From Sciscionella marina DSM 45152 (lineage in GTDB: Bacteria > Actinomycetota > Actinomycetes > Mycobacteriales > Pseudonocardiaceae), in contig NZ_KB905403.1 of assembly GCF_000379465.1 (NCBI RefSeq), positions 254,452 through 318,451 on the forward strand: a stretch of 64,000 bases of DNA, given 5' to 3'. Shown piece after piece: positions 1-64,000 of the stretch. Both the position numbers and the translations under genes were made by a program. The first letter of the stretch is position 1. Each line of letters opens with the position of its first letter. Below the pieces are notes generated by a model that worked only from the letters and a program-made list of their open reading frames with translations, had not been told where the DNA came from and made no database searches.

Positions 1-87
1 GAGGGGCGCACGCAGGGTAATGGCGCGCCGCACGCTATGTGTCCCCGCCGAGGGGGCCGGAGTCTCGAATCGCCCAAACCGCGCGCA

Positions 88-1083
88 CTAGGGAAACTGT
101 CGGTGCAGATAATCGGCGAGTGCGGCGATCGCATCGGGATTGCGCGGGCTCTCCACCAGCGCCGCATAGGGCAGCGCGAAGAACCGCTTGTTCTTGATCG
201 CGGGTACCGCGGCGATCGTGGGATACCCGAGCAGGAATCGGCGCTTGTCCTCGGCGGTGTGCTGCTGACCGGAGTCGTAGTCGTTGATGAGCACCACATC
301 GGGTTCGCGCTCGGCGACGGGTTCCCACTGGTAGCGCACCCAGGTGTCCGGGCTGTCCGCGAAGATGTTGCGCCCGCCCGCTTTCTCGATGATCTCGTTC
401 GCCGCGGCGTACCGGCCAGCGCTGGTCGGCGCGTCGGTACCGGAGTCGTAGAGGAACACCTTCGGCTGTGGCCGGTTCTTCGGGATCCGGGCCTGCGCCT
501 CGGCGACCTTCTGCTGATACCCGGTGATGAGCCGATTCGCCCGGTCTTGCACCTTGAACAGTTTCCCGAGGTTCCGGATATCGGTGTAGAGGGCCTGCAA
601 GGGCGCCATGATGCCGCGATGCGAGCCGTTCCGGCAGGATTCGCTGAGCAGGTAGCTCTTGATGCCCTGCTTCGCCAGTGTTTCCGGGGTCACCCCACTG
701 GCCTGGCTGAACCCGTAGGACCAGCCGGCGAACACCAGATCGGCGTTCACCCCCTGCGCGGTCTCGGTGTTGAGTTTCTTGCCGAGTTTGCGGGTCTTCG
801 CGAAATCGGCACGCCACGGCGAGGTCTCCAGTCCGCGGGCGTCCTCGTTCATGGTGTATCCGGCGAGCCGGTCGCGCAGGCCGAGGGCGAACATGATCTC
901 GGTGATCCCGATGTCATTGGTCACCACGCGTTGCGGGGTGCGGTCGAAGGTCGTCTGCTTGCCGCAGTTGGTGATGGTGACCGGGGCGGCCGGGGAACTC
1001 GGCGCGGCCGATTCGATCGTGGCCCCGCAGCCGGCGAGCAGCAGACCCGCGCACGCGGCCGCGGTGATCCGGGCGATTCTCAT
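88..1083 (-). CDS. btuF: ABC transporter substrate-binding lipoprotein, probably cobalamin-binding (BtuF-like)
   Basis: A 331-residue protein with a lipoprotein signal: a basic N-terminus, a hydrophobic stretch and the lipobox LLLAGC with the lipidated Cys at residue 19. The rest has the helical-backbone periplasmic-binding fold of siderophore/B12 binding proteins (TroA/FepB class). It should sit outside the membrane and deliver ligand to the permease. Its ATG overlaps the stop of the ATPase gene in an ATGA, so it is the third gene of the operon read from 2878. Sequence alone would leave iron-siderophore or cobamide as options; the cobalamin riboswitch ahead of the operon (2915-3050) makes cobalamin or a cobinamide precursor the better guess. 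Confidence 0.8.
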   Translation of the reverse strand: MRIARITAAACAGLLLAGCGATIESAAPSSPAAPVTITNCGKQTTFDRTPQRVVTNDIGITEIMFALGLRDRLAGYTMNEDARGLETSPWRADFAKTRKLGKKLNTETAQGVNADLVFAGWSYGFSQASGVTPETLAKQGIKSYLLSESCRNGSHRGIMAPLQALYTDIRNLGKLFKVQDRANRLITGYQQKVAEAQARIPKNRPQPKVFLYDSGTDAPTSAGRYAAANEIIEKAGGRNIFADSPDTWVRYQWEPVAEREPDVVLINDYDSGQQHTAEDKRRFLLGYPTIAAVPAIKNKRFFALPYAALVESPRNPDAIAALADYLHRQFP

Positions 1084-1844
1084 GGGTTCTCCTCGATGGT
1101 GGAATACAGCAGCTGGGGCGTCCCGGTTCGCGGATGGTCGACGAGGTCCGCGCGCACCCCGAATATCTCGGCGATGAGCTCGGGGCGCAGTACCTCCGCC
1201 GGGGTTCCCGAGGCGGCGAGCGCACCGGAACGCAGCACGTAGAGGCGATCACAGTAGTGCGCCGCGAGGTTCAGGTCGTGCAGGGCGAGCAGCACGGTGA
1301 CCCCGGCGGCGCGCACCGTATCGAGCACTTCGAGCTGATGGCGCACGTCCAGGTGGTTGGTCGGCTCGTCCAGCACGAGCACCCGCGGCCGCTGAGCCAG
1401 TGCCCGGGCGATGAGCACCCGCTGGCGTTCCCCGCCGGAGAGGGTCTGGAATCCGCGGGTGGCCAGGTGTTCGGCGCGCACCGTGCGCAGTGCCTCGGCG
1501 CAGTGCCGCTCGTCCTCTCCGGTCTCACGGGCGAACGGCTTCTGGTGCGGGATCCGGCCCATCGCGACGATCTCGGTGACCGTGAAGTCGTGGGTCACAC
1601 TGGATTCCTGGGTGAGCGCGGCAAGCCGGCGTGCGGACTCCTTCGGATGCAGCGACTCCAGCTCGTCCCCGCCGAGCAGTACGGTGCCCGTCGCCGGGCG
1701 CAGCGCGCGGTAGGCACAGCGCAGGGTGGTGGACTTGCCGCTGCCGTTCGGCCCGACGAGGCCGACGATCTCGCCCTCGCCAGCGTGCAGGGTGAGCCCG
1801 TGCAGGATCGCGGGAACGGTGACCGAGTCCAGTTCGAGGTGCAT
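1080..1844 (-). CDS. btuD: ABC transporter ATP-binding protein of the B12/siderophore class (BtuD-like)
   Basis: A 254-residue ATPase that powers import through the adjacent permease. Walker A GPNGSGKST is at residues 31-39, the signature LSGGERQRV near 134-142, and Walker B with VLVLDEPTNH near 152-160, all intact. The ATG at 1844 overlaps the permease stop as ATGA and fits the family start; longer readings upstream run through the permease gene in another frame. The C-terminal part has the usual regulatory extension of FecE/BtuD proteins. Translational coupling on both sides says it works only with its two neighbours. Confidence 0.85.
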   Translation of the reverse strand: MHLELDSVTVPAILHGLTLHAGEGEIVGLVGPNGSGKSTTLRCAYRALRPATGTVLLGGDELESLHPKESARRLAALTQESSVTHDFTVTEIVAMGRIPHQKPFARETGEDERHCAEALRTVRAEHLATRGFQTLSGGERQRVLIARALAQRPRVLVLDEPTNHLDVRHQLEVLDTVRAAGVTVLLALHDLNLAAHYCDRLYVLRSGALAASGTPAEVLRPELIAEIFGVRADLVDHPRTGTPQLLYSTIEENP

Positions 1845-2878
1845 CACTGACCTCCGAACTGGTAGCTGCGGCGGCGGAGCAGGAGCAGGAAGGACGGCAC
1901 CCCGAGGACCGCGGTCAGCACGCCGAGCGGCAGCTCCTCCGGCGCGGCCAGGGTTCTCGAGGCCACGTCCACCCAGATCAGGAAGCAGGCACCGGCGAGC
2001 GGGGCGATGGCGAGCACCTTGCGGTGATCGGCCCCGGTGACCATGCGCACCAGGTGCGGGAGCATCAGCCCGACGAATCCGATCGCCCCGCTGACCGCGA
2101 CGAGCACCCCGGTGAGCAGCGCGCAGACCACGAACAGCCGCACCCGCAGTCTGCCCGCCGGTACGCCGAGCGTCGCCGCGGTCTCGTCGCCCATGGCCAG
2201 TGCGTTGAGCCCGCGCCCGCACAGCCACAGGTAGCCGCTGCCGAGCAGCACCGCGATCGCGGCGATCGGCAGCGAGCCCCAGTTCGCCCCGGCGAGGCTG
2301 CCCATCAGCCAGAACAGTACGTCTCGCGCGGCATCGGCGCTCGGCGCGCGGAACACGATCAGCGTGGTGATCGCGGAGAACCCGTAGGCGAGCGCGGTCC
2401 CGCACAGCACCAGCCGCAGCGGGGTGAGCCCGTGCCGGGTGCGCGCCACCAGATAGACGATCGCGCTCGCGAGCAGCGCGCCGAGAAAGGCCGCGGTGGA
2501 CAGCGCGTACAGGCCGAGCCCGGCGAGCAGGCCGAAGATCGAGACCGCGGCGGCACCGACAGAGGCACCGGAGGAGATACCGAGCACGAAGGGATCGGCG
2601 AGCGGGTTGCGCACCACGGCCTGGATGGCGACCCCGACCACCGAGAGGCCAGCGCCGACCACCGCGGCGAGCAGGGTGCGTGGCAGGCGGGTCTGCATGA
2701 CGATGTTGTCCGCCCCGGCGAGGCTGTTCGGCAGACTGCCACCGAATGTTTCGCCCGCCAGAATGTGCAGTACGTCACCGAATGATAAGGACGCTGCCCC
2801 GAATGTGGTTCCGCACACAACGGAAATGACGAGTGCCGGGATAAGGAAAAGTGCGATGGCACACGTTCGATATCGCAT
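1844..2878 (-). CDS. btuC: FecCD-family ABC permease, probably for cobalamin (BtuC-like)
   Basis: A 344-residue membrane protein of the FecCD/BtuC family, about ten transmembrane segments. It has the family's PLADPFVLGISSGAS-type loop near the start and GFVGLMLPHLVR near the end, the latter being the coupling helix that contacts the ATPase. The first residues, MRYRTC, open directly into a hydrophobic helix, so ATG 2878 is preferred over longer readings that would run into the riboswitch. It is the first gene of the btuC-btuD-btuF operon and lies about 40 bases downstream of the cobalamin riboswitch. A single permease gene suggests it works as a homodimer. Confidence 0.87.
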   Translation of the reverse strand: MRYRTCAIALFLIPALVISVVCGTTFGAASLSFGDVLHILAGETFGGSLPNSLAGADNIVMQTRLPRTLLAAVVGAGLSVVGVAIQAVVRNPLADPFVLGISSGASVGAAAVSIFGLLAGLGLYALSTAAFLGALLASAIVYLVARTRHGLTPLRLVLCGTALAYGFSAITTLIVFRAPSADAARDVLFWLMGSLAGANWGSLPIAAIAVLLGSGYLWLCGRGLNALAMGDETAATLGVPAGRLRVRLFVVCALLTGVLVAVSGAIGFVGLMLPHLVRMVTGADHRKVLAIAPLAGACFLIWVDVASRTLAAPEELPLGVLTAVLGVPSFLLLLRRRSYQFGGQ

Positions 2879-2914
2879 ATTGCTCCATTTCCGCAGACCT
2901 CGACGGGTTGGAGC

Positions 2915-3050
2915 CGAGCACGCTCGATGCGGGTATTCGGGCTTGTCCCAAGGGTTTTGGGGCCTACCGTTGCGGGTCAGCGCCGGAGTTCGACCGGACT
3001 TCCCCCGCATCGCGCGGTGGTCAGCGATCGGCGATGTTACACGGTTTCGA
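2915..3050 (-). ncRNA. Cobalamin (B12) riboswitch
   Basis: On the minus strand this leader carries the B12-box core: GGGAAGTCCGGT at about 3005-2994, then ACTCCGGCGCTGACCCGCA at about 2990-2972, a near-exact match to the conserved cobalamin riboswitch core. The 3' element AAGCCCGAATACCCGCATC follows at 2943-2925, matching the usual AAG-CAGGA-ACC-GCC element. The flanks GATGCGGG and CCCGCATC pair with each other. It lies directly upstream of the FecCD permease, so B12 binding should lower expression of the uptake operon. Exact ends are approximate. Confidence 0.9.
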
Positions 3051-3085
3051 CGGGTGAGTGAGGTCACCACGCTCAGCGGTTACGA

Positions 3086-3105
3086 ACCCGAAATATTTAT
3101 CGGGT
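3086..3105 (-). promoter_or_regulatory. AT-rich palindrome upstream of the riboswitch, promoter region
   Basis: ACCCGA and TCGGGT flank an AATATTTA core, an island of A/T in a GC-rich region, placed where the promoter of the B12 operon leader is expected. It could be a -10 region with an overlapping operator, or the outer stem of the leader. No iron-box (IdeR/DmdR1) sequence was found here. Confidence 0.35.
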
Positions 3106-3224
3106 ACGTGACGATCTACTAGGTGTACGGACCAATTCAAGACGGCAGTCGGATGCTTGGTCAGGCCTCGGCGAGAGCGGTTGTCCGGCCGACCCGACGT
3201 GACGTGTGAGACGAGGAGGAAGCA

Positions 3225-3347
3225 ATGGCAGCGGTTTGGGTATCTTTCGCGATCGAGGGCGGCGCGGCAGTTGCTGTTTCGGCGACACTGGCGAAGTGGG
3301 CACGTAAGGGCTTCACTCTTCGCGGTGCGCGTCACCCGCAGAACTGA
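3225..3347 (+). CDS. Small hypothetical protein, 40 residues
   Basis: The reading frame starts with ATG at 3225 behind a strong ribosome-binding site (GAGGAGGAAGCA, directly upstream) and ends in TGA at 3345-3347. The peptide begins MAAVWVSFAIEGGAAVAVSA, is hydrophobic in its first half and ends basic (WARKGFTLRGARHPQN), so it may insert into or lie on the membrane. It sits between the divergently read B12 leader and a terminator hairpin at 3358-3393. I recognise no family. The strong Shine-Dalgarno and clean stop before the terminator are the case for its being real; its short length is the case against. Confidence 0.45.
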   Translation: MAAVWVSFAIEGGAAVAVSATLAKWARKGFTLRGARHPQN

Positions 3348-3357
3348 GCTCGAGAAA

Positions 3358-3393
3358 ACGGTGCCCCCGGATCGCGTGATCCGGGGGCACCGT
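3358..3393 (-). terminator. Intrinsic terminator hairpin for the MHS transporter gene
   Basis: A perfect 16-bp stem, ACGGTGCCCCCGGATC / GATCCGGGGGCACCGT, with a 4-base loop. On the minus strand the stem is followed by TTTTC, so it terminates the transporter gene that ends at 3408; it also closes the small plus-strand reading frame. Confidence 0.8.
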
Positions 3394-3407
3394 CGTATCC
3401 GGGCGGG

Positions 3408-4790
3408 TTACTTCGAGCCCGCGGGGTTCAGCTCGGAATCGAGCTGCCCCTCGTTGTTGATCTTGTCCATCGGCACGCCCTTGGTCTCCGGCATGAACAG
3501 GATCGCCGGGAGAGCCACGAGCGCGGAGAGCATGATGTAGAAGGCCGGGATCTCGTTCACCCCGGTCGCCTTGATCAGTGCCTCCACGAGCAGCGGGGCG
3601 GTACCGGCGAACACCGCCGTCGAGACGTTGTAGCTGATCGCGAACGCGCCATAGCGAACCCTGGTCGGGAACATGGCGGGGAAGGTCGAGCCGATGACCG
3701 CGAGGATCAGCACCAGCAGCAGACCCAGGATGCCGAAGCCGACTCCGAGCAACAGCATCGATTTCTGCTGCATCAGCCAGAATGCCGGATAGCTGAGCAC
3801 CACCAGCCCGATGGCCGCGGTGATCAGGATCGGCCTGCGCCCGATGCGGTCGGAGAACGCGCCGATGAAGCCGATCACGGCCATCTGGCAGAGCTCCACG
3901 ATGATGATCACCCAGGACGAACCGTCCGCGGAGAAGCCGAGGTGATCCTGCATGTACGAGGGCATGTAGGTCAGCAGCAGGTAGTCGGCGATGTTCAGCA
4001 TGAACACGATGCAGAACAGCTTGACCAGCATCCGCCAGTTGTTCTGGAAGATCTCGCGCAGCGGTGCCTTCTCGGAGCGCTGCCCGGCGGCCTCCAGCCT
4101 GCGGAACTCCGGGGTGTCCTCGAGCCGCGAGCGCAGGTAGAGCCCGATCAGCCCGAGTGGGACCGAGACGAAGAACGGAATACGCCAGCCCCAGTCGAGC
4201 ATCGCGTCCTTGCCGACGATGCCGAGCATGGCGAACACCACGATCTGGCCGAGCACGTATCCGGTCAGGGTGCCGAACTCGAGGAAGCTGCCCCAGAACC
4301 CGCGGCGCTTGGTCGGGGCGTACTCCGCGATGAAGGTCGCCGCCCCGCCGTACTCACCGCCGGTGGAGAACCCCTGGATCAGGCGCAGCAACAGCAGCAG
4401 GATCGGTGCCAGTATGCCCACGCTGTACCCGTCACTGGAGTAGGAGGGCAGCGCGCCCACCAGACCGGTACAGCCGGCCATCAGGACGATGGTGATGGAC
4501 AGGACCCGGCGGCGGCCGAGCTTGTCACCGAGCGGGCCCCAGAACAGACCGCCGAACGGCCGGACGATGAATCCCGCGGCCAGGGTCATCAGTGAGTAGA
4601 GCAGCGCGTTGGTGCCCTCACCGGGAAAGAAGTGGGTGCCGACGGCGGTGGTGACCATCCCGGCGGTGAAGACACTGTAGTCGTACCACTCGGTCGCGTT
4701 CCCCATCGCCGATGCCCAGACCGCTCTGCGTACGGTCCGTTCGTCCACCCCAGGTTGTGCGGTGCCCCCCGTAGCGTCAGCTGTCGTCAT
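3408..4790 (-). CDS. MFS transporter, metabolite:H+ symporter (MHS/ProP-like) family
   Basis: A 460-residue, twelve-helix secondary transporter. The N-terminal signature GNATEWYDY (residues 30-38) is typical of the MHS branch (ProP, ShiA, KgtP, citrate and betaine carriers). The loop between helices 2 and 3 has GDKLGRRR and its second-half copy is DRIGRRP. RLIQGFSTGGEYGGAA is the conserved helix-5 region of this branch. Substrate is not readable; proline/betaine, dicarboxylates or an aromatic acid are all possible. It is a single gene with its own promoter (4858-4885) and terminator (3358-3393). Confidence 0.85.
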   Translation of the reverse strand: MTTADATGGTAQPGVDERTVRRAVWASAMGNATEWYDYSVFTAGMVTTAVGTHFFPGEGTNALLYSLMTLAAGFIVRPFGGLFWGPLGDKLGRRRVLSITIVLMAGCTGLVGALPSYSSDGYSVGILAPILLLLLRLIQGFSTGGEYGGAATFIAEYAPTKRRGFWGSFLEFGTLTGYVLGQIVVFAMLGIVGKDAMLDWGWRIPFFVSVPLGLIGLYLRSRLEDTPEFRRLEAAGQRSEKAPLREIFQNNWRMLVKLFCIVFMLNIADYLLLTYMPSYMQDHLGFSADGSSWVIIIVELCQMAVIGFIGAFSDRIGRRPILITAAIGLVVLSYPAFWLMQQKSMLLLGVGFGILGLLLVLILAVIGSTFPAMFPTRVRYGAFAISYNVSTAVFAGTAPLLVEALIKATGVNEIPAFYIMLSALVALPAILFMPETKGVPMDKINNEGQLDSELNPAGSK

Positions 4791-4857
4791 ACTCGCCCCT
4801 GATCGTCTTGGTAGCTGCGTTGCTGCCGACTGACCCTAGGGGAACGTTCGCCCGATC

Positions 4858-4885
4858 GCACTACCAACGCATTTCGGATTGTCAA
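4858..4885 (-). promoter_or_regulatory. Probable promoter of the MHS transporter gene
   Basis: On the minus strand a TTGACA -35 hexamer (4885-4880) is followed after 16 bases by TAGTGC (4863-4858) as a weak -10. The transcript would start roughly 60 bases ahead of the ATG at 4790. An inverted TTGT/ACAA overlaps the -35. Confidence 0.4.
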
Positions 4886-4942
4886 CTTTCTACAACTTCG
4901 CTGACCTGGGGTCAGTGCCTGTTCGCGGAGGGTCGACGATCG

Positions 4943-5941
4943 TCAGTTCCGGAACATTCCGGCGACCAGTTCCAGGGAGCGGAGGCGGTCCTTCTGGTAG
5001 TACAACGAGTTGGTCACCATCAGCTCGTCCGCTCGTGTCGCCTCGAGCAGCTCCGCGATTCCATCACGCACGGTAGCAGGTGACCCGATGATCTGTGTCG
5101 ACATCCGTTCCTGGATGAACGCGTGGTCCGTCTCCGTGTAGGGGTACGCGTCCGTCTCCTCCGGGGTTGGCAGCTTGCCGGGGTTGCCTTGGCGCAGCCG
5201 GAGGAACTGCAGCGCGCCCGGCCGGGCCATCTCCTGCGCGTATCCATCGTCATCGGCGCAGAACACCGCGGCCGCGACCATCGCGTGTGGACGTTCCAGC
5301 TCCGGGGAGGGGCGGAAATTCTCCCGGTACAGCTTCAGCGCGGGCAGCGTGTTCGCCGCGCTGAAGTGGTGCGCGAAGGCGAACGGGATCCCGAGCAGCC
5401 CGGCGACCTGCGCGGAGTAGCCACTCGAGCCGAGCAGCCACAGCGGCGGCCGGTTACCGGGGGCCGGGACCGCGGTGATCCCGTCCGATTCGGCCTCGAA
5501 GAAGTCGATGAGCTGGCGCAGCTGCTGCGGGAAGTCCTCCGCGGAGAGCCCGGCCGCGGACCGGCGCAGCGCCGCCGCGGTCGCCGGATCGGTGCCCGGC
5601 GCGCGCCCGATCCCGAGGTCGATGCGGTCCGGATGCATCGCGGTGAGCAGGCCGAACTGCTCGGCGACGACCAGCGGCGGGTGGTTGGGCAGCATCACTC
5701 CACCGGAGCCGACCCGGATGCGCTCGGTCGCGTCCGCCAGGTGCCCGATCAGCACCGAGGGGGCCGAGCTCGCGATGCCCGGCATGTTGTGGTGCTCGGC
5801 GACCCAGTATCGGGTGAACCCGAGCCGCTCGGCGTGCCGGATCGCTTCGGTCGAGTTGGTGATTGCCTCGCTCGCGGTCGAACCGCTCGTCACGGGGGCG
5901 AGGTCGAGTACCGAGAGGGGAATGGAAAACGGTGCATGCAC
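4943..5941 (-). CDS. LLM-class (luciferase-like) flavin-dependent oxidoreductase
   Basis: A 332-residue TIM-barrel protein of the bacterial luciferase-like monooxygenase class, group 1. It opens with [14 protein letters not shown] and has [12 protein letters not shown] near residue 45, the [11 protein letters not shown] and [23 protein letters not shown] strand-loops and the [12 protein letters not shown] flavin-phosphate loop. Such proteins use reduced FMN or F420 on unknown small substrates. GTG 5941 is chosen because the conserved start of the family follows at once; upstream sequence in frame is Arg/Gly-rich and unlike coding. It follows the L,D-transpeptidase gene by 53 bases but no functional link is evident. 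Confidence 0.82.
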
Positions 5942-5994
5942 GGCCGTTCCAACGCCCGCGCACGCACCGCGAATTCCTGTCCGTATGGCTCTTT

Positions 5995-7236
5995 CTAGCC
6001 GCCGCTGCCGACCGCGGACTTCTTCTGCCACTGATCCCAGGGGATCGCCCAGTCGTAGAAGTCCCCGTCCGCGCTGCCGAGCTTCGCGTTCGAGCCGGTG
6101 ATCTCGACCGGGTCACCGATCTGCGCGAAGTCGTAGTACTGCTTCGCGCGGGTGTTGCTCAGGTTCACGCAGCCGTGCGAGACGTTGGTGGACCCCTGTG
6201 CCCAGGTCGACTCGGGCAGCGCGTGGATGAACTCGCCGTTGTTCGAGATCCGCACCGCCCAGTGCACGGGCAGGTCCTCGTAGCCGCCACGCGGGTTGTT
6301 CATCAGGTAGGTCGAGTGCTTGGACATCACGACGTGGGTGCCGCTGCGGGTGTTGCGCCAGAGCACCGAGTCCAGCCCGTAGCTCGCCGGGTAGTCCTCG
6401 ATCATCTTGCCGTCCTTGAACACCTGCATGCGGTGGGTGTCCGTGTCGCCCTTGACGATCTGCGAGGAGCCGATCTTGAACGCGCTCGACACGTCGTCCG
6501 AGCCGAACTTGCCGTTGCCCATGTCGAGGCCGTAGAGCTTGGCGCTGACCTTCACCGTGGTGCCCGGCTCCCAGTAGCCCTTCGGCCGCCAGTGCACCGA
6601 GGAACCGTCCAGCCAGGCCCAGGAGCCCTCGGTGTTGTTCGAGGTCTCCACCTTGAGCGCCTTCTCCACATCCGCGCGCTTGCTCTGCGGGATCAGGTTC
6701 TGGCCGAAGTCGATCTTGATGGGCATCGCGATGCCGTAGGTCTGGTCGTCGCCGGTGTTGATGTGCCCGCTGACCGTGCTCGTCGGATCGATCGTGGAGA
6801 AGGAACCCTTGACCGGGCTCTGCCGACCGTCGCTGGAGACCATGTTGCCCGACCACGTGTAGGTCTTGCCGTAGCCGAGTGGCTCGGTCGTGGTCCAGGT
6901 GCGGTTCTGCGCGTCCGGCTCCCCCTTGACCTTCGCCCCGCTCGAGGAGTTCAGTGCCACATCCGCGAGCGAACCGTTCTGCACGCTGAGCTTGATCGGC
7001 TGCGTCGGGTTGATCAGCTTCGAACCGTCGCCGGGTTCCTGCTTGAGCTGCACCTGCTTCGCGACTGGGACCGGCGCCTGTCCTTCGTCCTTGCCCCCGG
7101 CGTCCGTACTCCCTTGGCCGCCGCTGCAGGCCGCGAGTGCCACGGCGGTGGTAGCGGTGAACGCGATCGCGAGCAGCCGCCTGTGCGTCCTGCCGCCGCG
7201 CCGCGTCACGTGCCGCGTCGTGCGCTCGACTCCCAT
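5995..7236 (-). CDS. Lipoprotein L,D-transpeptidase (YkuD domain)
   Basis: A 413-residue cell-envelope enzyme that makes 3-3 cross-links in peptidoglycan. It has a twin-basic N-terminus and the lipobox VALAAC with the lipidated Cys at residue 37. Two immunoglobulin-like domains (roughly 80-260) precede the YkuD catalytic domain, in which SHGCVNLS near residues 352-359 carries the catalytic His and Cys. This is the layout of mycobacterial Ldt proteins. ATG 7236 is preferred over an ATG 25 codons upstream: it follows GGGGAAGGGACAAGGA and puts the signal peptide at the start. Family members confer tolerance to penicillins but not carbapenems. Confidence 0.9.
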
Positions 7237-7456
7237 TCCTTGTCCCTTCCCCAAAAAACCCGAATTGCCCGACTTTGATTGTGACGTTTGGCGACACGCT
7301 GCCGTTCGCACATAATACTGTGATAACCATCACGAACGGTTATGCGGGGTCGCCAGGGACTGCCCCAGGCAAGTGAGTCCCGCCTGGATGGCGTGACTTG
7401 CGGTCACTCTACCCAGGGGGAGAGACGAAAACGGACGTCGTTATCGAGGCGTGCTC

Positions 7457-7774
7457 TTACTGGCCGAGCTGCTGATCGGCTTCCCAGGCGAGCCGCTCCT
7501 GTGTCCACTCCTGGATCAGTTCGCGCGGGGAGATTCCGCGCAGCTGCGCCAGCTCGTGCAGTTGCCCGTCCGCGATCGGGTTCAGCCGCACCCGGTAGGA
7601 CAGCGGCTTGCCGAACTGATCACCGCTGGCCGTGGTGTCCGCCTCCGGATTCGGGGCGAGCGCGGCGAGATACGACTCGAGCTCGTGATCGGGCGCGGAA
7701 GGGGTCGGTTCGGGGTCGACGGGGCGGTGTTTCGAAGTCCGGTTCGCCCGTCCGAGAGGAAGTGCCACGCGCAC
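7457..7774 (-). CDS. Small ribbon-helix-helix-like protein
   Basis: About 105 residues from a GTG at 7774 (an in-frame ATG lies further out at 7876). The C-terminal half reads LSYRVRLNPIADGQLHELAQL then GISPRELIQEWTQERLAWE: a short beta strand followed by two helices, the pattern of ribbon-helix-helix DNA-binding domains (Arc/CopG class). The N-terminal half is Pro/Glu-rich and probably disordered. No toxin gene is adjacent, so it is more likely a stand-alone regulator than an antitoxin. The start codon is uncertain. Confidence 0.55.
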   Translation of the reverse strand: MRVALPLGRANRTSKHRPVDPEPTPSAPDHELESYLAALAPNPEADTTASGDQFGKPLSYRVRLNPIADGQLHELAQLRGISPRELIQEWTQERLAWEADQQLGQ

Positions 7775-8102
7775 ACCATAACGGTTTCGTCTCGGCGGGG
7801 TTCGCGGCTCACCGGTCCGGACATGGAGAACCCCCGCGCCAGGGGGAGGAACGCGGGGGTCGGAGGGGATCTCCACAGGTGCTGACCGGGGGGTGTGTCA
7901 GCAAGTGAATTGTGACACGTGAACGCGTAAGACGGCAGTATGTTGACGCAACGAAAATTCTTGCCCTGAGCCCATTCTTGTTGGGTTGAAACTGACTCGG
8001 GCGATTCGACCCGGCGTAGTCGTGCGATTCACTCGCCAGGGGGCTGCACCGTTTACCTGGGAAGGTTAGCCTCGCGGCAGACAGCGAAGGCGGGAGGGTG
8101 GC
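7775..8102. other. Intergenic region with nested inverted repeats
   Basis: Non-coding stretch between the small DNA-binding protein and the 87-residue gene. TGCTGAC (7880-7886) pairs with GTCAGCA (7897-7903), and an alternative pair GTGTCA (7895-7900) / TGACAC (7913-7918) overlaps it, so the two hairpins exclude each other. No known riboswitch core was recognised. The remainder holds nothing I can name. Confidence 0.4.
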
Positions 8103-8366
8103 ATGGAACGCTTCGCCGGATCATCCGAGGTGCGTAGATTCCTCGCACAACAAGACGACGCGATCGGTCGGCAGAACGCCGCGAGTGGCGGTGGCGTGCC
8201 GGCGCAGCGGACCGGGGGCGAACCCGCCCGGGTCTCCGAGCAGGACGTGCACCGCGCGCGGCTCGCCGTGGCGCGCGGTTCCCAGGACGCCGAGGACTGC
8301 AAGCTCCTGCTCGACATGCTCGGTCTGACACCGGGTGACCAGGGCATCGCACCTGTTCGCGAATGA
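8103..8366 (+). CDS. Hypothetical protein, 87 residues
   Basis: ATG 8103 follows GGGAGGGTGGC, a good ribosome-binding site. The protein MERFAGSSEVRRFLAQQDDA is soluble, mixed-charge, with a helical C-terminal part (DVHRARLAVARGSQDAEDCKLLLDM). I know no function; small proteins of this kind are common in actinomycetes. It precedes the tRNA cluster by about 100 bases in the same direction. Confidence 0.6.
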   Translation: MERFAGSSEVRRFLAQQDDAIGRQNAASGGGVPAQRTGGEPARVSEQDVHRARLAVARGSQDAEDCKLLLDMLGLTPGDQGIAPVRE

Positions 8367-8469
8367 TCGCGTACCCCGCTGACGACGCTCACGCGGGGAT
8401 GGCCTAAGCTCTAATCTGCTCGCGGCGCACACCGCCGGGAGCTGGGTCGGTAGGTCCAAGACCCGCCGG

Positions 8470-8542
8470 GCTCCCATCGTCCAGTGGCCTAGGACTCCGC
8501 CCTTTCACGGCGGCAACACGGGTTCGAATCCCGTTGGGAGTA
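8470..8542 (+). tRNA. tRNA-Glu (anticodon UUC)
   Basis: A 73-base cloverleaf: acceptor GCTCCCA pairs with TGGGAGT (one G-U), anticodon loop CTTTCAC with TTC, T-loop GGTTCGAATCC. First of a Glu-Asp-Phe tRNA trio; CCA is not encoded. Confidence 0.96.
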
Positions 8543-8578
8543 CGCTGTGTAAAGGCAGTATGCTGAATTGAATATTCT

Positions 8579-8652
8579 GGCCCTGTGGCGCAGTTGGTTA
8601 GCGCGTCGCCCTGTCACGGCGAAGGTCGCGGGTTCGAGTCCCGTCAGGGTCG
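8579..8652 (+). tRNA. tRNA-Asp (anticodon GUC)
   Basis: A 74-base cloverleaf: acceptor GGCCCTG pairs with CAGGGTC, D-loop AGTTGGTTAGC, anticodon loop CTGTCAC with GTC, T-loop GGTTCGAGTCC. It lies 36 bases after tRNA-Glu; CCA is not encoded. Confidence 0.96.
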
Positions 8653-8712
8653 CTTCGAATCGGATGGGTGGAGTGTGCTCATGGAGTGCATTCGCCTTTG
8701 ACCGATTCGAAG
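8653..8712 (+). repeat. 11-bp inverted repeat directly after tRNA-Asp
   Basis: CTTCGAATCGG (8653-8663) and CCGATTCGAAG (8702-8712) are perfect inverted copies separated by 38 bases, starting at the last tRNA base. In the tRNA precursor they would form a long hairpin and could act as a processing or termination structure. Confidence 0.6.
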
Positions 8713-8821
8713 ATGTTTGTCCGGGGGCGACCCCCGGACGCCCGCGGGGCGGGCTCCTTCTGTTGACTGCGCGGTCGCTCTGGGCGGTGACCAGCAGTAG
8801 TAGGGGCTTGCTCCTGGGTTC

Positions 8822-8895
8822 GGCCAGGTAGCTCAGTTGGTACGAGCGTCCGCCTGAAAAGCGGAAGGTCGGCGGTTCGAACCCGCCCCTGGCCA
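8822..8895 (+). tRNA. tRNA-Phe (anticodon GAA)
   Basis: A 74-base cloverleaf: acceptor GGCCAGG pairs with CCTGGCC, anticodon loop CTGAAAA with GAA, T-loop GGTTCGAACCC. Last of the tRNA trio and followed by a terminator; CCA is not encoded. Confidence 0.95.
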
Positions 8896-8905
8896 CCGTG
8901 TTCGC

Positions 8906-8937
8906 AACCGCTCCGGCGCTGGTCGGGGCGGTTTTTT
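8906..8937 (+). terminator. Terminator of the tRNA cluster
   Basis: AACCGCTCC and GGGGCGGTT form a stem followed by a run of six T, eleven bases after tRNA-Phe: a standard intrinsic terminator. Confidence 0.85.
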
Positions 8938-8951
8938 CGTGTCTGGTGGTG

Positions 8952-9421
8952 TCAGTGGGACCGGTCGATCCAGGCGTGGAGCAGGCGCGGGTCGGGGGTG
9001 AATCCATTGCGGGTGTAGGCCGGGACCGCCCGTTCGCTGGAGTGCACCGTGACGCGTTCGAGCACGCGCTCGCGTCCGAGATCTTGGACCGTCGACATGA
9101 GCTGTGCCCCGGTCCCGCTGTTGCGGTGTTCGGGGACGTAGACGCACTGCATGTCCCCCGAGACGTGGTCGAGCGATCTCGCGGGCTCGGTACCCGCGCG
9201 ATGATCACCAGCCAGGCCATTCCGATGATCGTGTTCTCGCGTACGGGGACCAGACACTGATGTGCTGCCGCGTGTTTGCGTGCCCAGGTCGTGAGCAGGT
9301 GAACGAACTCGTCGTGCGCAGTGACCGGTGTTCCTTCTCGTTCCAGGAGCCAAAGCCAGCGAAGCTCGGCCACCACCGGTAGTTCGTCGTCTCGGGCGGG
9401 CCGGATCACGGTCTTGTTCAT
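8952..9421 (-). pseudogene. GNAT acetyltransferase split by a one-base frameshift
   Basis: The N-terminal half (start ATG 9421, MNKTVIRPARDDELPVVAEL) has the GNAT beta-strand/helix start and ends at GMAWLVIIARVP. In a different frame the C-terminal half continues with PARSLDHVSGDMQCVYV, the RNSGTGAQLM acetyl-CoA loop and VTVHSSERAVPAYTRNGF, ending at 8952. The halves join at about 9190, where one missing base after GTACCG restores the whole protein (about 155 residues). Either the gene is recently inactivated or the base is a sequencing/assembly error; the otherwise clean coding sequence favours a very recent event or an error. Substrate is not readable. Confidence 0.75.
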
Positions 9422-9476
9422 GGGCGCCACTCTGGACTGCGCCGTGAACCGTTGGGCCTCGATCGCCCCGATGGGT

Positions 9477-9764
9477 TCAGCTCAGCGGGCGCGCCCGCGT
9501 GACCTCGTACTCGGTCACCGAGGCGGAGCGGATCGCCGCGCTCTGTTCCTCGCTGGGACCGCCGTCCCGGAACGCTTCGACGGCGGCCTGCGTCTCCCAG
9601 CGTTCGAATATGTCGATGCGGCCGTCGTCCACCAGATCCGCGGTGATGGCGAAGTCGAGGCATCCGGGTGCGCGGCGTGCCTGTTCGACGATGTGCGCGC
9701 AGTCCGCGAGATAGGACTCGCGGTCTCCCGGGGCGACGACGATGTGCCCGGCGACGATCACCAT
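9477..9764 (-). CDS. Antibiotic-biosynthesis-monooxygenase-type (YgiN-like) protein
   Basis: A 95-residue protein of the ABM ferredoxin-like dimer fold: an opening strand MVIVAGHIVVAPGDRESYL, then PGCLDFAITADLVDDGRIDIFERWET, the core of the family. Members act as cofactor-free quinol or aromatic monooxygenases, or have no known activity. It lies 113 bases downstream of the racemase-like gene on the same strand and may be read with that operon. Function here is unknown. Confidence 0.78.
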   Translation of the reverse strand: MVIVAGHIVVAPGDRESYLADCAHIVEQARRAPGCLDFAITADLVDDGRIDIFERWETQAAVEAFRDGGPSEEQSAAIRSASVTEYEVTRARPLS

Positions 9765-9877
9765 GTGCTGCTCCTCCGCTGGTTCGAACCGGCCGTTACG
9801 GAGCAGGACTCGCGGCGACGGCCGAACTCATCGGCCACAGCACTATTCGGCACAGCACTACTCGTCGGCTGGGGCGT

Positions 9878-10984
9878 TCAGCCACCGAGTGTTTTGCTCC
9901 ATTCGGTGTATTCGGCGAGCACGTCTTCGTGCACCTGGACGCCGAGACCGGGTCCCTGTGGCACGGACATGTGCCCGTTCTCGACGGTCCTCGGTTCGGT
10001 GATGTCGCGTGCGTAGTACCGGCTGCTCGCGGAGAGGTCGTTGGCGAGGGTGAAGCCAGGCAGCGAGGCCAGTGCCGCATTGCCCGCCCTGCCGAGCCCG
10101 GTTTCGGCCATACCGCCGCACCAGACCCGCACCCCGCTGGCGAGCGCGGTGTCGTGGATACGGCGTGCCTCGAGGTAGCCGCCGACCCTGCCGGGCTTGA
10201 TGTTGATGATCGAGCAGGCGCCGAGCCTGATCGCGGTGGCCGCGGTACCCGCGGAGACGATCGACTCGTCGAGGCAGATCGGGGTTTCGATGCGCCTGGC
10301 CAGTTCGGCGTGGCCGAGGAAGTCCTCGGGCTCGTACGGCTGTTCGATCAGTACGAGGCCGAATTCGTCGAGCGCGGCCAGATGCCGTTCGTCGCCGGGA
10401 CGGTAGGCGGTGTTGGCGTCGACCTGCAGGGCGAGTTCGGTCCCGAAGCGTTTCCGTACGGCACGGATCGGTTCGATGTCCCAGCCCGGCTGGATCTTGA
10501 GTTTGATCCGCCGGTATCCGGCATCGACGTGCCCGTCCACCTCGTCGAGCAGGTCGTCGGTGTTCTCGGCGATGCTGACCGAGACCCCGGAAGGCACGCA
10601 CGTGCGCACCCCGCCGAGGTATTCGCCGAAGGAGATGCCCAGGGCGCGCAGGCGCGCGTCGAGCACCGCCATCTCCAACGCCGATTTGGCCATCGGGTGC
10701 CCGCGGAAGTCCGCGAGCAGCGGTGCGACCTGTGCCGGGGTCAGCTGCCCGGCCTCGGCGAGCCGGGGCGCCAGGCAGCGTTCGATGACGTCGGCGGCAC
10801 CGCCGAGGTATTCCGGCGAGTACGTCGGTTCGTTCTCGGCGACGCACTCACCCCAGCCCTCGACGCCGTCGATGCGCATCCGTATCAGGAGCGTGTGGTG
10901 GGTCGACTGCGTTCCCCGCGAGGTGCGGAACGCGCTTACCCGCGGGATCGCGATCTTGCGCAGTTCGAGGCTTTCGAGCTTCAC
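9878..10984 (-). CDS. N-acylamino-acid racemase / o-succinylbenzoate-synthase-like enolase-superfamily enzyme
   Basis: A 368-residue TIM-barrel enzyme strikingly like Amycolatopsis N-acylamino-acid racemase (NSAR/OSBS): FRTSRGTQS near the N-terminus, GWGECV, HPMAKSALEMAVLDA, the catalytic KLK near 162-164, metal ligands in QVDANTAY (about 189), IEQP (about 213) and CLDES (about 238), the second catalytic Lys in NIKPGRVGG (about 263), and WCGGMAETGLGR. All catalytic positions are intact. It should abstract the alpha-proton of an N-acyl amino acid. No menaquinone genes are nearby, so racemisation is likelier than a MenC role. GTG 10984 overlaps the preceding stop (GTGA), so it is the last gene of the importer operon. 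Confidence 0.88.
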   Translation of the reverse strand: MKLESLELRKIAIPRVSAFRTSRGTQSTHHTLLIRMRIDGVEGWGECVAENEPTYSPEYLGGAADVIERCLAPRLAEAGQLTPAQVAPLLADFRGHPMAKSALEMAVLDARLRALGISFGEYLGGVRTCVPSGVSVSIAENTDDLLDEVDGHVDAGYRRIKLKIQPGWDIEPIRAVRKRFGTELALQVDANTAYRPGDERHLAALDEFGLVLIEQPYEPEDFLGHAELARRIETPICLDESIVSAGTAATAIRLGACSIINIKPGRVGGYLEARRIHDTALASGVRVWCGGMAETGLGRAGNAALASLPGFTLANDLSASSRYYARDITEPRTVENGHMSVPQGPGLGVQVHEDVLAEYTEWSKTLGG

Positions 10985-11823
10985 TCGGACATTCCTTCCG
11001 TGAGGATTCGGGCGAAGAATTCGCGCACGGCGGGCAGCATGGCGGAACCCTTGTGCCCGGCGCCGGGTACCACACCGCGTTCGACATCGACCCCGTGCGA
11101 GGTCAGATTCCGTTCCAGAGCGAGCAATCGCTCCTGCCGGTCGGCGCCCGCCCGGTTGGCCTCCGGCATCCAGTGCCTGCTGGTCTCCGGTACCCACACC
11201 TCTTCGCCCCCGTGGTCCTGCTCGCCGATCACGGTGAGCACCCGGACCCGGCGCAAGGCGGCCGGATCCACTGCTTTTCCGAAGCGCCCGGCGATATCGC
11301 GGGTGCCGACCCACCAGTCGCGCTGCTCGTCGAGCAGGGTGACCGCGCCGGGTGCGCCGATGGAGACCGCGGCCAGCCGTTCGGCGTGCAGCAGCAGGAA
11401 TCGGTGCGCGAACTGCGCGCCGCCGGAGAATCCGTGCAGCAGCAGCGGTCCCGGTTCGATGCCGTACCGTCCGGCGAATTCCTCGACCATCCGGATCAGC
11501 AGCAAATCGAACCGGATCCCGTGGAATTCCAGGCGTTTGTAGTTGTCCACGTCATCGGGATCCACGATGCCGCAAGGGAAAAGCGGGGCGAGCACCACGC
11601 AGCCGTGCTCTTCGGCGAACTCGGCGAAGGCGTCCCGGTAAACTGTCGGCTGGCGCAGGGTCCCGTGCACCACCAGCACGATCGGGACCGGTCCGGACTG
11701 TCCGGCCAGGCGTGGCGGCACATAGGTGTAGTAGCTGAACCGCTGATCGGCCCGCAGTGCCCAGCCGGGCGCCTTGCCGTACAGGTAGTGCGCGAAGCGG
11801 GCCTCGACCCGTGGACCGGTCAC
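10981..11823 (-). CDS. Alpha/beta hydrolase (esterase/PHB-depolymerase-like)
   Basis: A 280-residue hydrolase without an evident signal peptide. VLVVHGTLRQP carries the oxyanion-hole HG, and LLLHGFSGGAQFAHR near residue 130 has the nucleophile Ser in GFSGG; IGEQD and GAGHKGS supply the probable Asp and His. It resembles the PHB-depolymerase/feruloyl-esterase branch and probably cleaves an ester or amide of the imported substrate. GTG 11823 overlaps the previous stop and its own stop overlaps the racemase start, so it is tightly coupled within the operon. Confidence 0.78.
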   Translation of the reverse strand: MTGPRVEARFAHYLYGKAPGWALRADQRFSYYTYVPPRLAGQSGPVPIVLVVHGTLRQPTVYRDAFAEFAEEHGCVVLAPLFPCGIVDPDDVDNYKRLEFHGIRFDLLLIRMVEEFAGRYGIEPGPLLLHGFSGGAQFAHRFLLLHAERLAAVSIGAPGAVTLLDEQRDWWVGTRDIAGRFGKAVDPAALRRVRVLTVIGEQDHGGEEVWVPETSRHWMPEANRAGADRQERLLALERNLTSHGVDVERGVVPGAGHKGSAMLPAVREFFARILTEGMSE

Positions 11824-13301
11824 GGCTGATCCTGGTGCGCGGTGATCATCGGGCGGGCCGTCTCGGTGCTGTTCACGTTCACCTTGCGGTACCAGTGCAG
11901 CCCGCCGGATTCGGGGAATTCCACGGTGATCGTGTCGTGGAACGGGGATTCCACGAAGTACCAGTCGAGCACCAGGACCCGCGGTTCGCGCCAGTGCGCC
12001 GCGCCGAGCACGCGCATCCACCGAGGCTGATAGGAGTGGTGCAGCCGCCAGCAGGTGACCGTGGTCTCCGATTCCACCCATGTGGACAGTCCACAGTGGA
12101 CATGGTGGCTGCCGCGCGGATCGGTGAGCGTCACGGTCAGTACGCCGTCGGATTCGGTGAAGGCGATCGTGCGCAGTTCGTCCTCGTTCGGCTCACAGGT
12201 GAACCGGGTGTTCGCGAGTATCGGTTCCGGATCGGCCGAACGCAGCACCGGTTCCTGGTTGTCTTCGGTCAGTGCGGCGGCCAGCCGGGTGTCGCTCGCC
12301 GTGGACGGGGGGTTCTCGAACGCGGGAAGCAGATATTCCTGCACCAGCCCGGAAAGGTAGCGGTGCAGACCGTGGGTGATGCTGCCGGTCGTGGTGATCA
12401 CCGCGTCGTGCTGCGGGAACACGAACACGTCCTGGCCGAACATCCCGGAGGCGCGGGAGCCGCCCTGTTCGGTCAGCCAGATCTGGTAGCCGTAGCCCTC
12501 GCGCTCGTCCCCGCCGTCGCCGGGAACGAACTCGGCACCGTTCCAGCTACCGGCATTGGCCTGGGCCACGTGCCAGAAGGTGGCCTCGTCCACCCAGCCT
12601 TCGGGCAGGATCCGCTCGCCGTTCCACATTCCGTCGCGCAGATGCAGTACGCCCCACTTCAGGAAGTCGATACTGCGCAGGCTCAGCCCGTTGCCCCCGG
12701 AACAGATCCCTTCCGGATCGGTGTCCCAGCTGTGGCCGGAGAATCCGAGCGGTTCGAACAGCCGCGGGGCGAGGTATTCGGCGACACTGGATCCGCTGGC
12801 CCGCTGCACGATCGCCGAGAGCATATGCGAGCTGGCGCTGGAGTAGGTGAACGCCTTGCCCGGTCCGGTCTCGACATCCCGGGAGAGGAAATCGGTGACC
12901 CAGCTGGTTTCCAGCAGTCGCCAGGTCTTCCCGGAAAGGCCGACGCGGTGCCCGGTGCGCATGGTGAGCAGGTCGGCGACGGTGATCGCGCGCAGATTTT
13001 TCCCCGCGGTTTCCGGAACCTTCTCGGGAAAGAACGAGACCAGGGTGTCCTCGAGCCGGATGTGCCCTTCGGCGAGCGCGAACCCGATCGCGGTCCCGAC
13101 GAAGGACTTCGTCGCGGAATGCAGCGTGTGCGGGAGATCGGCGCGGTAAGGCCACCAGTAGTGCTCGAGCGCGAGCTTGCCGCCCCGGTAGATCAGCAGG
13201 CTGTCCAAGGACATCTCGCGCCGTTCGAGTTCGGCGAGGAAACCGAGCACGGAACCGCCGTCGACGCCCGCCTCGGACGGTGCCGCGTACTGGAAGGTCA
13301 C
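11820..13301 (-). CDS. SxxK serine hydrolase of the beta-lactamase/esterase family
   Basis: A 493-residue protein of the class C beta-lactamase / D-aminopeptidase / EstB family. The SxxK motif is SATK (residues 62-65) and the YxS motif lies in FTYSSASSHML. A C-terminal beta-rich domain of about 150 residues follows, as in D-aminopeptidase DmpA/DAP-type enzymes. No signal peptide is seen, so it should act in the cytoplasm on imported compounds such as D-amino-acid peptides, amides or esters. It sits between the ABC permeases and the other hydrolase in the same operon, 8 bases after the permease. Confidence 0.8.
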   Translation of the reverse strand: MTFQYAAPSEAGVDGGSVLGFLAELERREMSLDSLLIYRGGKLALEHYWWPYRADLPHTLHSATKSFVGTAIGFALAEGHIRLEDTLVSFFPEKVPETAGKNLRAITVADLLTMRTGHRVGLSGKTWRLLETSWVTDFLSRDVETGPGKAFTYSSASSHMLSAIVQRASGSSVAEYLAPRLFEPLGFSGHSWDTDPEGICSGGNGLSLRSIDFLKWGVLHLRDGMWNGERILPEGWVDEATFWHVAQANAGSWNGAEFVPGDGGDEREGYGYQIWLTEQGGSRASGMFGQDVFVFPQHDAVITTTGSITHGLHRYLSGLVQEYLLPAFENPPSTASDTRLAAALTEDNQEPVLRSADPEPILANTRFTCEPNEDELRTIAFTESDGVLTVTLTDPRGSHHVHCGLSTWVESETTVTCWRLHHSYQPRWMRVLGAAHWREPRVLVLDWYFVESPFHDTITVEFPESGGLHWYRKVNVNSTETARPMITAHQDQP

Positions 13302-13309
13302 GAATACTC

Positions 13310-14134
13310 CTATGCGTGCTTGCCGACCCGGGAGGTGAGCCGTTCGGCGACCCGGGAAAGGACGATGTTGACGATGATGTAGAACAGCCCGACGCCGATG
13401 AAGGACTGGATGAAGTTGCCGGTGAACTCGCTGAGGATCTTGCCGTTGTTCAGCAGTTCGCTGAGCCCGACCACATAGCCGAGACTGGATTCCTTGATGG
13501 TGCGCACCATCTGCGTGATGAGCGCCGGGGTCAGCGCCCGCGTCGCCTGTGGCAGCACGATCAGGCCCATGACCTCGCGGTGCCGCAGCCCGATCGCCTT
13601 GCCCGCCTCACTCTGTCCGCTGCCGATGGACAGGATCCCGGCGCGCACGATCTCCGCGAAGATCGCCGAGGCATGTGCCACGATCGCGAGCACCAGCTGC
13701 CAGAAGGTCGGCAGCCGCAGGCCGAGCATCGGCATGGCGAACATGATGAAGAACAGGATCAGCAACAGCGGCATGGCGCGGAAGAACTCGATGAGCCCGG
13801 CGCAGGGCAATCGCAGCCAGCGGGAGCGGCTGATCCTGCCGAGCGCGAGCAGCACCCCGAGGATCACCGAGAGGGCCGTGGAAACCAGGCCGACGACCAG
13901 GGTCAGCCCGAGCCCGGTCGCCAGGAAACCCAGATAGTCGCCGTCCACCAGGATCGCCCAGCGGTCCGGATCCAGCTGTCCGGAGGCACCGAGGGCGATG
14001 AGCATCCCGGTGACCACGGCGAGCAGGACAACCGTCGCGATGATCGACACCGTCCGCAGGCGGGCGCGCGCCCGCGGGCCGAGCTGATCGAACAGGGCGT
14101 CGTCCGCCGTGCCGGTCTTCGCAGTGCTGTTCAT
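13310..14134 (-). CDS. Polar amino-acid ABC transporter permease (HisM/GlnP-like)
   Basis: A 274-residue membrane protein with five to six transmembrane segments; the coupling loop EAGKAIGLRHREVMGLIVLPQA near residues 180-200 is the EAA motif of amino-acid permeases. An N-terminal cytoplasmic stretch of about 30 residues is longer than usual. ATG 14134 overlaps the stop of the other permease (ATGA). The two permeases should form the heterodimeric channel. Confidence 0.87.
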   Translation of the reverse strand: MNSTAKTGTADDALFDQLGPRARARLRTVSIIATVVLLAVVTGMLIALGASGQLDPDRWAILVDGDYLGFLATGLGLTLVVGLVSTALSVILGVLLALGRISRSRWLRLPCAGLIEFFRAMPLLLILFFIMFAMPMLGLRLPTFWQLVLAIVAHASAIFAEIVRAGILSIGSGQSEAGKAIGLRHREVMGLIVLPQATRALTPALITQMVRTIKESSLGYVVGLSELLNNGKILSEFTGNFIQSFIGVGLFYIIVNIVLSRVAERLTSRVGKHA

Positions 14135-14769
14135 CGCAGTACCCGCGCTTTCCGCTCGAGCAGCCGGACACCGAGGCTGACGAGCAGGTTGATGGCCAGA
14201 TATCCGCAGGCCGCGGTCAGGAAGGCGAGCACCGGCTGGGCGGTGTCCAGATTGAACGATCGCGTTTCCAGGGTGAGCTCGGAGATCCCGACCGCGGCAC
14301 CGAGCGCCGAACCGAGCGCGGTGTTGATCAGGATGGTGCCCAGTGGCTGCACCATGGCGCGCAATGCCTGGGGCAGCAGCACATCGGTGAGCACCCGCCG
14401 GAACGGCAGGCCGATGGCGCGCGCCGCCTCGATCTGGCCGCGGTCCACGATGCGGATCCCGGAGCAGACCGTTTCGCAGACATAGGCGCCGAAATAGCCG
14501 CCGAGGCCGAGTACGAAGCACCAGAACAGCGGGAGCAGCAGCCCGGCGTCCGGGAGCCCGAAGATCAGCAGCACCACGATCAGCAGCAGTGGCGAGTTAC
14601 GCACCACGTCGACGTAGAGCCTGCCCGCGATGCGCAGCGGGCGCACCGGGCTGATCCGGAACACCGCGAGCACGATGCCGATGACGAAGGCGATCGGGAA
14701 TGCGGTCACGGTGACCAGAACGGTTTCACCGAATCCCGCGAGCAGGTCTTCGCCGTATGAGCCGAACAC
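14131..14769 (-). CDS. Polar amino-acid ABC transporter permease (HisQ/GlnP-like)
   Basis: A 212-residue membrane protein of the same family as its downstream neighbour, with the EAA loop IEAARAIGLPFRRVLTDVLLPQA. GTG 14769 is chosen because AGGAGG lies five bases upstream; longer frames run into the binding-protein gene. The length is normal for HisM/HisQ permeases. Confidence 0.87.
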   Translation of the reverse strand: MFGSYGEDLLAGFGETVLVTVTAFPIAFVIGIVLAVFRISPVRPLRIAGRLYVDVVRNSPLLLIVVLLIFGLPDAGLLLPLFWCFVLGLGGYFGAYVCETVCSGIRIVDRGQIEAARAIGLPFRRVLTDVLLPQALRAMVQPLGTILINTALGSALGAAVGISELTLETRSFNLDTAQPVLAFLTAACGYLAINLLVSLGVRLLERKARVLR

Positions 14770-14780
14770 GCAAGCCTCCT

Positions 14781-15707
14781 TCAGGAACCGGGAACCGAGC
14801 CGACGCGGGGTGGATGGGGTACGGGGCCGGGAGTCAGCACACCGACCGTGCACTCCCAGAGCTTGCGCCAGGTCCCGTCGGCCATGATCCGGTGCAGGAA
14901 TTCGACGACCACCGACTTGAATGCCGGATCGTCCTTGGGTGTGCCGATCCCGAACGGACTGGAACCGAACGCGATATCGGTCATCCGCAGTTCCTTGTCG
15001 ATCACGGATTTCCCGAGCAGCAGCGCGGTGTTCGCCGACCAGGCGACGACCCGTCCCTGGCGCACCGCGGACGCGTTCTGCGAGGATTGTTCGAACAGCA
15101 CCGGGATGGCGTGCGGAACCTCCTTGCGCAGGGATTCCTCGGCGGCGCCCGGTTGCACGGCGACCCTGCGGCCGTCGAGATCGCTCAGCCGCCGGATATC
15201 CCGGTTGTCCGCGGCGACGAGCACGCCGGAATGCGCCACGTAGTAAGGACCAGCGAAGTTCACCAGCCGCGCGCGGTTCTCCTTGATGGTGTAGGTGCCG
15301 ATGGCCACATCGACGGAATGGTTGCCGAGCATGGCTTCGCGGGTGTCCGAACCACCGGTCACCGTGTCTACCTCGGGCTTGCCGAGCAGGTACTTGGCGA
15401 GCAGTTGCGCGATACCCGCGTCGAATCCGGTGACCGCACCGGTTTTCACGTTCTCCAGCGCGAAACCGGGATTGGTCAGCGAACCGGATTGGCGCAGGTA
15501 GCCCCGTTGCCTGATCTCGTCGATGGTCGGGGTGCGCGGCAGCCGTCCGGCGACCGGGCCGTGGGCGATGGCGCCGGACTGGTCGATCGTGGCATAGCGC
15601 GGATTGCCCGCGGTGCGCTCGGTTTCGCTGCCGCTACACGAGGCCAGCAGCGGCAGCGCCCCGAGAGCGAACAGGGCGCTGCGCCGGTTGGGATAACGCG
15701 TGCTCAC
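14781..15707 (-). CDS. Amino-acid ABC transporter substrate-binding lipoprotein
   Basis: A 308-residue lipoprotein: signal with [17 protein letters not shown], lipidated Cys near residue 24, then the type II periplasmic-binding fold of family 3 (glutamine/glutamate-type) proteins. [20 protein letters not shown] and [24 protein letters not shown] are the signature regions. Ligand class is polar amino acid or a derivative; the downstream racemase and hydrolases suggest an N-acyl or D-amino acid. GTG 15707 overlaps the ATPase stop. Confidence 0.86.
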
Positions 15708-16483
15708 GAGGCGGGCCTGGTTTCGGTGTGCTCGAGAACCCTGGACAGGAAATCCCTGGCACGCTCGGTCTTCGGGTGCGCGAAGAAGTCCGCGGGGTTC
15801 CCGGACTCGGCGATGCGGCCATCGGCCATGAACACCACGCGGTCGGCGACCCGGCGCGCGAAACCCATTTCGTGGGTCACCACGACCATGGTCCTGCCCT
15901 CGGCGGCGAGTCCGGTGATGACGTCGAGCACCTCGTGCACCATCTCCGGATCGAGCGCGCTGGTCGGCTCGTCGAACAGCAACACGCGCGGGTCCATCGC
16001 CAAGGCCCGCGCGATCGCCGCGCGCTGTTGCTGTCCACCGGAAAGCCGCGCCGGGGGTTTGTCCGCGTGCTCGACGACCCCCACCCTGGCCAGCAGTTCC
16101 CCGGCACGCCGGTTCGCGTCCTGCTTGCTGCGCCTGCGGACCCGGATCGGGCCGAGCGTGACGTTCTCGCGCACCGTCTTGTGCGCGAACAGGTTGAACG
16201 ACTGGAAGACCATGCCGATATCGGCACGCAGTTCGGCGAGCGCGTTGCCTTCCTCGGGCAGGGTCTTCCCGTCGAACTCGATCGTGCCCTCGTCGATCGG
16301 CTCGAGGCGGTTGATGCAGCGGCACAGGGTGGATTTGCCGGAGCCGGACGGCCCGATCACCACCACCACTTCGCCGGGTGCGATGTCCAGATCGATCCCG
16401 TCGAGCACCTTGGTCTCGCCGAAGGACTTGCCGACTCCGTTGAGTCGCACGAGTGGCTGTGTGTCAGTGGTGGTCATCGCCAT
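15704..16483 (-). CDS. Amino-acid ABC transporter ATP-binding protein (GlnQ-like)
   Basis: A 259-residue ATPase. Walker [10 protein letters not shown] is near residues 44-52, signature LSGGQQQR, Walker [15 protein letters not shown]-loop [10 protein letters not shown]. First gene of the seven-gene operon running to 9878, behind the promoter at 16570-16597. A second ATG two codons in (16477) is an equally good start. Confidence 0.9.
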
Positions 16484-16569
16484 CGATTCCCATCAGGTCC
16501 GGGGAGTGTGGGGAGAACTGTGTCGTGAGAACTACGGATTGTTTTGCAACTGGGGTCCTTGCTACAAGC

Positions 16570-16597
16570 ACTGTAGTGGCAACTACGATACTGTCAA
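16570..16597 (-). promoter_or_regulatory. Promoter with embedded palindrome driving the amino-acid importer operon
   Basis: On the minus strand a perfect TTGACA -35 (16597-16592) and TACAGT -10 (16575-16570) are 16 bases apart. The spacer holds GTAGT-GGCA-ACTAC (16573-16586), a palindrome that reaches into the -10. The divergent RpiR gene starts at 16623, so this is a likely RpiR operator repressing the operon and possibly the regulator itself. Confidence 0.6.
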
Positions 16598-16622
16598 TAG
16601 TTGTCGTGTAGACTTTCAAGCG

Positions 16623-17504
16623 ATGGACGAGATCTCGTTCGCCGAACGGGTGGACAACCACCGTGCTGCGCTTTCCCCTGCGGAGCTGCGGGTCGTCGAG
16701 TACCTGCGGGAACACGCGCACGACGCGCTCTTCGCGACCGCCGAGCAGCTGGGCAGGCTCACCGAGACCAGTGATGCGACGGTCGTGCGTACCGCGCGCA
16801 CCCTCGGTTACAACGGACTGCCCGAGCTCAAACAGCAGGTCGGCCGTTCACTGGTCGACGAGGTCCGTCCCTCGGTGCGGCTGCGCAGGCGCATCGAGCA
16901 CACCGGCGAGGATCATGATTCGACGCTGCGTTATGTGTTCGCCGAGGCAATCGAGCGGTTGCAGGAGACGCTGCGCCTGGTCGGCGAGGAGGATGTGGCC
17001 GCGGCGGTGGAACGGCTCACCGCGGCAGCCGAGACCTTCGCCTTCGGGGTCGGTGTTTCGGCGCTGTCCGCGCGGTACCTGGCCAAACGCCTCAACCGGC
17101 TCGGCCTGCGCGCGCACGACATCTCCGGTTCCGGTTTCCTGCTCGCCGACGAACTGCTCACGATCACCGGGGACGCCTGCATCGTGTTGTACGCGCCCGG
17201 CAGGATGCTGACCGAATGCGAGGTGCTGCTGCGCCGTGCCGAAACGGTGGGCGCCTCGGTCGTACTGGTCACCGATTCGCTCGAGGCGCGGCTGCGCGAA
17301 CGCGTCGGCGCCTGCCTGCAGGCCGTGCACGCGCCGAGCGGCAGCACCGGCGAATGCCTCGCGGCGATGACGGTCACCGATGCCGTCCTGCTCGCCGTGG
17401 CCGGACGCGATGAGGCGCGCGCCGAACGGACCTCCGAGCTGCTGACCGGGCTCCGTGAGCAGCTGGCCCCGGGCGCCAAGGACACCAAGCGCAGACAGCG
17501 CTGA
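16623..17504 (+). CDS. RpiR/MurR-family transcriptional regulator
   Basis: A 293-residue regulator: an N-terminal winged-helix domain (about 1-77; FATAEQLGRLTETSDATVVRTARTLG is the recognition region) and a C-terminal SIS sugar-isomerase fold (about 120-260). SIS domains usually bind phosphosugars such as MurNAc-6-phosphate. It is divergent from the ABC importer operon with 139 bases between starts and probably senses a product of that pathway. Its SIS region lacks an obvious phosphate-binding Ser/Thr cluster, so the ligand may not be a sugar phosphate. Confidence 0.85.
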   Translation: MDEISFAERVDNHRAALSPAELRVVEYLREHAHDALFATAEQLGRLTETSDATVVRTARTLGYNGLPELKQQVGRSLVDEVRPSVRLRRRIEHTGEDHDSTLRYVFAEAIERLQETLRLVGEEDVAAAVERLTAAAETFAFGVGVSALSARYLAKRLNRLGLRAHDISGSGFLLADELLTITGDACIVLYAPGRMLTECEVLLRRAETVGASVVLVTDSLEARLRERVGACLQAVHAPSGSTGECLAAMTVTDAVLLAVAGRDEARAERTSELLTGLREQLAPGAKDTKRRQR

Positions 17505-17510
17505 ATACTC

Positions 17511-17544
17511 GACTGGCCCAGCCTGGTGCGCGGCTGGGCCAGTC
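17511..17544. terminator. Bidirectional terminator between the regulator and the lipid-synthase cluster
   Basis: A perfect 13-bp stem, GACTGGCCCAGCC / GGCTGGGCCAGTC, in the 58-base gap between convergent genes. It marks the downstream boundary of the synthase operon. Confidence 0.8.
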
Positions 17545-17562
17545 GGGTTCGTGTTCGGCGAA

Positions 17563-18630
17563 TCAGGAGTTCTTGGCGGCGACGACCCGGTAGGCGTTGG
17601 AGAATCCGCGGTCCTTGAACAGTTTCATCACCGCCCGGTCCACCACGACGGACAGCACGAACAGCGGGATGGCGGCGATGATCGCCGCGGAGCGCAGCAG
17701 CTTCCTTGCCCGCGAGGGGGTGGGGATCCAGGGCGCGTTCTCGCCGGTACGGGTGGCGTTGTTCAGCACCAGCCACAGGGACAGCGGCAGATCGTCGCAG
17801 CTGCGGGATTCGTCGCGCTGTTCGACGACCACGGTGGCCCCGAGTTCGGCGAGCGCGGTGCGCAGGTTTCCGATCGAGACGAAGTTCAGGTGCTGCGGCT
17901 GCATCCACGGCAGCCACCAGCGACCCAGGAACCGGTTCCACCGGCATTCCGGATCGGGTACCTCGATGACGAGGTGCCCGCCGGGACGCAGCATTCGCAG
18001 CGCGGACTTCAGGTGCGCGCGCGGATCGGAGGTGTGTTCGAGGTAGTGGAACATGCTCACCGCGTCGTAGCTGTCGGCGAGCTGTTCGGACAGTTCGGTG
18101 ATGTCCCCGCAGTAGCCCTTCTCGACCCGGCCTGCTTCCTCGGCCAGTTTGACGCCGTCGCTCAGGTCGAGGCCGTCGAATCGGGTTTGCGGGAACAGTT
18201 CCTTCGCGACCTGTGGGAAATGCCCGTGCCCGGTGCCGACATCCAGCCAGGTTTTGGGATCCATGACGGTTTTTCCCGCCTCGGCGCGGGACCGGTAACC
18301 CTTTTTGTTCTGTTCGAACACCGAGCCCATGTCCTGCTCGCCGAGGCCGTCGTAAAAGTCGCGGTAGTAGAACTCGAGGCCGGCATCGTTGAGCATCGGA
18401 TTCTGGAAGATGTGCCCGCATGCCGTGCAGCGGTCCAGGTTGAACCTGCCCGGTTTGAGCTGGACCACGTCGTTGGAACGCACGTGCCTGCGCAGTCGGC
18501 TGGATTCGCACCACGGGCAGGTTTCCCTGCGTGGCTCGAAGAATCGCTCGGTGCCGTCCGCGAGGTCAGCACGGTACACCGGCCGCCGTTCTTCAACCAT
18601 GGCCGCGTGTTCGGCTTTTTTCGAAGTCAT
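17563..18630 (-). CDS. SAM-dependent methyltransferase with zinc-finger-like head and membrane tail
   Basis: A 355-residue class I methyltransferase. An N-terminal four-Cys site (C38, C41, C68, C71; CPWC and CTAC) is followed by the SAM-binding loop VGTGHGH at 131-137, with SMFHYLEHTSDP and MLRPGGHLVIEVPDPE further on. Near the C-terminus (about 315-337) is a hydrophobic segment AAIIAAIPLFVLSVVV, so the enzyme is probably membrane-attached and suited to a lipid substrate. ATG 18630 overlaps the glycosyltransferase stop (ATGA), placing it last in the synthase operon. Whether it methylates a sugar, hydroxyl or carboxyl is unknown. Confidence 0.82.
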   Translation of the reverse strand: MTSKKAEHAAMVEERRPVYRADLADGTERFFEPRRETCPWCESSRLRRHVRSNDVVQLKPGRFNLDRCTACGHIFQNPMLNDAGLEFYYRDFYDGLGEQDMGSVFEQNKKGYRSRAEAGKTVMDPKTWLDVGTGHGHFPQVAKELFPQTRFDGLDLSDGVKLAEEAGRVEKGYCGDITELSEQLADSYDAVSMFHYLEHTSDPRAHLKSALRMLRPGGHLVIEVPDPECRWNRFLGRWWLPWMQPQHLNFVSIGNLRTALAELGATVVVEQRDESRSCDDLPLSLWLVLNNATRTGENAPWIPTPSRARKLLRSAAIIAAIPLFVLSVVVDRAVMKLFKDRGFSNAYRVVAAKNS

Positions 18631-19799
18631 AACGTTATCCTTCCGGTTACCTTGGCGGGGACTTCCGCCAGTTCTGCTGCTGCGGTGGGCGCTCCGCCCG
18701 CGGCCTGAAATGAGTCCCGGATGCGCAGCGCACTGTCTCGATAGGACGGTTCGGTGAGTACCTCGTCGATGGCCGCGCCGATCCGCTCGGCTCCGGATCT
18801 GGCGAACCGCAGACGTACCCCGGCCCCGGCCTCGACGACCTGTTTGGTGACGACGGGCTGATCGTCCCGGATCGGTGCGAGCGCGAGCGGTAGCCCGTGC
18901 CACAGCGTTTCGCACACCGTGTTGTGTCCCGCGTGGCAGACCACCGCGTCCACCTGCGGCAGCACGGAAAGCTGGGGAACGTGCCCGCGGACGAGCACGT
19001 GCGGCGGCTGCGGGCCGAGCACGCCGCCCGGGTCCACGATCACCGCCCGGATATCGCGCTCGGCCAGCGCCGTGGCGCACCGGGAGAGGAAGTCCCCGCC
19101 CGCGTCCACATTGGCTGTACCCAACGTGACGAGTACCGCGGGACGCTCGTCTTTCCAGGTATGCCAGGGAAAATCCGCGTCCGCGGGGCGCTCGGCGATG
19201 GACGGTCCGACGAACCGGACCGTCGGCTGGGGTTCGTGTTCCGGGCCGAGCAATGCCCGGGTCGTGAACGCGAGGACCAGTGTCGGGGAGAACTGCGGAT
19301 CGATGACCCGCGTGGCATGGCCGAACCGTGCCCACAGCCCGTCGAGCTGATCGCGTACCCAGGCTTCGATCTTGGGCAGGCCGATCAACGGGTCGTCGAA
19401 CGCGGCGGATGTGGTCGCCGAGGTCACCCACGGAATGCCGAGCTGCTCGGCGACCAGCGCACCGGCGAAGGCCTGCTGGTCCACCACGAGCACATCGGGA
19501 CCGAATTCCTCGACGGCCGCGAGCACACCGGGAACCATGGCTTCGCCGAGTGGAATGAGGAAACCCTCCCACAGGTAGCGGAGCGCTTCCACGTGCCGGA
19601 CCTGTGGCGGGCGCCGCCCCAGTACGACCTCGGTGCTGCAGTCGTAGATCGGATGACGGTCCCCGGCCAGGGTGCGCACCATCTCCGCATCGCCGACCCA
19701 GGCCACCTCGTGCCCCGCTTCGGCGAGACAACCGGCTACGCCGACGGTCGGATTGATGTGCCCGACCAGTGGGGGCACCACGAAAAGAAACCGGCTCAT
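18627..19799 (-). CDS. GT1-family (MGT-like) glycosyltransferase
   Basis: A 390-residue GT-B enzyme of family 1. It opens with FLFVVPPLVGHINPTVGVA, the acceptor-side glycine/histidine loop, and has VDAVVCHAGHNTVCETLWHGLPLALAPIRDDQP region near 285-310, the nucleotide-sugar binding motif. The type is that of macrolide, carotenoid and glycolipid glucosyltransferases. It is in the synthase operon between the thioesterase-like hydrolase and the methyltransferase, so it should add a sugar to the lipid/polyketide product. ATG 19799 gives the family's canonical first strand; longer readings add only low-complexity sequence. Confidence 0.88.
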   Translation of the reverse strand: MSRFLFVVPPLVGHINPTVGVAGCLAEAGHEVAWVGDAEMVRTLAGDRHPIYDCSTEVVLGRRPPQVRHVEALRYLWEGFLIPLGEAMVPGVLAAVEEFGPDVLVVDQQAFAGALVAEQLGIPWVTSATTSAAFDDPLIGLPKIEAWVRDQLDGLWARFGHATRVIDPQFSPTLVLAFTTRALLGPEHEPQPTVRFVGPSIAERPADADFPWHTWKDERPAVLVTLGTANVDAGGDFLSRCATALAERDIRAVIVDPGGVLGPQPPHVLVRGHVPQLSVLPQVDAVVCHAGHNTVCETLWHGLPLALAPIRDDQPVVTKQVVEAGAGVRLRFARSGAERIGAAIDEVLTEPSYRDSALRIRDSFQAAGGAPTAAAELAEVPAKVTGRITL

Positions 19800-19869
19800 C
19801 GCTCTCGTTCCCTGCGGGAGCTCGGCGCTTCGCGGTGGCGCTGTGCCGACAATTCGCTCGCAGGCTCGC

Positions 19870-20706
19870 TCATCGCGTGTGCTCCCCTTCTGATTCCGGC
19901 GCGCCCACCGCACTGTGCTGCGGCCGGTGCCGGTTGATCCACGGCACCATCAGTTCGCGTACCGACTGCGGTGCCTCGGCGAGCACCGAGTGATCCCTGC
20001 CCTCGATGATCGCCACCTTGCAGGAGGGAAGTAACCGGGGCAGCCAATCGGCCACCTGGACCAGATCCGATTCACTGCCGAAGATGGCCAGGACCGGGCA
20101 ACCGATCGCGGCGAGTTCCGCTTCGCCGAGCAGCGGACCGCGCGGGATCTCGCTGGCCATCGTGGTGGCGGTGAAGATCTTGCCCGCGGCCACGCTGCGC
20201 CGGGCGGTGTGCGCGCCGCGATTCTCGCTGATCCAGTTCAGCACATCGGGATGCAGCAGGTGATCGGTCGCATTGCCGAGCAGTTCGCGCAGTTTCACCG
20301 ACCAGGCCCCGGTCGCGGGCTCCGATTCGATGACGACCAGGCTGGCGACCCGTTCCGGATAGCGGTGCGCGAAGCTGAACGCGACCGTGCCCCCGAAACA
20401 GTTGCCGACCAGGTGCACGGGTCCGGTGATCGCCAGCTCGTCCAGCAGCCCGGCGAGGTCCGCGACGGTGTCCCCCAGGGTGTAGCCCTGTGCCGGGCGC
20501 TCGCTTTTGCCGTGACCGCGCAGATCGTAGGTCACCACATGGAAACCCGCGGACGCGGCGGGCGCACCGAGCGTGAAGTAGAAGCTGGCCAGGCTGTCCC
20601 AGCCGAGGCCGTGGATGAACACCACGGTCGGCTGCTCCGGCTCGGTGGATTTCGCGGCCAGCCGTTGCACGTGCAGGCGGGCACCGTTGGCGGTGACGAA
20701 CGGCAT
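19870..20706 (-). CDS. Alpha/beta hydrolase with Cys nucleophile, probable product-release thioesterase
   Basis: A 278-residue hydrolase: oxyanion HGLGW at 32-36, YDLRGHGKSERP, and the nucleophile elbow GNCFGG with Cys103 in place of the usual Ser. FGSESD and GRDHSVLAEAP supply Asp and His. Cys-for-Ser elbows occur in dienelactone hydrolases, PHA synthases and some polyketide thioesterases. Three bases separate it from the ACP gene upstream. The most economical role is releasing or transferring the chain from the synthase; the Cys would favour acyl transfer over hydrolysis. The role is inferred from position. Confidence 0.78.
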   Translation of the reverse strand: MPFVTANGARLHVQRLAAKSTEPEQPTVVFIHGLGWDSLASFYFTLGAPAASAGFHVVTYDLRGHGKSERPAQGYTLGDTVADLAGLLDELAITGPVHLVGNCFGGTVAFSFAHRYPERVASLVVIESEPATGAWSVKLRELLGNATDHLLHPDVLNWISENRGAHTARRSVAAGKIFTATTMASEIPRGPLLGEAELAAIGCPVLAIFGSESDLVQVADWLPRLLPSCKVAIIEGRDHSVLAEAPQSVRELMVPWINRHRPQHSAVGAPESEGEHTR

Positions 20707-20709
20707 CGG

Positions 20710-21054
20710 TCAGTGCTCCTCGCCACCGAGCCGGCGCACGATGTAGGTGACCAGATCGCCGACGGTCAGTGCGATGATCGCCTCGAGGTCGAGCTCGGCG
20801 GCGAACTCGGCGAAGTTCACCTTGTCCCCGTACCGTTCGGTGAGCAGGTTGCCGAGCATCACCAGGTCGATGCTCTCCATGCCGAGGTCCTCGTGGAAGG
20901 TGTCCGCCATACCGACCTCGGTCGCGGTGAGCTCCATATCCTCCAGCACCTGCGCCAGCATGTCCGCGATCTCGGCGAGCACCTCTTGTTCGTCGGCCAC
21001 CGTGGCCAGTTCGCTCTCGGTCATGACGTCCTGCCTTTCAGATGTGCTGTTCAT
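20710..21054 (-). CDS. Stand-alone acyl carrier protein
   Basis: A 114-residue ACP: an acidic helical domain with EDLGMESIDLVMLGNLL, in which Ser61 is the phosphopantetheine site, then a four-helix remainder ending in LTVGDLVTYIVRRL. An N-terminal extension of about 25 residues precedes the domain; ATG 21024 would remove ten of these. ATG 21054 overlaps the stop of the second synthase protein (ATGA). It is distinct from the DSIKR-type ACP inside the larger synthase and may receive the finished chain or carry a starter. Confidence 0.9.
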   Translation of the reverse strand: MNSTSERQDVMTESELATVADEQEVLAEIADMLAQVLEDMELTATEVGMADTFHEDLGMESIDLVMLGNLLTERYGDKVNFAEFAAELDLEAIIALTVGDLVTYIVRRLGGEEH

Positions 21055-24000
21055 GCCTCGTCGGTGGTCCAGGTGACCAGGTAGTCGCGGTCCGCGCGCC
21101 AGGGATCGGTCACCCGCGCGTATTCCGGGTGTTCCGCCGTGAATCGGGTCTCGGCCACGGATTCGGTGACCGGCTCGATGCCGATCCCGCGATCGCTGCC
21201 CGCCGGACCGGCGATGGCCACGGCGACCTCCCCACTGTGTGCCGCGCGGACATCCAGTTGGGGGAGCGGATCACGGCAGACCCCGTGCACCACGGCCTGG
21301 CCGTCCGCGTGCTCGCGCACCCCGATCTCGGCGGGGTACAACGGCCCCCATCCGTTGTCCCACAACCAGATGCGTGCCGCGTCCTTGATCGCGATCCGGT
21401 GCAGCAGCCAGGCGCGCCGTTCCCGCGGTGGCAGGCTGTCGTACTCCTCGCGCTCGCCGAGGCCGAGATGGTTGCGCAGCACGAGTTCGCGGCTGGCCAG
21501 ATCCGTCCAGTGCTCGGAAAGCAGCACCCAGCCACCGTTCTGGCGCCGGGAAAGCGTGTTGCGTTCGGGCCACCGTTCCACGACGACCGTCTGCGGTGAG
21601 TTGTCGAACCGCCGATCGGTCCAGTCGCCGAACTCCGCCCACACCCGGCCGTCGATGGACAGCTGCGCTTCGGCGACCACGGTGGTGTCGGTGACGGCGG
21701 TGATCCGGACCGTGCAGTGCAGCCGTTTCCCGGGCTGGGGATGCGGGCCGTGGAACCGGATCCGGCTCAACCGTGCGGGAAAGACCGAGGCGCGGCTGGG
21801 CAGGGTGGCCACCACCCAGTAGCCGAGCACCTGGCCGACATTGTCCAGCAGGGCGCCGGGTGCCTCCGGCGTGAGCAGTACCGCCCGGGCATGCCGTGCA
21901 CCGATCGCGAGCAGTTCCACGACCCCCTGGAACCGGGGCCCGTGGAACATCCACCGCCTGGTGTAGAGCTCGGCCGCGGTCATCTCCGGGGCGCGCTCCT
22001 CGGCCGGTTTCGGCCAGGCGGCCGGGGATTCCGCGGGGTGCCGTTCGGCGAGTTCGGCCACCAGGCTCGCGTGCTCGCCGATCCGCACCTCCATCAGGTT
22101 GTCCCCGACGGGGCGGCCGGTCACCGGGAGCTCGGTGGCGGGAATGGCCGTGATCCACCGGTTCAGCACGACATCGCGCAGGCCGATCACCACGCGGCCG
22201 GGCGCGGCCTGCTCGACGAGCCGCATCAGGTGCTGGATCATCGTGGTGGCGGGCAGCACCGGGAACTGGTCGGCGAGTTCGGGCCAGTCCGCGCGCTGCC
22301 GGAAGAAGCAGTGATCGAGCAGGTACGGCATGCCCTCGACGGACACCCGCAGCTGCGTGCTGAATTCCCGGAGCGTGGCCGGGGAGGTGTGCTGTCGCGC
22401 CGCCAGCACGGTGCCGACGGTGTCCGCGGTCTCGTGCAGCAGGGCCCGGAATTCCGCCGCCATCGGGGAGCTGGCGGCCACAGCGTCCAATGCGGACGAA
22501 TCGGACAGTCCGCTGGTGCGCGGGGTACTGAGCAGCGAACGCAGCGAGTCCCGGGTGGGGGTGTCCAGGGCGACCGTGGGGCTGCCGAGGTTCAGCCGCA
22601 TCGAGTGCCGTGGCCCGGTGCCCGCGGATTCCAGTGCTGCCACGGTGTCCGGGCCACCGGCTGCCCATACCGCGGCGGCCACCCTGCGCAGCTGGGCCAT
22701 CCCGGTCCGGCGTCCGGAGCTCGCCGCGACCGCGAGGTGTTCGCAGTCCTGCAGGGTGTCCGTGACCAGCGAGGTGAGCTGCCCGGTCCCGGCCTGCACG
22801 AACACCCGGTATCCCGCCTGGTACATCGCGGTGATCAGCTGCCGGAACCGGACCGGTTCGAGCAGGTGTCGGACGAACAGTTCGCGCACCGCGTCGGCGG
22901 ATTCCGGATACGGTTCCGCGGTGGTCGCCGACCAGATCGGCACGCTCGGCCGGTGCAGTTCCAGGCGGTCGGCGTTCTCCCGGATCGGGCCGAGATAGGG
23001 CGCCAGCATCGGGGTGTGGAAACCCGAACGGAACGGCAGCACCTGGCACATCACCTGGTGTGCGCGGAATTCCGTCACGAAGGCGTCCACCTCCGCGGCC
23101 GGTCCGCACACCATCGACTGGTTGGGCGCGTTGTCGTGGGACAGCGTGATGCCCGGGTGTTCGGCGAGCGCTTCGCGTACCCGTTCGGCCGAGGTTCCGA
23201 TCGCCGCGAAGGCCACATCGGGCATCCTCAGCGAGTCGGGATCATAGGTGTCGAGGAATTCGTCGATGGCCTCCGCGCGGTGCAGTCCGCTCGCGGTCAT
23301 CGCGGTCCATTCACCGATGCTGTGCCCGGCAACCCCGTCCGGGGTGATCCCGATCTTGCGCAGCACGCCGTCCAGCGAGCGGCCGAGCTGGGCCACCGCA
23401 TGTCCGTGCCGCCCGGTGTTCCCGACCAGCGAGCCGCCCGTGTCGAAGGTGAACCCGAAGCGGCGCGCCACATCCTCGACGTTCGGCGTGAACTCCGCTT
23501 CCAGCCCGGGGAACAGATAGGCCAGTTTCCCGCCGTCACCGAGCAGCGGCGCGGGATAGAACCAGACATCGTTGCGGCCGCGCCAGGAACGGGTATCGCC
23601 GGCCCGGCCGAGCAGCTTGCGGGCCAGTGCGAGCCGTTTCTTCGTCGGGTCCACAATGGACAACCTGCTCGGACCGGATCCGGTTGCCGTGCCACGGATC
23701 TCGGCGTCCTCGCGGTCGAGCACCCCGGCGAGCGCGTGCGGATCCGGCGCGGCGAGCCGCAGCACCTGCTCCGGTTCGGTGACCGTGATGCGTGCCCGTG
23801 CCGCGGCGTGCGCGTGTTCCTCGAGCACCACGTGTGCGTTGATACCGCCGAAACCGAAGGCGTTCACCGCGGCCCTGCGTGGTCCGTCCGCGTCCCAGGG
23901 CCGGGCGGTTTCGGTCGGCCGGAACCGGGTTTCGGCCAGCTGTGGGTGCGGATCGGTGCAGTGCAGGGTGGGCGGCAGCGTCCGATGGTGCACGGCGAGG

Positions 24001-25181
24001 GCGGCTTTGATCAGTCCCGCGATCCCCGCGGCGGGCATGGTGTGCCCGATCATCGACTTCACCGAACCGATCACCGCGGGCTCGCCCGCGCCGAACACGG
24101 TGGCGAGCGTGGCCAGCTCGGTGCCGTCCCCGGCCGGGGTCGCGGTGCCGTGTGCCTCGAGCAGTCCGACCGAATCGGGCTCGGCGGGGTCCAGTCCGGC
24201 GCGCTCCCATGCCTGGCGCACCGCCCGCACCTGACCGCCGTGGTCCGGATTGAGCAGACTCGATCCCTTGCCGTCGCTGGAAACCCCGCTTCCCCGGAGC
24301 ACCGCGTAGATCCGGTCGCCGTCCCGTTCGGCGTCGGCGAGCCGCTTGAGCGCTACGACCCCGGTGCCCTCGCCGATGAGGATGCCGTCCGCGTCCCGGT
24401 GGAACGGGCGGATCCGTTCGCTGCGGGACAGTGCCCCGAGTTGGGCGAACACGCTCCAGAAGGTGATGTCGTGGCAGTGATGCATGCCGCCGGCGAGCAC
24501 CAGATCGCAGCGGCCACTGTGCAGCTCGCCGATCGCCTGGTCCACGGCGACCAGGGAGGACGCGCAGGCGGCGTCCACGGTGTACGCGGGGCCACCGAGA
24601 TCCAGCCGGTTCGCGAGCCGGGACGCGGCGAGGTTGGGTATCAGCCCGATCGCCGATTCGGGTTGGTTCGATCCCAGTTGCGTGCTGAATGCCCCGCGCA
24701 CCTTGTCGAGCTGGGCGGGGCTCAGTTCGGGAAGCAGTTCGCCGAGGGTGTGCACCAGCTGACCGGCGATGCGCACCCGCTGGTTGTACCGGGCCATGCT
24801 GGGGCCGATGTAGCCGCCGCGGCCGAGAACCACGCCGATCCGGTCTCGCTCGGGCAGCCGCTCCGCACCGCCGCTGTCCTCGATCGCCTGCGCCGCGACG
24901 TGTAGCGCGATGAGCTGATCGGGTTCGGTATCGGCGACCGAGTTCGGCATGATCCCGAACCTGGTCAGGTCCACCTCGGCGTGTTCGTCGATGAACCCGC
25001 CGCGGCGGCAGTAGACCAGTTCGGCCGCGTCCTCCGGGTGATCGCGCTTGGTGGTGTCCCAGCGACCGACGGGGACCTCGGTGATCGCGTCCACCCCGGC
25101 GCACAGGTTGGCCCAGTAGGAGTCCAGGTTTCCGGACCCCGGGAAGAGCGCTGCCATACCGACGATGGCCACACCGGTCAT
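21051..25181 (-). CDS. Iterative PKS/lipid synthase, KS-AT-DH-PPTase-like (PfaC/PfaE-like fusion)
   Basis: A 1376-residue multidomain protein. KS at about 1-450 has active Cys in DAACASS (about 205) and His in EAHGTATPAGD and IGHTMPAAG. AT at about 530-830 has GHSIGEW (Ser near 620) and FRSGFHTPM. DH at about 930-1200 is a double hotdog with LLDHCFF (His near 957) and LLDNVGQVLGYW. The last 140 residues look PPTase-like: IAIKDAARIW near 1267, HSGEVAVAIAG, then IGIEP near 1334. That motif order is permuted relative to Sfp, and the metal-binding GID is GIE. No ACP or KR is present, so it must work with the protein encoded just upstream (7-base gap). Domain types match PfaC/PfaB/PfaE of polyunsaturated lipid synthases. 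Confidence 0.85.
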   Translation of the reverse strand: MTGVAIVGMAALFPGSGNLDSYWANLCAGVDAITEVPVGRWDTTKRDHPEDAAELVYCRRGGFIDEHAEVDLTRFGIMPNSVADTEPDQLIALHVAAQAIEDSGGAERLPERDRIGVVLGRGGYIGPSMARYNQRVRIAGQLVHTLGELLPELSPAQLDKVRGAFSTQLGSNQPESAIGLIPNLAASRLANRLDLGGPAYTVDAACASSLVAVDQAIGELHSGRCDLVLAGGMHHCHDITFWSVFAQLGALSRSERIRPFHRDADGILIGEGTGVVALKRLADAERDGDRIYAVLRGSGVSSDGKGSSLLNPDHGGQVRAVRQAWERAGLDPAEPDSVGLLEAHGTATPAGDGTELATLATVFGAGEPAVIGSVKSMIGHTMPAAGIAGLIKAALAVHHRTLPPTLHCTDPHPQLAETRFRPTETARPWDADGPRRAAVNAFGFGGINAHVVLEEHAHAAARARITVTEPEQVLRLAAPDPHALAGVLDREDAEIRGTATGSGPSRLSIVDPTKKRLALARKLLGRAGDTRSWRGRNDVWFYPAPLLGDGGKLAYLFPGLEAEFTPNVEDVARRFGFTFDTGGSLVGNTGRHGHAVAQLGRSLDGVLRKIGITPDGVAGHSIGEWTAMTASGLHRAEAIDEFLDTYDPDSLRMPDVAFAAIGTSAERVREALAEHPGITLSHDNAPNQSMVCGPAAEVDAFVTEFRAHQVMCQVLPFRSGFHTPMLAPYLGPIRENADRLELHRPSVPIWSATTAEPYPESADAVRELFVRHLLEPVRFRQLITAMYQAGYRVFVQAGTGQLTSLVTDTLQDCEHLAVAASSGRRTGMAQLRRVAAAVWAAGGPDTVAALESAGTGPRHSMRLNLGSPTVALDTPTRDSLRSLLSTPRTSGLSDSSALDAVAASSPMAAEFRALLHETADTVGTVLAARQHTSPATLREFSTQLRVSVEGMPYLLDHCFFRQRADWPELADQFPVLPATTMIQHLMRLVEQAAPGRVVIGLRDVVLNRWITAIPATELPVTGRPVGDNLMEVRIGEHASLVAELAERHPAESPAAWPKPAEERAPEMTAAELYTRRWMFHGPRFQGVVELLAIGARHARAVLLTPEAPGALLDNVGQVLGYWVVATLPSRASVFPARLSRIRFHGPHPQPGKRLHCTVRITAVTDTTVVAEAQLSIDGRVWAEFGDWTDRRFDNSPQTVVVERWPERNTLSRRQNGGWVLLSEHWTDLASRELVLRNHLGLGEREEYDSLPPRERRAWLLHRIAIKDAARIWLWDNGWGPLYPAEIGVREHADGQAVVHGVCRDPLPQLDVRAAHSGEVAVAIAGPAGSDRGIGIEPVTESVAETRFTAEHPEYARVTDPWRADRDYLVTWTTDEA

Positions 25182-25188
25182 TCCCGGC

Positions 25189-28100
25189 TCACCAACCCGA
25201 AGCGGTGTACACCACCGCGTTGTTGCCCTGCTCGCCCCAGGCCAGCTCGCGCAGCAGCGCGAGCACGCCCTCCTCGGGGTCGATCAGCCGGATACCGCGC
25301 CTGTCGTACTCGCGCATCAGCTCTCGCGTGACCATGCCGTCGTGGTTCCCGGTGGCCGCCCACGGTCCCCAGTGGACGGTCAGCGCACGGTTCCCGGTGC
25401 GTGCCGCCCAGTTCGCGCCGATCGTCTCCAGGGCGTCATTGGCGGCTGCGTAGTCGGCCTGGCCACGGTTGCCGTACACCGCGGCGATGCTGCCGAAGAA
25501 CACGGTGAACGAAGGCTTGGTGTCCAGACTGGTCAGCTCGTCGAGCAGGGCCCGCGCGCCGCCGACCTTGGTGTCGTACACCCGGCTGAAGGATTCGAGG
25601 TCCTTCTCCGCGATCAGCCGGTCGGCGAGCACCCCGGCGGCGTGCACCACGCCATCCAGCCTGCCGTGTTCCGCGTGCACCTGCTTGACCAGGCTGGCCA
25701 CCGCGTTGCCGTCCCGGACATCCAGGGTGTGGTACTCGGCATCGGAACCGAGCGCGCGGAGTTCGGCGAGGGTACCGGAAACCTCGCGCTGAGCCAGGAT
25801 TCTGGACACCTCGCGCTCGACATCGGCCGGGCTGCGTACCCCGGTTCGGATCACCGCGCTGCGCAGTTCGGCCGGGGTGGTCGCGGCGGCGATCGCGGGA
25901 TCCTCGGGACCGTCCGGCGGCGGGGTGCGCCCGGCGAGGTGGATCCGGCACTGGCTGCTCACGGCGAGCAGACCGGCGAACCGGGCGGTGATCCCGCGGC
26001 CGCCACCGAACAGCAGTACGACCGAATCCTGGTCGAGCCCGATCGCCCGCGCCTCGCTGACCCCGGTGCCCGCGGGCCCGGATCCGTTGGTGGCCAGGGC
26101 ACCGAGCGAGGCCTCGACCGGTTCGAGGCCGTACCGATCCGATCCCGAGCGCCGCACGACCGGGGCCGGTTCGGGGCGGCACAGCTCGTCTGCCACGGAA
26201 GCGGCCAGCTCCGCCGGTGCCGTCTCCGGATCGAGCTCCACCAGGCGTGCCAGGGTGTCCGGGTATTCGCGCGCCACGGTACGGAAGAAGCCACGTAGCC
26301 CGGCCGAGTGCCCGGCGCCGCCATCCGGGCCGAGTGCGATCAGCCACCGGGCACCGTTGCCCAACGCGGTGCGGTACAGCGGAAACGCCTCGGGGAGCGC
26401 CTCGGTGTCCACATCGGACAGGTGACCGGCGTGGATCAGTCCGTCGACGTGTTCGCTTGGTTCCTGGTCCGCGGCGCCCCGCAGCAGCTCGGCGCCGTGA
26501 CGGGCAAGTTCGCTGCCGAGCGCTTCGGCGAGCCGGTCCTCACCCACGAACAGGAACCGCTTGTCCGGCAAGGAATCCGGCGCACCGGTCGCGGCGGTCA
26601 GTGGTACCTGACGCAGCTCGAATCTGCGCGGGGCCTCACCTGTGACCGGCTCCGGGGCTTCCTCGGTGACGGGCTCCGCGGTTTCCGGTTCGCCGTCGAG
26701 CCGTTCGGTGAGCCAGGATGTGATGGCCGCGATGCTGCGCGCCTTGGTGAGTTCTTCCATCTGCTCATCGGCCAGGGTGCCCTGGATGCCGAGCCGGGTG
26801 CCGATCTCTCCGGCGATCTCGGCGCGCTTGATGGAGTCGATGGAGAGGTCCGCTTCCAGATCGAGCTCGGGTTCGATCATCTCGGCTGGGTAGCCGGTGC
26901 GGTCCGCGATGACGCCGAGGACCACGGCGGGAATGTCGGCGGCCGGTTGTGGTTCGGTGTGCTGTTCGGCAGCGGTTTTCGTTGCCGCCGGGGCCGGAAT
27001 GCTCTCCACCGTGGGCAGTTCCGGGTTCGGTGCGGGGACGGCGTCGAGAGTGGGCCGGGGTGCGGCGGTTCCTGCGGCGGGGCCGAGATAACTCAGCAGG
27101 ACATCCCGTTGCGCGTTGACCATTTCCCTACTGCTGCGCAGGAATTCGGCTATCAGCGCTTCCGGATCGCCTGGACTGCCGTTGGAGGGGCGGGATGAAA
27201 ACACGGTGTTCTCCTGTATACGGCGTGCGGGAGCCAGTGCACCGGCCGGAATCTCCCCGGAGGCGTTGCGCACCAGCTGGCCGTTGACTGTCCACTGTGG
27301 ATTTTTGGTTCGGGTGGCCGTTTCCGGGTCCACCGCGCCGCGACCGTCCACCAGCCACGCGGTGCGCGGTTCGGCTCCGGCAACGGCGAGCTGGGCGAGC
27401 GCGAACAGCAGGTCGGTGATGTCCCCGCGGCGGCCCGGCTGGGTCGTGATCATCCGGTGTGGACGGTCCTTGAGGATCTTGGCCACGAACCCGCTGAGCA
27501 CCGCTCCGGGCCCGGTTTCGACGAACACCCGCACCCCGGCCGTGTACATCGACTCGATCTGCTCGACGAACCGCACCGGATTGGCCAGTTGCGCGGCCAG
27601 TTCGGCGCGGATCGATTCCGGCCGATCGGGGTAGGTCTTGGCGGTTCGGTTGGCGTACACCGGAATCTCGGGCTCATGTACCGGCTCCCCGGCGAGCGTC
27701 GCGGCGAAGATCCGTTCGCTCTCGGCGACGAGCGGGCTGTGGAACGCGCAGGCGACCGGGATCCGTTTGGCGCCGAGCCCGCTTTCCCGGAATCGGTGCA
27801 CCGCCTGCTCGATCGCCTCGGCCGGTCCGGAGATCACGGTCTGTTCCGGGGCGTTGTGGTTGGCCACCACGACCTGCTCGGTGAGCCCGAACTCGGCCAG
27901 TGACAGCGCGACCTTCTGGTGCGCCGCGGAGACCGCGGCCATCGCGCCCGGTTCGTCGCCGACCGAGTCCAGGATGGCCTCGGCGCGCCGTTTGCTCAGT
28001 GCCACCAGGGATTCCGGCTCGATCGCGCCCGCCGCGGTGAGCGCGACCAGTTCACCGTAGCTGTGCCCGGCGACGACCGAAGGCGTGACCCCGGCCCGGC

Positions 28101-31100
28101 CGAGCAGTTCGTGCACCGCCAGCCCGGTGATCCCGAGCACCGGCTGCGCAACCCTGGTATCGGTGATCCGTTCCGTCTGCGCGGCACGCCCTTCGGCATC
28201 GAAGGCGGTCGCCGGGTGCAGCAGGTCCGCCAGCTCCTCGCCGAGTTCCAGATAGTGGTGCAGCTCGGGGAACGCGACGAACAGCGCGGCGAGCATGCCG
28301 ACCCGTTGACTGCCCTGCCCGGGGAAGAGGAAGGCCAGTTCGCCCTCGGGTTGCCGGTCTTCGGCGCGGAACAGGCCGGCGGCCGGATCGTGTTCCCCGG
28401 CCAGCGCGCGGTGCAGTAGCTCGGTGAGGTTGCCGGGATCGGTGGCGACCACGGCGATCCGCACCGGTGCGGTCTGCGCGTCGGTGCGCAGTGCGGTGTT
28501 CAGCGCGAAATCCCGGAGCCGCCCGGTTTCGTCGGCCGCCAGCAGATCCAGCAGCTGCCGCACCGAGCGCTGCGCTGCCTCCTCGCTCGCACCACGGAAC
28601 ACGAACAGCTCGGCGGGCCAGTCCGGCAGCGCGTGCGAGGGCGGCGGTCCCTCGTGACCGCGCAGTACGACGTGGAAGTTGGTGCCACCGAACCCGAACG
28701 CGCTGATCCCGGCGACCCGCTCGCTCGGCGCGGTCGCCCACGGACGCGCCTCGGTGTGGAAGGCGAACGGGCTTTGCTCCGGATTCCAGGACGGGTTGGG
28801 TTCGCTGAGGTTCAGCGTCGGCGGGCGGATTCCGGTGTGCAACGCGAGTGCAGTCTTGACCAGACCGGCCAGGCCTGCCGCACATTTGGTGTGCCCGATC
28901 TGCGATTTCACCGAGCCGAGCACACAACCACCCGGCCGGGCACCCGCCTCGGTGAACATCTCGGTCAGGGTGGCCAGTTCGGTGCGGTCACCGACCACGG
29001 TCCCGGTGCCGTGCGCTTCGATCAGCTCGACCTCGGACGGGGCGATGCCCGCGTTGCGGTAGGCGCGCTCCAATGCGGCGCGTTGCCCTTCCGGCCGGGG
29101 CGCGGTCAGGCCGAGGGATTTGCCATCGCTTGCCCCGCCGACCCCCTTGATCACGGCGTAGACCCGGTCGCCGTCGCGCTCGGCATCGGCGAGCCGTTTC
29201 AGCACGAGGCAGGCCACACCCTCGCCGAGCGCGATGCCGTCGGCGGACTGGTCGAAGGTGCGCGATCTCCCGGTCGGGGACAGTGCCTGCACCGAGGAGA
29301 ACAGCAGATAGTCGTTGATGCCGTTGTGCAGATCCGCGCCACCGCACAGCACCATGTCGCTGCTGTGCGTGGCGAGCTCCTTGCAGGCGATGTCCACGGC
29401 GGCAAGGGAAGACGCACAGGCCGCGTCCACCGTGTAGTTGGTGCCGCCGAGATCGAGCCGGTTCGCGATGCGCCCAGCGATCACATTGGCCAGCGCCCCG
29501 GGAAAGGAATCCTCGGTCAGCTCCGGCAGTTGCCCGGCCAGCTCCTCCGGCAGCTCGCCGAGATAGGCGGGCAACACGGTGCGCAGCACGGATGCGTTGG
29601 ACAGATCGCTGCCCGACTCGGCACCGAACAGCACCGAGGTCCGTGCCCGGTCGAACACGCGGTCGGCGTAACCCGCATCGGCGAGCGCCCTGCGCGCCGA
29701 CTCCAGCGCGAGCAGCTGCACCGGCTCGATGCTGCCGAGTGCCGAGGGCGGAATCCCATAGCTGAGCGGATCGAACGGGATCTCCGGCAGGAATCCGCCC
29801 CATTTCGAGGATGTGGTGCCGGGTTCGCCGTTCTCGGAGTAGTAGATCCGCGGATCCCAGCGTTCCCCCGGAACCTCGGTGATCGAGTCCACGCCGCGCA
29901 GCACATTGGACCAGAAAGTGTCCAGATCCGGCGCGCCGGGCAGCATCGCCGCCATCCCGACCACGGCGATGTCCACCGGCTCGGGTACGGCGGATTCGGC
30001 CGTACCGCCGAGCGTTTCCCGCAGCCGCGCCGCGCGCTCGCCGAGGAACGCGGCCGCCCGCTCGGTCACCGTGCCGTGCAGTTCGGCGATCGTGGTCACC
30101 CCCGCGCGCAGCCTGGCGACTTCGCCCGCCATGAAAAGGCCCTCGCCGCGTTGGCGTGCTTCGCCGACCTCGACGAGTTGTTCGCCGCGGCGTTCGATTC
30201 CCTTGCTGGCGATCCGCAGCCGCCCGACGTTCAACTGTTCCAGCCGCTCCCACAGTTCGCGGCCGGTGACCCCGTTTCCCCGCAGTTCGTCTTCGGTTGC
30301 GTGGAAGTCCTCGGTGAACGGGCCGCTGACGCATCTGGTCGCGTGGCCGGGCGCGGTTTCCAGCAGGTCGGTCCGCTCCGCGCCGAGCACCTGCTGCTGG
30401 AACAGCGGCCGGATCGCGCCGTGTGCCACGGCTTCCTCGGTGAACAGATAGGCGGTGCCCATCAGCACTCCGACCGCGACCCCCCGCGCGGCCAGTGGTG
30501 CGGTCAGCGCGGCCACCATCGCCGCGGACCGCTCGTCGTGAATACCGCCGGCGAACAGTACCTGGAGTTCACTCGCCTGCTGCCCGTTGTGCTCCAGGAA
30601 TTCCTCGAGCACCGCGAGCTGCGCTTCCCACAGGGTGAAGCTGTTCTTCGGCCCGATGTGCCCGCCGCACTCGGCGCCCTCGAAGACGAACTTGCGCGCG
30701 CCCGCGGCGAGGAACTGGCTCAGCAGTCCGGGCGAGGGCACGTGCAGGAAGGTGGCGATGCCCGCGTCCTCGATCGCGGCCGCCTGGGTCGGCCGCCCGC
30801 CCGCGATGATCACGTGGCTCGGCCGCTGCTCCCGGATGACCTCGAGCTGCGCGGTCCGCGTCCGCTCGTCGGCGAAGCCGAGAATGCCGACGCCCCAAGG
30901 CCGATCGCCCACCTGTTCCCGGGTGCGCCGCAGGATCGCGCGGGACTGTTCGGCGGTGGAAAGAGCGAGCGCGATGCACGGCAGCCCGCCCTGGGCGGCG
31001 ACCGAGGCGGCGAAATCCGCCTCATCGCTGACCCTGGTCATCGGGCCCTGCACGACCGGAAGCCGGGTGCCGAGTGCCCGGCTCAGCGCCGAACCGGGGC

Positions 31101-31917
31101 GCAGCGCGTCGGCCGAACCCGGGTGCGCCGCTTCCTCGATCGCCGTGCGGACCGCCCGGATGGCGTTGCCGATGTCCTGGTGTCGGCGGGCGAATCCGGC
31201 GGCAAGACAACCGTCCTGGCCGACGGCGATCGGTTCCCCGACCGCCTGACTGTGCAGCACCTGTCTGCCGTTCTCGGCCACCGGTTCCGAACCGTCCATG
31301 GTGCGCAGTGCCTTGGCCACCGCGACCGGTAGCCGCACCTCGGCGAGCAGTGCGAGCTGGCTGTCCAGGACCACCCCGGCGGCGCCACCGAGCACCGCGG
31401 CGGCCGCGGTGTGCGGACCGATACCGCCCGCCGCCCACACTCCGACGGCAACCCGCTCGTCCGCGAGCAGTTGCTGGAGCAGGACGAAGGTGCTGAGTTC
31501 GCCCGCCCTGCCGCCGCTTTCGCTTCCCCGTGCGATGAGCCCGTCCGCGCCGGATTCGACGGCCGCCACCGCTTCGTCCAGGCTGACCACTTCGACCAGG
31601 ACCCGCCTGCCGGTCAACTCCTCGGTGCGCCAGCTCGCATCGGCGGTGAGTACGACCGTGTCCACGCTTTTCGCGTCGCACAATGCGGTGAATTCGTCCA
31701 CCGAAAGAGTGCAGTCGCCCGAGACGCGCACGCCGATCGCGCCTGGCGCCCAGCGCATCGCCTGCGCGAGTGCCCGCCTGGAACGCCGGCCACTCGCGCC
31801 GAGATCGAGCACCCCCAGCTCGCCCGCTGCGCACACCGCTGCCACAAATCGCGGATCCGGTAGCCCGAACGGGCAAATACCAATGACGAACCCACCCTTT
31901 GAGGATATGCCTGGCAA
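25189..31917 (-). CDS. Iterative PKS/lipid synthase, (NMO-like)2-KS-AT-ACP-KR (PfaD/PfaA-like fusion)
   Basis: A 2242-residue protein. Two nitronate-monooxygenase-like TIM barrels come first (about 10-230 and 290-620); the second has FEGAECGGHIGP, as in PfaD-type enoyl reductases, while the first has ESGGR at the matching place. KS (about 645-1090) has Cys in DAACASS (about 832), EAHGTGT and IGHTKCAAG. AT (about 1200-1510) has GHSYGE (near 1283) and AFHS. One ACP (about 1655-1735) has LSIDSIKRAEI, the DSIKR signature of polyunsaturated-fatty-acid synthase ACPs. KR (about 1780-2242) has GGGRGIT and SIAAVYGNRGQADYAAAND. The start is TTG 31917: GGGGAG lies six bases upstream and no in-frame ATG/GTG precedes the first conserved strand. 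Confidence 0.88.
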   Translation of the reverse strand: MPGISSKGGFVIGICPFGLPDPRFVAAVCAAGELGVLDLGASGRRSRRALAQAMRWAPGAIGVRVSGDCTLSVDEFTALCDAKSVDTVVLTADASWRTEELTGRRVLVEVVSLDEAVAAVESGADGLIARGSESGGRAGELSTFVLLQQLLADERVAVGVWAAGGIGPHTAAAAVLGGAAGVVLDSQLALLAEVRLPVAVAKALRTMDGSEPVAENGRQVLHSQAVGEPIAVGQDGCLAAGFARRHQDIGNAIRAVRTAIEEAAHPGSADALRPGSALSRALGTRLPVVQGPMTRVSDEADFAASVAAQGGLPCIALALSTAEQSRAILRRTREQVGDRPWGVGILGFADERTRTAQLEVIREQRPSHVIIAGGRPTQAAAIEDAGIATFLHVPSPGLLSQFLAAGARKFVFEGAECGGHIGPKNSFTLWEAQLAVLEEFLEHNGQQASELQVLFAGGIHDERSAAMVAALTAPLAARGVAVGVLMGTAYLFTEEAVAHGAIRPLFQQQVLGAERTDLLETAPGHATRCVSGPFTEDFHATEDELRGNGVTGRELWERLEQLNVGRLRIASKGIERRGEQLVEVGEARQRGEGLFMAGEVARLRAGVTTIAELHGTVTERAAAFLGERAARLRETLGGTAESAVPEPVDIAVVGMAAMLPGAPDLDTFWSNVLRGVDSITEVPGERWDPRIYYSENGEPGTTSSKWGGFLPEIPFDPLSYGIPPSALGSIEPVQLLALESARRALADAGYADRVFDRARTSVLFGAESGSDLSNASVLRTVLPAYLGELPEELAGQLPELTEDSFPGALANVIAGRIANRLDLGGTNYTVDAACASSLAAVDIACKELATHSSDMVLCGGADLHNGINDYLLFSSVQALSPTGRSRTFDQSADGIALGEGVACLVLKRLADAERDGDRVYAVIKGVGGASDGKSLGLTAPRPEGQRAALERAYRNAGIAPSEVELIEAHGTGTVVGDRTELATLTEMFTEAGARPGGCVLGSVKSQIGHTKCAAGLAGLVKTALALHTGIRPPTLNLSEPNPSWNPEQSPFAFHTEARPWATAPSERVAGISAFGFGGTNFHVVLRGHEGPPPSHALPDWPAELFVFRGASEEAAQRSVRQLLDLLAADETGRLRDFALNTALRTDAQTAPVRIAVVATDPGNLTELLHRALAGEHDPAAGLFRAEDRQPEGELAFLFPGQGSQRVGMLAALFVAFPELHHYLELGEELADLLHPATAFDAEGRAAQTERITDTRVAQPVLGITGLAVHELLGRAGVTPSVVAGHSYGELVALTAAGAIEPESLVALSKRRAEAILDSVGDEPGAMAAVSAAHQKVALSLAEFGLTEQVVVANHNAPEQTVISGPAEAIEQAVHRFRESGLGAKRIPVACAFHSPLVAESERIFAATLAGEPVHEPEIPVYANRTAKTYPDRPESIRAELAAQLANPVRFVEQIESMYTAGVRVFVETGPGAVLSGFVAKILKDRPHRMITTQPGRRGDITDLLFALAQLAVAGAEPRTAWLVDGRGAVDPETATRTKNPQWTVNGQLVRNASGEIPAGALAPARRIQENTVFSSRPSNGSPGDPEALIAEFLRSSREMVNAQRDVLLSYLGPAAGTAAPRPTLDAVPAPNPELPTVESIPAPAATKTAAEQHTEPQPAADIPAVVLGVIADRTGYPAEMIEPELDLEADLSIDSIKRAEIAGEIGTRLGIQGTLADEQMEELTKARSIAAITSWLTERLDGEPETAEPVTEEAPEPVTGEAPRRFELRQVPLTAATGAPDSLPDKRFLFVGEDRLAEALGSELARHGAELLRGAADQEPSEHVDGLIHAGHLSDVDTEALPEAFPLYRTALGNGARWLIALGPDGGAGHSAGLRGFFRTVAREYPDTLARLVELDPETAPAELAASVADELCRPEPAPVVRRSGSDRYGLEPVEASLGALATNGSGPAGTGVSEARAIGLDQDSVVLLFGGGRGITARFAGLLAVSSQCRIHLAGRTPPPDGPEDPAIAAATTPAELRSAVIRTGVRSPADVEREVSRILAQREVSGTLAELRALGSDAEYHTLDVRDGNAVASLVKQVHAEHGRLDGVVHAAGVLADRLIAEKDLESFSRVYDTKVGGARALLDELTSLDTKPSFTVFFGSIAAVYGNRGQADYAAANDALETIGANWAARTGNRALTVHWGPWAATGNHDGMVTRELMREYDRRGIRLIDPEEGVLALLRELAWGEQGNNAVVYTASGW

Positions 31918-32512
31918 AGAAGTCTCCCCGTTTCATCGATCGCAGTTGACGACGCTACCAGTCAACGTGACGCGGAAAGCGGACTCTACCACCATTGTTT
32001 GATGGATACGACACGATCGTCTGTCTCCCCAAAAGCCGTGTAGACAGCAACCATTGCAAGGGGAAAAAGGATCGATGAACAATACACCGATAGTGTGACG
32101 TCGATCGGTCTGCCGAATTTTCCATTCTGCCTTGTTGGTAAATGAGTGGGCGTGCTTCAGAGCTCAAGCATCCTGGCTCTGGTGGCACGAATGTGCTTCG
32201 ATAGCTGAGTGTGAGGGAAACTCTTCGGTACTCACTCCAAAGTGTCGCGTCGTCGACGAGTGGGGCTTTCGGAATGCCGGTTCGGTGTCCCGAATCGAAA
32301 TGCACAGAGTTTCACTGGTCGTTCTACTAGTCGTTGCGTGCAGCCGGTTCGGCCGGACTTTGCCTGGCATTATTGGCACCGATGTCTGACACACAAGAAC
32401 TGATTCGGGCCCGCTTGGCTCGCACTGTCCCTTGGGGACGGTGACGGCGCGGTTCGGTTGTACGAACACGATGCCGATGACGCGGTGCTGCGACAGTAGC
32501 TCCGCCTGGGGG
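31918..32512. other. AT-richer intergenic region upstream of the synthase operon
   Basis: About 600 bases without a convincing gene; base composition is visibly closer to 50% GC than the roughly 70% of the neighbours. It should hold the synthase promoter. Short frames in it (for example 32132-32389 plus, 31955-32305 minus) lack ribosome-binding sites and recognisable sequence. Apart from the palindrome at 31945-31966, I see no named element. Confidence 0.5.
31945..31966 (-). promoter_or_regulatory. Palindrome ahead of the synthase operon start
   Basis: GTTGAC-N10-GTCAAC, a perfect 6-bp inverted repeat whose inner edge is 28 bases upstream of the TTG start. It could be a repressor operator or a leader hairpin just ahead of the ribosome-binding site. 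No dedicated regulator gene lies beside it. Confidence 0.4.
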
Positions 32513-33565
32513 TCACCGGTCCAGGGTTCGGACGAGCCATTCGATCATGCTCGGCCAGACCTCGGCCGCCTTGGACACCGCGCAGTGCCCGGTGTCCGGG
32601 ACCAGGTCGACCTCGGTCTCGCGGCGACCGGTGAACACCAGCGTGTCGTGCTGCGGAACGTGCACGTCGTCGGCCCCGTTGAGCACCAGCATCGGCGCGT
32701 TGCGGTCCTGGTCGAGCAATGAACGCAGGGAGAACTCCGGCAGGTGCCTGCCGAGCTCGGCATCGGTGGGACGATGCGCGAAACCGAGCGCGTTGCCGAG
32801 GATGTCGGACATGCCGAACACCGTCTCCCGGCCCCGGGTGAAGGCCGCTTCGACCGGTCCGCCGAGGTCGATGGCCGCGTCGACCTGGCCGGTGAGACCG
32901 GAGCGCGCCGAGTAGTAGCCGCCCATCGAGATACCCAGGTGTGCGACCGTTCCGTTGCCGAGTGCACGGGCGTGCGCGATCAGACCGTCGACGATCTCGG
33001 CTCCGCCATCGGGGGTCATGGGCACCTCGGATTCCCCGGTGCCGGCGATGTCGAAGGCCAGCACCCGGACCCGGGCCCGCTGGGCGAACCGGACCAGCAC
33101 GTTGTGCACATCCATCTTCCAGCTGTCCACTCCACCACTGGCGAGCAACACCGGCGCATCGGCTGCGAGGCCGGGCGTGGCGAGCAGGTGCACGGGAACG
33201 GCAGTGCTGCGACCCCGGTAGGGCAGGTCAAGGACCTCTCGGTGGAAGTCGACGGGGAAACCCGGTGCGGCCAGGCGGTACTGCTCGACCTGATCGGCGA
33301 GGGCGGCGCGCTTGCGGTCATCGGCGAGCGTGGGGAATTTCGCCCAGCCGTAGGCGAGCGCGGCCAGGTCATGCCGTGCGGCATCGGCGTATCCCGCGGC
33401 GAGCCGCGACCATTCGTGCACCCAGCCGCCCGCCGTATCGGCCCACATATCGGTGATCGTGGCGCGCACCGCGTCCACCCCGGCTGCCGGTAGCCCGGTC
33501 GCGAGCATTTGCGGGTACCGCTCCGCGAACAGTTCTTCCGGGTCCTGCGGCCACCGGTAGGACAT
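32513..33565 (-). CDS. FrsA-like alpha/beta hydrolase
   Basis: A 350-residue hydrolase of the FrsA/DUF1100 esterase class: a helical N-terminal cap of about 120 residues, then the core with LLASGGVDSWK, FDIAGTGESEVP and the nucleophile elbow AHLGISMGGYYSAR (Ser near 210). NGADDVHVP and TGHCAVSKAAE carry the Asp and His. ATG 33565 follows ATGAGGAGC. It is divergent from a TetR gene and two matching operators lie between them, so expression is probably induced by a ligand of that regulator. Substrate unknown; esters of 2,6-dihydroxybenzoate-type or pseudooxynicotine-type compounds are known for relatives. Confidence 0.82.
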   Translation of the reverse strand: MSYRWPQDPEELFAERYPQMLATGLPAAGVDAVRATITDMWADTAGGWVHEWSRLAAGYADAARHDLAALAYGWAKFPTLADDRKRAALADQVEQYRLAAPGFPVDFHREVLDLPYRGRSTAVPVHLLATPGLAADAPVLLASGGVDSWKMDVHNVLVRFAQRARVRVLAFDIAGTGESEVPMTPDGGAEIVDGLIAHARALGNGTVAHLGISMGGYYSARSGLTGQVDAAIDLGGPVEAAFTRGRETVFGMSDILGNALGFAHRPTDAELGRHLPEFSLRSLLDQDRNAPMLVLNGADDVHVPQHDTLVFTGRRETEVDLVPDTGHCAVSKAAEVWPSMIEWLVRTLDR

Positions 33566-33579
33566 AGCGCGCTCCTCAT

Positions 33580-33597
33580 TAACGCAACTTTCCTGCG
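33580..33597. promoter_or_regulatory. TetR operator, copy 1 (near the hydrolase)
   Basis: TAACGCAACTTTCCTGCG, whose reverse complement matches copy 2 (33628-33645) at 14 of 18 positions, sharing GCA-GAAA--TGCGTTA. The copies face each other across the promoter region of the divergent pair. Confidence 0.6.
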
Positions 33598-33627
33598 ATA
33601 GTGACGCTACGCCGGGTTCACCGATAA

Positions 33628-33645
33628 AGCAAGAAACCTGCGTTA
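33628..33645. promoter_or_regulatory. TetR operator, copy 2 (near the regulator)
   Basis: AGCAAGAAACCTGCGTTA, in inverted orientation to copy 1, ending 10 bases before the TetR start codon. Binding here would repress the regulator's own translation start or promoter. Confidence 0.6.
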
Positions 33646-33655
33646 GGGTGCCGGG

Positions 33656-34246
33656 GTGAGCGATGACGAACCCCGCACGCGTCCCGGAGGGCGTGCCGCA
33701 CGCGTGCGCAGTGCCGTGCACGAGGCCACCCGCGCGGCGATCCGGGAACACGGCCCCGAGCAGCTGAGCATCGGGGATGTCGCGGCGCGGGCCGGGGTGC
33801 ACGAGACCTCGGTCTACCGCCGGTGGCGCACCAAGGAGAACCTGATCGTGGACACCCTGCTGGCCTCCAGCAGTGAGCACGTGCCGGTCCCGGACACCGG
33901 TTCGATCCGCGCCGACCTCATCGCGTTCGCCGATTCCGTGGCCGACTACCTGAGCACCCCGCTGTCCGTCGCGGCACTGCGCGCGACCGCCGCGATGACC
34001 GAAGCTGTGCTGACCAAAGACGTGGTGTCCGCGCAGTTCTGGGCCTCGCGCTACGAACTGGCGCAGGTCATGATCGAACGCGGAATCGCCCGGGGTGAGC
34101 TACCCGAGGGCGCGGACCCGCGCACCGCCCTGGAAATGCTGATCGCGCCGCTGCATTTCCGGGTGTTGATCGCCAAGGAACCGCTGCCCGATCGCCTGCC
34201 CGAGCAGCTCGCCGATCTGGTGCTGGACGGGCTGCGCGCCCGCTGA
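33656..34246 (+). CDS. TetR-family transcriptional regulator
   Basis: A 196-residue regulator. The N-terminal helix-turn-helix spans about 18-64 with LSIGDVAARAGVHETSVYRRWRTKENLIVD; the C-terminal domain (ligand binding and dimerisation) is of the TetR_C AefR/16 type. GTG 33656 begins VSDDEPRTRPGG. It faces away from the FrsA-like hydrolase and probably represses that gene and itself through the paired operators. Confidence 0.87.
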   Translation: MSDDEPRTRPGGRAARVRSAVHEATRAAIREHGPEQLSIGDVAARAGVHETSVYRRWRTKENLIVDTLLASSSEHVPVPDTGSIRADLIAFADSVADYLSTPLSVAALRATAAMTEAVLTKDVVSAQFWASRYELAQVMIERGIARGELPEGADPRTALEMLIAPLHFRVLIAKEPLPDRLPEQLADLVLDGLRAR

Positions 34247-34250
34247 CTCG

Positions 34251-35360
34251 TTATCCGGTCAGATCGCCCTCGCGTTCGTTGAGTTCCGCGTAGCGGCGCA
34301 GTTTGTCCTCGTCCACGGTGACCCCGAGTCCCGGCCCCTCGGGGACGTGCAAGGCACCGGATTCGAAGCGCAGCGGCTCCACGATGTCGTCGGCGTGCAG
34401 GTAGTACATGGAATCGATGGCGGTGGACAGCACGGGGGTGCTCGCGACCACGGCGAGGTGGGCGGCGGTGGCGATGCCGAGTTCCCCGCCGCTGTGCAGG
34501 TTCATGCCGAGCCCGAAGGTCTCGCAGTGCGCGGCGAGGGCTTTGGTGGCCGCGATCCCGCCCCATTTGTAGACATCGCCGTGGATCACGTCGACGGCGC
34601 GCATCCGCACGGCGGGGGCGAAATCCTCGAAGCGCACGACGCACATGTTGGTGCACAACGGAATCCGGACTTTCTCGTGCACCTGGCTCATGCCCTCGAT
34701 GCCGACGCAGGGGTCTTCGAGGTATTCGAGATCGAGCTCTTCGAGCGCGCGCCCGGCGCGGACGGTGTCGGGCACGGACCAGGCGGCGTTGGGGTCGACG
34801 CGCAGCAGGCTCCCGGGCAGCTGCTCCCGCAGTGCGCGCAGGATCTCGACATCGCCGTGCGCATCGGTGGTCCCCTTGAGCTTGACGGCAGTGAACCCGC
34901 CCTCGGCGACGACCCGTTCGGCGTGCTGGGCGATGGCGTGCGGGGAGGAACCGTCGGCCCGGGTGATCAGCGCGGTGATCGGCACCGATTCGCGGACCGG
35001 CCCGCCGAGCAGGTTCAGCAGGGACTGCCCGCTTGCCTTGCCGATCACGTCCCAGCAGGCGACGTCGATGGCGGCGATCGCGGCGTACCCGAGATAGCCG
35101 TGGAAGAACGGCACCATGTGCTGTTTGCGGTGGAAGGCCTCGAGCGCGAAGGGTGAGGTGCCGCGCAGGTCTTCGGCGAACCGGCGGACGAGGGCGGCGA
35201 CCGGGCGGCCCCACATGGTCTCGCCCCAGCCCTCGATCCCGGAGTCGGTGCGGATCCGCACGATGGTCCGGGTCTCGCCGGTCTTGGTCTCGAAGGAACT
35301 GGTGAACGGGTTGGTCAGCGGCAGGTTGACGACCCACACGTCGACATCGGTGATCTGCAC
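34251..35360 (-). CDS. Enolase-superfamily enzyme, glucarate-dehydratase/mandelate-racemase-like
   Basis: A 369-residue TIM-barrel enzyme. The catalytic KxK is in TAVKLKG (near 160); metal ligands are in RVDPNAAWS, YLEDP and HGDVYKWGG; MNLHSGGELG carries the catalytic His. DPNAAWS with YLEDPC places it closer to glucarate dehydratase than to the racemase at 9878. It likely dehydrates or epimerises a sugar acid or related hydroxyacid. GTG 35360 is 3 bases from the stop of the creatininase-like gene, so the two are co-transcribed. Confidence 0.83.
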   Translation of the reverse strand: MQITDVDVWVVNLPLTNPFTSSFETKTGETRTIVRIRTDSGIEGWGETMWGRPVAALVRRFAEDLRGTSPFALEAFHRKQHMVPFFHGYLGYAAIAAIDVACWDVIGKASGQSLLNLLGGPVRESVPITALITRADGSSPHAIAQHAERVVAEGGFTAVKLKGTTDAHGDVEILRALREQLPGSLLRVDPNAAWSVPDTVRAGRALEELDLEYLEDPCVGIEGMSQVHEKVRIPLCTNMCVVRFEDFAPAVRMRAVDVIHGDVYKWGGIAATKALAAHCETFGLGMNLHSGGELGIATAAHLAVVASTPVLSTAIDSMYYLHADDIVEPLRFESGALHVPEGPGLGVTVDEDKLRRYAELNEREGDLTG

Positions 35361-35363
35361 GGG

Positions 35364-36104
35364 CTACTCCTGGGCGGTGGCGTGGTGGAAGGCGCGGATG
35401 GCTTCGGCGAGTGCGGTCGCCCGCTCGGCGAGCAAGCGCGCACCGGTCTCCGGATCGGCGCCGCTCGGATCGTCGGTCTGCCCGCCGACCCTGGCCCATT
35501 CGCCGTGCCGTTCCACGGTGAGCCCGGGATAGGGCGGCCGGTCGAACAGGGCGGGCGGGTCGACCGGGGTGCGCCGGGGAACGGGGGACCGCACGAGTTC
35601 GGGGTGTGCGGCGAGCAGCAGGCTGGTCTCGAATTCGCCCGCGTGACCGGGATGGTGCGGGGATTCGCCGAGCGACCAGTAGGAGCAGGCACCGACGGCG
35701 ACCTCGGCGCGCAGGGCGAACCGTTTGACCGCGAGCCGCATGATCTCCTCGTTCCCGCCGTGCCCGTTGACCAGCAGGATGCGCCGGAATCCGCTCTCGG
35801 CAAGGGAATCGAGCAGATCGGCGAGCACCGCGGACAGGGTGGGCGCGGACAGCGAGATCGCGGCGGCGAACAGGTGATGCGGGCTGTGCCCGAACGGCAG
35901 CGCCGGGGCGCGCACCACCTGTGGATCGGCCGCACCGAGCAGGTCGAGGGCGCGGTCCACGCAGGCGGTGGCGAGCATGGTGTCGGTGCCCATCGGCAGC
36001 GCTTCGGCATGCTGCTCCTGGGAACCGATCGGACACAGGGCGATACCGCCCGCATCCGCGGCGGCACGCACCTCGCGCCAGGTCATGGTGGTCAGACTGG
36101 GCAC
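35364..36104 (-). CDS. Creatininase-family amidohydrolase
   Basis: A 246-residue metal-dependent amidohydrolase of the creatininase (CrnA/MftE/ArfB) fold. Metal sites are visible in GSQEQHAEALPMGTDT, NGHGGNEE and HAGEFETS. Family members open cyclic or linear amides such as creatinine, formamides or peptides. GTG 36104 is chosen because AAGGAG lies six bases upstream; an ATG at 36131 has no such site. With the enolase-like gene it forms a two-gene unit divergent from the ROK gene. Confidence 0.82.
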   Translation of the reverse strand: MPSLTTMTWREVRAAADAGGIALCPIGSQEQHAEALPMGTDTMLATACVDRALDLLGAADPQVVRAPALPFGHSPHHLFAAAISLSAPTLSAVLADLLDSLAESGFRRILLVNGHGGNEEIMRLAVKRFALRAEVAVGACSYWSLGESPHHPGHAGEFETSLLLAAHPELVRSPVPRRTPVDPPALFDRPPYPGLTVERHGEWARVGGQTDDPSGADPETGARLLAERATALAEAIRAFHHATAQE

Positions 36105-36140
36105 GGTCGACTCCTTTTCGTAGCGTGGCATGGTGGTCCG

Positions 36141-37040
36141 ATGCATGTGGTCACCGCACCCGAGCCCGCGCCATGGCTCGGTGCCGTGGAACTGGTGCCC
36201 GGCCAGGTCACCGCGGCCCTGCTGCACCGGTCCGGGGAACTGGAGCGCACCGCGCGGGCGAGTTTCGGGGCGCGGGCTGGCGTCGCGGAGATCGAGGACG
36301 CGCTCTACCGGGTGGGCGCGGAGTGTTTCGGCGGGCACCGGCTGCTCGGCATCGGGGTCGCCGCGGCCGGGCTGGTGGACGCCGAGGCGGGAGTGTTGCT
36401 CGAGGTGCACGATGTTCCCGCGCTGCACGGGTATCCGGTGGTCGCGAAGCTCTCCGATCGGTTCGGTGCGCCCGCCGCCGTGGAACACCGGGCCCGGCTG
36501 CAGGTGCTCGGCGACCGGTGGTTCGGCGCCGGGCGCGGGCGGGCCACCTTCGCCTCGGTGTCCACCGGAACGGTGCTCGGGGCCGGGGTGCTCTACGAGG
36601 GCCGGGTGCTCGCCCCGCAGGGTGGGCGCAGCGGGGCGCACATGACGGTCGCGGCGAGCGGGCTGGAGTGCACCTGCGGGAAACGCGGCTGCTGGAAGAC
36701 GCTGGCCACCACGAGTTGGCTCACCACGGCCGCGTCCGCGCGCGGGTTCCGCGGTGATCCGGTCGAGTTGCTGCGGGCCCCCGGTGAGTTCCAGTCCACT
36801 GTGGACGAATACGCGGACAATATCGCGCTCGGCCTGGTGAACATCCAGCAGTTGTTCGCCCCCGGCTTGTTCATCGTGCACGGCGAGGCGGTTGCCGGGG
36901 GTGAACCGTTCCGTGCGCGGATCGAGGCACGGTTGTGCGCCGGACTGGTCGCGACCGCCGAGCGCCCGAGCGTGGTGTTCGGCGAATACGAGCACAGCGC
37001 CCTGCTCGGCGGGGCCGGACTGGTGCTGGCCGGGCATTAG
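36141..37040 (+). CDS. ROK-family protein with degenerate kinase site
   Basis: A 299-residue ROK-type protein without a DNA-binding head. The zinc motif CTCGKRGC (ROK CxCGxxGC) and the preceding GGRSGAHM are intact. The N-terminal phosphate loop, normally DIGGTK, reads VELVPGQ, and the usual ENDANAAALGE, which holds the catalytic Asp, reads EHRARLQVLGD. It is therefore unlikely to phosphorylate sugar and may be a sensor or a protein partner. It is divergent from the creatininase gene (36-base gap) and converges with the ABC ATPase, their stops overlapping by 3-4 bases. Confidence 0.72.
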   Translation: MHVVTAPEPAPWLGAVELVPGQVTAALLHRSGELERTARASFGARAGVAEIEDALYRVGAECFGGHRLLGIGVAAAGLVDAEAGVLLEVHDVPALHGYPVVAKLSDRFGAPAAVEHRARLQVLGDRWFGAGRGRATFASVSTGTVLGAGVLYEGRVLAPQGGRSGAHMTVAASGLECTCGKRGCWKTLATTSWLTTAASARGFRGDPVELLRAPGEFQSTVDEYADNIALGLVNIQQLFAPGLFIVHGEAVAGGEPFRARIEARLCAGLVATAERPSVVFGEYEHSALLGGAGLVLAGH

Positions 37041-37837
37041 CACGGGGCTCTCCGGCTTCTCCGGCGTGGATCCAGTCCGGGGACGGCGGCGAGCAGCTCG
37101 GCGGTGTAGGGATGCTCGGGCGCGCCGAACACCTGCGCCGCGCTGCCCAGTTCCACCAGCTCGCCCGCGCGCAGTACCGCGACCCGGTCGGCGATCCGGC
37201 GCACCACGGCGAGGTTGTGCGAGACGAAAACGTAGGTGAGCGCGTGCTCGGATTGCAGGCGCGCCAACAGGTCCAGGATGCGTGCCTGTACCGAGACATC
37301 GAGTGCGCTCGTCGGTTCGTCGAGCACCACGAGTTCGGGTTCGAGCGCGATCGCGCGGGCGATGGAGATGCGCTGCCGTTGACCCCCGGAGAATTCGTGC
37401 GGGTACCGGTCCTGCATGGCGGCCTCGAGCCCGACCGATTCCAGTAGCTCGCCGACCCGCTCGCGCACCTGTCCGCGCGCCCGCCTACCGCGCAGTCCCG
37501 GTTCGTGGGTGACGAGCGGTTCGGCGACGATATCGGTGACCCGCATGCGCGGATTCATGCTGGAGTACGGATCCTGCAGCACCACCTGCATCCGCCTGCG
37601 CAGAGATCGCAGTTCCGCGGGGGCCACGGTGGCGAGGTCCTTGCCCGCGAAGTGCACCGTTCCCCGGCTCGGTTCCAGCAGCGCGAGCAACAGCCTGGTC
37701 AGGGTCGTCTTGCCGGAACCCGATTCCCCCACGATGGCCAGGGTTTCCCCACTGTGCACGGTAAGATCGACGTCGGAGAGCACGGTGTCGGCGCCGAAGT
37801 CCTTGCCCAGCCCGGTTATCTGCACCAGTTCGGTCAC
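37037..37837 (-). CDS. Oligopeptide/dipeptide ABC transporter ATP-binding protein (DppF/OppF-like)
   Basis: A 266-residue ATPase: Walker A GESGSGKTT near 36-44, signature FSGGQRQRISIARA, Walker [15 protein letters not shown], and VFVSHNLAVVRR. The C-terminal APEHPYTAELLAAVP is the OppF/DppF oligopeptide tail. GTG 37837 overlaps the stop of the other ATPase (GTGA). Last gene of the five-gene importer operon. Confidence 0.9.
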   Translation of the reverse strand: MTELVQITGLGKDFGADTVLSDVDLTVHSGETLAIVGESGSGKTTLTRLLLALLEPSRGTVHFAGKDLATVAPAELRSLRRRMQVVLQDPYSSMNPRMRVTDIVAEPLVTHEPGLRGRRARGQVRERVGELLESVGLEAAMQDRYPHEFSGGQRQRISIARAIALEPELVVLDEPTSALDVSVQARILDLLARLQSEHALTYVFVSHNLAVVRRIADRVAVLRAGELVELGSAAQVFGAPEHPYTAELLAAVPGLDPRRRSRRAPC

Positions 37838-38634
37838 GGGGAGACCTCCAGGCGTGGTGTCGCGGCCAGTAGCCGGCGGGTGTACTCGTCTTCCGGCTCC
37901 TCGAACACCCGCTCGGTGGCCCCGGATTCGACCACCACGCCGTCGCGGCAGACCACGACCCGGTCGGCGAGCTCGGCGACCACCCCGAGATCGTGGGTGA
38001 TCAGCAGGATCGCCATGCCGTGATTGGCGCGCAGTTCGGCGAGCAGATCGAGGATCCGGGCCTGCACGGTCACATCCAGTGCGGTGGTCGGTTCGTCCGC
38101 GATGAGCAGGCGGGGCCGCCCGACGAGCGCCATCGCGATCATCACCCGCTGCCGCAGCCCGCCGGAGAGCTCGTGCGGGTATTTGCGGGCGCGCTGTTCG
38201 GGTTTGTCGATGCCCGCCTCGGCCAGCGCTTCGGGGACCGCGGCCAGTGCCTCGGTTCGGCTCGCGCCCTTGTGTTTGCGCAGCACCTCGGCGACCTGGG
38301 CGTCCACCCGTTTCACCGGATTCAGACTGGTCATCGGGTCCTGGAAGACCATCGCGATCTCGTTGCCGCGCACCGTGCGCAGTTCGCGTTCCTCGAGGTC
38401 CAGCAGCGAGCGCCCGTCGAACTCGATGGACCCGCCCGCGTACACGCACGGCGGCTGCGGGTTCAGCCGCAGCACCGAGAGCGCGGTCGCGGACTTGCCG
38501 CTGCCCGATTCCCCGACCACGGCGACGATCTCGCCCGCGCCGACGTGGATGTCGATGCCGCGCACCGCGTGCACGACGCCGTCGGCGAGCTGGAAATCCA
38601 CCCGCAGGTTCTCGATGTTCAGCAAGGGATTCAT
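37834..38634 (-). CDS. Oligopeptide/dipeptide ABC transporter ATP-binding protein (DppD/OppD-like)
   Basis: A 266-residue ATPase: Walker A GESGSGKSA near 40-48 (last position Ala rather than Thr/Ser), signature LSGGLRQRVMIAMAL, Walker B LLIADEPTTALDVT. It is shorter than classical OppD (about 330), lacking the C-terminal iron-sulphur Cys region. ATG 38634 overlaps the permease stop (ATGA). Confidence 0.9.
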   Translation of the reverse strand: MNPLLNIENLRVDFQLADGVVHAVRGIDIHVGAGEIVAVVGESGSGKSATALSVLRLNPQPPCVYAGGSIEFDGRSLLDLEERELRTVRGNEIAMVFQDPMTSLNPVKRVDAQVAEVLRKHKGASRTEALAAVPEALAEAGIDKPEQRARKYPHELSGGLRQRVMIAMALVGRPRLLIADEPTTALDVTVQARILDLLAELRANHGMAILLITHDLGVVAELADRVVVCRDGVVVESGATERVFEEPEDEYTRRLLAATPRLEVSP

Positions 38635-39500
38635 CGGCGGTAGGCCTTCGGGTCGGCGACATCGCGCAGTACATCCCCGGCGATGTTGATGGCAAGGGCG
38701 GTCAGCATCAGCGCGCAACCGGGGAACACCGCGATCCACCAGGAGGTGCCGAGATAGAGCTGTCCGTCGGAGAGCATCGAGCCCCAGGTGACCGTGGTCT
38801 TCGGGACGCCGAGGCCGAGATAGCTCAGCGAGGACTCGGCCACGATCGCGGAGGCTACGTGCAGGGTGCCGATGGTGGCGAGCGGGGCGAGCACATTGGG
38901 CAGTAGATGGCGGCGCATGATGGTGCCCGAACGCACCCCGATCGCGCGGGCCTCGGTGACGAAATCCCTGGAGCGCAAGGAAAGCACCTCAGAGCGCACC
39001 ACGCGTGCGTAGTTCACCCAGCCGGTGAAGCCGAGCACCAGGATCACGTACCACAGCCCGGATCCGAGGAAACCGACGATGGCCAGCGCGAGCAGGATCG
39101 AGGGGAAAGCGAGCTGGATATCGGCGATCCGCATCAGCACCCTGTCCACCCAGCCGCCGCGGAATCCGGCGATGAGCCCGATCAGCGCTCCGAGGATGCC
39201 CGCGAGCAGTGCCGCGCTGCAGCCGACGAGCAGGGAGACCCGGGAGCCGTAGATCAGCCGGGAGGTCAGATCCCGGCCGAGCTGGTCGGTACCGAGGAAA
39301 TGCCCCGCCGTTCCGGGCGGTTGTAAGCGGGACAACAGATCCTGGGCGTTCGGATCGTAGGGCGCGAGCAGCGGAGCGAACACGGCGGCGAGCACGAACA
39401 GGGCAAGCAGGATCAGCGCGGCAAGGGCGAGTTTGTTCCGCACCAGCGCGCGCAGCGTGGCGTGCGAGGTTCCGGCGGTCTTGGCGGTCACGGCGGTCAT
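38631..39500 (-). CDS. Oligopeptide/dipeptide ABC transporter permease (DppC-like)
   Basis: A 289-residue permease with six transmembrane segments and the DppC N-terminal signature HFLGTDQLGRDLTSRLIYGSR-type region after the first helix; the EAA loop is TEARAIGVRSGTIMRRHLLPN. ATG 39500 (MTAVTAK) follows GAGGAG by seven bases and is preferred to an in-frame GTG six codons upstream. Confidence 0.9.
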   Translation of the reverse strand: MTAVTAKTAGTSHATLRALVRNKLALAALILLALFVLAAVFAPLLAPYDPNAQDLLSRLQPPGTAGHFLGTDQLGRDLTSRLIYGSRVSLLVGCSAALLAGILGALIGLIAGFRGGWVDRVLMRIADIQLAFPSILLALAIVGFLGSGLWYVILVLGFTGWVNYARVVRSEVLSLRSRDFVTEARAIGVRSGTIMRRHLLPNVLAPLATIGTLHVASAIVAESSLSYLGLGVPKTTVTWGSMLSDGQLYLGTSWWIAVFPGCALMLTALAINIAGDVLRDVADPKAYRR

Positions 39501-39576
39501 GCTCGACTCCTCACGCACTGCGCTCCCCGGGCCGCGGGCGGCCCTGCGATGCTCGCCCGATCGTCGTCTTCGCGGA

Positions 39577-40503
39577 TCATGCGCGCACCCGCACTCTCGG
39601 ATCGAGGAAGGTGTAGGAGAGGTCGACGAGCAGGTTCACCACCACGAAGGTGGCCGCGAAGAACAGCACGGTCGCCTGCACGAGCGGGAAATCCCGGTTC
39701 GAGATGGCTTCCACGGTCAGCCTGCCGACCCCTGGCCAGGAGAACACCTGCTCGGTCAGGATCGCCCCGCCGAGCAGGCTGCCCACTTCGAGGCCGATCA
39801 CGGTGACCACGGGAAGGGCGGCGTTGCGCAGCCCGTGACCGAGCACCACCCCGAGTTCGCCGAGCCCTTTCGCCCGCGCGGTACGCATATAGTCCGCGCC
39901 GAGCACATCGATCAGCGAGGACCGCAACAGCCGGGCGATCATCGCGACCGAGTAGATGGCCAGCGTGACCGAGGGCAGCACCAGGTGTTCGATGCCGCCG
40001 TACCCGGACGCGGGGAGCACCTGCAGTCCGACGGCGAACACCAGGATGAGCAGGATTCCCGCCCAGAACGGCGGAGTGGACTGTCCGATGAGGACTCCGG
40101 TCATCACCCCGGTGTCCGAACTCTTGCCCCGGCGCAGCGCGGCGAGGGTACCCGCCGGGATCGCGAGCACCAGCGCGATCACCAGCGCGGCCGCGGCGAG
40201 TTCCACGGTCGCGGGGAGCCGTTCGGCGAGCACCGAGCTCACCGGCTGGTCGTAGAACAGCGAATTGCCGAAGTCGAACCGGAGGATCCCGCCGAGATAG
40301 TGCAGATATTGCAGGAACAGCGGGCGATCCAGGCCGAGGCTGGCGCGCAGGCTCGCCTCCTGCGCCACGGTGGCATCCGGAGGCAGCAGCACCTTCACCG
40401 GATCACCGGAGATGCGGACCAGGAAGAACACCACGGTGGCCACGCAGAACAACACGAGCAGTGCGCCGCCGATCTTGCCCGCGATGGTGCGCAACAGGTT
40501 CAT
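39577..40503 (-). CDS. Oligopeptide/dipeptide ABC transporter permease (DppB-like)
   Basis: A 308-residue permease, six transmembrane segments, with the DppB N-terminal helix and the GLDRPLFLQYLHYLGG loop; the EAA loop is RTARAKGLGELGVVLGHGLRN and QVFSWPGVGRL follows. ATG 40503 overlaps the binding-protein stop (ATGA). A 76-base gap separates it from DppC, the only sizeable gap in this operon. Confidence 0.9.
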   Translation of the reverse strand: MNLLRTIAGKIGGALLVLFCVATVVFFLVRISGDPVKVLLPPDATVAQEASLRASLGLDRPLFLQYLHYLGGILRFDFGNSLFYDQPVSSVLAERLPATVELAAAALVIALVLAIPAGTLAALRRGKSSDTGVMTGVLIGQSTPPFWAGILLILVFAVGLQVLPASGYGGIEHLVLPSVTLAIYSVAMIARLLRSSLIDVLGADYMRTARAKGLGELGVVLGHGLRNAALPVVTVIGLEVGSLLGGAILTEQVFSWPGVGRLTVEAISNRDFPLVQATVLFFAATFVVVNLLVDLSYTFLDPRVRVRA

Positions 40504-42032
40504 CCGGTGACCTCCGCGCTGTCCATGTCCAGCACCCCGACCGCGTTGGGCCGCCAGCGTGGCCGGTCGTTGCGGGCGAGGATGTTGTCCAGCTGGAACA
40601 GGAAAACGAACGGTGCCTCGGTGTGCAGCAGCCACTGCAGTTCGGTGAACGCGCGCATCCTGGCCCGGGGATCGACCGCGCTTTCCTCGATGTCGATCAG
40701 CCGGTCCGCACGCGGATCGTGCCAGCGGCTCTGCCTGCGGTCGTGGCGAATGTTGGACTGCACAAGGCTTTCCGCGTCCCCGGTCCAGCCGGTGTTCTTG
40801 GCGAGGTAGATCGGGCCGAGGGCACCGGAATTGCTGGAGGTGAGCCTGCTCTTGTAGGTGCTCGGATCGAGCACGGTGACCTTGGCGCGTACCCCGGCGT
40901 GCGCGAGCAGGCCCGCGATCGCCTCGGCCACCTGGGAATCCGCATTGGACGCGGTGAGCCTGGTGTCCAGTCCGTTCGGGTACCCGGCCTCGGCGAGCAA
41001 TTGCCTGGCGCGCCGGATATCCCTGGTGTAGGCGGGAATCGCGGGATCGAACCCGTTGGCCTCGCGCGGGAACATGGTCGGTACCTCGCGTGCTTTCCCG
41101 TCCAGCACGGCCTTCACCAACAGCGGCACATCGACCGCGTGATTGAGCGCCTGGCGCACCCGGCGGTCGGCGAGCGGGCCCTCGCGGGTGTTCAACGAGA
41201 GATAGTAGGTGGGCATACCGGGGAAGTTCTCGATCCGCACCCCGCCGTATCCGGCGAGCTGGCGGGCCGCGTCCGGGGTGAGCTGGGTGACCATGTCCAC
41301 CTCATCGCTCTGCAGCGCGGCGAGCGCGGATGCCGGATTGGGCATCGGCTTGAACACCAGCTCGGCCAGTTTCGGGCGGCCCGACCAATGTCCGGGAAAC
41401 GCGCGCATCCGCAGTTCGTGATCGCGCTGCCAGGACACGAAGCGGAACGGTCCGGTGCCGACAGGATCGCGCGCGAACCGCTCCGGCCCGACCTCGTCCA
41501 GGTAGCGTGGCGGCACGGCGACCCCGCCGAACAGCGAGACCTTCGCGGGCAGGATCGGATCGTGCTTGCTGGTGTGCACATCCACGGTGAGCGGGTCCAC
41601 CACGGTCGCGCCGTCCACATAGCGCAGCTCCACGATCGGTGAATGCGTCGCGGGATCGCGCAACCGGTCGAGGCTGTATTGCACGGCGTGCGCATCGCAG
41701 GGTTCGCCGTTGTGGAACCGTACCCCGGGGCGCAGGTGGAACCGCCAGGTCTGCTCGTCGAGCACCGACCAGGAGGTCGCCAGCCCGGGACCGAGCCGAT
41801 TGTCGGTGCCCCTCGTGGTGAGCGTGTCGAACATGTTGATCAGCACGTTCATCGAGGGCATGTCGCCCTGTTTCTGCGGGTCGAGAGTCTTGGCCTCGTC
41901 CGGCTGGGACACCCGCAGCACCCGGCTACGCGGCTCGGCTGCGCTCACCCCGCAGGCGCCGAGCAGCGGGGCCAGCGTGGCGAGACCGCCGAGGCGCAGT
42001 GCGTCGCGCCTGGACTGCCGCCGAGCGGTCAC
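40500..42032 (-). CDS. Family 5 (DppA/OppA-like) substrate-binding lipoprotein
   Basis: A 510-residue solute-binding protein. The N-terminus has an RR pair, a hydrophobic stretch and GAC lipidation site near residue 27. TWRFHLRPGVRFHNGEP is the family 5 signature and KTLDPQKQGD precedes it. Ligands of family 5 range from peptides to glycosides, opines and nickel; the flanking enolase, creatininase and SxxK hydrolase suggest a modified peptide or sugar-acid amide. GTG 42032 follows GGGAGG. First gene of the importer operon, divergent from the IclR gene. Confidence 0.88.
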   Translation of the reverse strand: MTARRQSRRDALRLGGLATLAPLLGACGVSAAEPRSRVLRVSQPDEAKTLDPQKQGDMPSMNVLINMFDTLTTRGTDNRLGPGLATSWSVLDEQTWRFHLRPGVRFHNGEPCDAHAVQYSLDRLRDPATHSPIVELRYVDGATVVDPLTVDVHTSKHDPILPAKVSLFGGVAVPPRYLDEVGPERFARDPVGTGPFRFVSWQRDHELRMRAFPGHWSGRPKLAELVFKPMPNPASALAALQSDEVDMVTQLTPDAARQLAGYGGVRIENFPGMPTYYLSLNTREGPLADRRVRQALNHAVDVPLLVKAVLDGKAREVPTMFPREANGFDPAIPAYTRDIRRARQLLAEAGYPNGLDTRLTASNADSQVAEAIAGLLAHAGVRAKVTVLDPSTYKSRLTSSNSGALGPIYLAKNTGWTGDAESLVQSNIRHDRRQSRWHDPRADRLIDIEESAVDPRARMRAFTELQWLLHTEAPFVFLFQLDNILARNDRPRWRPNAVGVLDMDSAEVTG

Positions 42033-42076
42033 CGCGGTACCTCCCGTCTTTGGGACATATTCAATCTACCGACATA

Positions 42077-42097
42077 GCGTTTCGTCAGATGGAACGC
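42077..42097. promoter_or_regulatory. Probable IclR operator
   Basis: GCGTTTC-N7-GGAACGC, a near-perfect inverted repeat (6 of 7) in the gap between the divergent binding-protein and IclR genes. Its position over a possible earlier start (42089) argues for translation beginning at 42119. Confidence 0.5.
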
Positions 42098-42118
42098 TGG
42101 TTGGTTAAGCTAGGCGGC

Positions 42119-42931
42119 ATGCGAAGGGCTGTCAACAACCCCGATGACGGGCAACCGGTCCGCGGATCGGTGGACAAGGCGCTCGACCTGCTCGCCGCGC
42201 TCGCTTCCGGGGACGGCCCGCACCGGCTCGCCGAACTCGCGCGAGAGACCGGGATCGCCAAACCGACCGTGCACCGGATGCTGCGCACCATGGCCGAATC
42301 CGGCTTCGCGGTCGGCACCGAGGGTGGCGCTTATCACGTCGGCCCGCGCTTTCTCGGGATGGCGGCGGCCGCGCTCGCGGGGAGCAGGGGCAACCAGTTC
42401 GCCCGGCCGGTGCTCGAGGAACTGCAGCGGCGCACCGGGCACACCGTGCACTACGCGGTGCGGCACGGCGGCGAGGCGATCTACGTGGACAAGGTGGAGC
42501 CAGCCCAGTCGTACCGGATGACCTCGCGGGTCGGTGGCCAGATTCCGCTGTACTGCACCGCGGTCGGGCGCGCGATCCTGGCGCGGCTGCCGGAGCGCGA
42601 GCGCGCCGAGGTCCTCGGCACGGCACCGCTTCCCGCGCGCACCGAGTACACGCTGACCGACCCGGACGCGATCCGGGCCGCGCTCGCCGAATGGGACGAG
42701 CGCGGATTCCTCACCGAGGATCGGCAGAACGAACCGGATATCCGCTGTGTCGCCGCCCCGGTCATCGATGGGCTCGGCGCCGTCATCGGCGCGATCAGCG
42801 TGTCCGGACTGGTGTTCACCCTGGACGAGGAGAGTATCGAGGTGTATGGCCCCATGGTGCGCGCCGCCGCCGACGAGGTCTCCGCGACCCTTGGCGGGCA
42901 GGGGCCACGGTTGAGCTCGGTGCGCTCATGA
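42119..42931 (+). CDS. IclR-family transcriptional regulator
   Basis: A 270-residue regulator: an N-terminal winged helix (about 12-70; LAELARETGIAKPTVHRMLRTMAESGF) and the IclR ligand-binding domain with YVDKVEPAQSYRM, PLYCTAVGRAILA and CVAAPVIDGLGAVIGAISVSG. ATG 42119 is favoured; ATG 42089 would add ten residues over the operator. It should control the divergent oligopeptide importer operon and its own. The SxxK hydrolase gene follows with an ATGA overlap. Confidence 0.87.
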   Translation: MRRAVNNPDDGQPVRGSVDKALDLLAALASGDGPHRLAELARETGIAKPTVHRMLRTMAESGFAVGTEGGAYHVGPRFLGMAAAALAGSRGNQFARPVLEELQRRTGHTVHYAVRHGGEAIYVDKVEPAQSYRMTSRVGGQIPLYCTAVGRAILARLPERERAEVLGTAPLPARTEYTLTDPDAIRAALAEWDERGFLTEDRQNEPDIRCVAAPVIDGLGAVIGAISVSGLVFTLDEESIEVYGPMVRAAADEVSATLGGQGPRLSSVRS

Positions 42932-43938
42932 GCGAGCTCGCGAGCCTGCTGCGGGAAGGGGCCGAGCAGCGGGTGTACTCCGCGGCCGCCTGGTCGGTCG
43001 GGAACGGGGAACGGGCCATCGACCGCGGTTCGCTCGGACATCGCGCACACGGCGGGATTCCGGTGGACGGCACCGAGAACTGGGACCTGGCCTCGGTCAC
43101 CAAACCCATCGTCGGCCTCGCGGTCATGGCGCTCGTCGAGCGAGGGGTGCTCGGACTCGAGGACACCCTCGGCAGCCATCTTCCCGGGTACACCGGCGGC
43201 GACAAGGCGGAGCTGACCGTGCGCCAGCTGCTTGCGCACAGCTCCGGGTTACCCGGCGGGGTGCGGTTGTTCGCCGACCATCCCAGCAGGGAGGGGTTCC
43301 TCGACGCGCTGCGTGATCTTCCGCTGTGCCGCCGGCCGGGTACCGGGGTCGAGTACTCCTCGCAGGGGTTCATGCTGCTCGGTTTTCTCGCCGAGGCCGC
43401 GTCCGGACGGCGCCTCGACCATCTTGTCGAGGACTACGTCTGTGCACCGCTGGGCATGGACGCCACCCGGTTCGGCCCGGTCGCCGAGGCCGTCGCGACC
43501 GAGTACTGCCACTGGCGCGAGCGGATGGTGATCGGCGAGGTGCACGACGAGAACGCCGTGGTGCTCGGCGGGATCTGCGGGCACGCCGGACTGTTCGGTA
43601 CCCTGGACGACCTCGAACGGCTCGGCATGGCGCTGGTCCGCGGTGGTGGCGAACTACTCGGCGCCGACACCTTCGCCGAAATGACCGCCTGCCACACCGA
43701 AACGCTGAACCTGCGCCGATGCCTCGGCTGGCAAGGATTCGACCAGGACTGTCCACTGGGGACGGTATTCGGACGGGATTCCTATGGGCACACCGGATTC
43801 ACCGGCACGAGCATCTGGGTGGATCCCGCGCTGGGCCGGTATTTCGTGCTGCTGACCAATCGCGTGCACCCGAGCAGGGAACCATCCGGTATCGAGGTGT
43901 TGCGCCGGCGGTTCCACGAACACGCGGTCGGTTTGTAG
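42928..43938 (+). CDS. SxxK serine hydrolase (beta-lactamase family)
   Basis: A 336-residue hydrolase without signal peptide. SxxK is SVTK near residues 55-58; the Tyr motif lies in VEYSSQGFMLLGF; YGHTGFTGTSIWVDP is the KTG-equivalent (HTG). It belongs with esterases and D-Ala-D-Ala-type amidases of the class C fold. It is read with the IclR gene (ATGA overlap), an unusual pairing that ties the enzyme's level to that of the regulator. Second such hydrolase in the window. Confidence 0.82.
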   Translation: MSELASLLREGAEQRVYSAAAWSVGNGERAIDRGSLGHRAHGGIPVDGTENWDLASVTKPIVGLAVMALVERGVLGLEDTLGSHLPGYTGGDKAELTVRQLLAHSSGLPGGVRLFADHPSREGFLDALRDLPLCRRPGTGVEYSSQGFMLLGFLAEAASGRRLDHLVEDYVCAPLGMDATRFGPVAEAVATEYCHWRERMVIGEVHDENAVVLGGICGHAGLFGTLDDLERLGMALVRGGGELLGADTFAEMTACHTETLNLRRCLGWQGFDQDCPLGTVFGRDSYGHTGFTGTSIWVDPALGRYFVLLTNRVHPSREPSGIEVLRRRFHEHAVGL

Positions 43939-44255
43939 GTTCGATCCGGCTCTGGGTGGTCATTTCGTGCTATCGAGAATTCAGGAACACTGGGATTGAT
44001 GAAGATTCGCTTATCGAGGCGATCTGTGTGTGATCGGTAGCGGAAACGCTGAGGTGAGCTGTTCACGGCAGAGTCGGTGCTCGAAGTGCTAAGGCTGGCG
44101 CGGAATGTGTCGCGCGGCCGATCGATCGACACCATGGAATCCGCGATCTTTCTCCGTGAACGTATGCCTGGATTTTTGGAATGCAACAAACTCAAGCCGG
44201 AATCACCACGCCAACCGGACGTACCTACCGAAGCAGCCACGATGCGAGCCGCGAA
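43939..44255. other. Intergenic region without recognisable genes
   Basis: About 320 bases of lower GC between convergent genes. A plus-strand frame at 44077-44286 lacks a ribosome-binding site and runs into the next gene's 3' end; nothing else is recognisable. Confidence 0.5.
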
Positions 44256-45299
44256 TCAGCTTTCGTCGAGGAACGAATCCAGGTAAGTCCAGGTCGTCTC
44301 CGCCGCCGTGCGACCGGTGAGCACACCCAGATGCCCGCCCGGTGCGGTGTGCAGGCGCACCTCGGGGGCGTTCGGCAGGACCCGCACCACGTGGTGGGTG
44401 GCCGCTTCCGGGGCGAGCACATCGGAATCGCCCGCGATGTTCATGACCGGCACTCGCACATCGGAGAGGTGCACGGTGCGCGTCGGCCCCTCGACCCGTC
44501 CGGTGGCGAGTTCGTTGGCGCGCACCAGACGGTGATAAGCCTGCGCGATGGCCCGGCCGGGGTAGCCGTACATATTGCGCATCATGTCGTCCACGGCCTC
44601 GATATGGGCGAGCGCGTCACGGTCGGCGCTGTATTTGAACACGGTCAACGGTTTGCGCAGATATGTGGAGAGCGCGGTGGTCTTGAACGCGAGGCTGACG
44701 AGGTTCGCGGGCACGGTGCCGAGGGTGCGCAGCGCGGTACCGACGACCTGTCCCCCGGTGACCTTGCCGAGCAGCCGCAGCGGATCGGCAAGCCGCACCT
44801 TGGACAGGTCGACCGGGCTGGCGATCATCGCGACCGCGCTCACCGGAAGTTCGGCGAAGGCCGCGGTGGTCAACAGACTGAACAATCCGCCGAGGCACCA
44901 GCCGACCAGCTGCACCGGTTCGCCGCCGCGGTCCTCGGACACGGCGCGGATCGCGGCGGGGAGCACATCCCGGATCCAGAACTCGAGGCCGTGCGCGCGG
45001 TCCTCGAACGCCATCGGGCCGTAGTCCACGAGGTAGGTCGGCCGCCCGGAGAGCACCAGATGTTCGGCGAGCGAGCAGCCCCTGCGCAGGTCCATGCAGA
45101 CCGCGGGCGCGCCGAGCGGGGGAACCAGCAGCACCGGTGGCCCCTCGACCGGCACCTGCTCGGTGTAACGATGCACCGTCTGCTTGGGGCCTTCGGCGAT
45201 GATCGTGGACGGAGTGCGCCTGGTGTCCGCGAGCCCGCCCCGAACGAGGAAATCGAACAGATTCGTGCCCGAGGCGAGGACATCCTCGATCAGCGGCAC
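44256..45299 (-). CDS. PHA-synthase-like alpha/beta hydrolase (Cys nucleophile)
   Basis: A 347-residue protein resembling class III polyhydroxyalkanoate synthases. LLVPPLGAPAVCMDL and PTYLVDYG lie before the lipase-like box VGWCLGGLFSL, whose central Cys (near 136) replaces Ser exactly as in PhaC. NIAGDSDVLAPEAATHH and GGHLGVLTG supply Asp and His. No PhaA/B genes or phasin are adjacent, so polymer synthesis is not established; it could be an acyltransferase of another lipid. GTG 45299; stands 11 bases after the FUSC gene and is probably co-transcribed with it. Confidence 0.75.
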   Translation of the reverse strand: MPLIEDVLASGTNLFDFLVRGGLADTRRTPSTIIAEGPKQTVHRYTEQVPVEGPPVLLVPPLGAPAVCMDLRRGCSLAEHLVLSGRPTYLVDYGPMAFEDRAHGLEFWIRDVLPAAIRAVSEDRGGEPVQLVGWCLGGLFSLLTTAAFAELPVSAVAMIASPVDLSKVRLADPLRLLGKVTGGQVVGTALRTLGTVPANLVSLAFKTTALSTYLRKPLTVFKYSADRDALAHIEAVDDMMRNMYGYPGRAIAQAYHRLVRANELATGRVEGPTRTVHLSDVRVPVMNIAGDSDVLAPEAATHHVVRVLPNAPEVRLHTAPGGHLGVLTGRTAAETTWTYLDSFLDES

Positions 45300-45310
45300 G
45301 GCAGCACTCC

Positions 45311-47239
45311 CTAGGTCGTCGCCTGGACCTTACCTGTTTCCCGGCGCTGGATCCCACGCAGTGCCGAGCGCACATTGGACAGTTCGGTGCGGATACCGGC
45401 CAGCTGCTCGCTTTCCGGCATCGCGGGGAACTCCGCGCGGTCCCCCGGCCGGTCCACCAGCCTGGTCAGCGCGGTCATGGCCCGGACAAGGCGCTGCACG
45501 TCCTCGGGATCGGGCAGCGCGGCTCCGTGCTGGATCTCCACGGCACACCGGGTCACCGCATCGGTCGCGCGCTCGAGCCCGACCACCGCCGGCCACCACG
45601 CGGCGACCTGGCGACCCGCCTTCGAGGGTTCGGCGAGCAGTCGCTGGAATTCGGCGCGCAGATCGGAAAGCGCACGGTAGGCCCGCCTGCGCAACACCGC
45701 CGAGCCCTGCGGAACCCCGGTCAGCGCGCGCTCCAGATAGGTGGAAAGCGCCCGGATCACCTCGGTCATCCGCCCACCCAGGCGCGGGCTCCTGCTGCCC
45801 GGCCAGAGCAGGTAACCGAACACGAGCACGATCGCGCAGCCGACCACGGTGTGGATCAGCCGCGCCCACAGGGTTCCCCAGCTGTCGCCGTGCAGCAGGT
45901 CCTGCTGCACGAGCACGAGCGGGGTGACGAAGGTGGAGAACATCCCGTAGTTGCGCACCTGGCCGATCGGCAGCATCGCCGCGATCACCAGCACGAGCAG
46001 CACGAGCAGCCAGCCCGGCGGTGCCCACAGCACCACGAGCGAACCGAGCGCCGCGCCGACCACCGTTCCCCCACCGCGCTGCACCGCGCGGGCGAACACC
46101 GAGCCGAAGTCCGGTTTCAGCACGATCGCCGTGGTGAGGGCGAGCCAGTAGGACCGCTCCAGCCCGATCAGGTGGCCGAGGCTTTCGGCGAGCGCGAGGC
46201 AGAGCGCGAGCCGCACCGCGAACAGCCAGGTCTCCCGGCCAGGGCTGAGGCGGTCGATCAGCCAGGCCCGCGCGGTCCGCCGATCCCGTGCCTGGCGCTT
46301 GTCCGCATCGGCCCCGTGCACCAGCTGCTTGCGTACGTTCGTGATCCCGGTCTGCAGCGCCCGCACCAGGCGCGCGTGGTTGTCCGGCAGTCGGGTGTCC
46401 GCGGCCGCGCGGTCCTCGTCGATCGCGTCCGCGAGCTCGTGCACCGCGTCGATCACCGCGCGCGGTGGGCGATGCCTGGCATGCAGCAGGGCAACGCTCG
46501 CCTCGGTGATCGTGGTCGCCGAGGTGAGCAGCACGAGCAGCCTGCGGTAGGCGCGGTCCCTGCCGTGCAGCCGCGAGCGCACCGTCAGCAGTGCGTCGTA
46601 GGCGGTGTTCATCGCGGCGGTGAGTTCCTGGCGGGCCGGATGCGCCTGTTCGGTGCCGATCGCGCCGAGCAGTTTCGCCGCGCCCCGGTACACCGCGGCG
46701 ACCATGGCCCGTTCCGGGGCGACCGGGTGCACCGGCCAGGCCCCGATGGTCAGCAGCAGCACCCAGGCCGCTCCGACCGCGAAGCAGCCGGTGACCACGA
46801 AGGGATTCGTGCCGAGCGGGGCCTGGGCGGTGCCGACGATGCCGAACACCAGGAACTGCAGCCCGGCCAGCGAGGAGATATCGCTGCCGTCCGAGGCGAT
46901 CGCGGACACGATCCCGAGCAGGCAGACCAGGAGCACCGTCCACCAGCCGGACCCGCCGAGCGAGCTGCCGAGCAGGATCCCGACCGTCGCCGAGCCGGAG
47001 ACCGCGCACAGTCGCCGCGCCCGGTACCGATAGGAGCCGGGAGCCATGGCCATGGTCGCGGACAGTGCACCGCTGGAGGTGAGCATGCCGAGCTGGAGCT
47101 GCCCGAGCAGCAGGCCGAGCGCGATGGGCGCGGCGATGCCGACCGCGGCCCGCACCGAACGCTTCACATCGATGCCGGCCCGTTTCGGTTTGAGCAGCTG
47201 GACAAGCCAGTGCGCCGGGATGCCGTCACTGCTCTGCAC
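45311..47239 (-). CDS. FUSC-family (YccS/aromatic-acid exporter-like) membrane protein
   Basis: A 642-residue protein with two blocks of transmembrane helices (about 25-165 and 375-510), each followed by a cytoplasmic domain; the second block begins LWLFAVRLALCLALAESLGHL-like after a basic linker. This doubled layout is that of FUSC/YccS proteins, which export aromatic or organic acids. GTG 47239 (VQSSDGIPAHW) is favoured because sequence further upstream is Arg/Ser-rich and not membrane-like. It precedes the PHA-synthase-like gene. Confidence 0.82.
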   Translation of the reverse strand: MQSSDGIPAHWLVQLLKPKRAGIDVKRSVRAAVGIAAPIALGLLLGQLQLGMLTSSGALSATMAMAPGSYRYRARRLCAVSGSATVGILLGSSLGGSGWWTVLLVCLLGIVSAIASDGSDISSLAGLQFLVFGIVGTAQAPLGTNPFVVTGCFAVGAAWVLLLTIGAWPVHPVAPERAMVAAVYRGAAKLLGAIGTEQAHPARQELTAAMNTAYDALLTVRSRLHGRDRAYRRLLVLLTSATTITEASVALLHARHRPPRAVIDAVHELADAIDEDRAAADTRLPDNHARLVRALQTGITNVRKQLVHGADADKRQARDRRTARAWLIDRLSPGRETWLFAVRLALCLALAESLGHLIGLERSYWLALTTAIVLKPDFGSVFARAVQRGGGTVVGAALGSLVVLWAPPGWLLVLLVLVIAAMLPIGQVRNYGMFSTFVTPLVLVQQDLLHGDSWGTLWARLIHTVVGCAIVLVFGYLLWPGSRSPRLGGRMTEVIRALSTYLERALTGVPQGSAVLRRRAYRALSDLRAEFQRLLAEPSKAGRQVAAWWPAVVGLERATDAVTRCAVEIQHGAALPDPEDVQRLVRAMTALTRLVDRPGDRAEFPAMPESEQLAGIRTELSNVRSALRGIQRRETGKVQATT

Positions 47240-47346
47240 GGCTATAACCTTAGAGCACGCCCGAGAGCTCCGTGTCCTGCTGCGCTGCGCGCATGGCGAA
47301 GTGCCTTCGCGTGCCACCTCGCGGCGTTGTTCTCCTCCCGCTTGGC

Positions 47347-48051
47347 TTAGAGCACGGTCTGCTTGATGAACTCCAGGGTCTGCGGCCAGGAGCGCTCGTA
47401 GGCGACCAGGTTGACCGGATTCTCGTGCCGGGTGTTGTTGGAGAAACCGTGCTCCGCCAGCGGATAGAGGTGGGTGATCGTGTCCGCCTCGGTGCGTGAT
47501 TCGAGCCCCTCACGCAGCCGTTCGAAACTCTCCCGCGGGACCAGCGTGTCCTGGCCCGGATAGTGCACCATCGCCGGGGCGCCGATCCGGCGCGCCTCGG
47601 TGAACGGGTCCAGGCTGTGGTTCGGCGCGGGCTCCAGCGGCACGGTCGGGTGGTAGGCGATCACGTTCGCCACTCGCTGATCCGCCGCGCCGAGCAGCAG
47701 GGCGAACCGCCCGCCGAGGCAGTAGCCGATCACCCCGACCTTGCGCAGCCCGAGCTCGCCGAACAGGTACTCGAGCAGGGCGCGCTGCTCACCGATCGCG
47801 GTCGCGTCGTCCAGCTGGGCGAGCATCGCGAACAGGTCCTCGTGCGTGTGGGTGTCACTGCTGGCCCCGTGGAACACATCCCAGCACAGTGTGGTGACCC
47901 CGGCGTTCGCGATGTCCTCGGCGAAGGTGCGGACTCGGGCGCCGATGCCGTCGATCATCGGGAGCAACAGCATGCCCCCGCGCGAGTCGCCTTCGGGTTG
48001 GGCCAGATGGGCGTTCAGTTCACCGATTCGTACCTGCGAGGCGTTCACCAC
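47347..48051 (-). CDS. Dienelactone hydrolase family protein
   Basis: A 234-residue hydrolase with LLLPMIDGIGARVR, the nucleophile elbow VIGYCLGGRFAL (Cys near 120, typical of dienelactone hydrolase), PGQDTLVP and EHGFSN for Asp and His. Family members open lactones in aromatic degradation or act as esterases. The start is a GTGGTG pair at 48051/48048, six bases after GGAAGGAG. It precedes the FUSC gene with a 107-base gap on the same strand. Confidence 0.87.
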   Translation of the reverse strand: MVNASQVRIGELNAHLAQPEGDSRGGMLLLPMIDGIGARVRTFAEDIANAGVTTLCWDVFHGASSDTHTHEDLFAMLAQLDDATAIGEQRALLEYLFGELGLRKVGVIGYCLGGRFALLLGAADQRVANVIAYHPTVPLEPAPNHSLDPFTEARRIGAPAMVHYPGQDTLVPRESFERLREGLESRTEADTITHLYPLAEHGFSNNTRHENPVNLVAYERSWPQTLEFIKQTVL

Positions 48052-48274
48052 GTCGAGCTCCTTCCTGCTGTCCGCCTTGATACCACGGGGTCGACCATCC
48101 TGGATGCGTCCGTACACCTTGGCCTGGCGCGGCCGCGATCCACCAGTTGCTGCCCGCCGGGTTCTTCGCCGAGGCCGCCTCGGTGGATTCCACCGTGGGC
48201 AAACCGGTGCCGGGGAAGGGGTTCGCTGACCGGCGAGGCGCTCCGTGATCCGGTTCGCGCCCTGTGGTGTCCGG

Positions 48275-48931
48275 CTAGTGCACCTGCTCCCCGGTCGCGC
48301 GCCGCCACCGGGTGAACCCGCCGTCCAGCGGGCGCGCGTGGTATCCGCGCTCGCGCAGCAGCCGCGCCGCGTTCGGGGAAACCACGCAGTACGGACCACC
48401 GCAGTAGGCCACGATCTCCAGATCGGGAGAAAGCGTGCCGAGCCGCTCGCGCAACCGGTCGAACGGCATGGAGAGCGCGCCGGGAATGTGCCCGGCCGCG
48501 TATTCCCGCTCACTGCGTACATCCAGCACCAGTACCCCGGGATCGTCCAGGCGTGCGGCCAGTTCCGCAGTGTCCACCGGGCGCATCTCCTCCGGATCAC
48601 CGAGCTGTTCGGCGACCGCGCCGCGCAGATCCGCCAGCCGCGCCTCCGCGAATCGTTGCACCGTGTCGAGGAAACCCGGGACCGAATCGTCCGCGAGCCG
48701 GTAGTACACCCGCTTGCCCTCCTTGCGCGCCGCGACCAGGTTCGCCGCGCGCAGCTGCTGCAACTGCGCGGAGGTGTTCTTCACTGCGATCCCCGATTCC
48801 TCGGCGATCTCCTCCACCGTGCGCTCCCGGTCATCGAGCAGATCGAGCAGCCGCAGCCGGACGGAGTTCGCGATCGCCTTACCGATGCGGGCGAGCTGGG
48901 CATAGATCGGTTCCTCGGGAAACTCAGCCAT
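48275..48931 (-). CDS. ArsR-family regulator fused to a rhodanese domain
   Basis: A 218-residue two-domain protein: a winged-helix ArsR domain (about 10-90; TVEEIAEESGIAVKNTSAQLQQLRAANLV) and a rhodanese domain (about 115-215) whose active loop is AYCGGPYC with a Cys nucleophile at the expected place. Such fusions sense sulphane sulphur, persulphide or thiol stress. ATG 48931 overlaps the metallo-hydrolase gene by eight bases. With that gene it lies behind a tandem-repeat operator at 49768-49798, so it is likely autoregulated. Confidence 0.88.
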   Translation of the reverse strand: MAEFPEEPIYAQLARIGKAIANSVRLRLLDLLDDRERTVEEIAEESGIAVKNTSAQLQQLRAANLVAARKEGKRVYYRLADDSVPGFLDTVQRFAEARLADLRGAVAEQLGDPEEMRPVDTAELAARLDDPGVLVLDVRSEREYAAGHIPGALSMPFDRLRERLGTLSPDLEIVAYCGGPYCVVSPNAARLLRERGYHARPLDGGFTRWRRATGEQVH

Positions 48932-49745
48932 CGATATCCACCGTGCCACGGAGGAATTCGAGATAGCGCCGCGCCGAGTCGGCCAGGACCTTCTTCGCGT
49001 TCGCCCGGATCGCCGGGGACCACCAGCCGCCGTAGATGCGCTCGAACGAATACGGTTCCAGGGTGTCCACGATCGCGCGCACGCCGCCTTCGGGAAGCGG
49101 TAGATGGTTCGGCGCGCTCCAGATGAACGAGACCCGGTCCTCGCCGGGTGTCACGAACAACGTGTCCCCGCACAGCAGCACGCCCGCGCCGTCGGCTCCC
49201 GTCCAGTGCAGCACCGCGCTTCCCGGGAAATGCCCGCCGGTGCGCACCAGGTGCACACCGGGCAACGGGGAAAGCGTGTCCGACCACGGGCGCAGCGAGG
49301 GAATCGGGCGCTGGATCCAGCGCGTGTCCGACGCCGGGAGCAGTGCCTCCGCCTCGAACTCCCGCGCCCAGTCCGCCATCGCCCCGTACATGTGCGGGTG
49401 ACTCGAACTCACCGCCCGCAGACCACCGGCCTCCCGGACCGCCGCGATCGCCTGCTCGTCCAGGAACGCCGGCGGATCCCACAGCAGATTGCCCTGCTCC
49501 GTGCGGACCAGCACCCCGCGTTGGCCGACCCCGATGCCCGGGGTGACCCCGATCCCGGTCAGCCTCGGCTCCAGCTCCGCGATTTCCGTGGCATAGCCCG
49601 CATCCGCCAGTTCCGCCATGGTCGTCCAGCGCTGACCGGACGGCGGAACCCATTGCCGCTCATCCGTGCACACCACACAGGTATCCGGCGGGCGCTCACT
49701 CTCGGGATGGTGCGCGCCGCAGGTGGGGCAGATCCAGACCGGCAT
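48924..49745 (-). CDS. Metallo-beta-lactamase-fold hydrolase with rubredoxin-like zinc ribbon
   Basis: A 273-residue protein. An N-terminal CPTCGAHH...CVVC element looks like a rubredoxin/zinc-ribbon knuckle. The MBL fold follows (VLVRTEQGNLLWDPP, SSSHPHMYGAM, GGHFPGSAVLHW, LLCGDTLFV). The usual HxHxDH motif is altered to SHPHMYG, so the metal site may be incomplete. ATG 49745 follows GGAGG. It is co-transcribed with the ArsR-rhodanese regulator, pointing to sulphur, thiol or metal stress rather than beta-lactams. Confidence 0.8.
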   Translation of the reverse strand: MPVWICPTCGAHHPESERPPDTCVVCTDERQWVPPSGQRWTTMAELADAGYATEIAELEPRLTGIGVTPGIGVGQRGVLVRTEQGNLLWDPPAFLDEQAIAAVREAGGLRAVSSSHPHMYGAMADWAREFEAEALLPASDTRWIQRPIPSLRPWSDTLSPLPGVHLVRTGGHFPGSAVLHWTGADGAGVLLCGDTLFVTPGEDRVSFIWSAPNHLPLPEGGVRAIVDTLEPYSFERIYGGWWSPAIRANAKKVLADSARRYLEFLRGTVDIDG

Positions 49746-49767
49746 GGCCGCCTCCAAGCAACATTCC

Positions 49768-49798
49768 AACGATCTTTAGATTAAACGATCGTTAGATC
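49768..49798 (-). promoter_or_regulatory. Tandem operator ahead of the MBL / ArsR-rhodanese operon
   Basis: AACGATCTTTAGATT (49768-49782) and AACGATCGTTAGATC (49784-49798) are two direct copies 16 bases apart with two differences, and the second contains the perfect palindrome AACGATCGTT. Its AT-rich content in a GC-rich genome and its place 20-50 bases upstream of the start suit an ArsR site over the promoter. Confidence 0.65.
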
Positions 49799-49842
49799 GA
49801 AGGCAAGGGACCGCGCTGCTCGTCGAAGGGGCTGAACAAGCA

Positions 49843-49883
49843 GCAGGCCCACGCGCGGCGGATGATCCGGCGAGTGGGCCTGC
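49843..49883 (-). terminator. Hairpin downstream of the alkaline phosphatase gene
   Basis: A perfect 10-bp stem, GCAGGCCCAC / GTGGGCCTGC, with a 21-base loop, 18 bases after the phosphatase stop. A probable terminator; the T-run is weak. Confidence 0.6.
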
Positions 49884-49900
49884 GGGTGGGTCGTTCGGCG

Positions 49901-51277
49901 TCAGTGCAGCGCGAGCGCCCGGCGCAGGGTGGAGAACATATCGGTCTGGTTGGTCAGCCCGGTGATGTTGGCCGCCTGCGGTCCGTACCCGGCGACCCGC
50001 ACCTGGGTGCCGGTGTGCTCCTGCGATTCACCAGGGGTGTTGGTGGCGTAGTTGATCGTCATCGGCGCCCCCTCCTTGGTGATCAGGGTTGCCGTTTGCC
50101 CCGGGCTCTTGGCGTCGTTCGGGATGATCTGACTGCTGTGCCCGTGGTCGGCGGTGGCGAGGACCAGGGTGTCCTTGTGGCTGCGCGCGTACGCCATGCC
50201 CGCGGCGACCGCATCGTCGAAGCCGACGGTTTCGCCGATCTGGCCGCACGGATCGGCGGCGTGGTCGCGCTTGTCGATGCTCGCGCCCTCGACCTGGAGG
50301 AAGAAGCCCTTCTTGTTCTCCAGGTTGCCGATCGCCTGACGAGTCATGTCCGCGAGGCTCGGCTGTCCGGCTGGCAGCTTCTTGTTCGGCTCGCACTTGC
50401 TGGGCTTCGTGCCGCCGACCTTCGCGGCCGGGCCGGTCCACTGCTGCTCGAGATCGTTCTTGGCGAACAGGCCGAGCACCGGCTTGTTCTTGGGTGCCTT
50501 CTCGAGTTCCTTGCCGGTGTTCGCGGTCTGGTATCCGGCCGCCTTGGCCTGGTCGAGCACGGTCTTGCCGTTGAACTTTCCGGCCTTGACCTGCTGGCCG
50601 AAGTACTCGGAGCCGCCGCCGAGCAGTACATCGGGGCGGGTCTGGACGAGCTGCTCGGCGATCGAACCGGCGCCGCCGTTCTCCTTGGCGTTGGCCGCGC
50701 ACTTCTTGCTCGTCTCGTTCGGTCCCTTGCAGTCCCGGTCCACCACGTGCGAGCCGAGCACCGCGGGGGTGGCGTCCTGCACCTCGGCGGTGGTCACGTC
50801 CCCGGTCCGGTAACCGTTGCGCTTGGCCAGTTCCAGCACACTCGGCTGTGGATTCCCGTACGCGTCAACGGAAATCGCACCGTTGTAGGTCTTCTGGCCG
50901 GTCGCCCAACCGGTACCGGACGCGGCGGAATCGGTGACATAGTCCGGAGTGGACGGATCGTTGCGCTGCACCGAATAGGTCGTGTAGGAACCGGTGAGCG
51001 GTAGCCCGTCCATGTTCAGCCTGCCCGCGGCCCCGCGTGCGTAGTTGCGCGCGCTGGTGATCTCCGAATCCCCCATCCCGTCGCCGAGGAACAGGATCAC
51101 GTTCTTCGCTTTACCGCCCTGGATCGCCTGCCGCACCTCGCTGGTCCGGTCCCCGGTCGATGCCTTGAGCTGTGGTCCGCTCGCACCGGTCTGCGCGATT
51201 GCGACCGGGGCGCCGACCGCGACCGCGAATCCGACCGCCGCCACGGCTACCCACCTTCGGCGAATCGACACTGTCAT
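49901..51277 (-). CDS. phoA: Secreted alkaline phosphatase (PhoA family)
   Basis: A 458-residue enzyme with a signal peptide (RRRWVAVAAVGFAVAVGAPVAIAQ). NVILFLGDGMGDSE provides the first metal Asp, and DSAASGTGWATG holds the nucleophile Ser (near 110). VEGASIDKRDHAAD and ATADHGHSS provide further metal ligands, and EHTGTQVRVAGYGP the last His. It releases phosphate from organic esters outside the cell. ATG 51277 follows GGAGG. I see no clear PHO box (direct GTTCACC-type repeats) upstream. Confidence 0.92.
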   Translation of the reverse strand: MTVSIRRRWVAVAAVGFAVAVGAPVAIAQTGASGPQLKASTGDRTSEVRQAIQGGKAKNVILFLGDGMGDSEITSARNYARGAAGRLNMDGLPLTGSYTTYSVQRNDPSTPDYVTDSAASGTGWATGQKTYNGAISVDAYGNPQPSVLELAKRNGYRTGDVTTAEVQDATPAVLGSHVVDRDCKGPNETSKKCAANAKENGGAGSIAEQLVQTRPDVLLGGGSEYFGQQVKAGKFNGKTVLDQAKAAGYQTANTGKELEKAPKNKPVLGLFAKNDLEQQWTGPAAKVGGTKPSKCEPNKKLPAGQPSLADMTRQAIGNLENKKGFFLQVEGASIDKRDHAADPCGQIGETVGFDDAVAAGMAYARSHKDTLVLATADHGHSSQIIPNDAKSPGQTATLITKEGAPMTINYATNTPGESQEHTGTQVRVAGYGPQAANITGLTNQTDMFSTLRRALALH

Positions 51278-51733
51278 CAAAACCTCCGCTATCAGGTTGT
51301 TCTTCGCGCCGAAGCATCTATCGCGTATCTGTGCTGAATCGGACACTTCGATGGCCGATGCGCCACCTGCCGGTGAACAGCACGCGAAAACACCAGGTCG
51401 AGCCGCACGCACACGGTCGGTCACGAAACCGCGCGCGAGTAGTCGCGGCATTCCGAATTCGACCGTTCGGATGTCGCAGGGAGCGGGGAATCGCGGTCGG
51501 CCTGCCGGGATCCATCCGAACCGCGGCGCGAACCGGTCCGGAAAAACACTGCTCCAGATTTGCTCCACGACACCACAGGAGAAAGCGGAGCGAAGATCAT
51601 CCGGTTTCCCGGGCGGAACGAATCGACCGGCTGATCGCCACAGCCTGCCGCACGCCGCCAGGCAGCGTCGTGAACAGGGGGTACAGGAGTTCGATCGGGG
51701 TCCTGCCGGATCAGGCCCGAACCATGAACGAAA
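51278..51733. other. Upstream region of the phosphatase gene, no gene seen
   Basis: About 450 bases between the phosphatase start and a terminator hairpin. Frames here are either continuations of other genes' shadows or lack ribosome-binding sites. It should contain the phosphatase promoter; no PHO-box repeat could be identified. Confidence 0.4.
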
Positions 51734-51769
51734 ACCAGGGCGTTTCCGGAGAATCGGGAACGCCCTGGT
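51734..51769 (-). terminator. Terminator of tRNA-Thr
   Basis: ACCAGGGCGTTTCC / GGGAACGCCCTGGT forms a 14-bp stem with one G-U; on the minus strand it is followed by TTTTCG. It lies 9 bases beyond the tRNA. Confidence 0.85.
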
Positions 51770-51778
51770 CATAACCGG

Positions 51779-51852
51779 AGCCGCCTGGGGGAATCGAACC
51801 CCCGACCTACGCATTACGAGTGCGTCGCTCTGGCCGACTGAGCTAAGGCGGC
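51779..51852 (-). tRNA. tRNA-Thr (anticodon CGU)
   Basis: On the minus strand a 74-base cloverleaf: acceptor GCCGCCT pairs with AGGCGGC, anticodon loop CTCGTAA with CGT, T-loop GGTTCGATTCC. CCA is not encoded. Confidence 0.95.
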
Positions 51853-51970
51853 AGCAACGGTCAGTGTACTCATATGATCGCCGTCACTTCTGTGGCCCCT
51901 GCTCGTTGTTCCGAACGTGACGCGGGGTGCGTCGATGTCGCCCTGTGCACGCGGAGGAGGATTACTGCAG

Positions 51971-53662
51971 ATGAGGGGACGCTTGCCGAGAGCTCTGTCG
52001 GTGCCGGCGGTGGTGCTGGTGTGCTCGCTGACGGCATTGCCCGCGGCGGCCGATGTGTCGATCCCGACGACTCCGGTACCGCACCCGGTGGATCCGGGCG
52101 ACCCGCCGGTAGTGGGCACGCAGGGGCCGCAACCGCTGGGCCACGCGGTCGGGGATGCCGGCTCGGCGGTCGGTGATCTGCAGGTGCTCCCCGGTCTGGT
52201 GGATACGACGACGATCATGCCGGGCATGGGTGATCAGCTGCCGAAGCAACCGCTGCTGGAGGGGGGCCTCGGCACTTCGAGTGCGCAGGTGAACTCGGAG
52301 GCGTATCTGAACTATGAGCGTTCGATCGCGGAGTCTTCCCCGCTGGGCTTCGCGTTCGGGGGGAATTCGCCGCGGCTGCCGGGCGCGCTGAGTCAGACCG
52401 CGCTCCCGGACAATCCGCAGGCGGTGCACGGTGGTCTGCAGCTGCCGAAGAATCCGCTGTTGAACGTGGGTCTGTTGCAGGGCTCGGCGAATGCGCGCTA
52501 TTCGCCGACACTCGGCCCGTGCACGGACGGCCCGATCTCGGATTCCTCGACCTCGGTGGCGAATCTGTCCGCGGTGAACCTGAATCTGCCGGGCAGCTCG
52601 GGTCCGCTCTCGGATGTGTTGAACCCGGGCAAGCTGGCGGCGCTGCCGGATCAGGTGCGTAAGGCGGTGAGCACGGACCCGGCGAAGGGCGGCATCGACC
52701 CGAAGCAGGCGCTGTCCGCGCTGACCCCGAAGGCGAGTCAGGGCAACCAGCTCGAGCAGGGTGACTCGGGGATCTCGCTGATCAGCGCGCCGAATCTGAT
52801 CAGCTCGCGGTCTCAGGTGAAGCTGGTGGACATGCCGGGCACGAAGAACAAGGCGGTCCGCTCGGCGACGACCTTCCAGTTCGCCGATGTGACCCTGTTC
52901 AAGGGCCTGCCGATCCAGACCCAGATCAAGGTCGCCAGCCAGCCGAAGCTGACGGTGACCTCGACGGGCAAGAAGGACACCTCGAAGGTGGAGTACACGG
53001 CCCCGATGCTGGAGGTGCATCTGCCGTTCCTGCCGCCGATCAAGGTGGACGCGCGGCACCCCTTCCAGGCTCCGCTCTCGCTCCCATTGCCGAGCCTGAT
53101 CCCGCCGAACGTGAAGCAGGAGTTCACCCAGAAGTTCGGGATGAACCTCGATGAGATGCGCAATGTCCCGGTGCTCGGTGAAGCGGCGAAATTCCTCGAC
53201 GACAAGGGCGGCAACGGGTTCTCCCTGGATCTCGGCCTGCTGCGGCTCAAGGTCGGGGATTTCAAGCAGAACGGTCAGGCGCAGACCAAGGGCAAGGGCG
53301 GGGCGCCGTTCTCCGGGTACCAGCTCGGCGCGAGCGCGAACATGGCCAGCCTGGACATCCTCCCGCTCGATCTGCTCAAGCTGAAGGACGGCCCGAAGTC
53401 GCTGGCCACGGCGACGCTCGGGAAGCAGGTGGCTCGCGCCTACGCGCCGACCAACGGGGTGGAGTGCGGTACCACGAATCCCGGTGGCGGGGCGGCGAAA
53501 CCGAGCGGTGGTGTGCCCGCCAAACCGAAACCGCAGGCCAAGCAGCTCGCCTACACCAATGGTGCCTATGAATCGGTGCCGCTGTTCTGGACGGGCACCG
53601 GGCTGCTGCTCGCGGGCGCGGTGCTGATGGCCGCGCTGCCGCGCAGGAGGGCCCGGCGCTGA
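51971..53662 (+). CDS. Secreted, membrane-anchored protein of unknown function
   Basis: A 563-residue exported protein. The signal peptide is LPRALSVPAVVLVCSLTALPAAA with cleavage near residue 29. The mature part is rich in Pro, Leu, Gly and Asn without a recognised domain; two Cys occur (LGPCTDG and VECGTTN). A Pro/Lys/Gly-rich linker (about 505-535) leads to a single membrane helix LFWTGTGLLLAGAVLMAAL and the basic tail PRRRARR. The tail resembles a sorting signal but no LPxTG is present. Start ATG 51971 lies ten bases after GGAGGAGG. Function not known. Confidence 0.75.
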   Translation: MRGRLPRALSVPAVVLVCSLTALPAAADVSIPTTPVPHPVDPGDPPVVGTQGPQPLGHAVGDAGSAVGDLQVLPGLVDTTTIMPGMGDQLPKQPLLEGGLGTSSAQVNSEAYLNYERSIAESSPLGFAFGGNSPRLPGALSQTALPDNPQAVHGGLQLPKNPLLNVGLLQGSANARYSPTLGPCTDGPISDSSTSVANLSAVNLNLPGSSGPLSDVLNPGKLAALPDQVRKAVSTDPAKGGIDPKQALSALTPKASQGNQLEQGDSGISLISAPNLISSRSQVKLVDMPGTKNKAVRSATTFQFADVTLFKGLPIQTQIKVASQPKLTVTSTGKKDTSKVEYTAPMLEVHLPFLPPIKVDARHPFQAPLSLPLPSLIPPNVKQEFTQKFGMNLDEMRNVPVLGEAAKFLDDKGGNGFSLDLGLLRLKVGDFKQNGQAQTKGKGGAPFSGYQLGASANMASLDILPLDLLKLKDGPKSLATATLGKQVARAYAPTNGVECGTTNPGGGAAKPSGGVPAKPKPQAKQLAYTNGAYESVPLFWTGTGLLLAGAVLMAALPRRRARR

Positions 53663-53675
53663 CTGTCTGACCGGG

Positions 53676-53704
53676 CTCGGGGGCCTCGCGAGGAAGCGCC
53701 CGAG
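53676..53704. terminator. Terminator between convergent genes
   Basis: CTCGGG / CCCGAG encloses the perfect palindrome CCTCGCGAGG (53684-53693), in the gap between the anchored-protein gene and the redoxin gene. It could serve both directions. Confidence 0.55.
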
Positions 53705-53775
53705 AACCCGCCGCGGTGCACGCGGCATTGATGGAGGAAAACGGCTTCGCCGCCGGAGAGAGTCTCGTCCAGGTG

Positions 53776-54063
53776 CTAGCTGCCGGTGATCCGCTGCCAG
53801 AGGCTGGGCTTCGGGCTGAACTCGGGGTCCGCCTCGGCGAGCGCGGAACGGACCTCGCCGATGCTCGGGTTGACCATGGCCCGCTCCCCGATGACCACGG
53901 TGGGCACGGTCTCGTTGCCGTCCGCGACCGCGCGCACCTGAGCGGCGGCCTCGGGGTCCTCCCAGATGTTGTGTTCCTCGACCGGTACGCCGAGCCCGCG
54001 GATCTTCGGGGTGAGCATCATGCAGAACGGGCAGCCGGGCCGCCAGTAGTACTGAATGGTCAC
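53776..54063 (-). CDS. Glutaredoxin/mycoredoxin-like protein
   Basis: A 95-residue thioredoxin-fold protein. It starts VTIQYYWRPGCPFCMML; CPFC (Cys 11 and 14) is the active site. VPVEEHNIWEDPEAAAQVR and TVPTVVIGERAMVNPS contain the cis-Pro strand of the family, and its length and sequence match actinobacterial mycoredoxins that reduce mycothiol mixed disulphides. GTG 54063; eight bases after the holB stop. Confidence 0.87.
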   Translation of the reverse strand: MTIQYYWRPGCPFCMMLTPKIRGLGVPVEEHNIWEDPEAAAQVRAVADGNETVPTVVIGERAMVNPSIGEVRSALAEADPEFSPKPSLWQRITGS

Positions 54064-54070
54064 GTGCGGA

Positions 54071-55252
54071 TCATCCTCTCTGCAGGGTGGTGAGCATCGC
54101 CTCGACGGCGATCCGCGGTTTGACATTGAGTTCGATGGCTTCCCGGCAGTCGAGGATGGCCTCGATCCTGCGCAGTGCGCTCGCCGCGCTCAGCTGCCCG
54201 GCCAGGGTCGCGGAGTCCCGGGCACGGTCGGGATGGTTGAGCGTGACGTGCGCGCCGGTGGCCTTGGTGGCGAGCACATCCCGGTAGAACCCGGCGAGGT
54301 CGACGAGCGCGAGGTCGAGGCTGTCCCGCTGGGCCCGGGTGGCGCGGGATTTCTGCCGTTTCTCCAGGTCGCGTTCGGCGCTTTTGGCGGATCGTTCGGC
54401 GGCCGCGGTGCCCTTTCCGGAACCACCCGCGCCCATGGCGGTGCGCAGTGCGGCCTTTTCGGCGTCGTCGCGGGCCGCGCTCATGCTGCTGGCCTCGGAC
54501 TCGGCGGCGCCGACGAGCTGGTCGACGCAGGCGAACACATCGGCCGGCCTGCGCAGTGAGCCGGGGATGCGCAGCACGGATTCCCGCCGTTCGCGGACTT
54601 CGGGATCCTTCGCGAGCCGCCGTGCCCGCCCGATGTGCCCGCCGCACACCGAACCGGCCCAGCTCGCGGTCTCCGGGTCGATGCCGTCCCGGTTGGTGAG
54701 CACCTCGGCGATGGCCTCGGCGGGCGGGGTGCGCAGGTTGATCACCCGGCACCGGGAACGGATGGTCACCGAGACGTCGTCGGGATGGTCGGAGGGGGCG
54801 CACAGCAGGAACACGGTGCGGTCCGGCGGTTCCTCGACGGCCTTGAGCAGGGCGTTCGCCGCGCCCTCGGTGAGCCGGTCGGCATCGGAGATGATCACCA
54901 CCTGCCAGTGCCCCGCCGAGGGCCGCCGGGCGGCGAGCTGCACCAGCGAGCGCATCTGGGCGACCGGGATGGACAGTCCCTCCGGTTCCACGATGTGCAC
55001 ATCGGCGTGGGTTCCGGCGATCGCGGTATGGCAGCCGGAGCATTCCCCGCAGCCCTCGCCCTCGGTGCACTGCAGTGCGGCGGCGAAGGACCGGGCGACC
55101 ACCGAGCGCCCCGATCCCGGTGGGCCGGTGAACAGCCAGGCATGGGTCATACCACCGGTGCCGCCCGCCGCCGCGCTCGCGGCCGCGGACAGTTCCGCGA
55201 CGGCCTCGGTCTGCCCGACGAGATCAACCCAGACGCCGGTCCGGTTCGTCAC
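54071..55252 (-). CDS. holB: DNA polymerase III subunit delta-prime (clamp loader)
   Basis: A 393-residue AAA+ clamp-loader subunit. GPPGSGRS is the Walker A loop, the zinc module is C-x8-C-x2-C-type (CTEGEGCGECSGCH), and VVIISDADRLTEGAANALLKAVEEPP with RSRCRVINLRTP forms the Walker B and SRC sensor. A Lys/Arg-rich linker (about 270-300) precedes the C-terminal collar. GTG 55252 starts VTNRTGVWVDLVGQ, the family start; it overlaps the end of the MFS-TMK gene by 29 bases. Its place after topA and a kinase-like gene matches other actinomycetes. Confidence 0.9.
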   Translation of the reverse strand: MTNRTGVWVDLVGQTEAVAELSAAASAAAGGTGGMTHAWLFTGPPGSGRSVVARSFAAALQCTEGEGCGECSGCHTAIAGTHADVHIVEPEGLSIPVAQMRSLVQLAARRPSAGHWQVVIISDADRLTEGAANALLKAVEEPPDRTVFLLCAPSDHPDDVSVTIRSRCRVINLRTPPAEAIAEVLTNRDGIDPETASWAGSVCGGHIGRARRLAKDPEVRERRESVLRIPGSLRRPADVFACVDQLVGAAESEASSMSAARDDAEKAALRTAMGAGGSGKGTAAAERSAKSAERDLEKRQKSRATRAQRDSLDLALVDLAGFYRDVLATKATGAHVTLNHPDRARDSATLAGQLSAASALRRIEAILDCREAIELNVKPRIAVEAMLTTLQRG

Positions 55253-57182
55253 TGCCCTCGCTCCTCCCACGTCCGTCTTCTTCAGTTGTACCAAGGAGCG
55301 CCGCGAGCCTGCCGGTGATCTCCGCGATGAGCGCATCCGGCTCCTGATCGGCGTCCACCACCACGTACCGGTCCGGGTCGGCGGCGGCCAGTTCGGCGAC
55401 GGTCGTGGAGACCCGCCATGGGCTCTCCGGATCGGTCTCCGTGGCGTTGTCCAGCAGCACGGTGATGTCCGGGCGCAGCCGTTCGGTCGCCCAGTCGGTG
55501 AGCGCGTCCAGTTCGCGTTCTCCGGTCTCGGCGAACCGCACGGTGACCACGGCCGCGCCCTGCTGCAGCGCGGGCCGGATCTCCCGGTCGCCCGCCTCCG
55601 CGCGGACCGCCGCGGCCAGCAGCGCCCGTGCCTTGGGTGAGTGCAGCTGGGCGGTCTCGGCGATGGTGCCGGCACGCTGCTCGTGGTCCCCGACGAACAC
55701 GGTGGTCATGCCTCGCGCGCGCAACCACTCGGCGATGCGCGTGGCCTGCTCGGTCACCAGCGCGTCCCCGCCGCCCTCGACGGTCAGCAGCAGCCCGCTG
55801 GTGCGTGCCCCGCGCCCGCGCACCATGCGCACCAGGTTCGCCAGGATGGATTCGGTGGACCGGTCGCCCATCTGCCGATAGGCGATCACCCCGGACAGCG
55901 CGGCGAGCAGCCCGGCGCCACCGAGCACCGGACGGGTGCCGTCCATGATCATCTCCCGGCCGAACAACTCGATCCGGTGCTGCTGGGTGAGCCCGACCAG
56001 GATCGGGGATGCCACCGTTGAGCCGAAGAGCATGACCTTCATCAGCGACTGGTAGACCGAGTTGACCCGGCCGCGCACCTCGTCCTCGACCTGCGCGCCG
56101 ATGATCGTGATCCCGGTGAGGAAGGCGATTCCGGCCGCCGCGCCCACGATGTACACCGTGATCAGCGACATCACCAGGTGCGGGGAGATCGCGGACGCGG
56201 CAAGGGCGAGCCCGGCGACCACGATCGCCACCCCGAACAGCCGGTTGTGCGTCATCCGGTGCGCGATCCGCGGGGCGAGCACCATCCCGGTGGCCAGCCC
56301 GCAGAACAGGGTCACGAACAGCACCCCGAGCACCGACTCCCCGGAGAGCAGGCTCTGCGCGTACTGCCGCGCGGTCCCGATCACCGCGCCCGCCGCGGCG
56401 AAGGCACCGATCATGCCCAGCAGCAGACCGCGGATCAGCGGGGTGGCCCCGGCGATGCGCAGCCCCTCGCGCAGCATCCGGAGGAAACCCTCGCCGTCGC
56501 CGACGCGTTCGCGCTTTCCGGTGCGCCCGGAGATCTCCGGGATGCGGGTGCGGATGATGATCGCGCTCACCGCGTAGCAGCAGCCGCTGATCATCACGAT
56601 CAGTCCGCTGATCTCCATCGGCGACTGGCCGACTCGCAGGGAGGTGTAGATCCCGGAGAGCACGGCGTAGAGCAGGGCACCGGTGAGCACCGCGCAGCCG
56701 TAGGTGACCACGAGCCCGACCTGGTTCGCCGTTTCGATCTGGGCGCGCCGGCGCATCAGGTTCGGCACGCTGGAGTCCTTGGCGGGTACCCAGAGCATGG
56801 CCATGCAGCCGACCAGGAAGTTCGCCCCGAACAACCACCACACCGTGCCGACAAGCGGAATCGAGACGAACAGGGCACACCGCACCAGATCGGTGACCAC
56901 CATGACGGTGCGCCGGTCGAATCGGTCCGCGAGTACCCCGCCGATCGGGGCGAAGATCAGCCCGGGCGCCAGGTTGGTGAGTACCACCCCGGCGAACGCG
57001 AAGTTCTGCGCGAAGTAGCCGTGCAGCAGCTGGCTGGCCAGCCCGGAGAGGGCGAGGAACCCCAGCCAGTCCCCGACGCTGCACAGATAGGAGGAGGCGA
57101 GCAGCCTGCGGAACGGTTTGATGGCGAGTACGCTGCGCACCCGCCTGCTCGTGGATGTCGCTTCCACCGCGGTCAGGCTCAC
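55224..57182 (-). CDS. MFS transporter fused to a degenerate thymidylate-kinase-like domain
   Basis: A 652-residue fusion. The first 430 residues are a twelve-helix MFS permease (VLADRFDRRTVM is the helix 2-3 signature). The last 200 align in layout with thymidylate kinase: LLLTVEGGG occupies the P-loop strand, ITVLLDNATETDP the nucleoside end and YVVVDADQEPDALIAEI the C-terminal helix. However the P-loop GxxGxGKST is replaced by EGGGDALVTEQ and the DR(H/Y) substrate motif is absent. dTMP phosphorylation by this domain is therefore unlikely. GTG 57182 overlaps the upstream stop (GTGA). Confidence 0.83.
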   Translation of the reverse strand: MSLTAVEATSTSRRVRSVLAIKPFRRLLASSYLCSVGDWLGFLALSGLASQLLHGYFAQNFAFAGVVLTNLAPGLIFAPIGGVLADRFDRRTVMVVTDLVRCALFVSIPLVGTVWWLFGANFLVGCMAMLWVPAKDSSVPNLMRRRAQIETANQVGLVVTYGCAVLTGALLYAVLSGIYTSLRVGQSPMEISGLIVMISGCCYAVSAIIIRTRIPEISGRTGKRERVGDGEGFLRMLREGLRIAGATPLIRGLLLGMIGAFAAAGAVIGTARQYAQSLLSGESVLGVLFVTLFCGLATGMVLAPRIAHRMTHNRLFGVAIVVAGLALAASAISPHLVMSLITVYIVGAAAGIAFLTGITIIGAQVEDEVRGRVNSVYQSLMKVMLFGSTVASPILVGLTQQHRIELFGREMIMDGTRPVLGGAGLLAALSGVIAYRQMGDRSTESILANLVRMVRGRGARTSGLLLTVEGGGDALVTEQATRIAEWLRARGMTTVFVGDHEQRAGTIAETAQLHSPKARALLAAAVRAEAGDREIRPALQQGAAVVTVRFAETGERELDALTDWATERLRPDITVLLDNATETDPESPWRVSTTVAELAAADPDRYVVVDADQEPDALIAEITGRLAALLGTTEEDGRGRSEGSDEPDRRLG

Positions 57183-57685
57183 TCGAAGAGCGCTTTGATC
57201 TTGTCGTAGAAGTTGAACAGGATGATGATCACGAAGATGATCAGCGGGATGATGCAGCCCGCCGCGCCGGACTTCTTCTTCTGTTGCTGGTTCCGCTGCT
57301 GTTGCGGACCGCGCTGCTGCGGGCGCCGTTGTTGCTGCGGCTGCGCGGCCCTGGTCTGGGGCCGGGCGGGCCTGCGCGGGCGCGGCTTTTCCGTCTCTTC
57401 GGCCTGCTCGGCAGGGGCGAACACCGGCCCCGCCTGCTCGGCCTCTTCACGCGCCCTGCGCTTCTGCTCGGCGAGCTTGGCCTCCACGGTCGCCTGCAGG
57501 GACTTCGGGTCGGGTACCTCGGTGTCGGTGTACCGGCCGTAGGGATCCTCGCGCGTGTCCTGGTACTCGTTGCTGGTGACCAGCCCGGCCAACGGGTCGA
57601 CGAAACGCAGACCGGGCGGTGGCGAAGCAGTACCGTCCGGTCCGAACGGGGAGTCGTAGTCCTCGGCCACGTGCGGGTCCGTCAC
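57179..57685 (-). CDS. Hypothetical protein with Gln-rich middle and C-terminal membrane helix
   Basis: A 168-residue protein: an acidic N-terminal half, a basic Gln/Arg/Pro-rich middle (AQPQQQRRPQQRGPQQQ), then KKKSG and the single membrane helix CIIPLIIFVIIILF. The soluble part should face the cytoplasm as a tail-anchored protein. GTG 57685. It lies between topA and the MFS-TMK fusion and is translationally coupled to the latter. No function is known to me. Confidence 0.72.
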   Translation of the reverse strand: MTDPHVAEDYDSPFGPDGTASPPPGLRFVDPLAGLVTSNEYQDTREDPYGRYTDTEVPDPKSLQATVEAKLAEQKRRAREEAEQAGPVFAPAEQAEETEKPRPRRPARPQTRAAQPQQQRRPQQRGPQQQRNQQQKKKSGAAGCIIPLIIFVIIILFNFYDKIKALFE

Positions 57686-57711
57686 GAATCCAAGCCTAAC
57701 GCCAGTCCGGC

Positions 57712-60543
57712 TCAGGAGCTGGACTTCGAGGAGGTCGCCTTGGATTTCGACGTCTTCGCGGTGGACTTGGCCGCCGTGGACTTGCCCGTGCTCGATTTGC
57801 TCGTGCCCGACTTGGTGGTTGTCGACTTCTTCGCGGTGGAGCGCTTCTTGGGCGCGGGGCCCTTGGCGCGCTTCTCCGCGAGCAGTTCGGCGGCGCGTTC
57901 CGCGGTGAAGTCCTCCACCGTGTCCGAACGGCGCAGCGAGGCGTTGTACTCGCCGTCGGTGACGTAGGGGCCGAACCTGCCGTCCTTGACCACCATGGGC
58001 TTACCGGTCGCCGGGTCCTCGCCGAGCTCCTTGAGCGGTGGTTTCGCCGCCGCCTGGCGACCGCGGCGCTTGGGCTCGGCGTAGATCTTCTTCGCCTCCT
58101 CGAGGGTGACGGTGAAGATCTGCTCCTCATCGGTGAGCGAGCGCGAGTCGGTGCCCCGCTTCAGGTACGGGCCGTAGCGGCCGTTCTGCGCGGTGACCTC
58201 CTCGCCGGTGTCCGGATCGGTACCGACGACACGGGGCAGGGAGAGCAGTTTCAGTGCCTCGTCCAGGGTCACCGTGGACACGCTCATCGACTTGAACAGC
58301 GATCCGGTGCGCGGTTTCGGCTTCGCGGCCTTCTTGGTGCCCTTCTTGGGCGCCCCGGAAGAGGACTCGGCGGGCTCAGCCGGTTCGGGCAGGATCTCGG
58401 TCACGTACGGACCGAACCGGCCCTCCTTGGCCACGACCTCGTGCCCGGTGACCGGATCGGTGCCCAGCGAGCGCCCCTCCATCGGGGTGGCGAAAAGCTT
58501 CTCGGCGATCTCGGTGGTCAGCTCGTCGGGGGCGAGGTCATCGGTGAGGTTCGCCCGCTGCGCGTTGCCGTCCTCCCCGTCCCGCTCCAGGTAGGCGCCG
58601 TACCGGCCGACCCGGACGTAGATGGTGCGCCCGGCCTCGTCGGTGAGCATCGGGATGGAGTTGATCTCCCGGGCGTCGATGTCCTCGACCCCGGTACCCA
58701 CCAGCTTCTTCAGTCCTCCGGAGCGGCTGATCGAACCGGCGGGGCCGTTCTCACCGCCGAAGTAGAAGGAGTTCAGCCAGTTCACGCCGCGTTGTGAGCC
58801 GGTCGCGATGGTGTCCAGCTCGTCTTCCATGGCCGCGGTGAAGTCGTAGTCCACCAGCCGCTCGAAGTGCCGTTCGAGCAGCGCGACCACGGAGAAGGCG
58901 ACCCAGCTCGGCACGAGCGCGGAACCCTTCTTCCACACGTAACCGCGGTCCTGGATGGTCTTGATGATGCTCGCGTAGGTCGAGGGCCGCCCGATCCCGA
59001 GCTCCTGGAGCTTGCCGACCAGGCTCGGCTCGCTGTAGCGGGCCGGTGGGTTGGTGCTGTGCCCGTCCGGGGTGAGCTCGGTCGCGGTGATCGCGGCGCC
59101 CTCGGTGAGCTGGGGCAGCCGGGACTGCTTGTCGTCGGCCTCGCCGCCCGTCTCGGTGTCCACCGATTCCACGTAGGCCTTGAGGAAGCCGGGGAAGGTG
59201 ATGGTTCGCCCGGAAGCGGCGAAGGTGCACTCCTCGCCGGTGCTCGCGGTTCCGGTGATGCGCACCGAGGTGGTATTCCCGCGCGCGTCGGACATCTGCG
59301 AGGCGATGGTGCGCTGCCAGATCAGCTCGTAGAGGCGGAACTCGTCCGGGGAGAGCTCCTTGGCGACCTGACCGGGAGTGCGGAACGCCTCGCCCGCGGG
59401 GCGGATCGCCTCGTGCGCCTCCTGCGCGTTCTTCACCTTCTTGGCATACTGGCGCGGGGAGTTCGGCACGTAGTCCTTGCCGTAGAGCTCCAGCGCCTGG
59501 GAGCGGGCCGCGGTCAGCGCCGTCTCCGAGAGGTTCGTGGAGTCGGTACGCATATAGGTGATGTAGCCGTTCTCGTACAGCCGCTGCGCGATCGACATGG
59601 TGCGATCACTGGAGAACCGCAGCTTGCGACCGGCCTCCTGCTGCAGGGTGGAGGTCATGAACGGCGCGTACGGCTTGCGGGTGTACGGCTTCGACTCGAC
59701 GCTGGAGACCTGCAGCGCGGCCCCGGTGAGCGCTTCGGCGAGCGCCCGCGCGCCCGCCTCGTCGAGGACCCTGGCCTCGCCCTTGAGCTGGCCGCGCTCG
59801 TCGAAGTCCCGCCCGGTGGCGAGCTTCTGCCCGTCGATGGAGACCAGCCGGGCCCCGAAGTTGCGCGGCTCGGCCTCGGCGCCCGCGTCGAGCTGCGCGG
59901 CGATGTCCCAGTAGTTGGCCGAGACGAACGCGATCCGCTCGCGTTCGCGCTGCACCACGATGCGGGTGGCCACGGACTGCACCCGGCCCGCCGAAAGCTT
60001 CGGCATGACCTTCTTCCACAGCACGGGGGAGACCTCGTAGCCGTAGAGCCGGTCCAGGATGCGGCGGGTCTCCTGCGCGTCGACCAGGTCGTTGTCCAGT
60101 TCGCGGGTGTTCTCCGCGGCCGCGCGGATGGCGCCCTCGGTGACCTCGTGGAACACCATGCGGCGGACCGGGATCTTGGGCTTGAGCGTCTCCAGCAGGT
60201 GCCAGGCGATCGCCTCGCCCTCGCGGTCGGGGTCGGTGGCGAGGTAGAGCTCGTCGGCCTCTTTGAGCAGTCCCTTGAGCTCGGTGACCTTGGACTTCTT
60301 GTCCGGGGTGACGATGTAGAGCGGTGCGAAGTCGTTGTCCACGTCGACCCCGAGCCGCGCCCAGGACTCGCCCTTGTACTTGGCGGGCACGTCTGCGGCA
60401 CCGCGTGGCAGATCCCGGATGTGACCCGCGGACGAGTCCACGATGTACCCGTTGCCGAGATACGGGGCGATCTTGCGCGCCTTCGTCGGTGACTCGACGA
60501 TCACGAGTCGCCGGGTACCGGCCTCGCTCTTGGTCCCTGCCAC
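57712..60543 (-). CDS. topA: DNA topoisomerase I (type IA)
   Basis: A 943-residue topoisomerase that relaxes negative supercoils. The TOPRIM domain opens LVIVESPTKARKIAPYLG and has DPDREGEAIAWHL; the catalytic Tyr is in GYITYMRTDSTNLSE (near 320). LSAGRVQSVATRIVV is also conserved. The C-terminus has several repeats of the actinobacterial type (GPYV/GRYGPYLKRG) and ends in a Lys/Ser/Thr-rich tail of about 45 residues, known in this group to help processivity. GTG 60543 (VAGTKSEAG) is chosen by family start; the ribosome-binding site is close and weak, so a start further upstream is possible. Confidence 0.93.
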   Translation of the reverse strand: MAGTKSEAGTRRLVIVESPTKARKIAPYLGNGYIVDSSAGHIRDLPRGAADVPAKYKGESWARLGVDVDNDFAPLYIVTPDKKSKVTELKGLLKEADELYLATDPDREGEAIAWHLLETLKPKIPVRRMVFHEVTEGAIRAAAENTRELDNDLVDAQETRRILDRLYGYEVSPVLWKKVMPKLSAGRVQSVATRIVVQRERERIAFVSANYWDIAAQLDAGAEAEPRNFGARLVSIDGQKLATGRDFDERGQLKGEARVLDEAGARALAEALTGAALQVSSVESKPYTRKPYAPFMTSTLQQEAGRKLRFSSDRTMSIAQRLYENGYITYMRTDSTNLSETALTAARSQALELYGKDYVPNSPRQYAKKVKNAQEAHEAIRPAGEAFRTPGQVAKELSPDEFRLYELIWQRTIASQMSDARGNTTSVRITGTASTGEECTFAASGRTITFPGFLKAYVESVDTETGGEADDKQSRLPQLTEGAAITATELTPDGHSTNPPARYSEPSLVGKLQELGIGRPSTYASIIKTIQDRGYVWKKGSALVPSWVAFSVVALLERHFERLVDYDFTAAMEDELDTIATGSQRGVNWLNSFYFGGENGPAGSISRSGGLKKLVGTGVEDIDAREINSIPMLTDEAGRTIYVRVGRYGAYLERDGEDGNAQRANLTDDLAPDELTTEIAEKLFATPMEGRSLGTDPVTGHEVVAKEGRFGPYVTEILPEPAEPAESSSGAPKKGTKKAAKPKPRTGSLFKSMSVSTVTLDEALKLLSLPRVVGTDPDTGEEVTAQNGRYGPYLKRGTDSRSLTDEEQIFTVTLEEAKKIYAEPKRRGRQAAAKPPLKELGEDPATGKPMVVKDGRFGPYVTDGEYNASLRRSDTVEDFTAERAAELLAEKRAKGPAPKKRSTAKKSTTTKSGTSKSSTGKSTAAKSTAKTSKSKATSSKSSS

Positions 60544-60906
60544 AGCTCCCCTGCTTTCCGTATGGTCCTCCGGCACGCCAGTGTGCACCCGGTCCAGTCG
60601 AACACGCGGAGCCGACCTCGTTCGGACGACCCGGTGTGTCACCGATTCGGGTTGCCCCTCGGTGCCGCGTCGCCCCAGTCAGCTGATGCCACCGCGACAC
60701 AGTAAACGTCCCGTTCATGGATGCTACCCACGTTTCGTGGCAGCGCTCACTCGCGTTAACGGCGTTCGTCAAGCACAGCCCTGCGGAGCCGTGAGCAAGA
60801 TCACAGCAAACCAGGCTCGAATTAACCGTGAAGAGTGAACGAACGACGCACGGTGCCGGACAGAGCATGATAAGTGCACCCCATGCGTAGATCAGGAGGC
60901 TTTTTC
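60544..60906. other. Intergenic region between topA and the protease gene
   Basis: Divergent promoter region of about 360 bases. It holds the Crp-type palindrome at 60791-60804; no gene is evident. Confidence 0.45.
60791..60804 (+). promoter_or_regulatory. Crp/GlxR-type operator upstream of the secreted protease gene
   Basis: GTGAGCAAGATCAC, matching the Crp half-site pattern (T)GTGA-N6-TCAC(A); the right half is followed by A as in the full consensus. It lies about 103 bases before the protease ATG, which suits activation or repression by a cAMP-responsive regulator. Confidence 0.5.
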
Positions 60907-61746
60907 ATGCTGAAACGCCTGCTCGCCACGGCGACCGCGGTGCTGGCCGGTACCGGCTGCACGCTCGCCCTCGCCGTTCCCGCGGGTGCCGCGACCGACC
61001 CGAGCGCCGCGCCCGACTTCCACGCCACGCTGAAACTGTCCAACTGCTCGGGCGGGCTGGTGCGCATGCCCGGGGCCAAGGGCGGGGACAAGGCGCTGGC
61101 CATCTCCAACGGGCACTGCTACGACATCGATGCGCTCAAACCGGGGGTCGCGCTCGTCAACAAGCCCGATGCCCGGAGTTTCGGGCTGCTCGACGCCTCG
61201 GGTGCGCAGAAAGCGACGCTGAAGGCCACCACCCTGGTGTACGCCACCATGACCGATACCGATGTCTCGCTGTACGCGCTGGACAAGACCTACGATCAGA
61301 TCAAGTCCCAGACCGGGATCGAGCCGCTGAACCTGTCCGCGAGTCAGGCCGAGCAGGGTGACCCGATCACCGTGGCCTCCGGATACTTCACCGAGAAGTG
61401 GGACTGCTCGGTGGATGGGTTCGTGCCCCAGCTCAAGGAAGCGGACTGGACCTGGAAGAACTCCATTCGCTACACCAAGGAGTGCACCACCAAGCACGGC
61501 ACCTCGGGCTCGCCGATCATCGCCGCGGACGGCACGAGCATGGTCGGGATCAACAACACCGGCAATGACGACGGGCAGCGCTGCACCCTGAACAACCCGT
61601 GCGAGGTGGACGCCCAGGGCAACGTCACGGTGCACAAGGGGCAGAACTACGGCCAGCAGACCGATGCGCTGCCCGGATGCTTCGAGGGCTCCAAGCTGAA
61701 CCTGTCGAAGCAGGGCTGCACGCTGACCAAACCGCACACCAGCTGA
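60907..61746 (+). CDS. Secreted trypsin-like serine protease (S1 family)
   Basis: A 279-residue secreted protein with signal peptide (ending VPAGAA, cleavage near 29). The catalytic triad is visible: His in ISNGHCYD, Asp in DTDVSLYAL, and Ser in TKHGTSGSPIIA (GTSGSP). Cys pairs in SNCSGG, GHC, WDC, KEC and later suggest disulphides. ATG 60907 follows AGGAGG by eight bases. It resembles short actinomycete S1 proteases without a pro-domain; whether it is active or a substrate-narrow enzyme cannot be told. A Crp-type site precedes it. Confidence 0.85.
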   Translation: MLKRLLATATAVLAGTGCTLALAVPAGAATDPSAAPDFHATLKLSNCSGGLVRMPGAKGGDKALAISNGHCYDIDALKPGVALVNKPDARSFGLLDASGAQKATLKATTLVYATMTDTDVSLYALDKTYDQIKSQTGIEPLNLSASQAEQGDPITVASGYFTEKWDCSVDGFVPQLKEADWTWKNSIRYTKECTTKHGTSGSPIIAADGTSMVGINNTGNDDGQRCTLNNPCEVDAQGNVTVHKGQNYGQQTDALPGCFEGSKLNLSKQGCTLTKPHTS

Positions 61747-61747
61747 C

Positions 61748-62563
61748 TCAGGGGATCGCCTCGAGCGCCGGTTGGCGAACCCTGGCCAGTTCGGCGGGGC
61801 TGTGCGCGTTGACCACGGTGATCTCGCGGTGCGTGGCCAGCTCGCGCAGCCGGGCCTGGTTGGCCAACCGGGTGCTGCGGTCGGTCTGCACCCGTGACTC
61901 GAACAAGCCGAGCGCGGGTGGGCAGTGCGGCCGTCCGGCCAGCTCGCCGGGGTGGAAATAGGCGTCCCCGGCGTGCAGCAGCCAGCCGTTCGCGGTGCGC
62001 ACGGCTACCCCGGTGTGTCCTCGGGTGTGTCCGGCGAGCGGCACGAGCACCACCTCGGCCGGTATCTCGGAAAGGGGGCGTGTCGCCGCGAATCCGTACC
62101 AGGGCTCTCCGGTCGGTTCATGTGGCTGCCACTTCGGGCCGTGTGCGAACTGGACGTGCCGATAGCGCGGTCCGCTTATCTCGCGCAGCTCTTGGGCGTT
62201 CGCGTGCACCGTGGCGTGCGGGAAGTCGGCGAGCCCGCCCGCATGGTCCAGGTCGAGGTGGGTCAGCACGATGTGGCGCACGTCCTCGGGTTCATGGCCG
62301 AGCGCGCGCACCTGGTGCACTGCCGTCTCGGTCATGGTGGTGCGCACACCCACGGTGTGGACGAAGGATCGGCCCAGCCATGCGGCCGGGCGCTCGACCG
62401 CGCCGGTGCCCATTCCGGTCTCCACGAGCACCAGCTCGGATCCGGCCTCGATGAGCAGGCAGTGGCAGACCATCTCGGCCCGCCGCAGCAGGCCGGGTTC
62501 TCCGTCGATCAGCTTGCCGCCGAGCGGGCGCATCGTGCCGCAGTTCAGGTGGTGGACTCGCAT
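61748..62563 (-). CDS. Metallo-beta-lactamase-fold hydrolase (lactonase/glyoxalase II-like)
   Basis: A 271-residue metallo-hydrolase with VLVETGMGTG, the metal motif LTHLDLDHAGGL (HxDxDH), FAHGPKWQPH, PLAGHTRGHTG and LLHAGDAYF, and a late His in VVNAHSP. The arrangement resembles quorum-quenching lactonases and other small MBL esterases. Its ATG overlaps the end of the TetR gene by 19 bases, so the two form an operon and the enzyme's substrate may be the inducer. Confidence 0.83.
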   Translation of the reverse strand: MRVHHLNCGTMRPLGGKLIDGEPGLLRRAEMVCHCLLIEAGSELVLVETGMGTGAVERPAAWLGRSFVHTVGVRTTMTETAVHQVRALGHEPEDVRHIVLTHLDLDHAGGLADFPHATVHANAQELREISGPRYRHVQFAHGPKWQPHEPTGEPWYGFAATRPLSEIPAEVVLVPLAGHTRGHTGVAVRTANGWLLHAGDAYFHPGELAGRPHCPPALGLFESRVQTDRSTRLANQARLRELATHREITVVNAHSPAELARVRQPALEAIP

Positions 62564-63129
62564 GCCCTCGTCTCCTCGTCCAGGACGGCGCGCAGGTGCG
62601 CGCCGACGGTGTGCAGCGGTGTCAGATCGTGGTTGGTCTTGGCGAGCAGCAGTGCGCCCTCGATCGAGGTGAGCACCACGGTGGCGAGCTCGGCGGCCCG
62701 TTGGGCAGGCAGGCCGCTCGCGGTCAGCTGTCCTTCGATCGATTCCAGCCAGCCCGCGTAGCTCTGGGCGCAGGCCTGCCGGATCTGCTTGTTGCCGCCC
62801 GCGTCGAGTGCGATGGTGGCCAGCGGGCAGCCGTGCTCGAATCCGGATCCGCGCAGGTTCTCGCCGAGGGCTCCGGCCACGGCCGCGACCGCCTCGCCGG
62901 GACTCCGGTGTGCCGCGAGGATTCCTTGCAGTCCCTCGCGCAGTCGTTCCCCGGACAGTTGCACGGCTTCGACCGCGAGCTGTTCCTTGCCGCCGGGGAA
63001 GTGGAAGTACAGCGAACCCTTCGGTGCACCACCGGCACTGGTCAGCTGGTTCAGCCCGGTGGCGTGATAACCCCGGCTGCCGAACAGCTCGGCCGCGCTC
63101 TCCAGCATCCGCTCTCTACTGCCGCTCAT
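62545..63129 (-). CDS. TetR-family regulator (LmrA/YxaF-like)
   Basis: A 194-residue regulator. The HTH region RGYHATGLNQLTSAGGAPKG with SLYFHFPGGKEQL is the LmrA/QacR-like type; the C-terminal domain is of the LmrA/YxaF kind (GFEHGCPLATIALD). It is first gene of the pair with the metallo-hydrolase, behind the palindrome at 63155-63162, and probably represses both. Confidence 0.87.
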   Translation of the reverse strand: MSGSRERMLESAAELFGSRGYHATGLNQLTSAGGAPKGSLYFHFPGGKEQLAVEAVQLSGERLREGLQGILAAHRSPGEAVAAVAGALGENLRGSGFEHGCPLATIALDAGGNKQIRQACAQSYAGWLESIEGQLTASGLPAQRAAELATVVLTSIEGALLLAKTNHDLTPLHTVGAHLRAVLDEETRACESTT

Positions 63130-63154
63130 GGCCCGACCGTACGCGAAATATGAC

Positions 63155-63162
63155 GACCGGTC
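63155..63162 (-). promoter_or_regulatory. Probable TetR operator
   Basis: GACCGGTC, an 8-bp perfect palindrome in the context ATGACGACCGGTCTAGTTAG, 26 bases upstream of the TetR ATG. LmrA-type TetR proteins use sites of the AGACCGGTCT kind. An AT-rich -10-like TTAGATATGG follows. Confidence 0.5.
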
Positions 63163-63220
63163 TAGTTAGATATGGCAAAACCGGATGCGTCCGCGCCGCA
63201 GCGGACGTAATCTGCACGGC

Positions 63221-63238
63221 ATGGACAACCTCCGCTGA
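63221..63238 (+). CDS. Five-codon leader peptide of the ABC-F gene
   Basis: ATG-GAC-AAC-CTC-CGC-TGA (MDNLR), 38 bases before the ABC-F start. Its codons 2-5 form the left arm of a hairpin that sequesters the ABC-F ribosome-binding site, the layout of leader peptides that control antibiotic-resistance genes by ribosome stalling. Upstream ribosome-binding sequence is weak (GCACGGC). Confidence 0.4.
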   Translation: MDNLR

Positions 63239-63276
63239 ACAACGCGCCGAAACGGACGTCTTCGCGGAGGTTTGTC
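63224..63276 (+). promoter_or_regulatory. Hairpin masking the ABC-F ribosome-binding site
   Basis: GACAACCTCCGC (63224-63235) pairs with GCGGAGGTTTGTC (63264-63276) with one bulged T. The right arm contains the ABC-F Shine-Dalgarno GGAGG, so translation should need the hairpin opened, for example by a ribosome stalled on the leader peptide. Confidence 0.6.
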
Positions 63277-64000
63277 ATGTCTACGAATGCTGTCGTGTGT
63301 TCCCGGCTGGGGTTCGCCTGGCCGGACGGGACCCGGGTGTTGCACGAGCTCGACGCCGCCTTCGGCGCCGGGCGTACCGGCCTGCTCGGGGAGAACGGTT
63401 CCGGGAAGTCCACCCTGCTGCGGTTGATCGCCGGGCAGCTGACGCCGACCTCGGGCTCGGTGCACTCCGATGGCGAGGTCGGCCGGCTGCCCCAGGAACC
63501 GCACCCCGCGGCCACGCTCGCCGAACTGCTCGGCATCGCCGGGAAACGCGCGGCGCTGCAGGCGGTCGAGCGCGGTGACGCTGGGGCGCTCGCGGAGCTC
63601 GGTGAGGACTGGGAGGTCGAGGAGCGCGCCGCGGCGATGCTGCACGAGTTCGGGGTGCCCGCCGAGCTGGACCGGACCGTGGCCACCCTCTCCGGTGGGG
63701 AAACGGTGCTCGCCGGGATCGCGGGCCTGCTGCTGCGCCGTCCCGCGATCACGCTGCTCGACGAGCCGACCAACAACCTGGACCGGGAGGCGCGGGAGCG
63801 GCTCTATGCCGCGGTCGCCGAGTGGCCCGGGGTGCTGCTGGTGGTCAGTCACGACCGGGAACTGCTCGAACGGGTGGACCGGATCGCCGAACTGCGCGCG
63901 GGGCGGCTGCGCACCTTCGCCGGGACGTTCACCGACTACCAAGCGGCCGTCGAGGCCGAGCAGGAGGCCGCGCAGCGCAGGGTGCGCGATGCCAAAGCAG
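63277..64000 (+). CDS. ABC-F family ATPase, truncated by the window end
   Basis: The first 241 codons of an ABC-F protein: no membrane segments, first nucleotide-binding domain with Walker A GENGSGKST near 38-46, signature LSGGETVLAG, Walker B LLDEPTNNLD and switch VVSHDRELLE. The linker then begins (AEQEAAQRRVRDAKA). ABC-F proteins act on the ribosome as translation factors or protect it from antibiotics. ATG 63277 follows GGAGG, which is masked by the hairpin described above. The remainder lies beyond the window. Confidence 0.87.
   Translation, partial: MSTNAVVCSRLGFAWPDGTRVLHELDAAFGAGRTGLLGENGSGKSTLLRLIAGQLTPTSGSVHSDGEVGRLPQEPHPAATLAELLGIAGKRAALQAVERGDAGALAELGEDWEVEERAAAMLHEFGVPAELDRTVATLSGGETVLAGIAGLLLRRPAITLLDEPTNNLDREARERLYAAVAEWPGVLLVVSHDRELLERVDRIAELRAGRLRTFAGTFTDYQAAVEAEQEAAQRRVRDAKA

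Follow-up and report, generated by a model that had tools for sequence, protein, structure and literature searches.

The minus strand of the window (the whole 64,000-nucleotide stretch of Sciscionella marina DNA that was analysed) carries a compact operon of six co-directional genes at 31917-17563, here called A to F, which probably encodes a complete actinobacterial pathway for a secondary lipid, of the kind called 'Type M', with a glycosylated and here also methylated long-chain hydroxy acid from an iterative synthase as its likely product. The genes, their order, their motifs, the affinities of the ketosynthase (KS) domains, the conservation of the cassette and its losses are directly supported. 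The literature searched contains no characterised cluster with a product that matches the operon, a match that a sequence-only reading of this DNA had named as grounds for giving up its lipid proposal. A compact, scattered lipid pathway for which no published product was found would gain a proposed structure that can be tested, and few genes would have to be moved for heterologous expression.

Organization of the operon

All six genes proposed by the sequence-only reading were recovered where it had placed them and in one orientation (Table 1). Its description of an overlapping operon holds for two of the five junctions, B/C and E/F, which are ATGA overlaps; the other three are short gaps of 7 bases (A-B), 3 bases (C-D) and 70 bases (D-E). 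The glycosyltransferase most likely starts at the ATG at 19799 rather than at the upstream GTG at 19913. The leader is 94-99% identical to that of S. sediminilitoris in 100-base windows, and the first part of gene A averages 93.4%, with 7 of its 56 windows also at 97% or above. No Rfam element matched the leader, and a 21-base motif within it was found in one of 104 loci (L009). The ratio dN/dS is 0.10-0.33 across all six genes.

Table 1. Features of the operon and their positions in the window
Feature	Position	Strand	Remarks
Gene A, pseudoER-ER-KS-AT-ACP-KR, 2242 aa	25189..31917	-	TTG start, GGGGAGA before it
Barrel 1, NMO-type TIM barrel, residues 1-215	31273..31917	-	pseudo-enoyl-reductase by sequence; Arg in place of the catalytic His (GSESGGR)
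Barrel 2, FabK/NMO-type enoyl reductase, residues 276-560	30238..31092	-	catalytic His kept (GAECGGH)
KS-A, PfaA-type	28660..29973	-	Cys-His-His intact
AT-A	27376..28332	-	motifs GHSYGE and AFHS
Single internal ACP	26728..26925	-	DLSIDSIKR
KR of gene A	25357..26022	-	
Gene B, KS-AT-DH and degenerate PPTase, 1376 aa	21051..25181	-	
KS-B, own clade	23817..25175	-	Cys-His-His intact
AT-B	22713..23378	-	motifs GHSIGE and GFHTPM
PKS-type dehydratase (PS-DH)	21609..22322	-	His and Asp/Gln motifs intact; not FabA-like
PPTase remnant	21054..21464	-	GIDxE changed to GIGIEP; KEAxxK segment deleted
Gene C, free acyl carrier protein	20710..21054	-	Ser in GMESIDL
Gene D, alpha/beta hydrolase	19870..20706	-	nucleophile Cys (GNCFGG), mostly Ser in relatives
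Gene E, GT1/MGT-family glycosyltransferase	18627..19799	-	RDDQP donor motif
Gene F, SAM-dependent methyltransferase	17563..18630	-	N-terminal CxxC...CxxC; hydrophobic C-terminal segment
5' leader/promoter region	31918..32060	-	identity to S. sediminilitoris

The synthase proteins

Pfam finds two NMO stretches followed by KS, AT, ACP and KR domains in the product of gene A, the KS alone at E 6e-64, far beyond chance. The order (NMO)2-KS-AT-ACP-KR given in the earlier reading is therefore retained, with the refinement that the first NMO domain appears to be a degenerate enoyl reductase and the second an intact one. The DSIKR-type ACP that it reported is present, and all KS, AT, ACP, KR and DH motifs that were searched are intact in the window. 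Features of A were counted over 70 sequences (69 of 80 loci and the window, leaving out L038, L040, L049, L084 and every sequence no longer than 2050 aa); the separate structure alignments, A1 with 33 sequences and A2 with 32, each cover part of the loci. By strict motif, 22 of the 70 have two or three ACPs and 3 have none, and the window has one. The catalytic His is present in none of the 70 at barrel 1 and in 68 at barrel 2. The profiles of the two barrels match each other at E 1.2e-7 with a probability of 94%, against 0.9% and 0.3% for controls, and the same pattern, a first barrel without the His and a second with it, recurs in four of four further fusions, three of them alphaproteobacterial. 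Judged by these residues and profiles, barrel 1 is a degenerate enoyl reductase that has been retained beside the intact, active barrel 2, with which it most likely pairs as a tethered dimer.

In the product of gene B, Pfam finds KS, AT and PS-DH domains, so that the KS-AT-DH part of the proposed KS-AT-DH-PPTase-like architecture stands; the PPTase is degenerate. Searched up to E 1, the end of B gives no PPTase domain with either Pfam or NCBIfam, while Pfam, run in the same way, detects ACPS at 53 bits in the homologue L010; the alignment of B shows the PPTase catalytic segment deleted in the window. PfaE activity within B, which had been part of the sequence-only reading, is rejected on these grounds. 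The KEAxxK motif is intact in 65 of 77 B sequences (76 of 80 loci and the window, with sequences of 1300 aa or less left out), a count given by each of two PPTase-motif patterns that disagree on L046 and L057; the window and S. sediminilitoris have the remnant. Loss of the PPTase requires at least 5 changes on the tree, of which 3 are forced by well-supported branches. Both Sciscionella sequences compared lack a working PPTase of their own in B, so the ACPs are presumably activated in trans; when the genome was searched for an activator, a single ACPS-domain protein came up and no 4PPT_N domain. Repeated loss suggests that self-sufficient synthases may come to depend on a cellular activator.

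In a tree of KS domains (16 of the 70 KS-A sequences, 14 of the 77 KS-B sequences and a plasmid pair), KS-A joins PfaA-type KSs from Persicobacter, S. globosus, R. opacus and Azospirillum with support of 100/99. KS-B forms its own clade (100/100) outside the PfaC KS clade, in a position beside the PfaA group that is weakly supported (92/53). Modular KSs from this genome fall apart from both, together with a long-branched KS of that genome whose provisional label, 'PKSElike', was a guess. The placement of KS-A, and the absence of both KSs from the modular clades where the sequence-only reading would have been refuted, agree with a lipid or iterative synthase. The best NCBIfam match of A is PfaA, below the cut-off (916 versus 1010 bits), and a plasmid homologue of A is also under it at 900 bits. 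The four PfaA-like reference sequences that KS-A joins in the tree pass the model at 2081, 2170, 1706 and 1298 bits, as do fusions of Methylosinus and Beijerinckia at 1055 and 1156 bits.

Tailoring genes

By Pfam, C is a PP-binding protein, D an alpha/beta hydrolase, E a UDPGT/EryCIII-like glycosyltransferase and F a member of Methyltransf_23 with a hydrophobic C-terminal segment, all as the sequence-only reading had it. The Cys nucleophile that it assigned to the hydrolase is present in the window as a local trait: the nucleophile of 78 D sequences is Ser in 73, Cys in 4 and Gly in 1, and Cys was discarded as a diagnostic character. The compared sequences, including the window, number 77 for C, 78 for D, 78 for E and 36 for F. 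Of 35 methyltransferase genes, two are encoded on the opposite strand, which makes F a less firmly fixed member of the cassette.

Distribution of the cassette

The order A-B-ACP-hydrolase-glycosyltransferase is found in 73 of 80 retrieved loci (80 were kept of 115 confirmed), and in 32 of these 73 a methyltransferase shares their strand. A linear plasmid of Streptomyces has all of the operon annotated. Uniqueness of the cluster to this genome is thus ruled out, and the combination that the earlier reading did not recognise is a recurrent one with a core resembling a type published in 2011. The count required A upstream of B, an A so placed being absent in L038 and L078; some short contigs give KS-B, through cross-matching, as their best match to A. 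A B-like match was found in 4 of 296 sampled actinobacterial genomes, the source genome included.

An exporter follows the glycosyltransferase in 25 of the 80 loci, being scored wherever tblastn, at E up to 1e-25, matched either of two query proteins (one ABC, one MFS) no more than 2.5 kb from that gene. Methyltransferase (35 loci) and exporter (25 loci) are mutually exclusive among the 80. A single change on the B tree (33 methyltransferase and 25 exporter sequences, with 19 unclassed ones left out) accounts for this exclusion, which was therefore rejected as independent evidence.

Predicted pathway and alternative products

For the secondary-lipid operon we infer iteration, chain length, malonyl use, tailoring order, the sugar and the methylation site as follows. 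A and B would act together as one iterative synthase, the ATs loading malonyl units and KS-A and KS-B condensing them, while the KR, the DH and the second NMO barrel would reduce the beta-carbon to chosen degrees. The chain would grow on the ACP of A and perhaps be passed to the free ACP; with selective reduction of the beta-carbon, the resulting chain would be long and could keep some of its hydroxyls. Hydrolase D may then release or esterify the chain, E may glycosylate it from a nucleotide sugar (UDP-glucose-like), and the membrane-tailed F may methylate the sugar or a carboxyl. Of the glycosylated, methylated lipid or short polyketide that had been proposed for the locus, the lipid is favoured by KS-A, and the sugar and the methyl group can fairly be inferred from the conserved glycosyltransferase and methyltransferase.

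The alternative that survives best, at somewhat longer odds than an even chance, is a monoglycoside resembling heterocyst glycolipids, with a long hydroxylated chain, one sugar, D acting as a thioesterase only and deposition in the cell envelope. It shares the logic of an iterative synthase with a dedicated glycosyltransferase described for HglE/HglT in the available text of PMC11804610, and the hydrophobic tail of the methyltransferase is in its favour; against it, the Anabaena hgl island in that text is far larger (19 genes, of which 14 were shown to act), and many loci without the methyltransferase have an ABC or MFS exporter instead.

A more specific form of the pathway, which we offer tentatively as an unlikely but concrete candidate, is that of the actinomycete macrocyclic glucolipids (fattiviracins, cycloviracins and macroviracins). 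A and B, with the conserved fused pseudo-ER/ER pair in the synthase, would make long polyhydroxy chains, E would glucosylate the hydroxyls of these, D would join a pair of glucosyl-acyl units in a macrodiolide ring and F would add the 2-O-methyl groups of the cycloviracins; the exporter branch, which has no methyltransferase, would make unmethylated fattiviracin-like compounds. The methyltransferase form of the cassette is present in Kibdelosporangium aridum and K. philippinense, of the same genus as the cycloviracin producer K. albatum. No gene cluster for these glucolipids is given in the portions of the literature examined.

As a separate observation, glucolipsin A was reported by mass formula from a coculture of Actinokineospora and Rhodococcus in the available text of PMC7918646, a weak lead; an A. 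keratiniphila paper mentions the compound solely among its references.

It is improbable that the product is an antibiotic, either a glycosylated polyene or a short polyketide, which the pair A and B would make iteratively with logic like that of enediyne synthases. Enediyne PKSs have the order KS-AT-ACP-KR, then DH-PPTase, and A and B hold both parts (the PPTase as a remnant); in addition, the glycosyltransferase is closest to the macrolide glycosyltransferase family (NCBIfam). The conserved enoyl reductase pair, however, points to reduced chains, and the ten neighbouring ORFs scanned include no deoxysugar genes. Decay of the Sciscionella cluster after PPTase loss is very improbable: the catalytic segment is deleted and the remnant has the highest dN/dS (0.34) among the tested parts of A and B, but the other tested domains are at 0.02-0.22, the other motifs searched are intact, and other lineages without the PPTase have kept the remainder.

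Comparison with known systems

With the Pfa synthases of EPA and DHA (PfaABCDE) the operon shares a PfaA-type KS-AT-ACP-KR and an enoyl reductase of the NMO/FabK fold. It differs in having one ACP rather than a tandem array, an A protein under the PfaA model cut-off, and no chain-length factor (CLF), FabA-like dehydratase/isomerase or working PPTase. Pfam finds one KS stretch in B and two in the PfaC-like controls L102 and L103, and a search of the end of B that admitted E values as high as 1 gave no FabA domain (controls E 2e-37 and 1e-40, respectively). Without a chain-length factor and a FabA-like dehydratase, the operon does not encode an EPA/DHA synthase. The full set of Pfa activities that had been claimed for it finds no support, and the equivalence to PfaC is partial, KS-B also lying outside the PfaC clade.

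The operon core looks like the secondary lipid synthase that Shulse and Allen (2011) describe as Type M, a match by description in which the nearest sequence compared is that of Actinosynnema pretiosum (L033). The available text of that paper (PMC3098273) names members in Actinosynnema mirum, Frankia, Renibacterium and S. avermitilis, has a PPTase usually but not always associated, and contains no word beginning with 'glycosyl'. The portion of PMC13291983 available likens the Renibacterium locus to fused pfaDA and pfaBC with a PPTase; if that comparison is taken to define the type, the window shares with Type M the actinobacterial host and both fusions (B as KS-AT-DH), and differs in that the associated PPTase is reduced to a remnant. 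The heterocyst glycolipid synthase shares, by description in the available text of PMC11804610, an iterative KS-type synthase with a glycosyltransferase, and differs in gene set and size.

The alphaproteobacterial DA fusions on plasmids of Methylosinus and Beijerinckia (L098 and L099) share the pseudo-ER, ER and KS-AT fusion, a DH-PPTase protein that is a homologue, at 26% identity, of the end of B, and ABC transporter and glycosyltransferase genes nearby. They differ in that KAS III genes adjoin the fusion, the DH-PPTase is a separate protein with intact motifs, and no hydrolase or methyltransferase is annotated in the cassette. The thraustochytrid PUFA synthase also has two unequal NMO-type enoyl reductases, the ERb/ERc heterodimer (PDB 9SDD), which in the available text of PMC13311796 are separate proteins that both bind FMN, whereas here they form a tandem fusion of which the first lacks the catalytic His. 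The fused pseudo-ER/ER pair, present in two phyla, may serve as a natural model for an inactive reductase that supports an active one in iterative synthases.

Structure and conservation of the operon

The operon that a sequence-only reading had proposed is present with the expected gene order (Table). According to Pfam and NCBIfam, two synthases, A (2242 aa, NMO-NMO-KS-AT-ACP-KR) and B (1376 aa, KS-AT-DH), are followed by proteins C to F with PP-binding, hydrolase, UDPGT/MGT and Methyltransf_23 matches. Gaps of 7 bases (A-B), 3 bases (C-D) and 70 bases (D-E) separate the genes, with ATGA overlaps at B/C and E/F. B is 93% identical to its Sciscionella sediminilitoris homologue (L009), so the host is near that species. 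Between two Sciscionella species, dN/dS is 0.10-0.33 for all six genes, and 0.158 and 0.225 for two neighbouring control genes. Upstream of A, identity between two Sciscionella species is 94-99% in the 100-base windows that cover 31901-32150 and falls to 66-88% further upstream; the first part of A has a mean identity of 93.4%, and 7 of its 56 windows reach at least 97%. No Rfam match was found in this leader. The scan of ten adjoining ORFs gave matches such as an RpiR-type regulator, a beta-lactamase-like protein, parts of transport systems and enzymes of the enolase superfamily, with no sugar-nucleotide enzyme among them.

Table. Coordinates of the operon and associated features (window positions unless another locus or protein is named)
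Feature	Location	Strand	Description
Genes A-F	31917-17563	minus	Six co-directional ORFs: A, B, free ACP, alpha/beta hydrolase, glycosyltransferase, methyltransferase
Start of gene E	19799		ATG, most likely
Leader/promoter	31918-32060	minus	About as conserved as best stretches of A (94-99%), well above further upstream
RpiR-family HTH	16638-16853	plus	Regulator gene convergent with operon end, beside transport and beta-lactamase-like genes
Barrel 1	A, residues 1-215		NMO-type barrel
Barrel 2	A, residues 276-560		NMO-type barrel
ACPS-domain protein	C86:123600-123923		The only one found in the S. marina genome
Transposase genes	L097 29800-31037 and 3443-4695		IS3-type, flanking plasmid operon, ~1 kb downstream and ~9 kb upstream
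Open stretch	L068 16119-16900		~260 aa, hydrophobic in places, running in frame into methyltransferase
Sister systems	L098 13884-25460; L099 13209-30958		Methylosinus and Beijerinckia plasmids

Distribution of the cassette

A named genome scan yielded 115 confirmed relatives of B, from which 80 loci were retained, with the ACP detected in 76, the hydrolase in 77, the glycosyltransferase in 79 and the methyltransferase in 35. A recount requiring A upstream of B and every gene on one strand found A-B-C-D-E in order in 73 of the 80, with the methyltransferase also on that strand in 32 of the 73; it is on the opposite strand in 2 of 35 (L046, L052), and several of the seven loci outside this order are short contigs. 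Among the genera represented are Streptomyces, Amycolatopsis, Umezawaea, Actinosynnema, Actinophytocola, Actinomadura, Kibdelosporangium, Rhodococcus and Lolliginicoccus. Of 296 evenly drawn actinobacterial genomes, 4, S. marina included, had a B-like match (E 1e-200 or better), a count of B matches rather than of cassettes, and at least 80% of A is carried by 2 of 72,556 plasmid records. The annotated linear plasmid of Streptomyces NBC_00984 (L097) has the six genes in identical order. Thus, the cassette is scattered, and on a plasmid at least once. B of L068 (titled Rhodococcus rhodnii NRRL B-16535) is nearly identical to that of L069 (Kibdelosporangium aridum; branch lengths 0.015 and 0.034), pointing to either a mislabelled strain or very recent transfer.

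A tandem enoyl reductase and a decayed phosphopantetheinyl transferase

The two N-terminal barrels of A matched each other in profile comparison (94% probability, E 1.2e-7, 182 columns), versus 0.9% for KS and 0.3% for KR controls from the same protein. At the position that we take to be the catalytic histidine of FabK/NMO enzymes, barrel 2 has His in 68 of 70 rows (Pro 1, gap 1), and barrel 1 has Arg in 51, Pro in 15, Ala and Val in one each and a gap in two. Four further fusions, three from alphaproteobacteria and one being the plasmid homologue, all likewise lack His in barrel 1 and have it in barrel 2. Barrel 1 is conserved, with invariant residues across 33 rows; its dN/dS between two Sciscionella species (0.20) exceeds that of barrel 2 (0.06). 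As judged from these alignments, the enoyl reductase of A is a putative double enzyme that is "half dead", one half lacking the catalytic His, and barrel 1 would likeliest serve as a tethered dimer partner. The thraustochytrid ERb/ERc heterodimer, in which ERc is required for ERb folding (PMC13311796), offers a parallel, not proof. No earlier description of a fused pseudo-enoyl-reductase/enoyl reductase was found in the accessible portions of literature on related synthases. The sister systems of alphaproteobacterial plasmids combine a pseudo-ER/ER-KS-AT fusion with KAS III, DH-PPTase and ABC transporter genes, and a glycosyltransferase nearby.

Most homologues of B have a canonical C-terminal PPTase carrying GIDxE and KEAxxK motifs (by regular expression, KEAxxK in 65 and both in 63 of 77 rows); Pfam ACPS scores 53 bits in the intact L010, a sub-threshold 12 bits in L068, and has no match in B of the window or of L012. 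The window and L009 have GIGIEP in place of the first motif and a deletion that removes the KEAxxK segment, so the PfaE-like activity previously assigned to B is not borne out. Loss required at least five changes on the B tree, three forced by well-supported branches, and the remnant has the highest dN/dS (0.34) of any part of A or B tested. In the S. marina genome, domain search found a single ACPS-domain protein against 61 KS N-terminal domain matches and recognised no Sfp-type activator; the 4PPT_N domain, detected in 4 of 13 genomes searched, was not found in it or in the same-genus genome.

Tailoring genes and likely product

The nucleophile of hydrolase D is Ser in 73 of 78 rows, Cys in 4, the window among them, and Gly in 1, so the Cys noted earlier is a local substitution. 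Glycosyltransferase E retains the RDDQP donor motif and best matches 10zg (glycosyl transferase) and YjiC UDP-glucosyltransferases in the PDB; glucose may be the sugar donated. Downstream of this gene, the 80 loci have a methyltransferase (35), an ABC and/or MFS transporter (25), a GDSL hydrolase alone (2) or none of these (12); 5 end too soon and 1 lacks a glycosyltransferase match. The methyltransferase and transporter are mutually exclusive, explained by one event on the B tree. The open stretch of L068 has no Pfam match, and similar frames precede the methyltransferase in L058, L061, L063, L069-L071, L077 and L079.

The product is most likely a long-chain acyl glycoside, methylated in the window's branch. 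Macroviracins are grouped with fattiviracins and cycloviracins. The producer genera are Streptomyces and Kibdelosporangium, and the methyltransferase form of the cassette is present in K. aridum and K. philippinense (L070). According to the review PMC4365757, each fattiviracin or cycloviracin is a dimer of trihydroxy fatty acids bearing glucose (C22-C28 in the review's table, up to C33 for cycloviracins in its text), and cycloviracins carry 2-O-methyl on non-cyclic glucoses. This known actinomycete class fits the cassette "unusually well"; against it, the cassette has a single glycosyltransferase for up to five glucoses. Overall, it is rather unlikely that this is their pathway.

Relationship to known lipid synthases

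In a tree of 56 KS rows including PfaA-type, PfaC and own-genome modular KSs, the KS of A groups with PfaA-type KSs (support 100/99) and that of B forms a separate clade (100/100), weakly positioned beside it (92/53); PfaC KSs form a distinct clade (100/99) and the modular KSs fall elsewhere. On the PfaA model (cut-off 1010 bits), the reference rows S. globosus (2081), Persicobacter (2170), R. opacus (1706) and Azospirillum (1298) and the Methylosinus (1055) and Beijerinckia (1156) fusions pass, and A (916) and its plasmid homologue (900) fall below. Two KS stretches and FabA are found in the PfaC-like protein of both S. globosus and Persicobacter. The Pfa-like character claimed earlier holds for the PfaA-type KS and for the KS, AT, ACP, KR and DH motifs, intact in the window and nearly all relatives, but not for the PPTase, nor for the chain-length factor and FabA-like dehydratase, which domain search did not find in the window synthase. 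A and B are not an EPA/DHA synthase; they probably work in the manner of an iterative secondary lipid synthase.

Shulse and Allen defined twenty types of secondary lipid synthase, of which Type M, a type with no product assigned, includes Actinosynnema mirum, Frankia, Renibacterium and S. avermitilis (PMC3098273). As judged from published descriptions, the window core fits Type M; another study compares a fused pfaDA and pfaBC-PPTase layout to the Renibacterium arrangement (PMC13291983).
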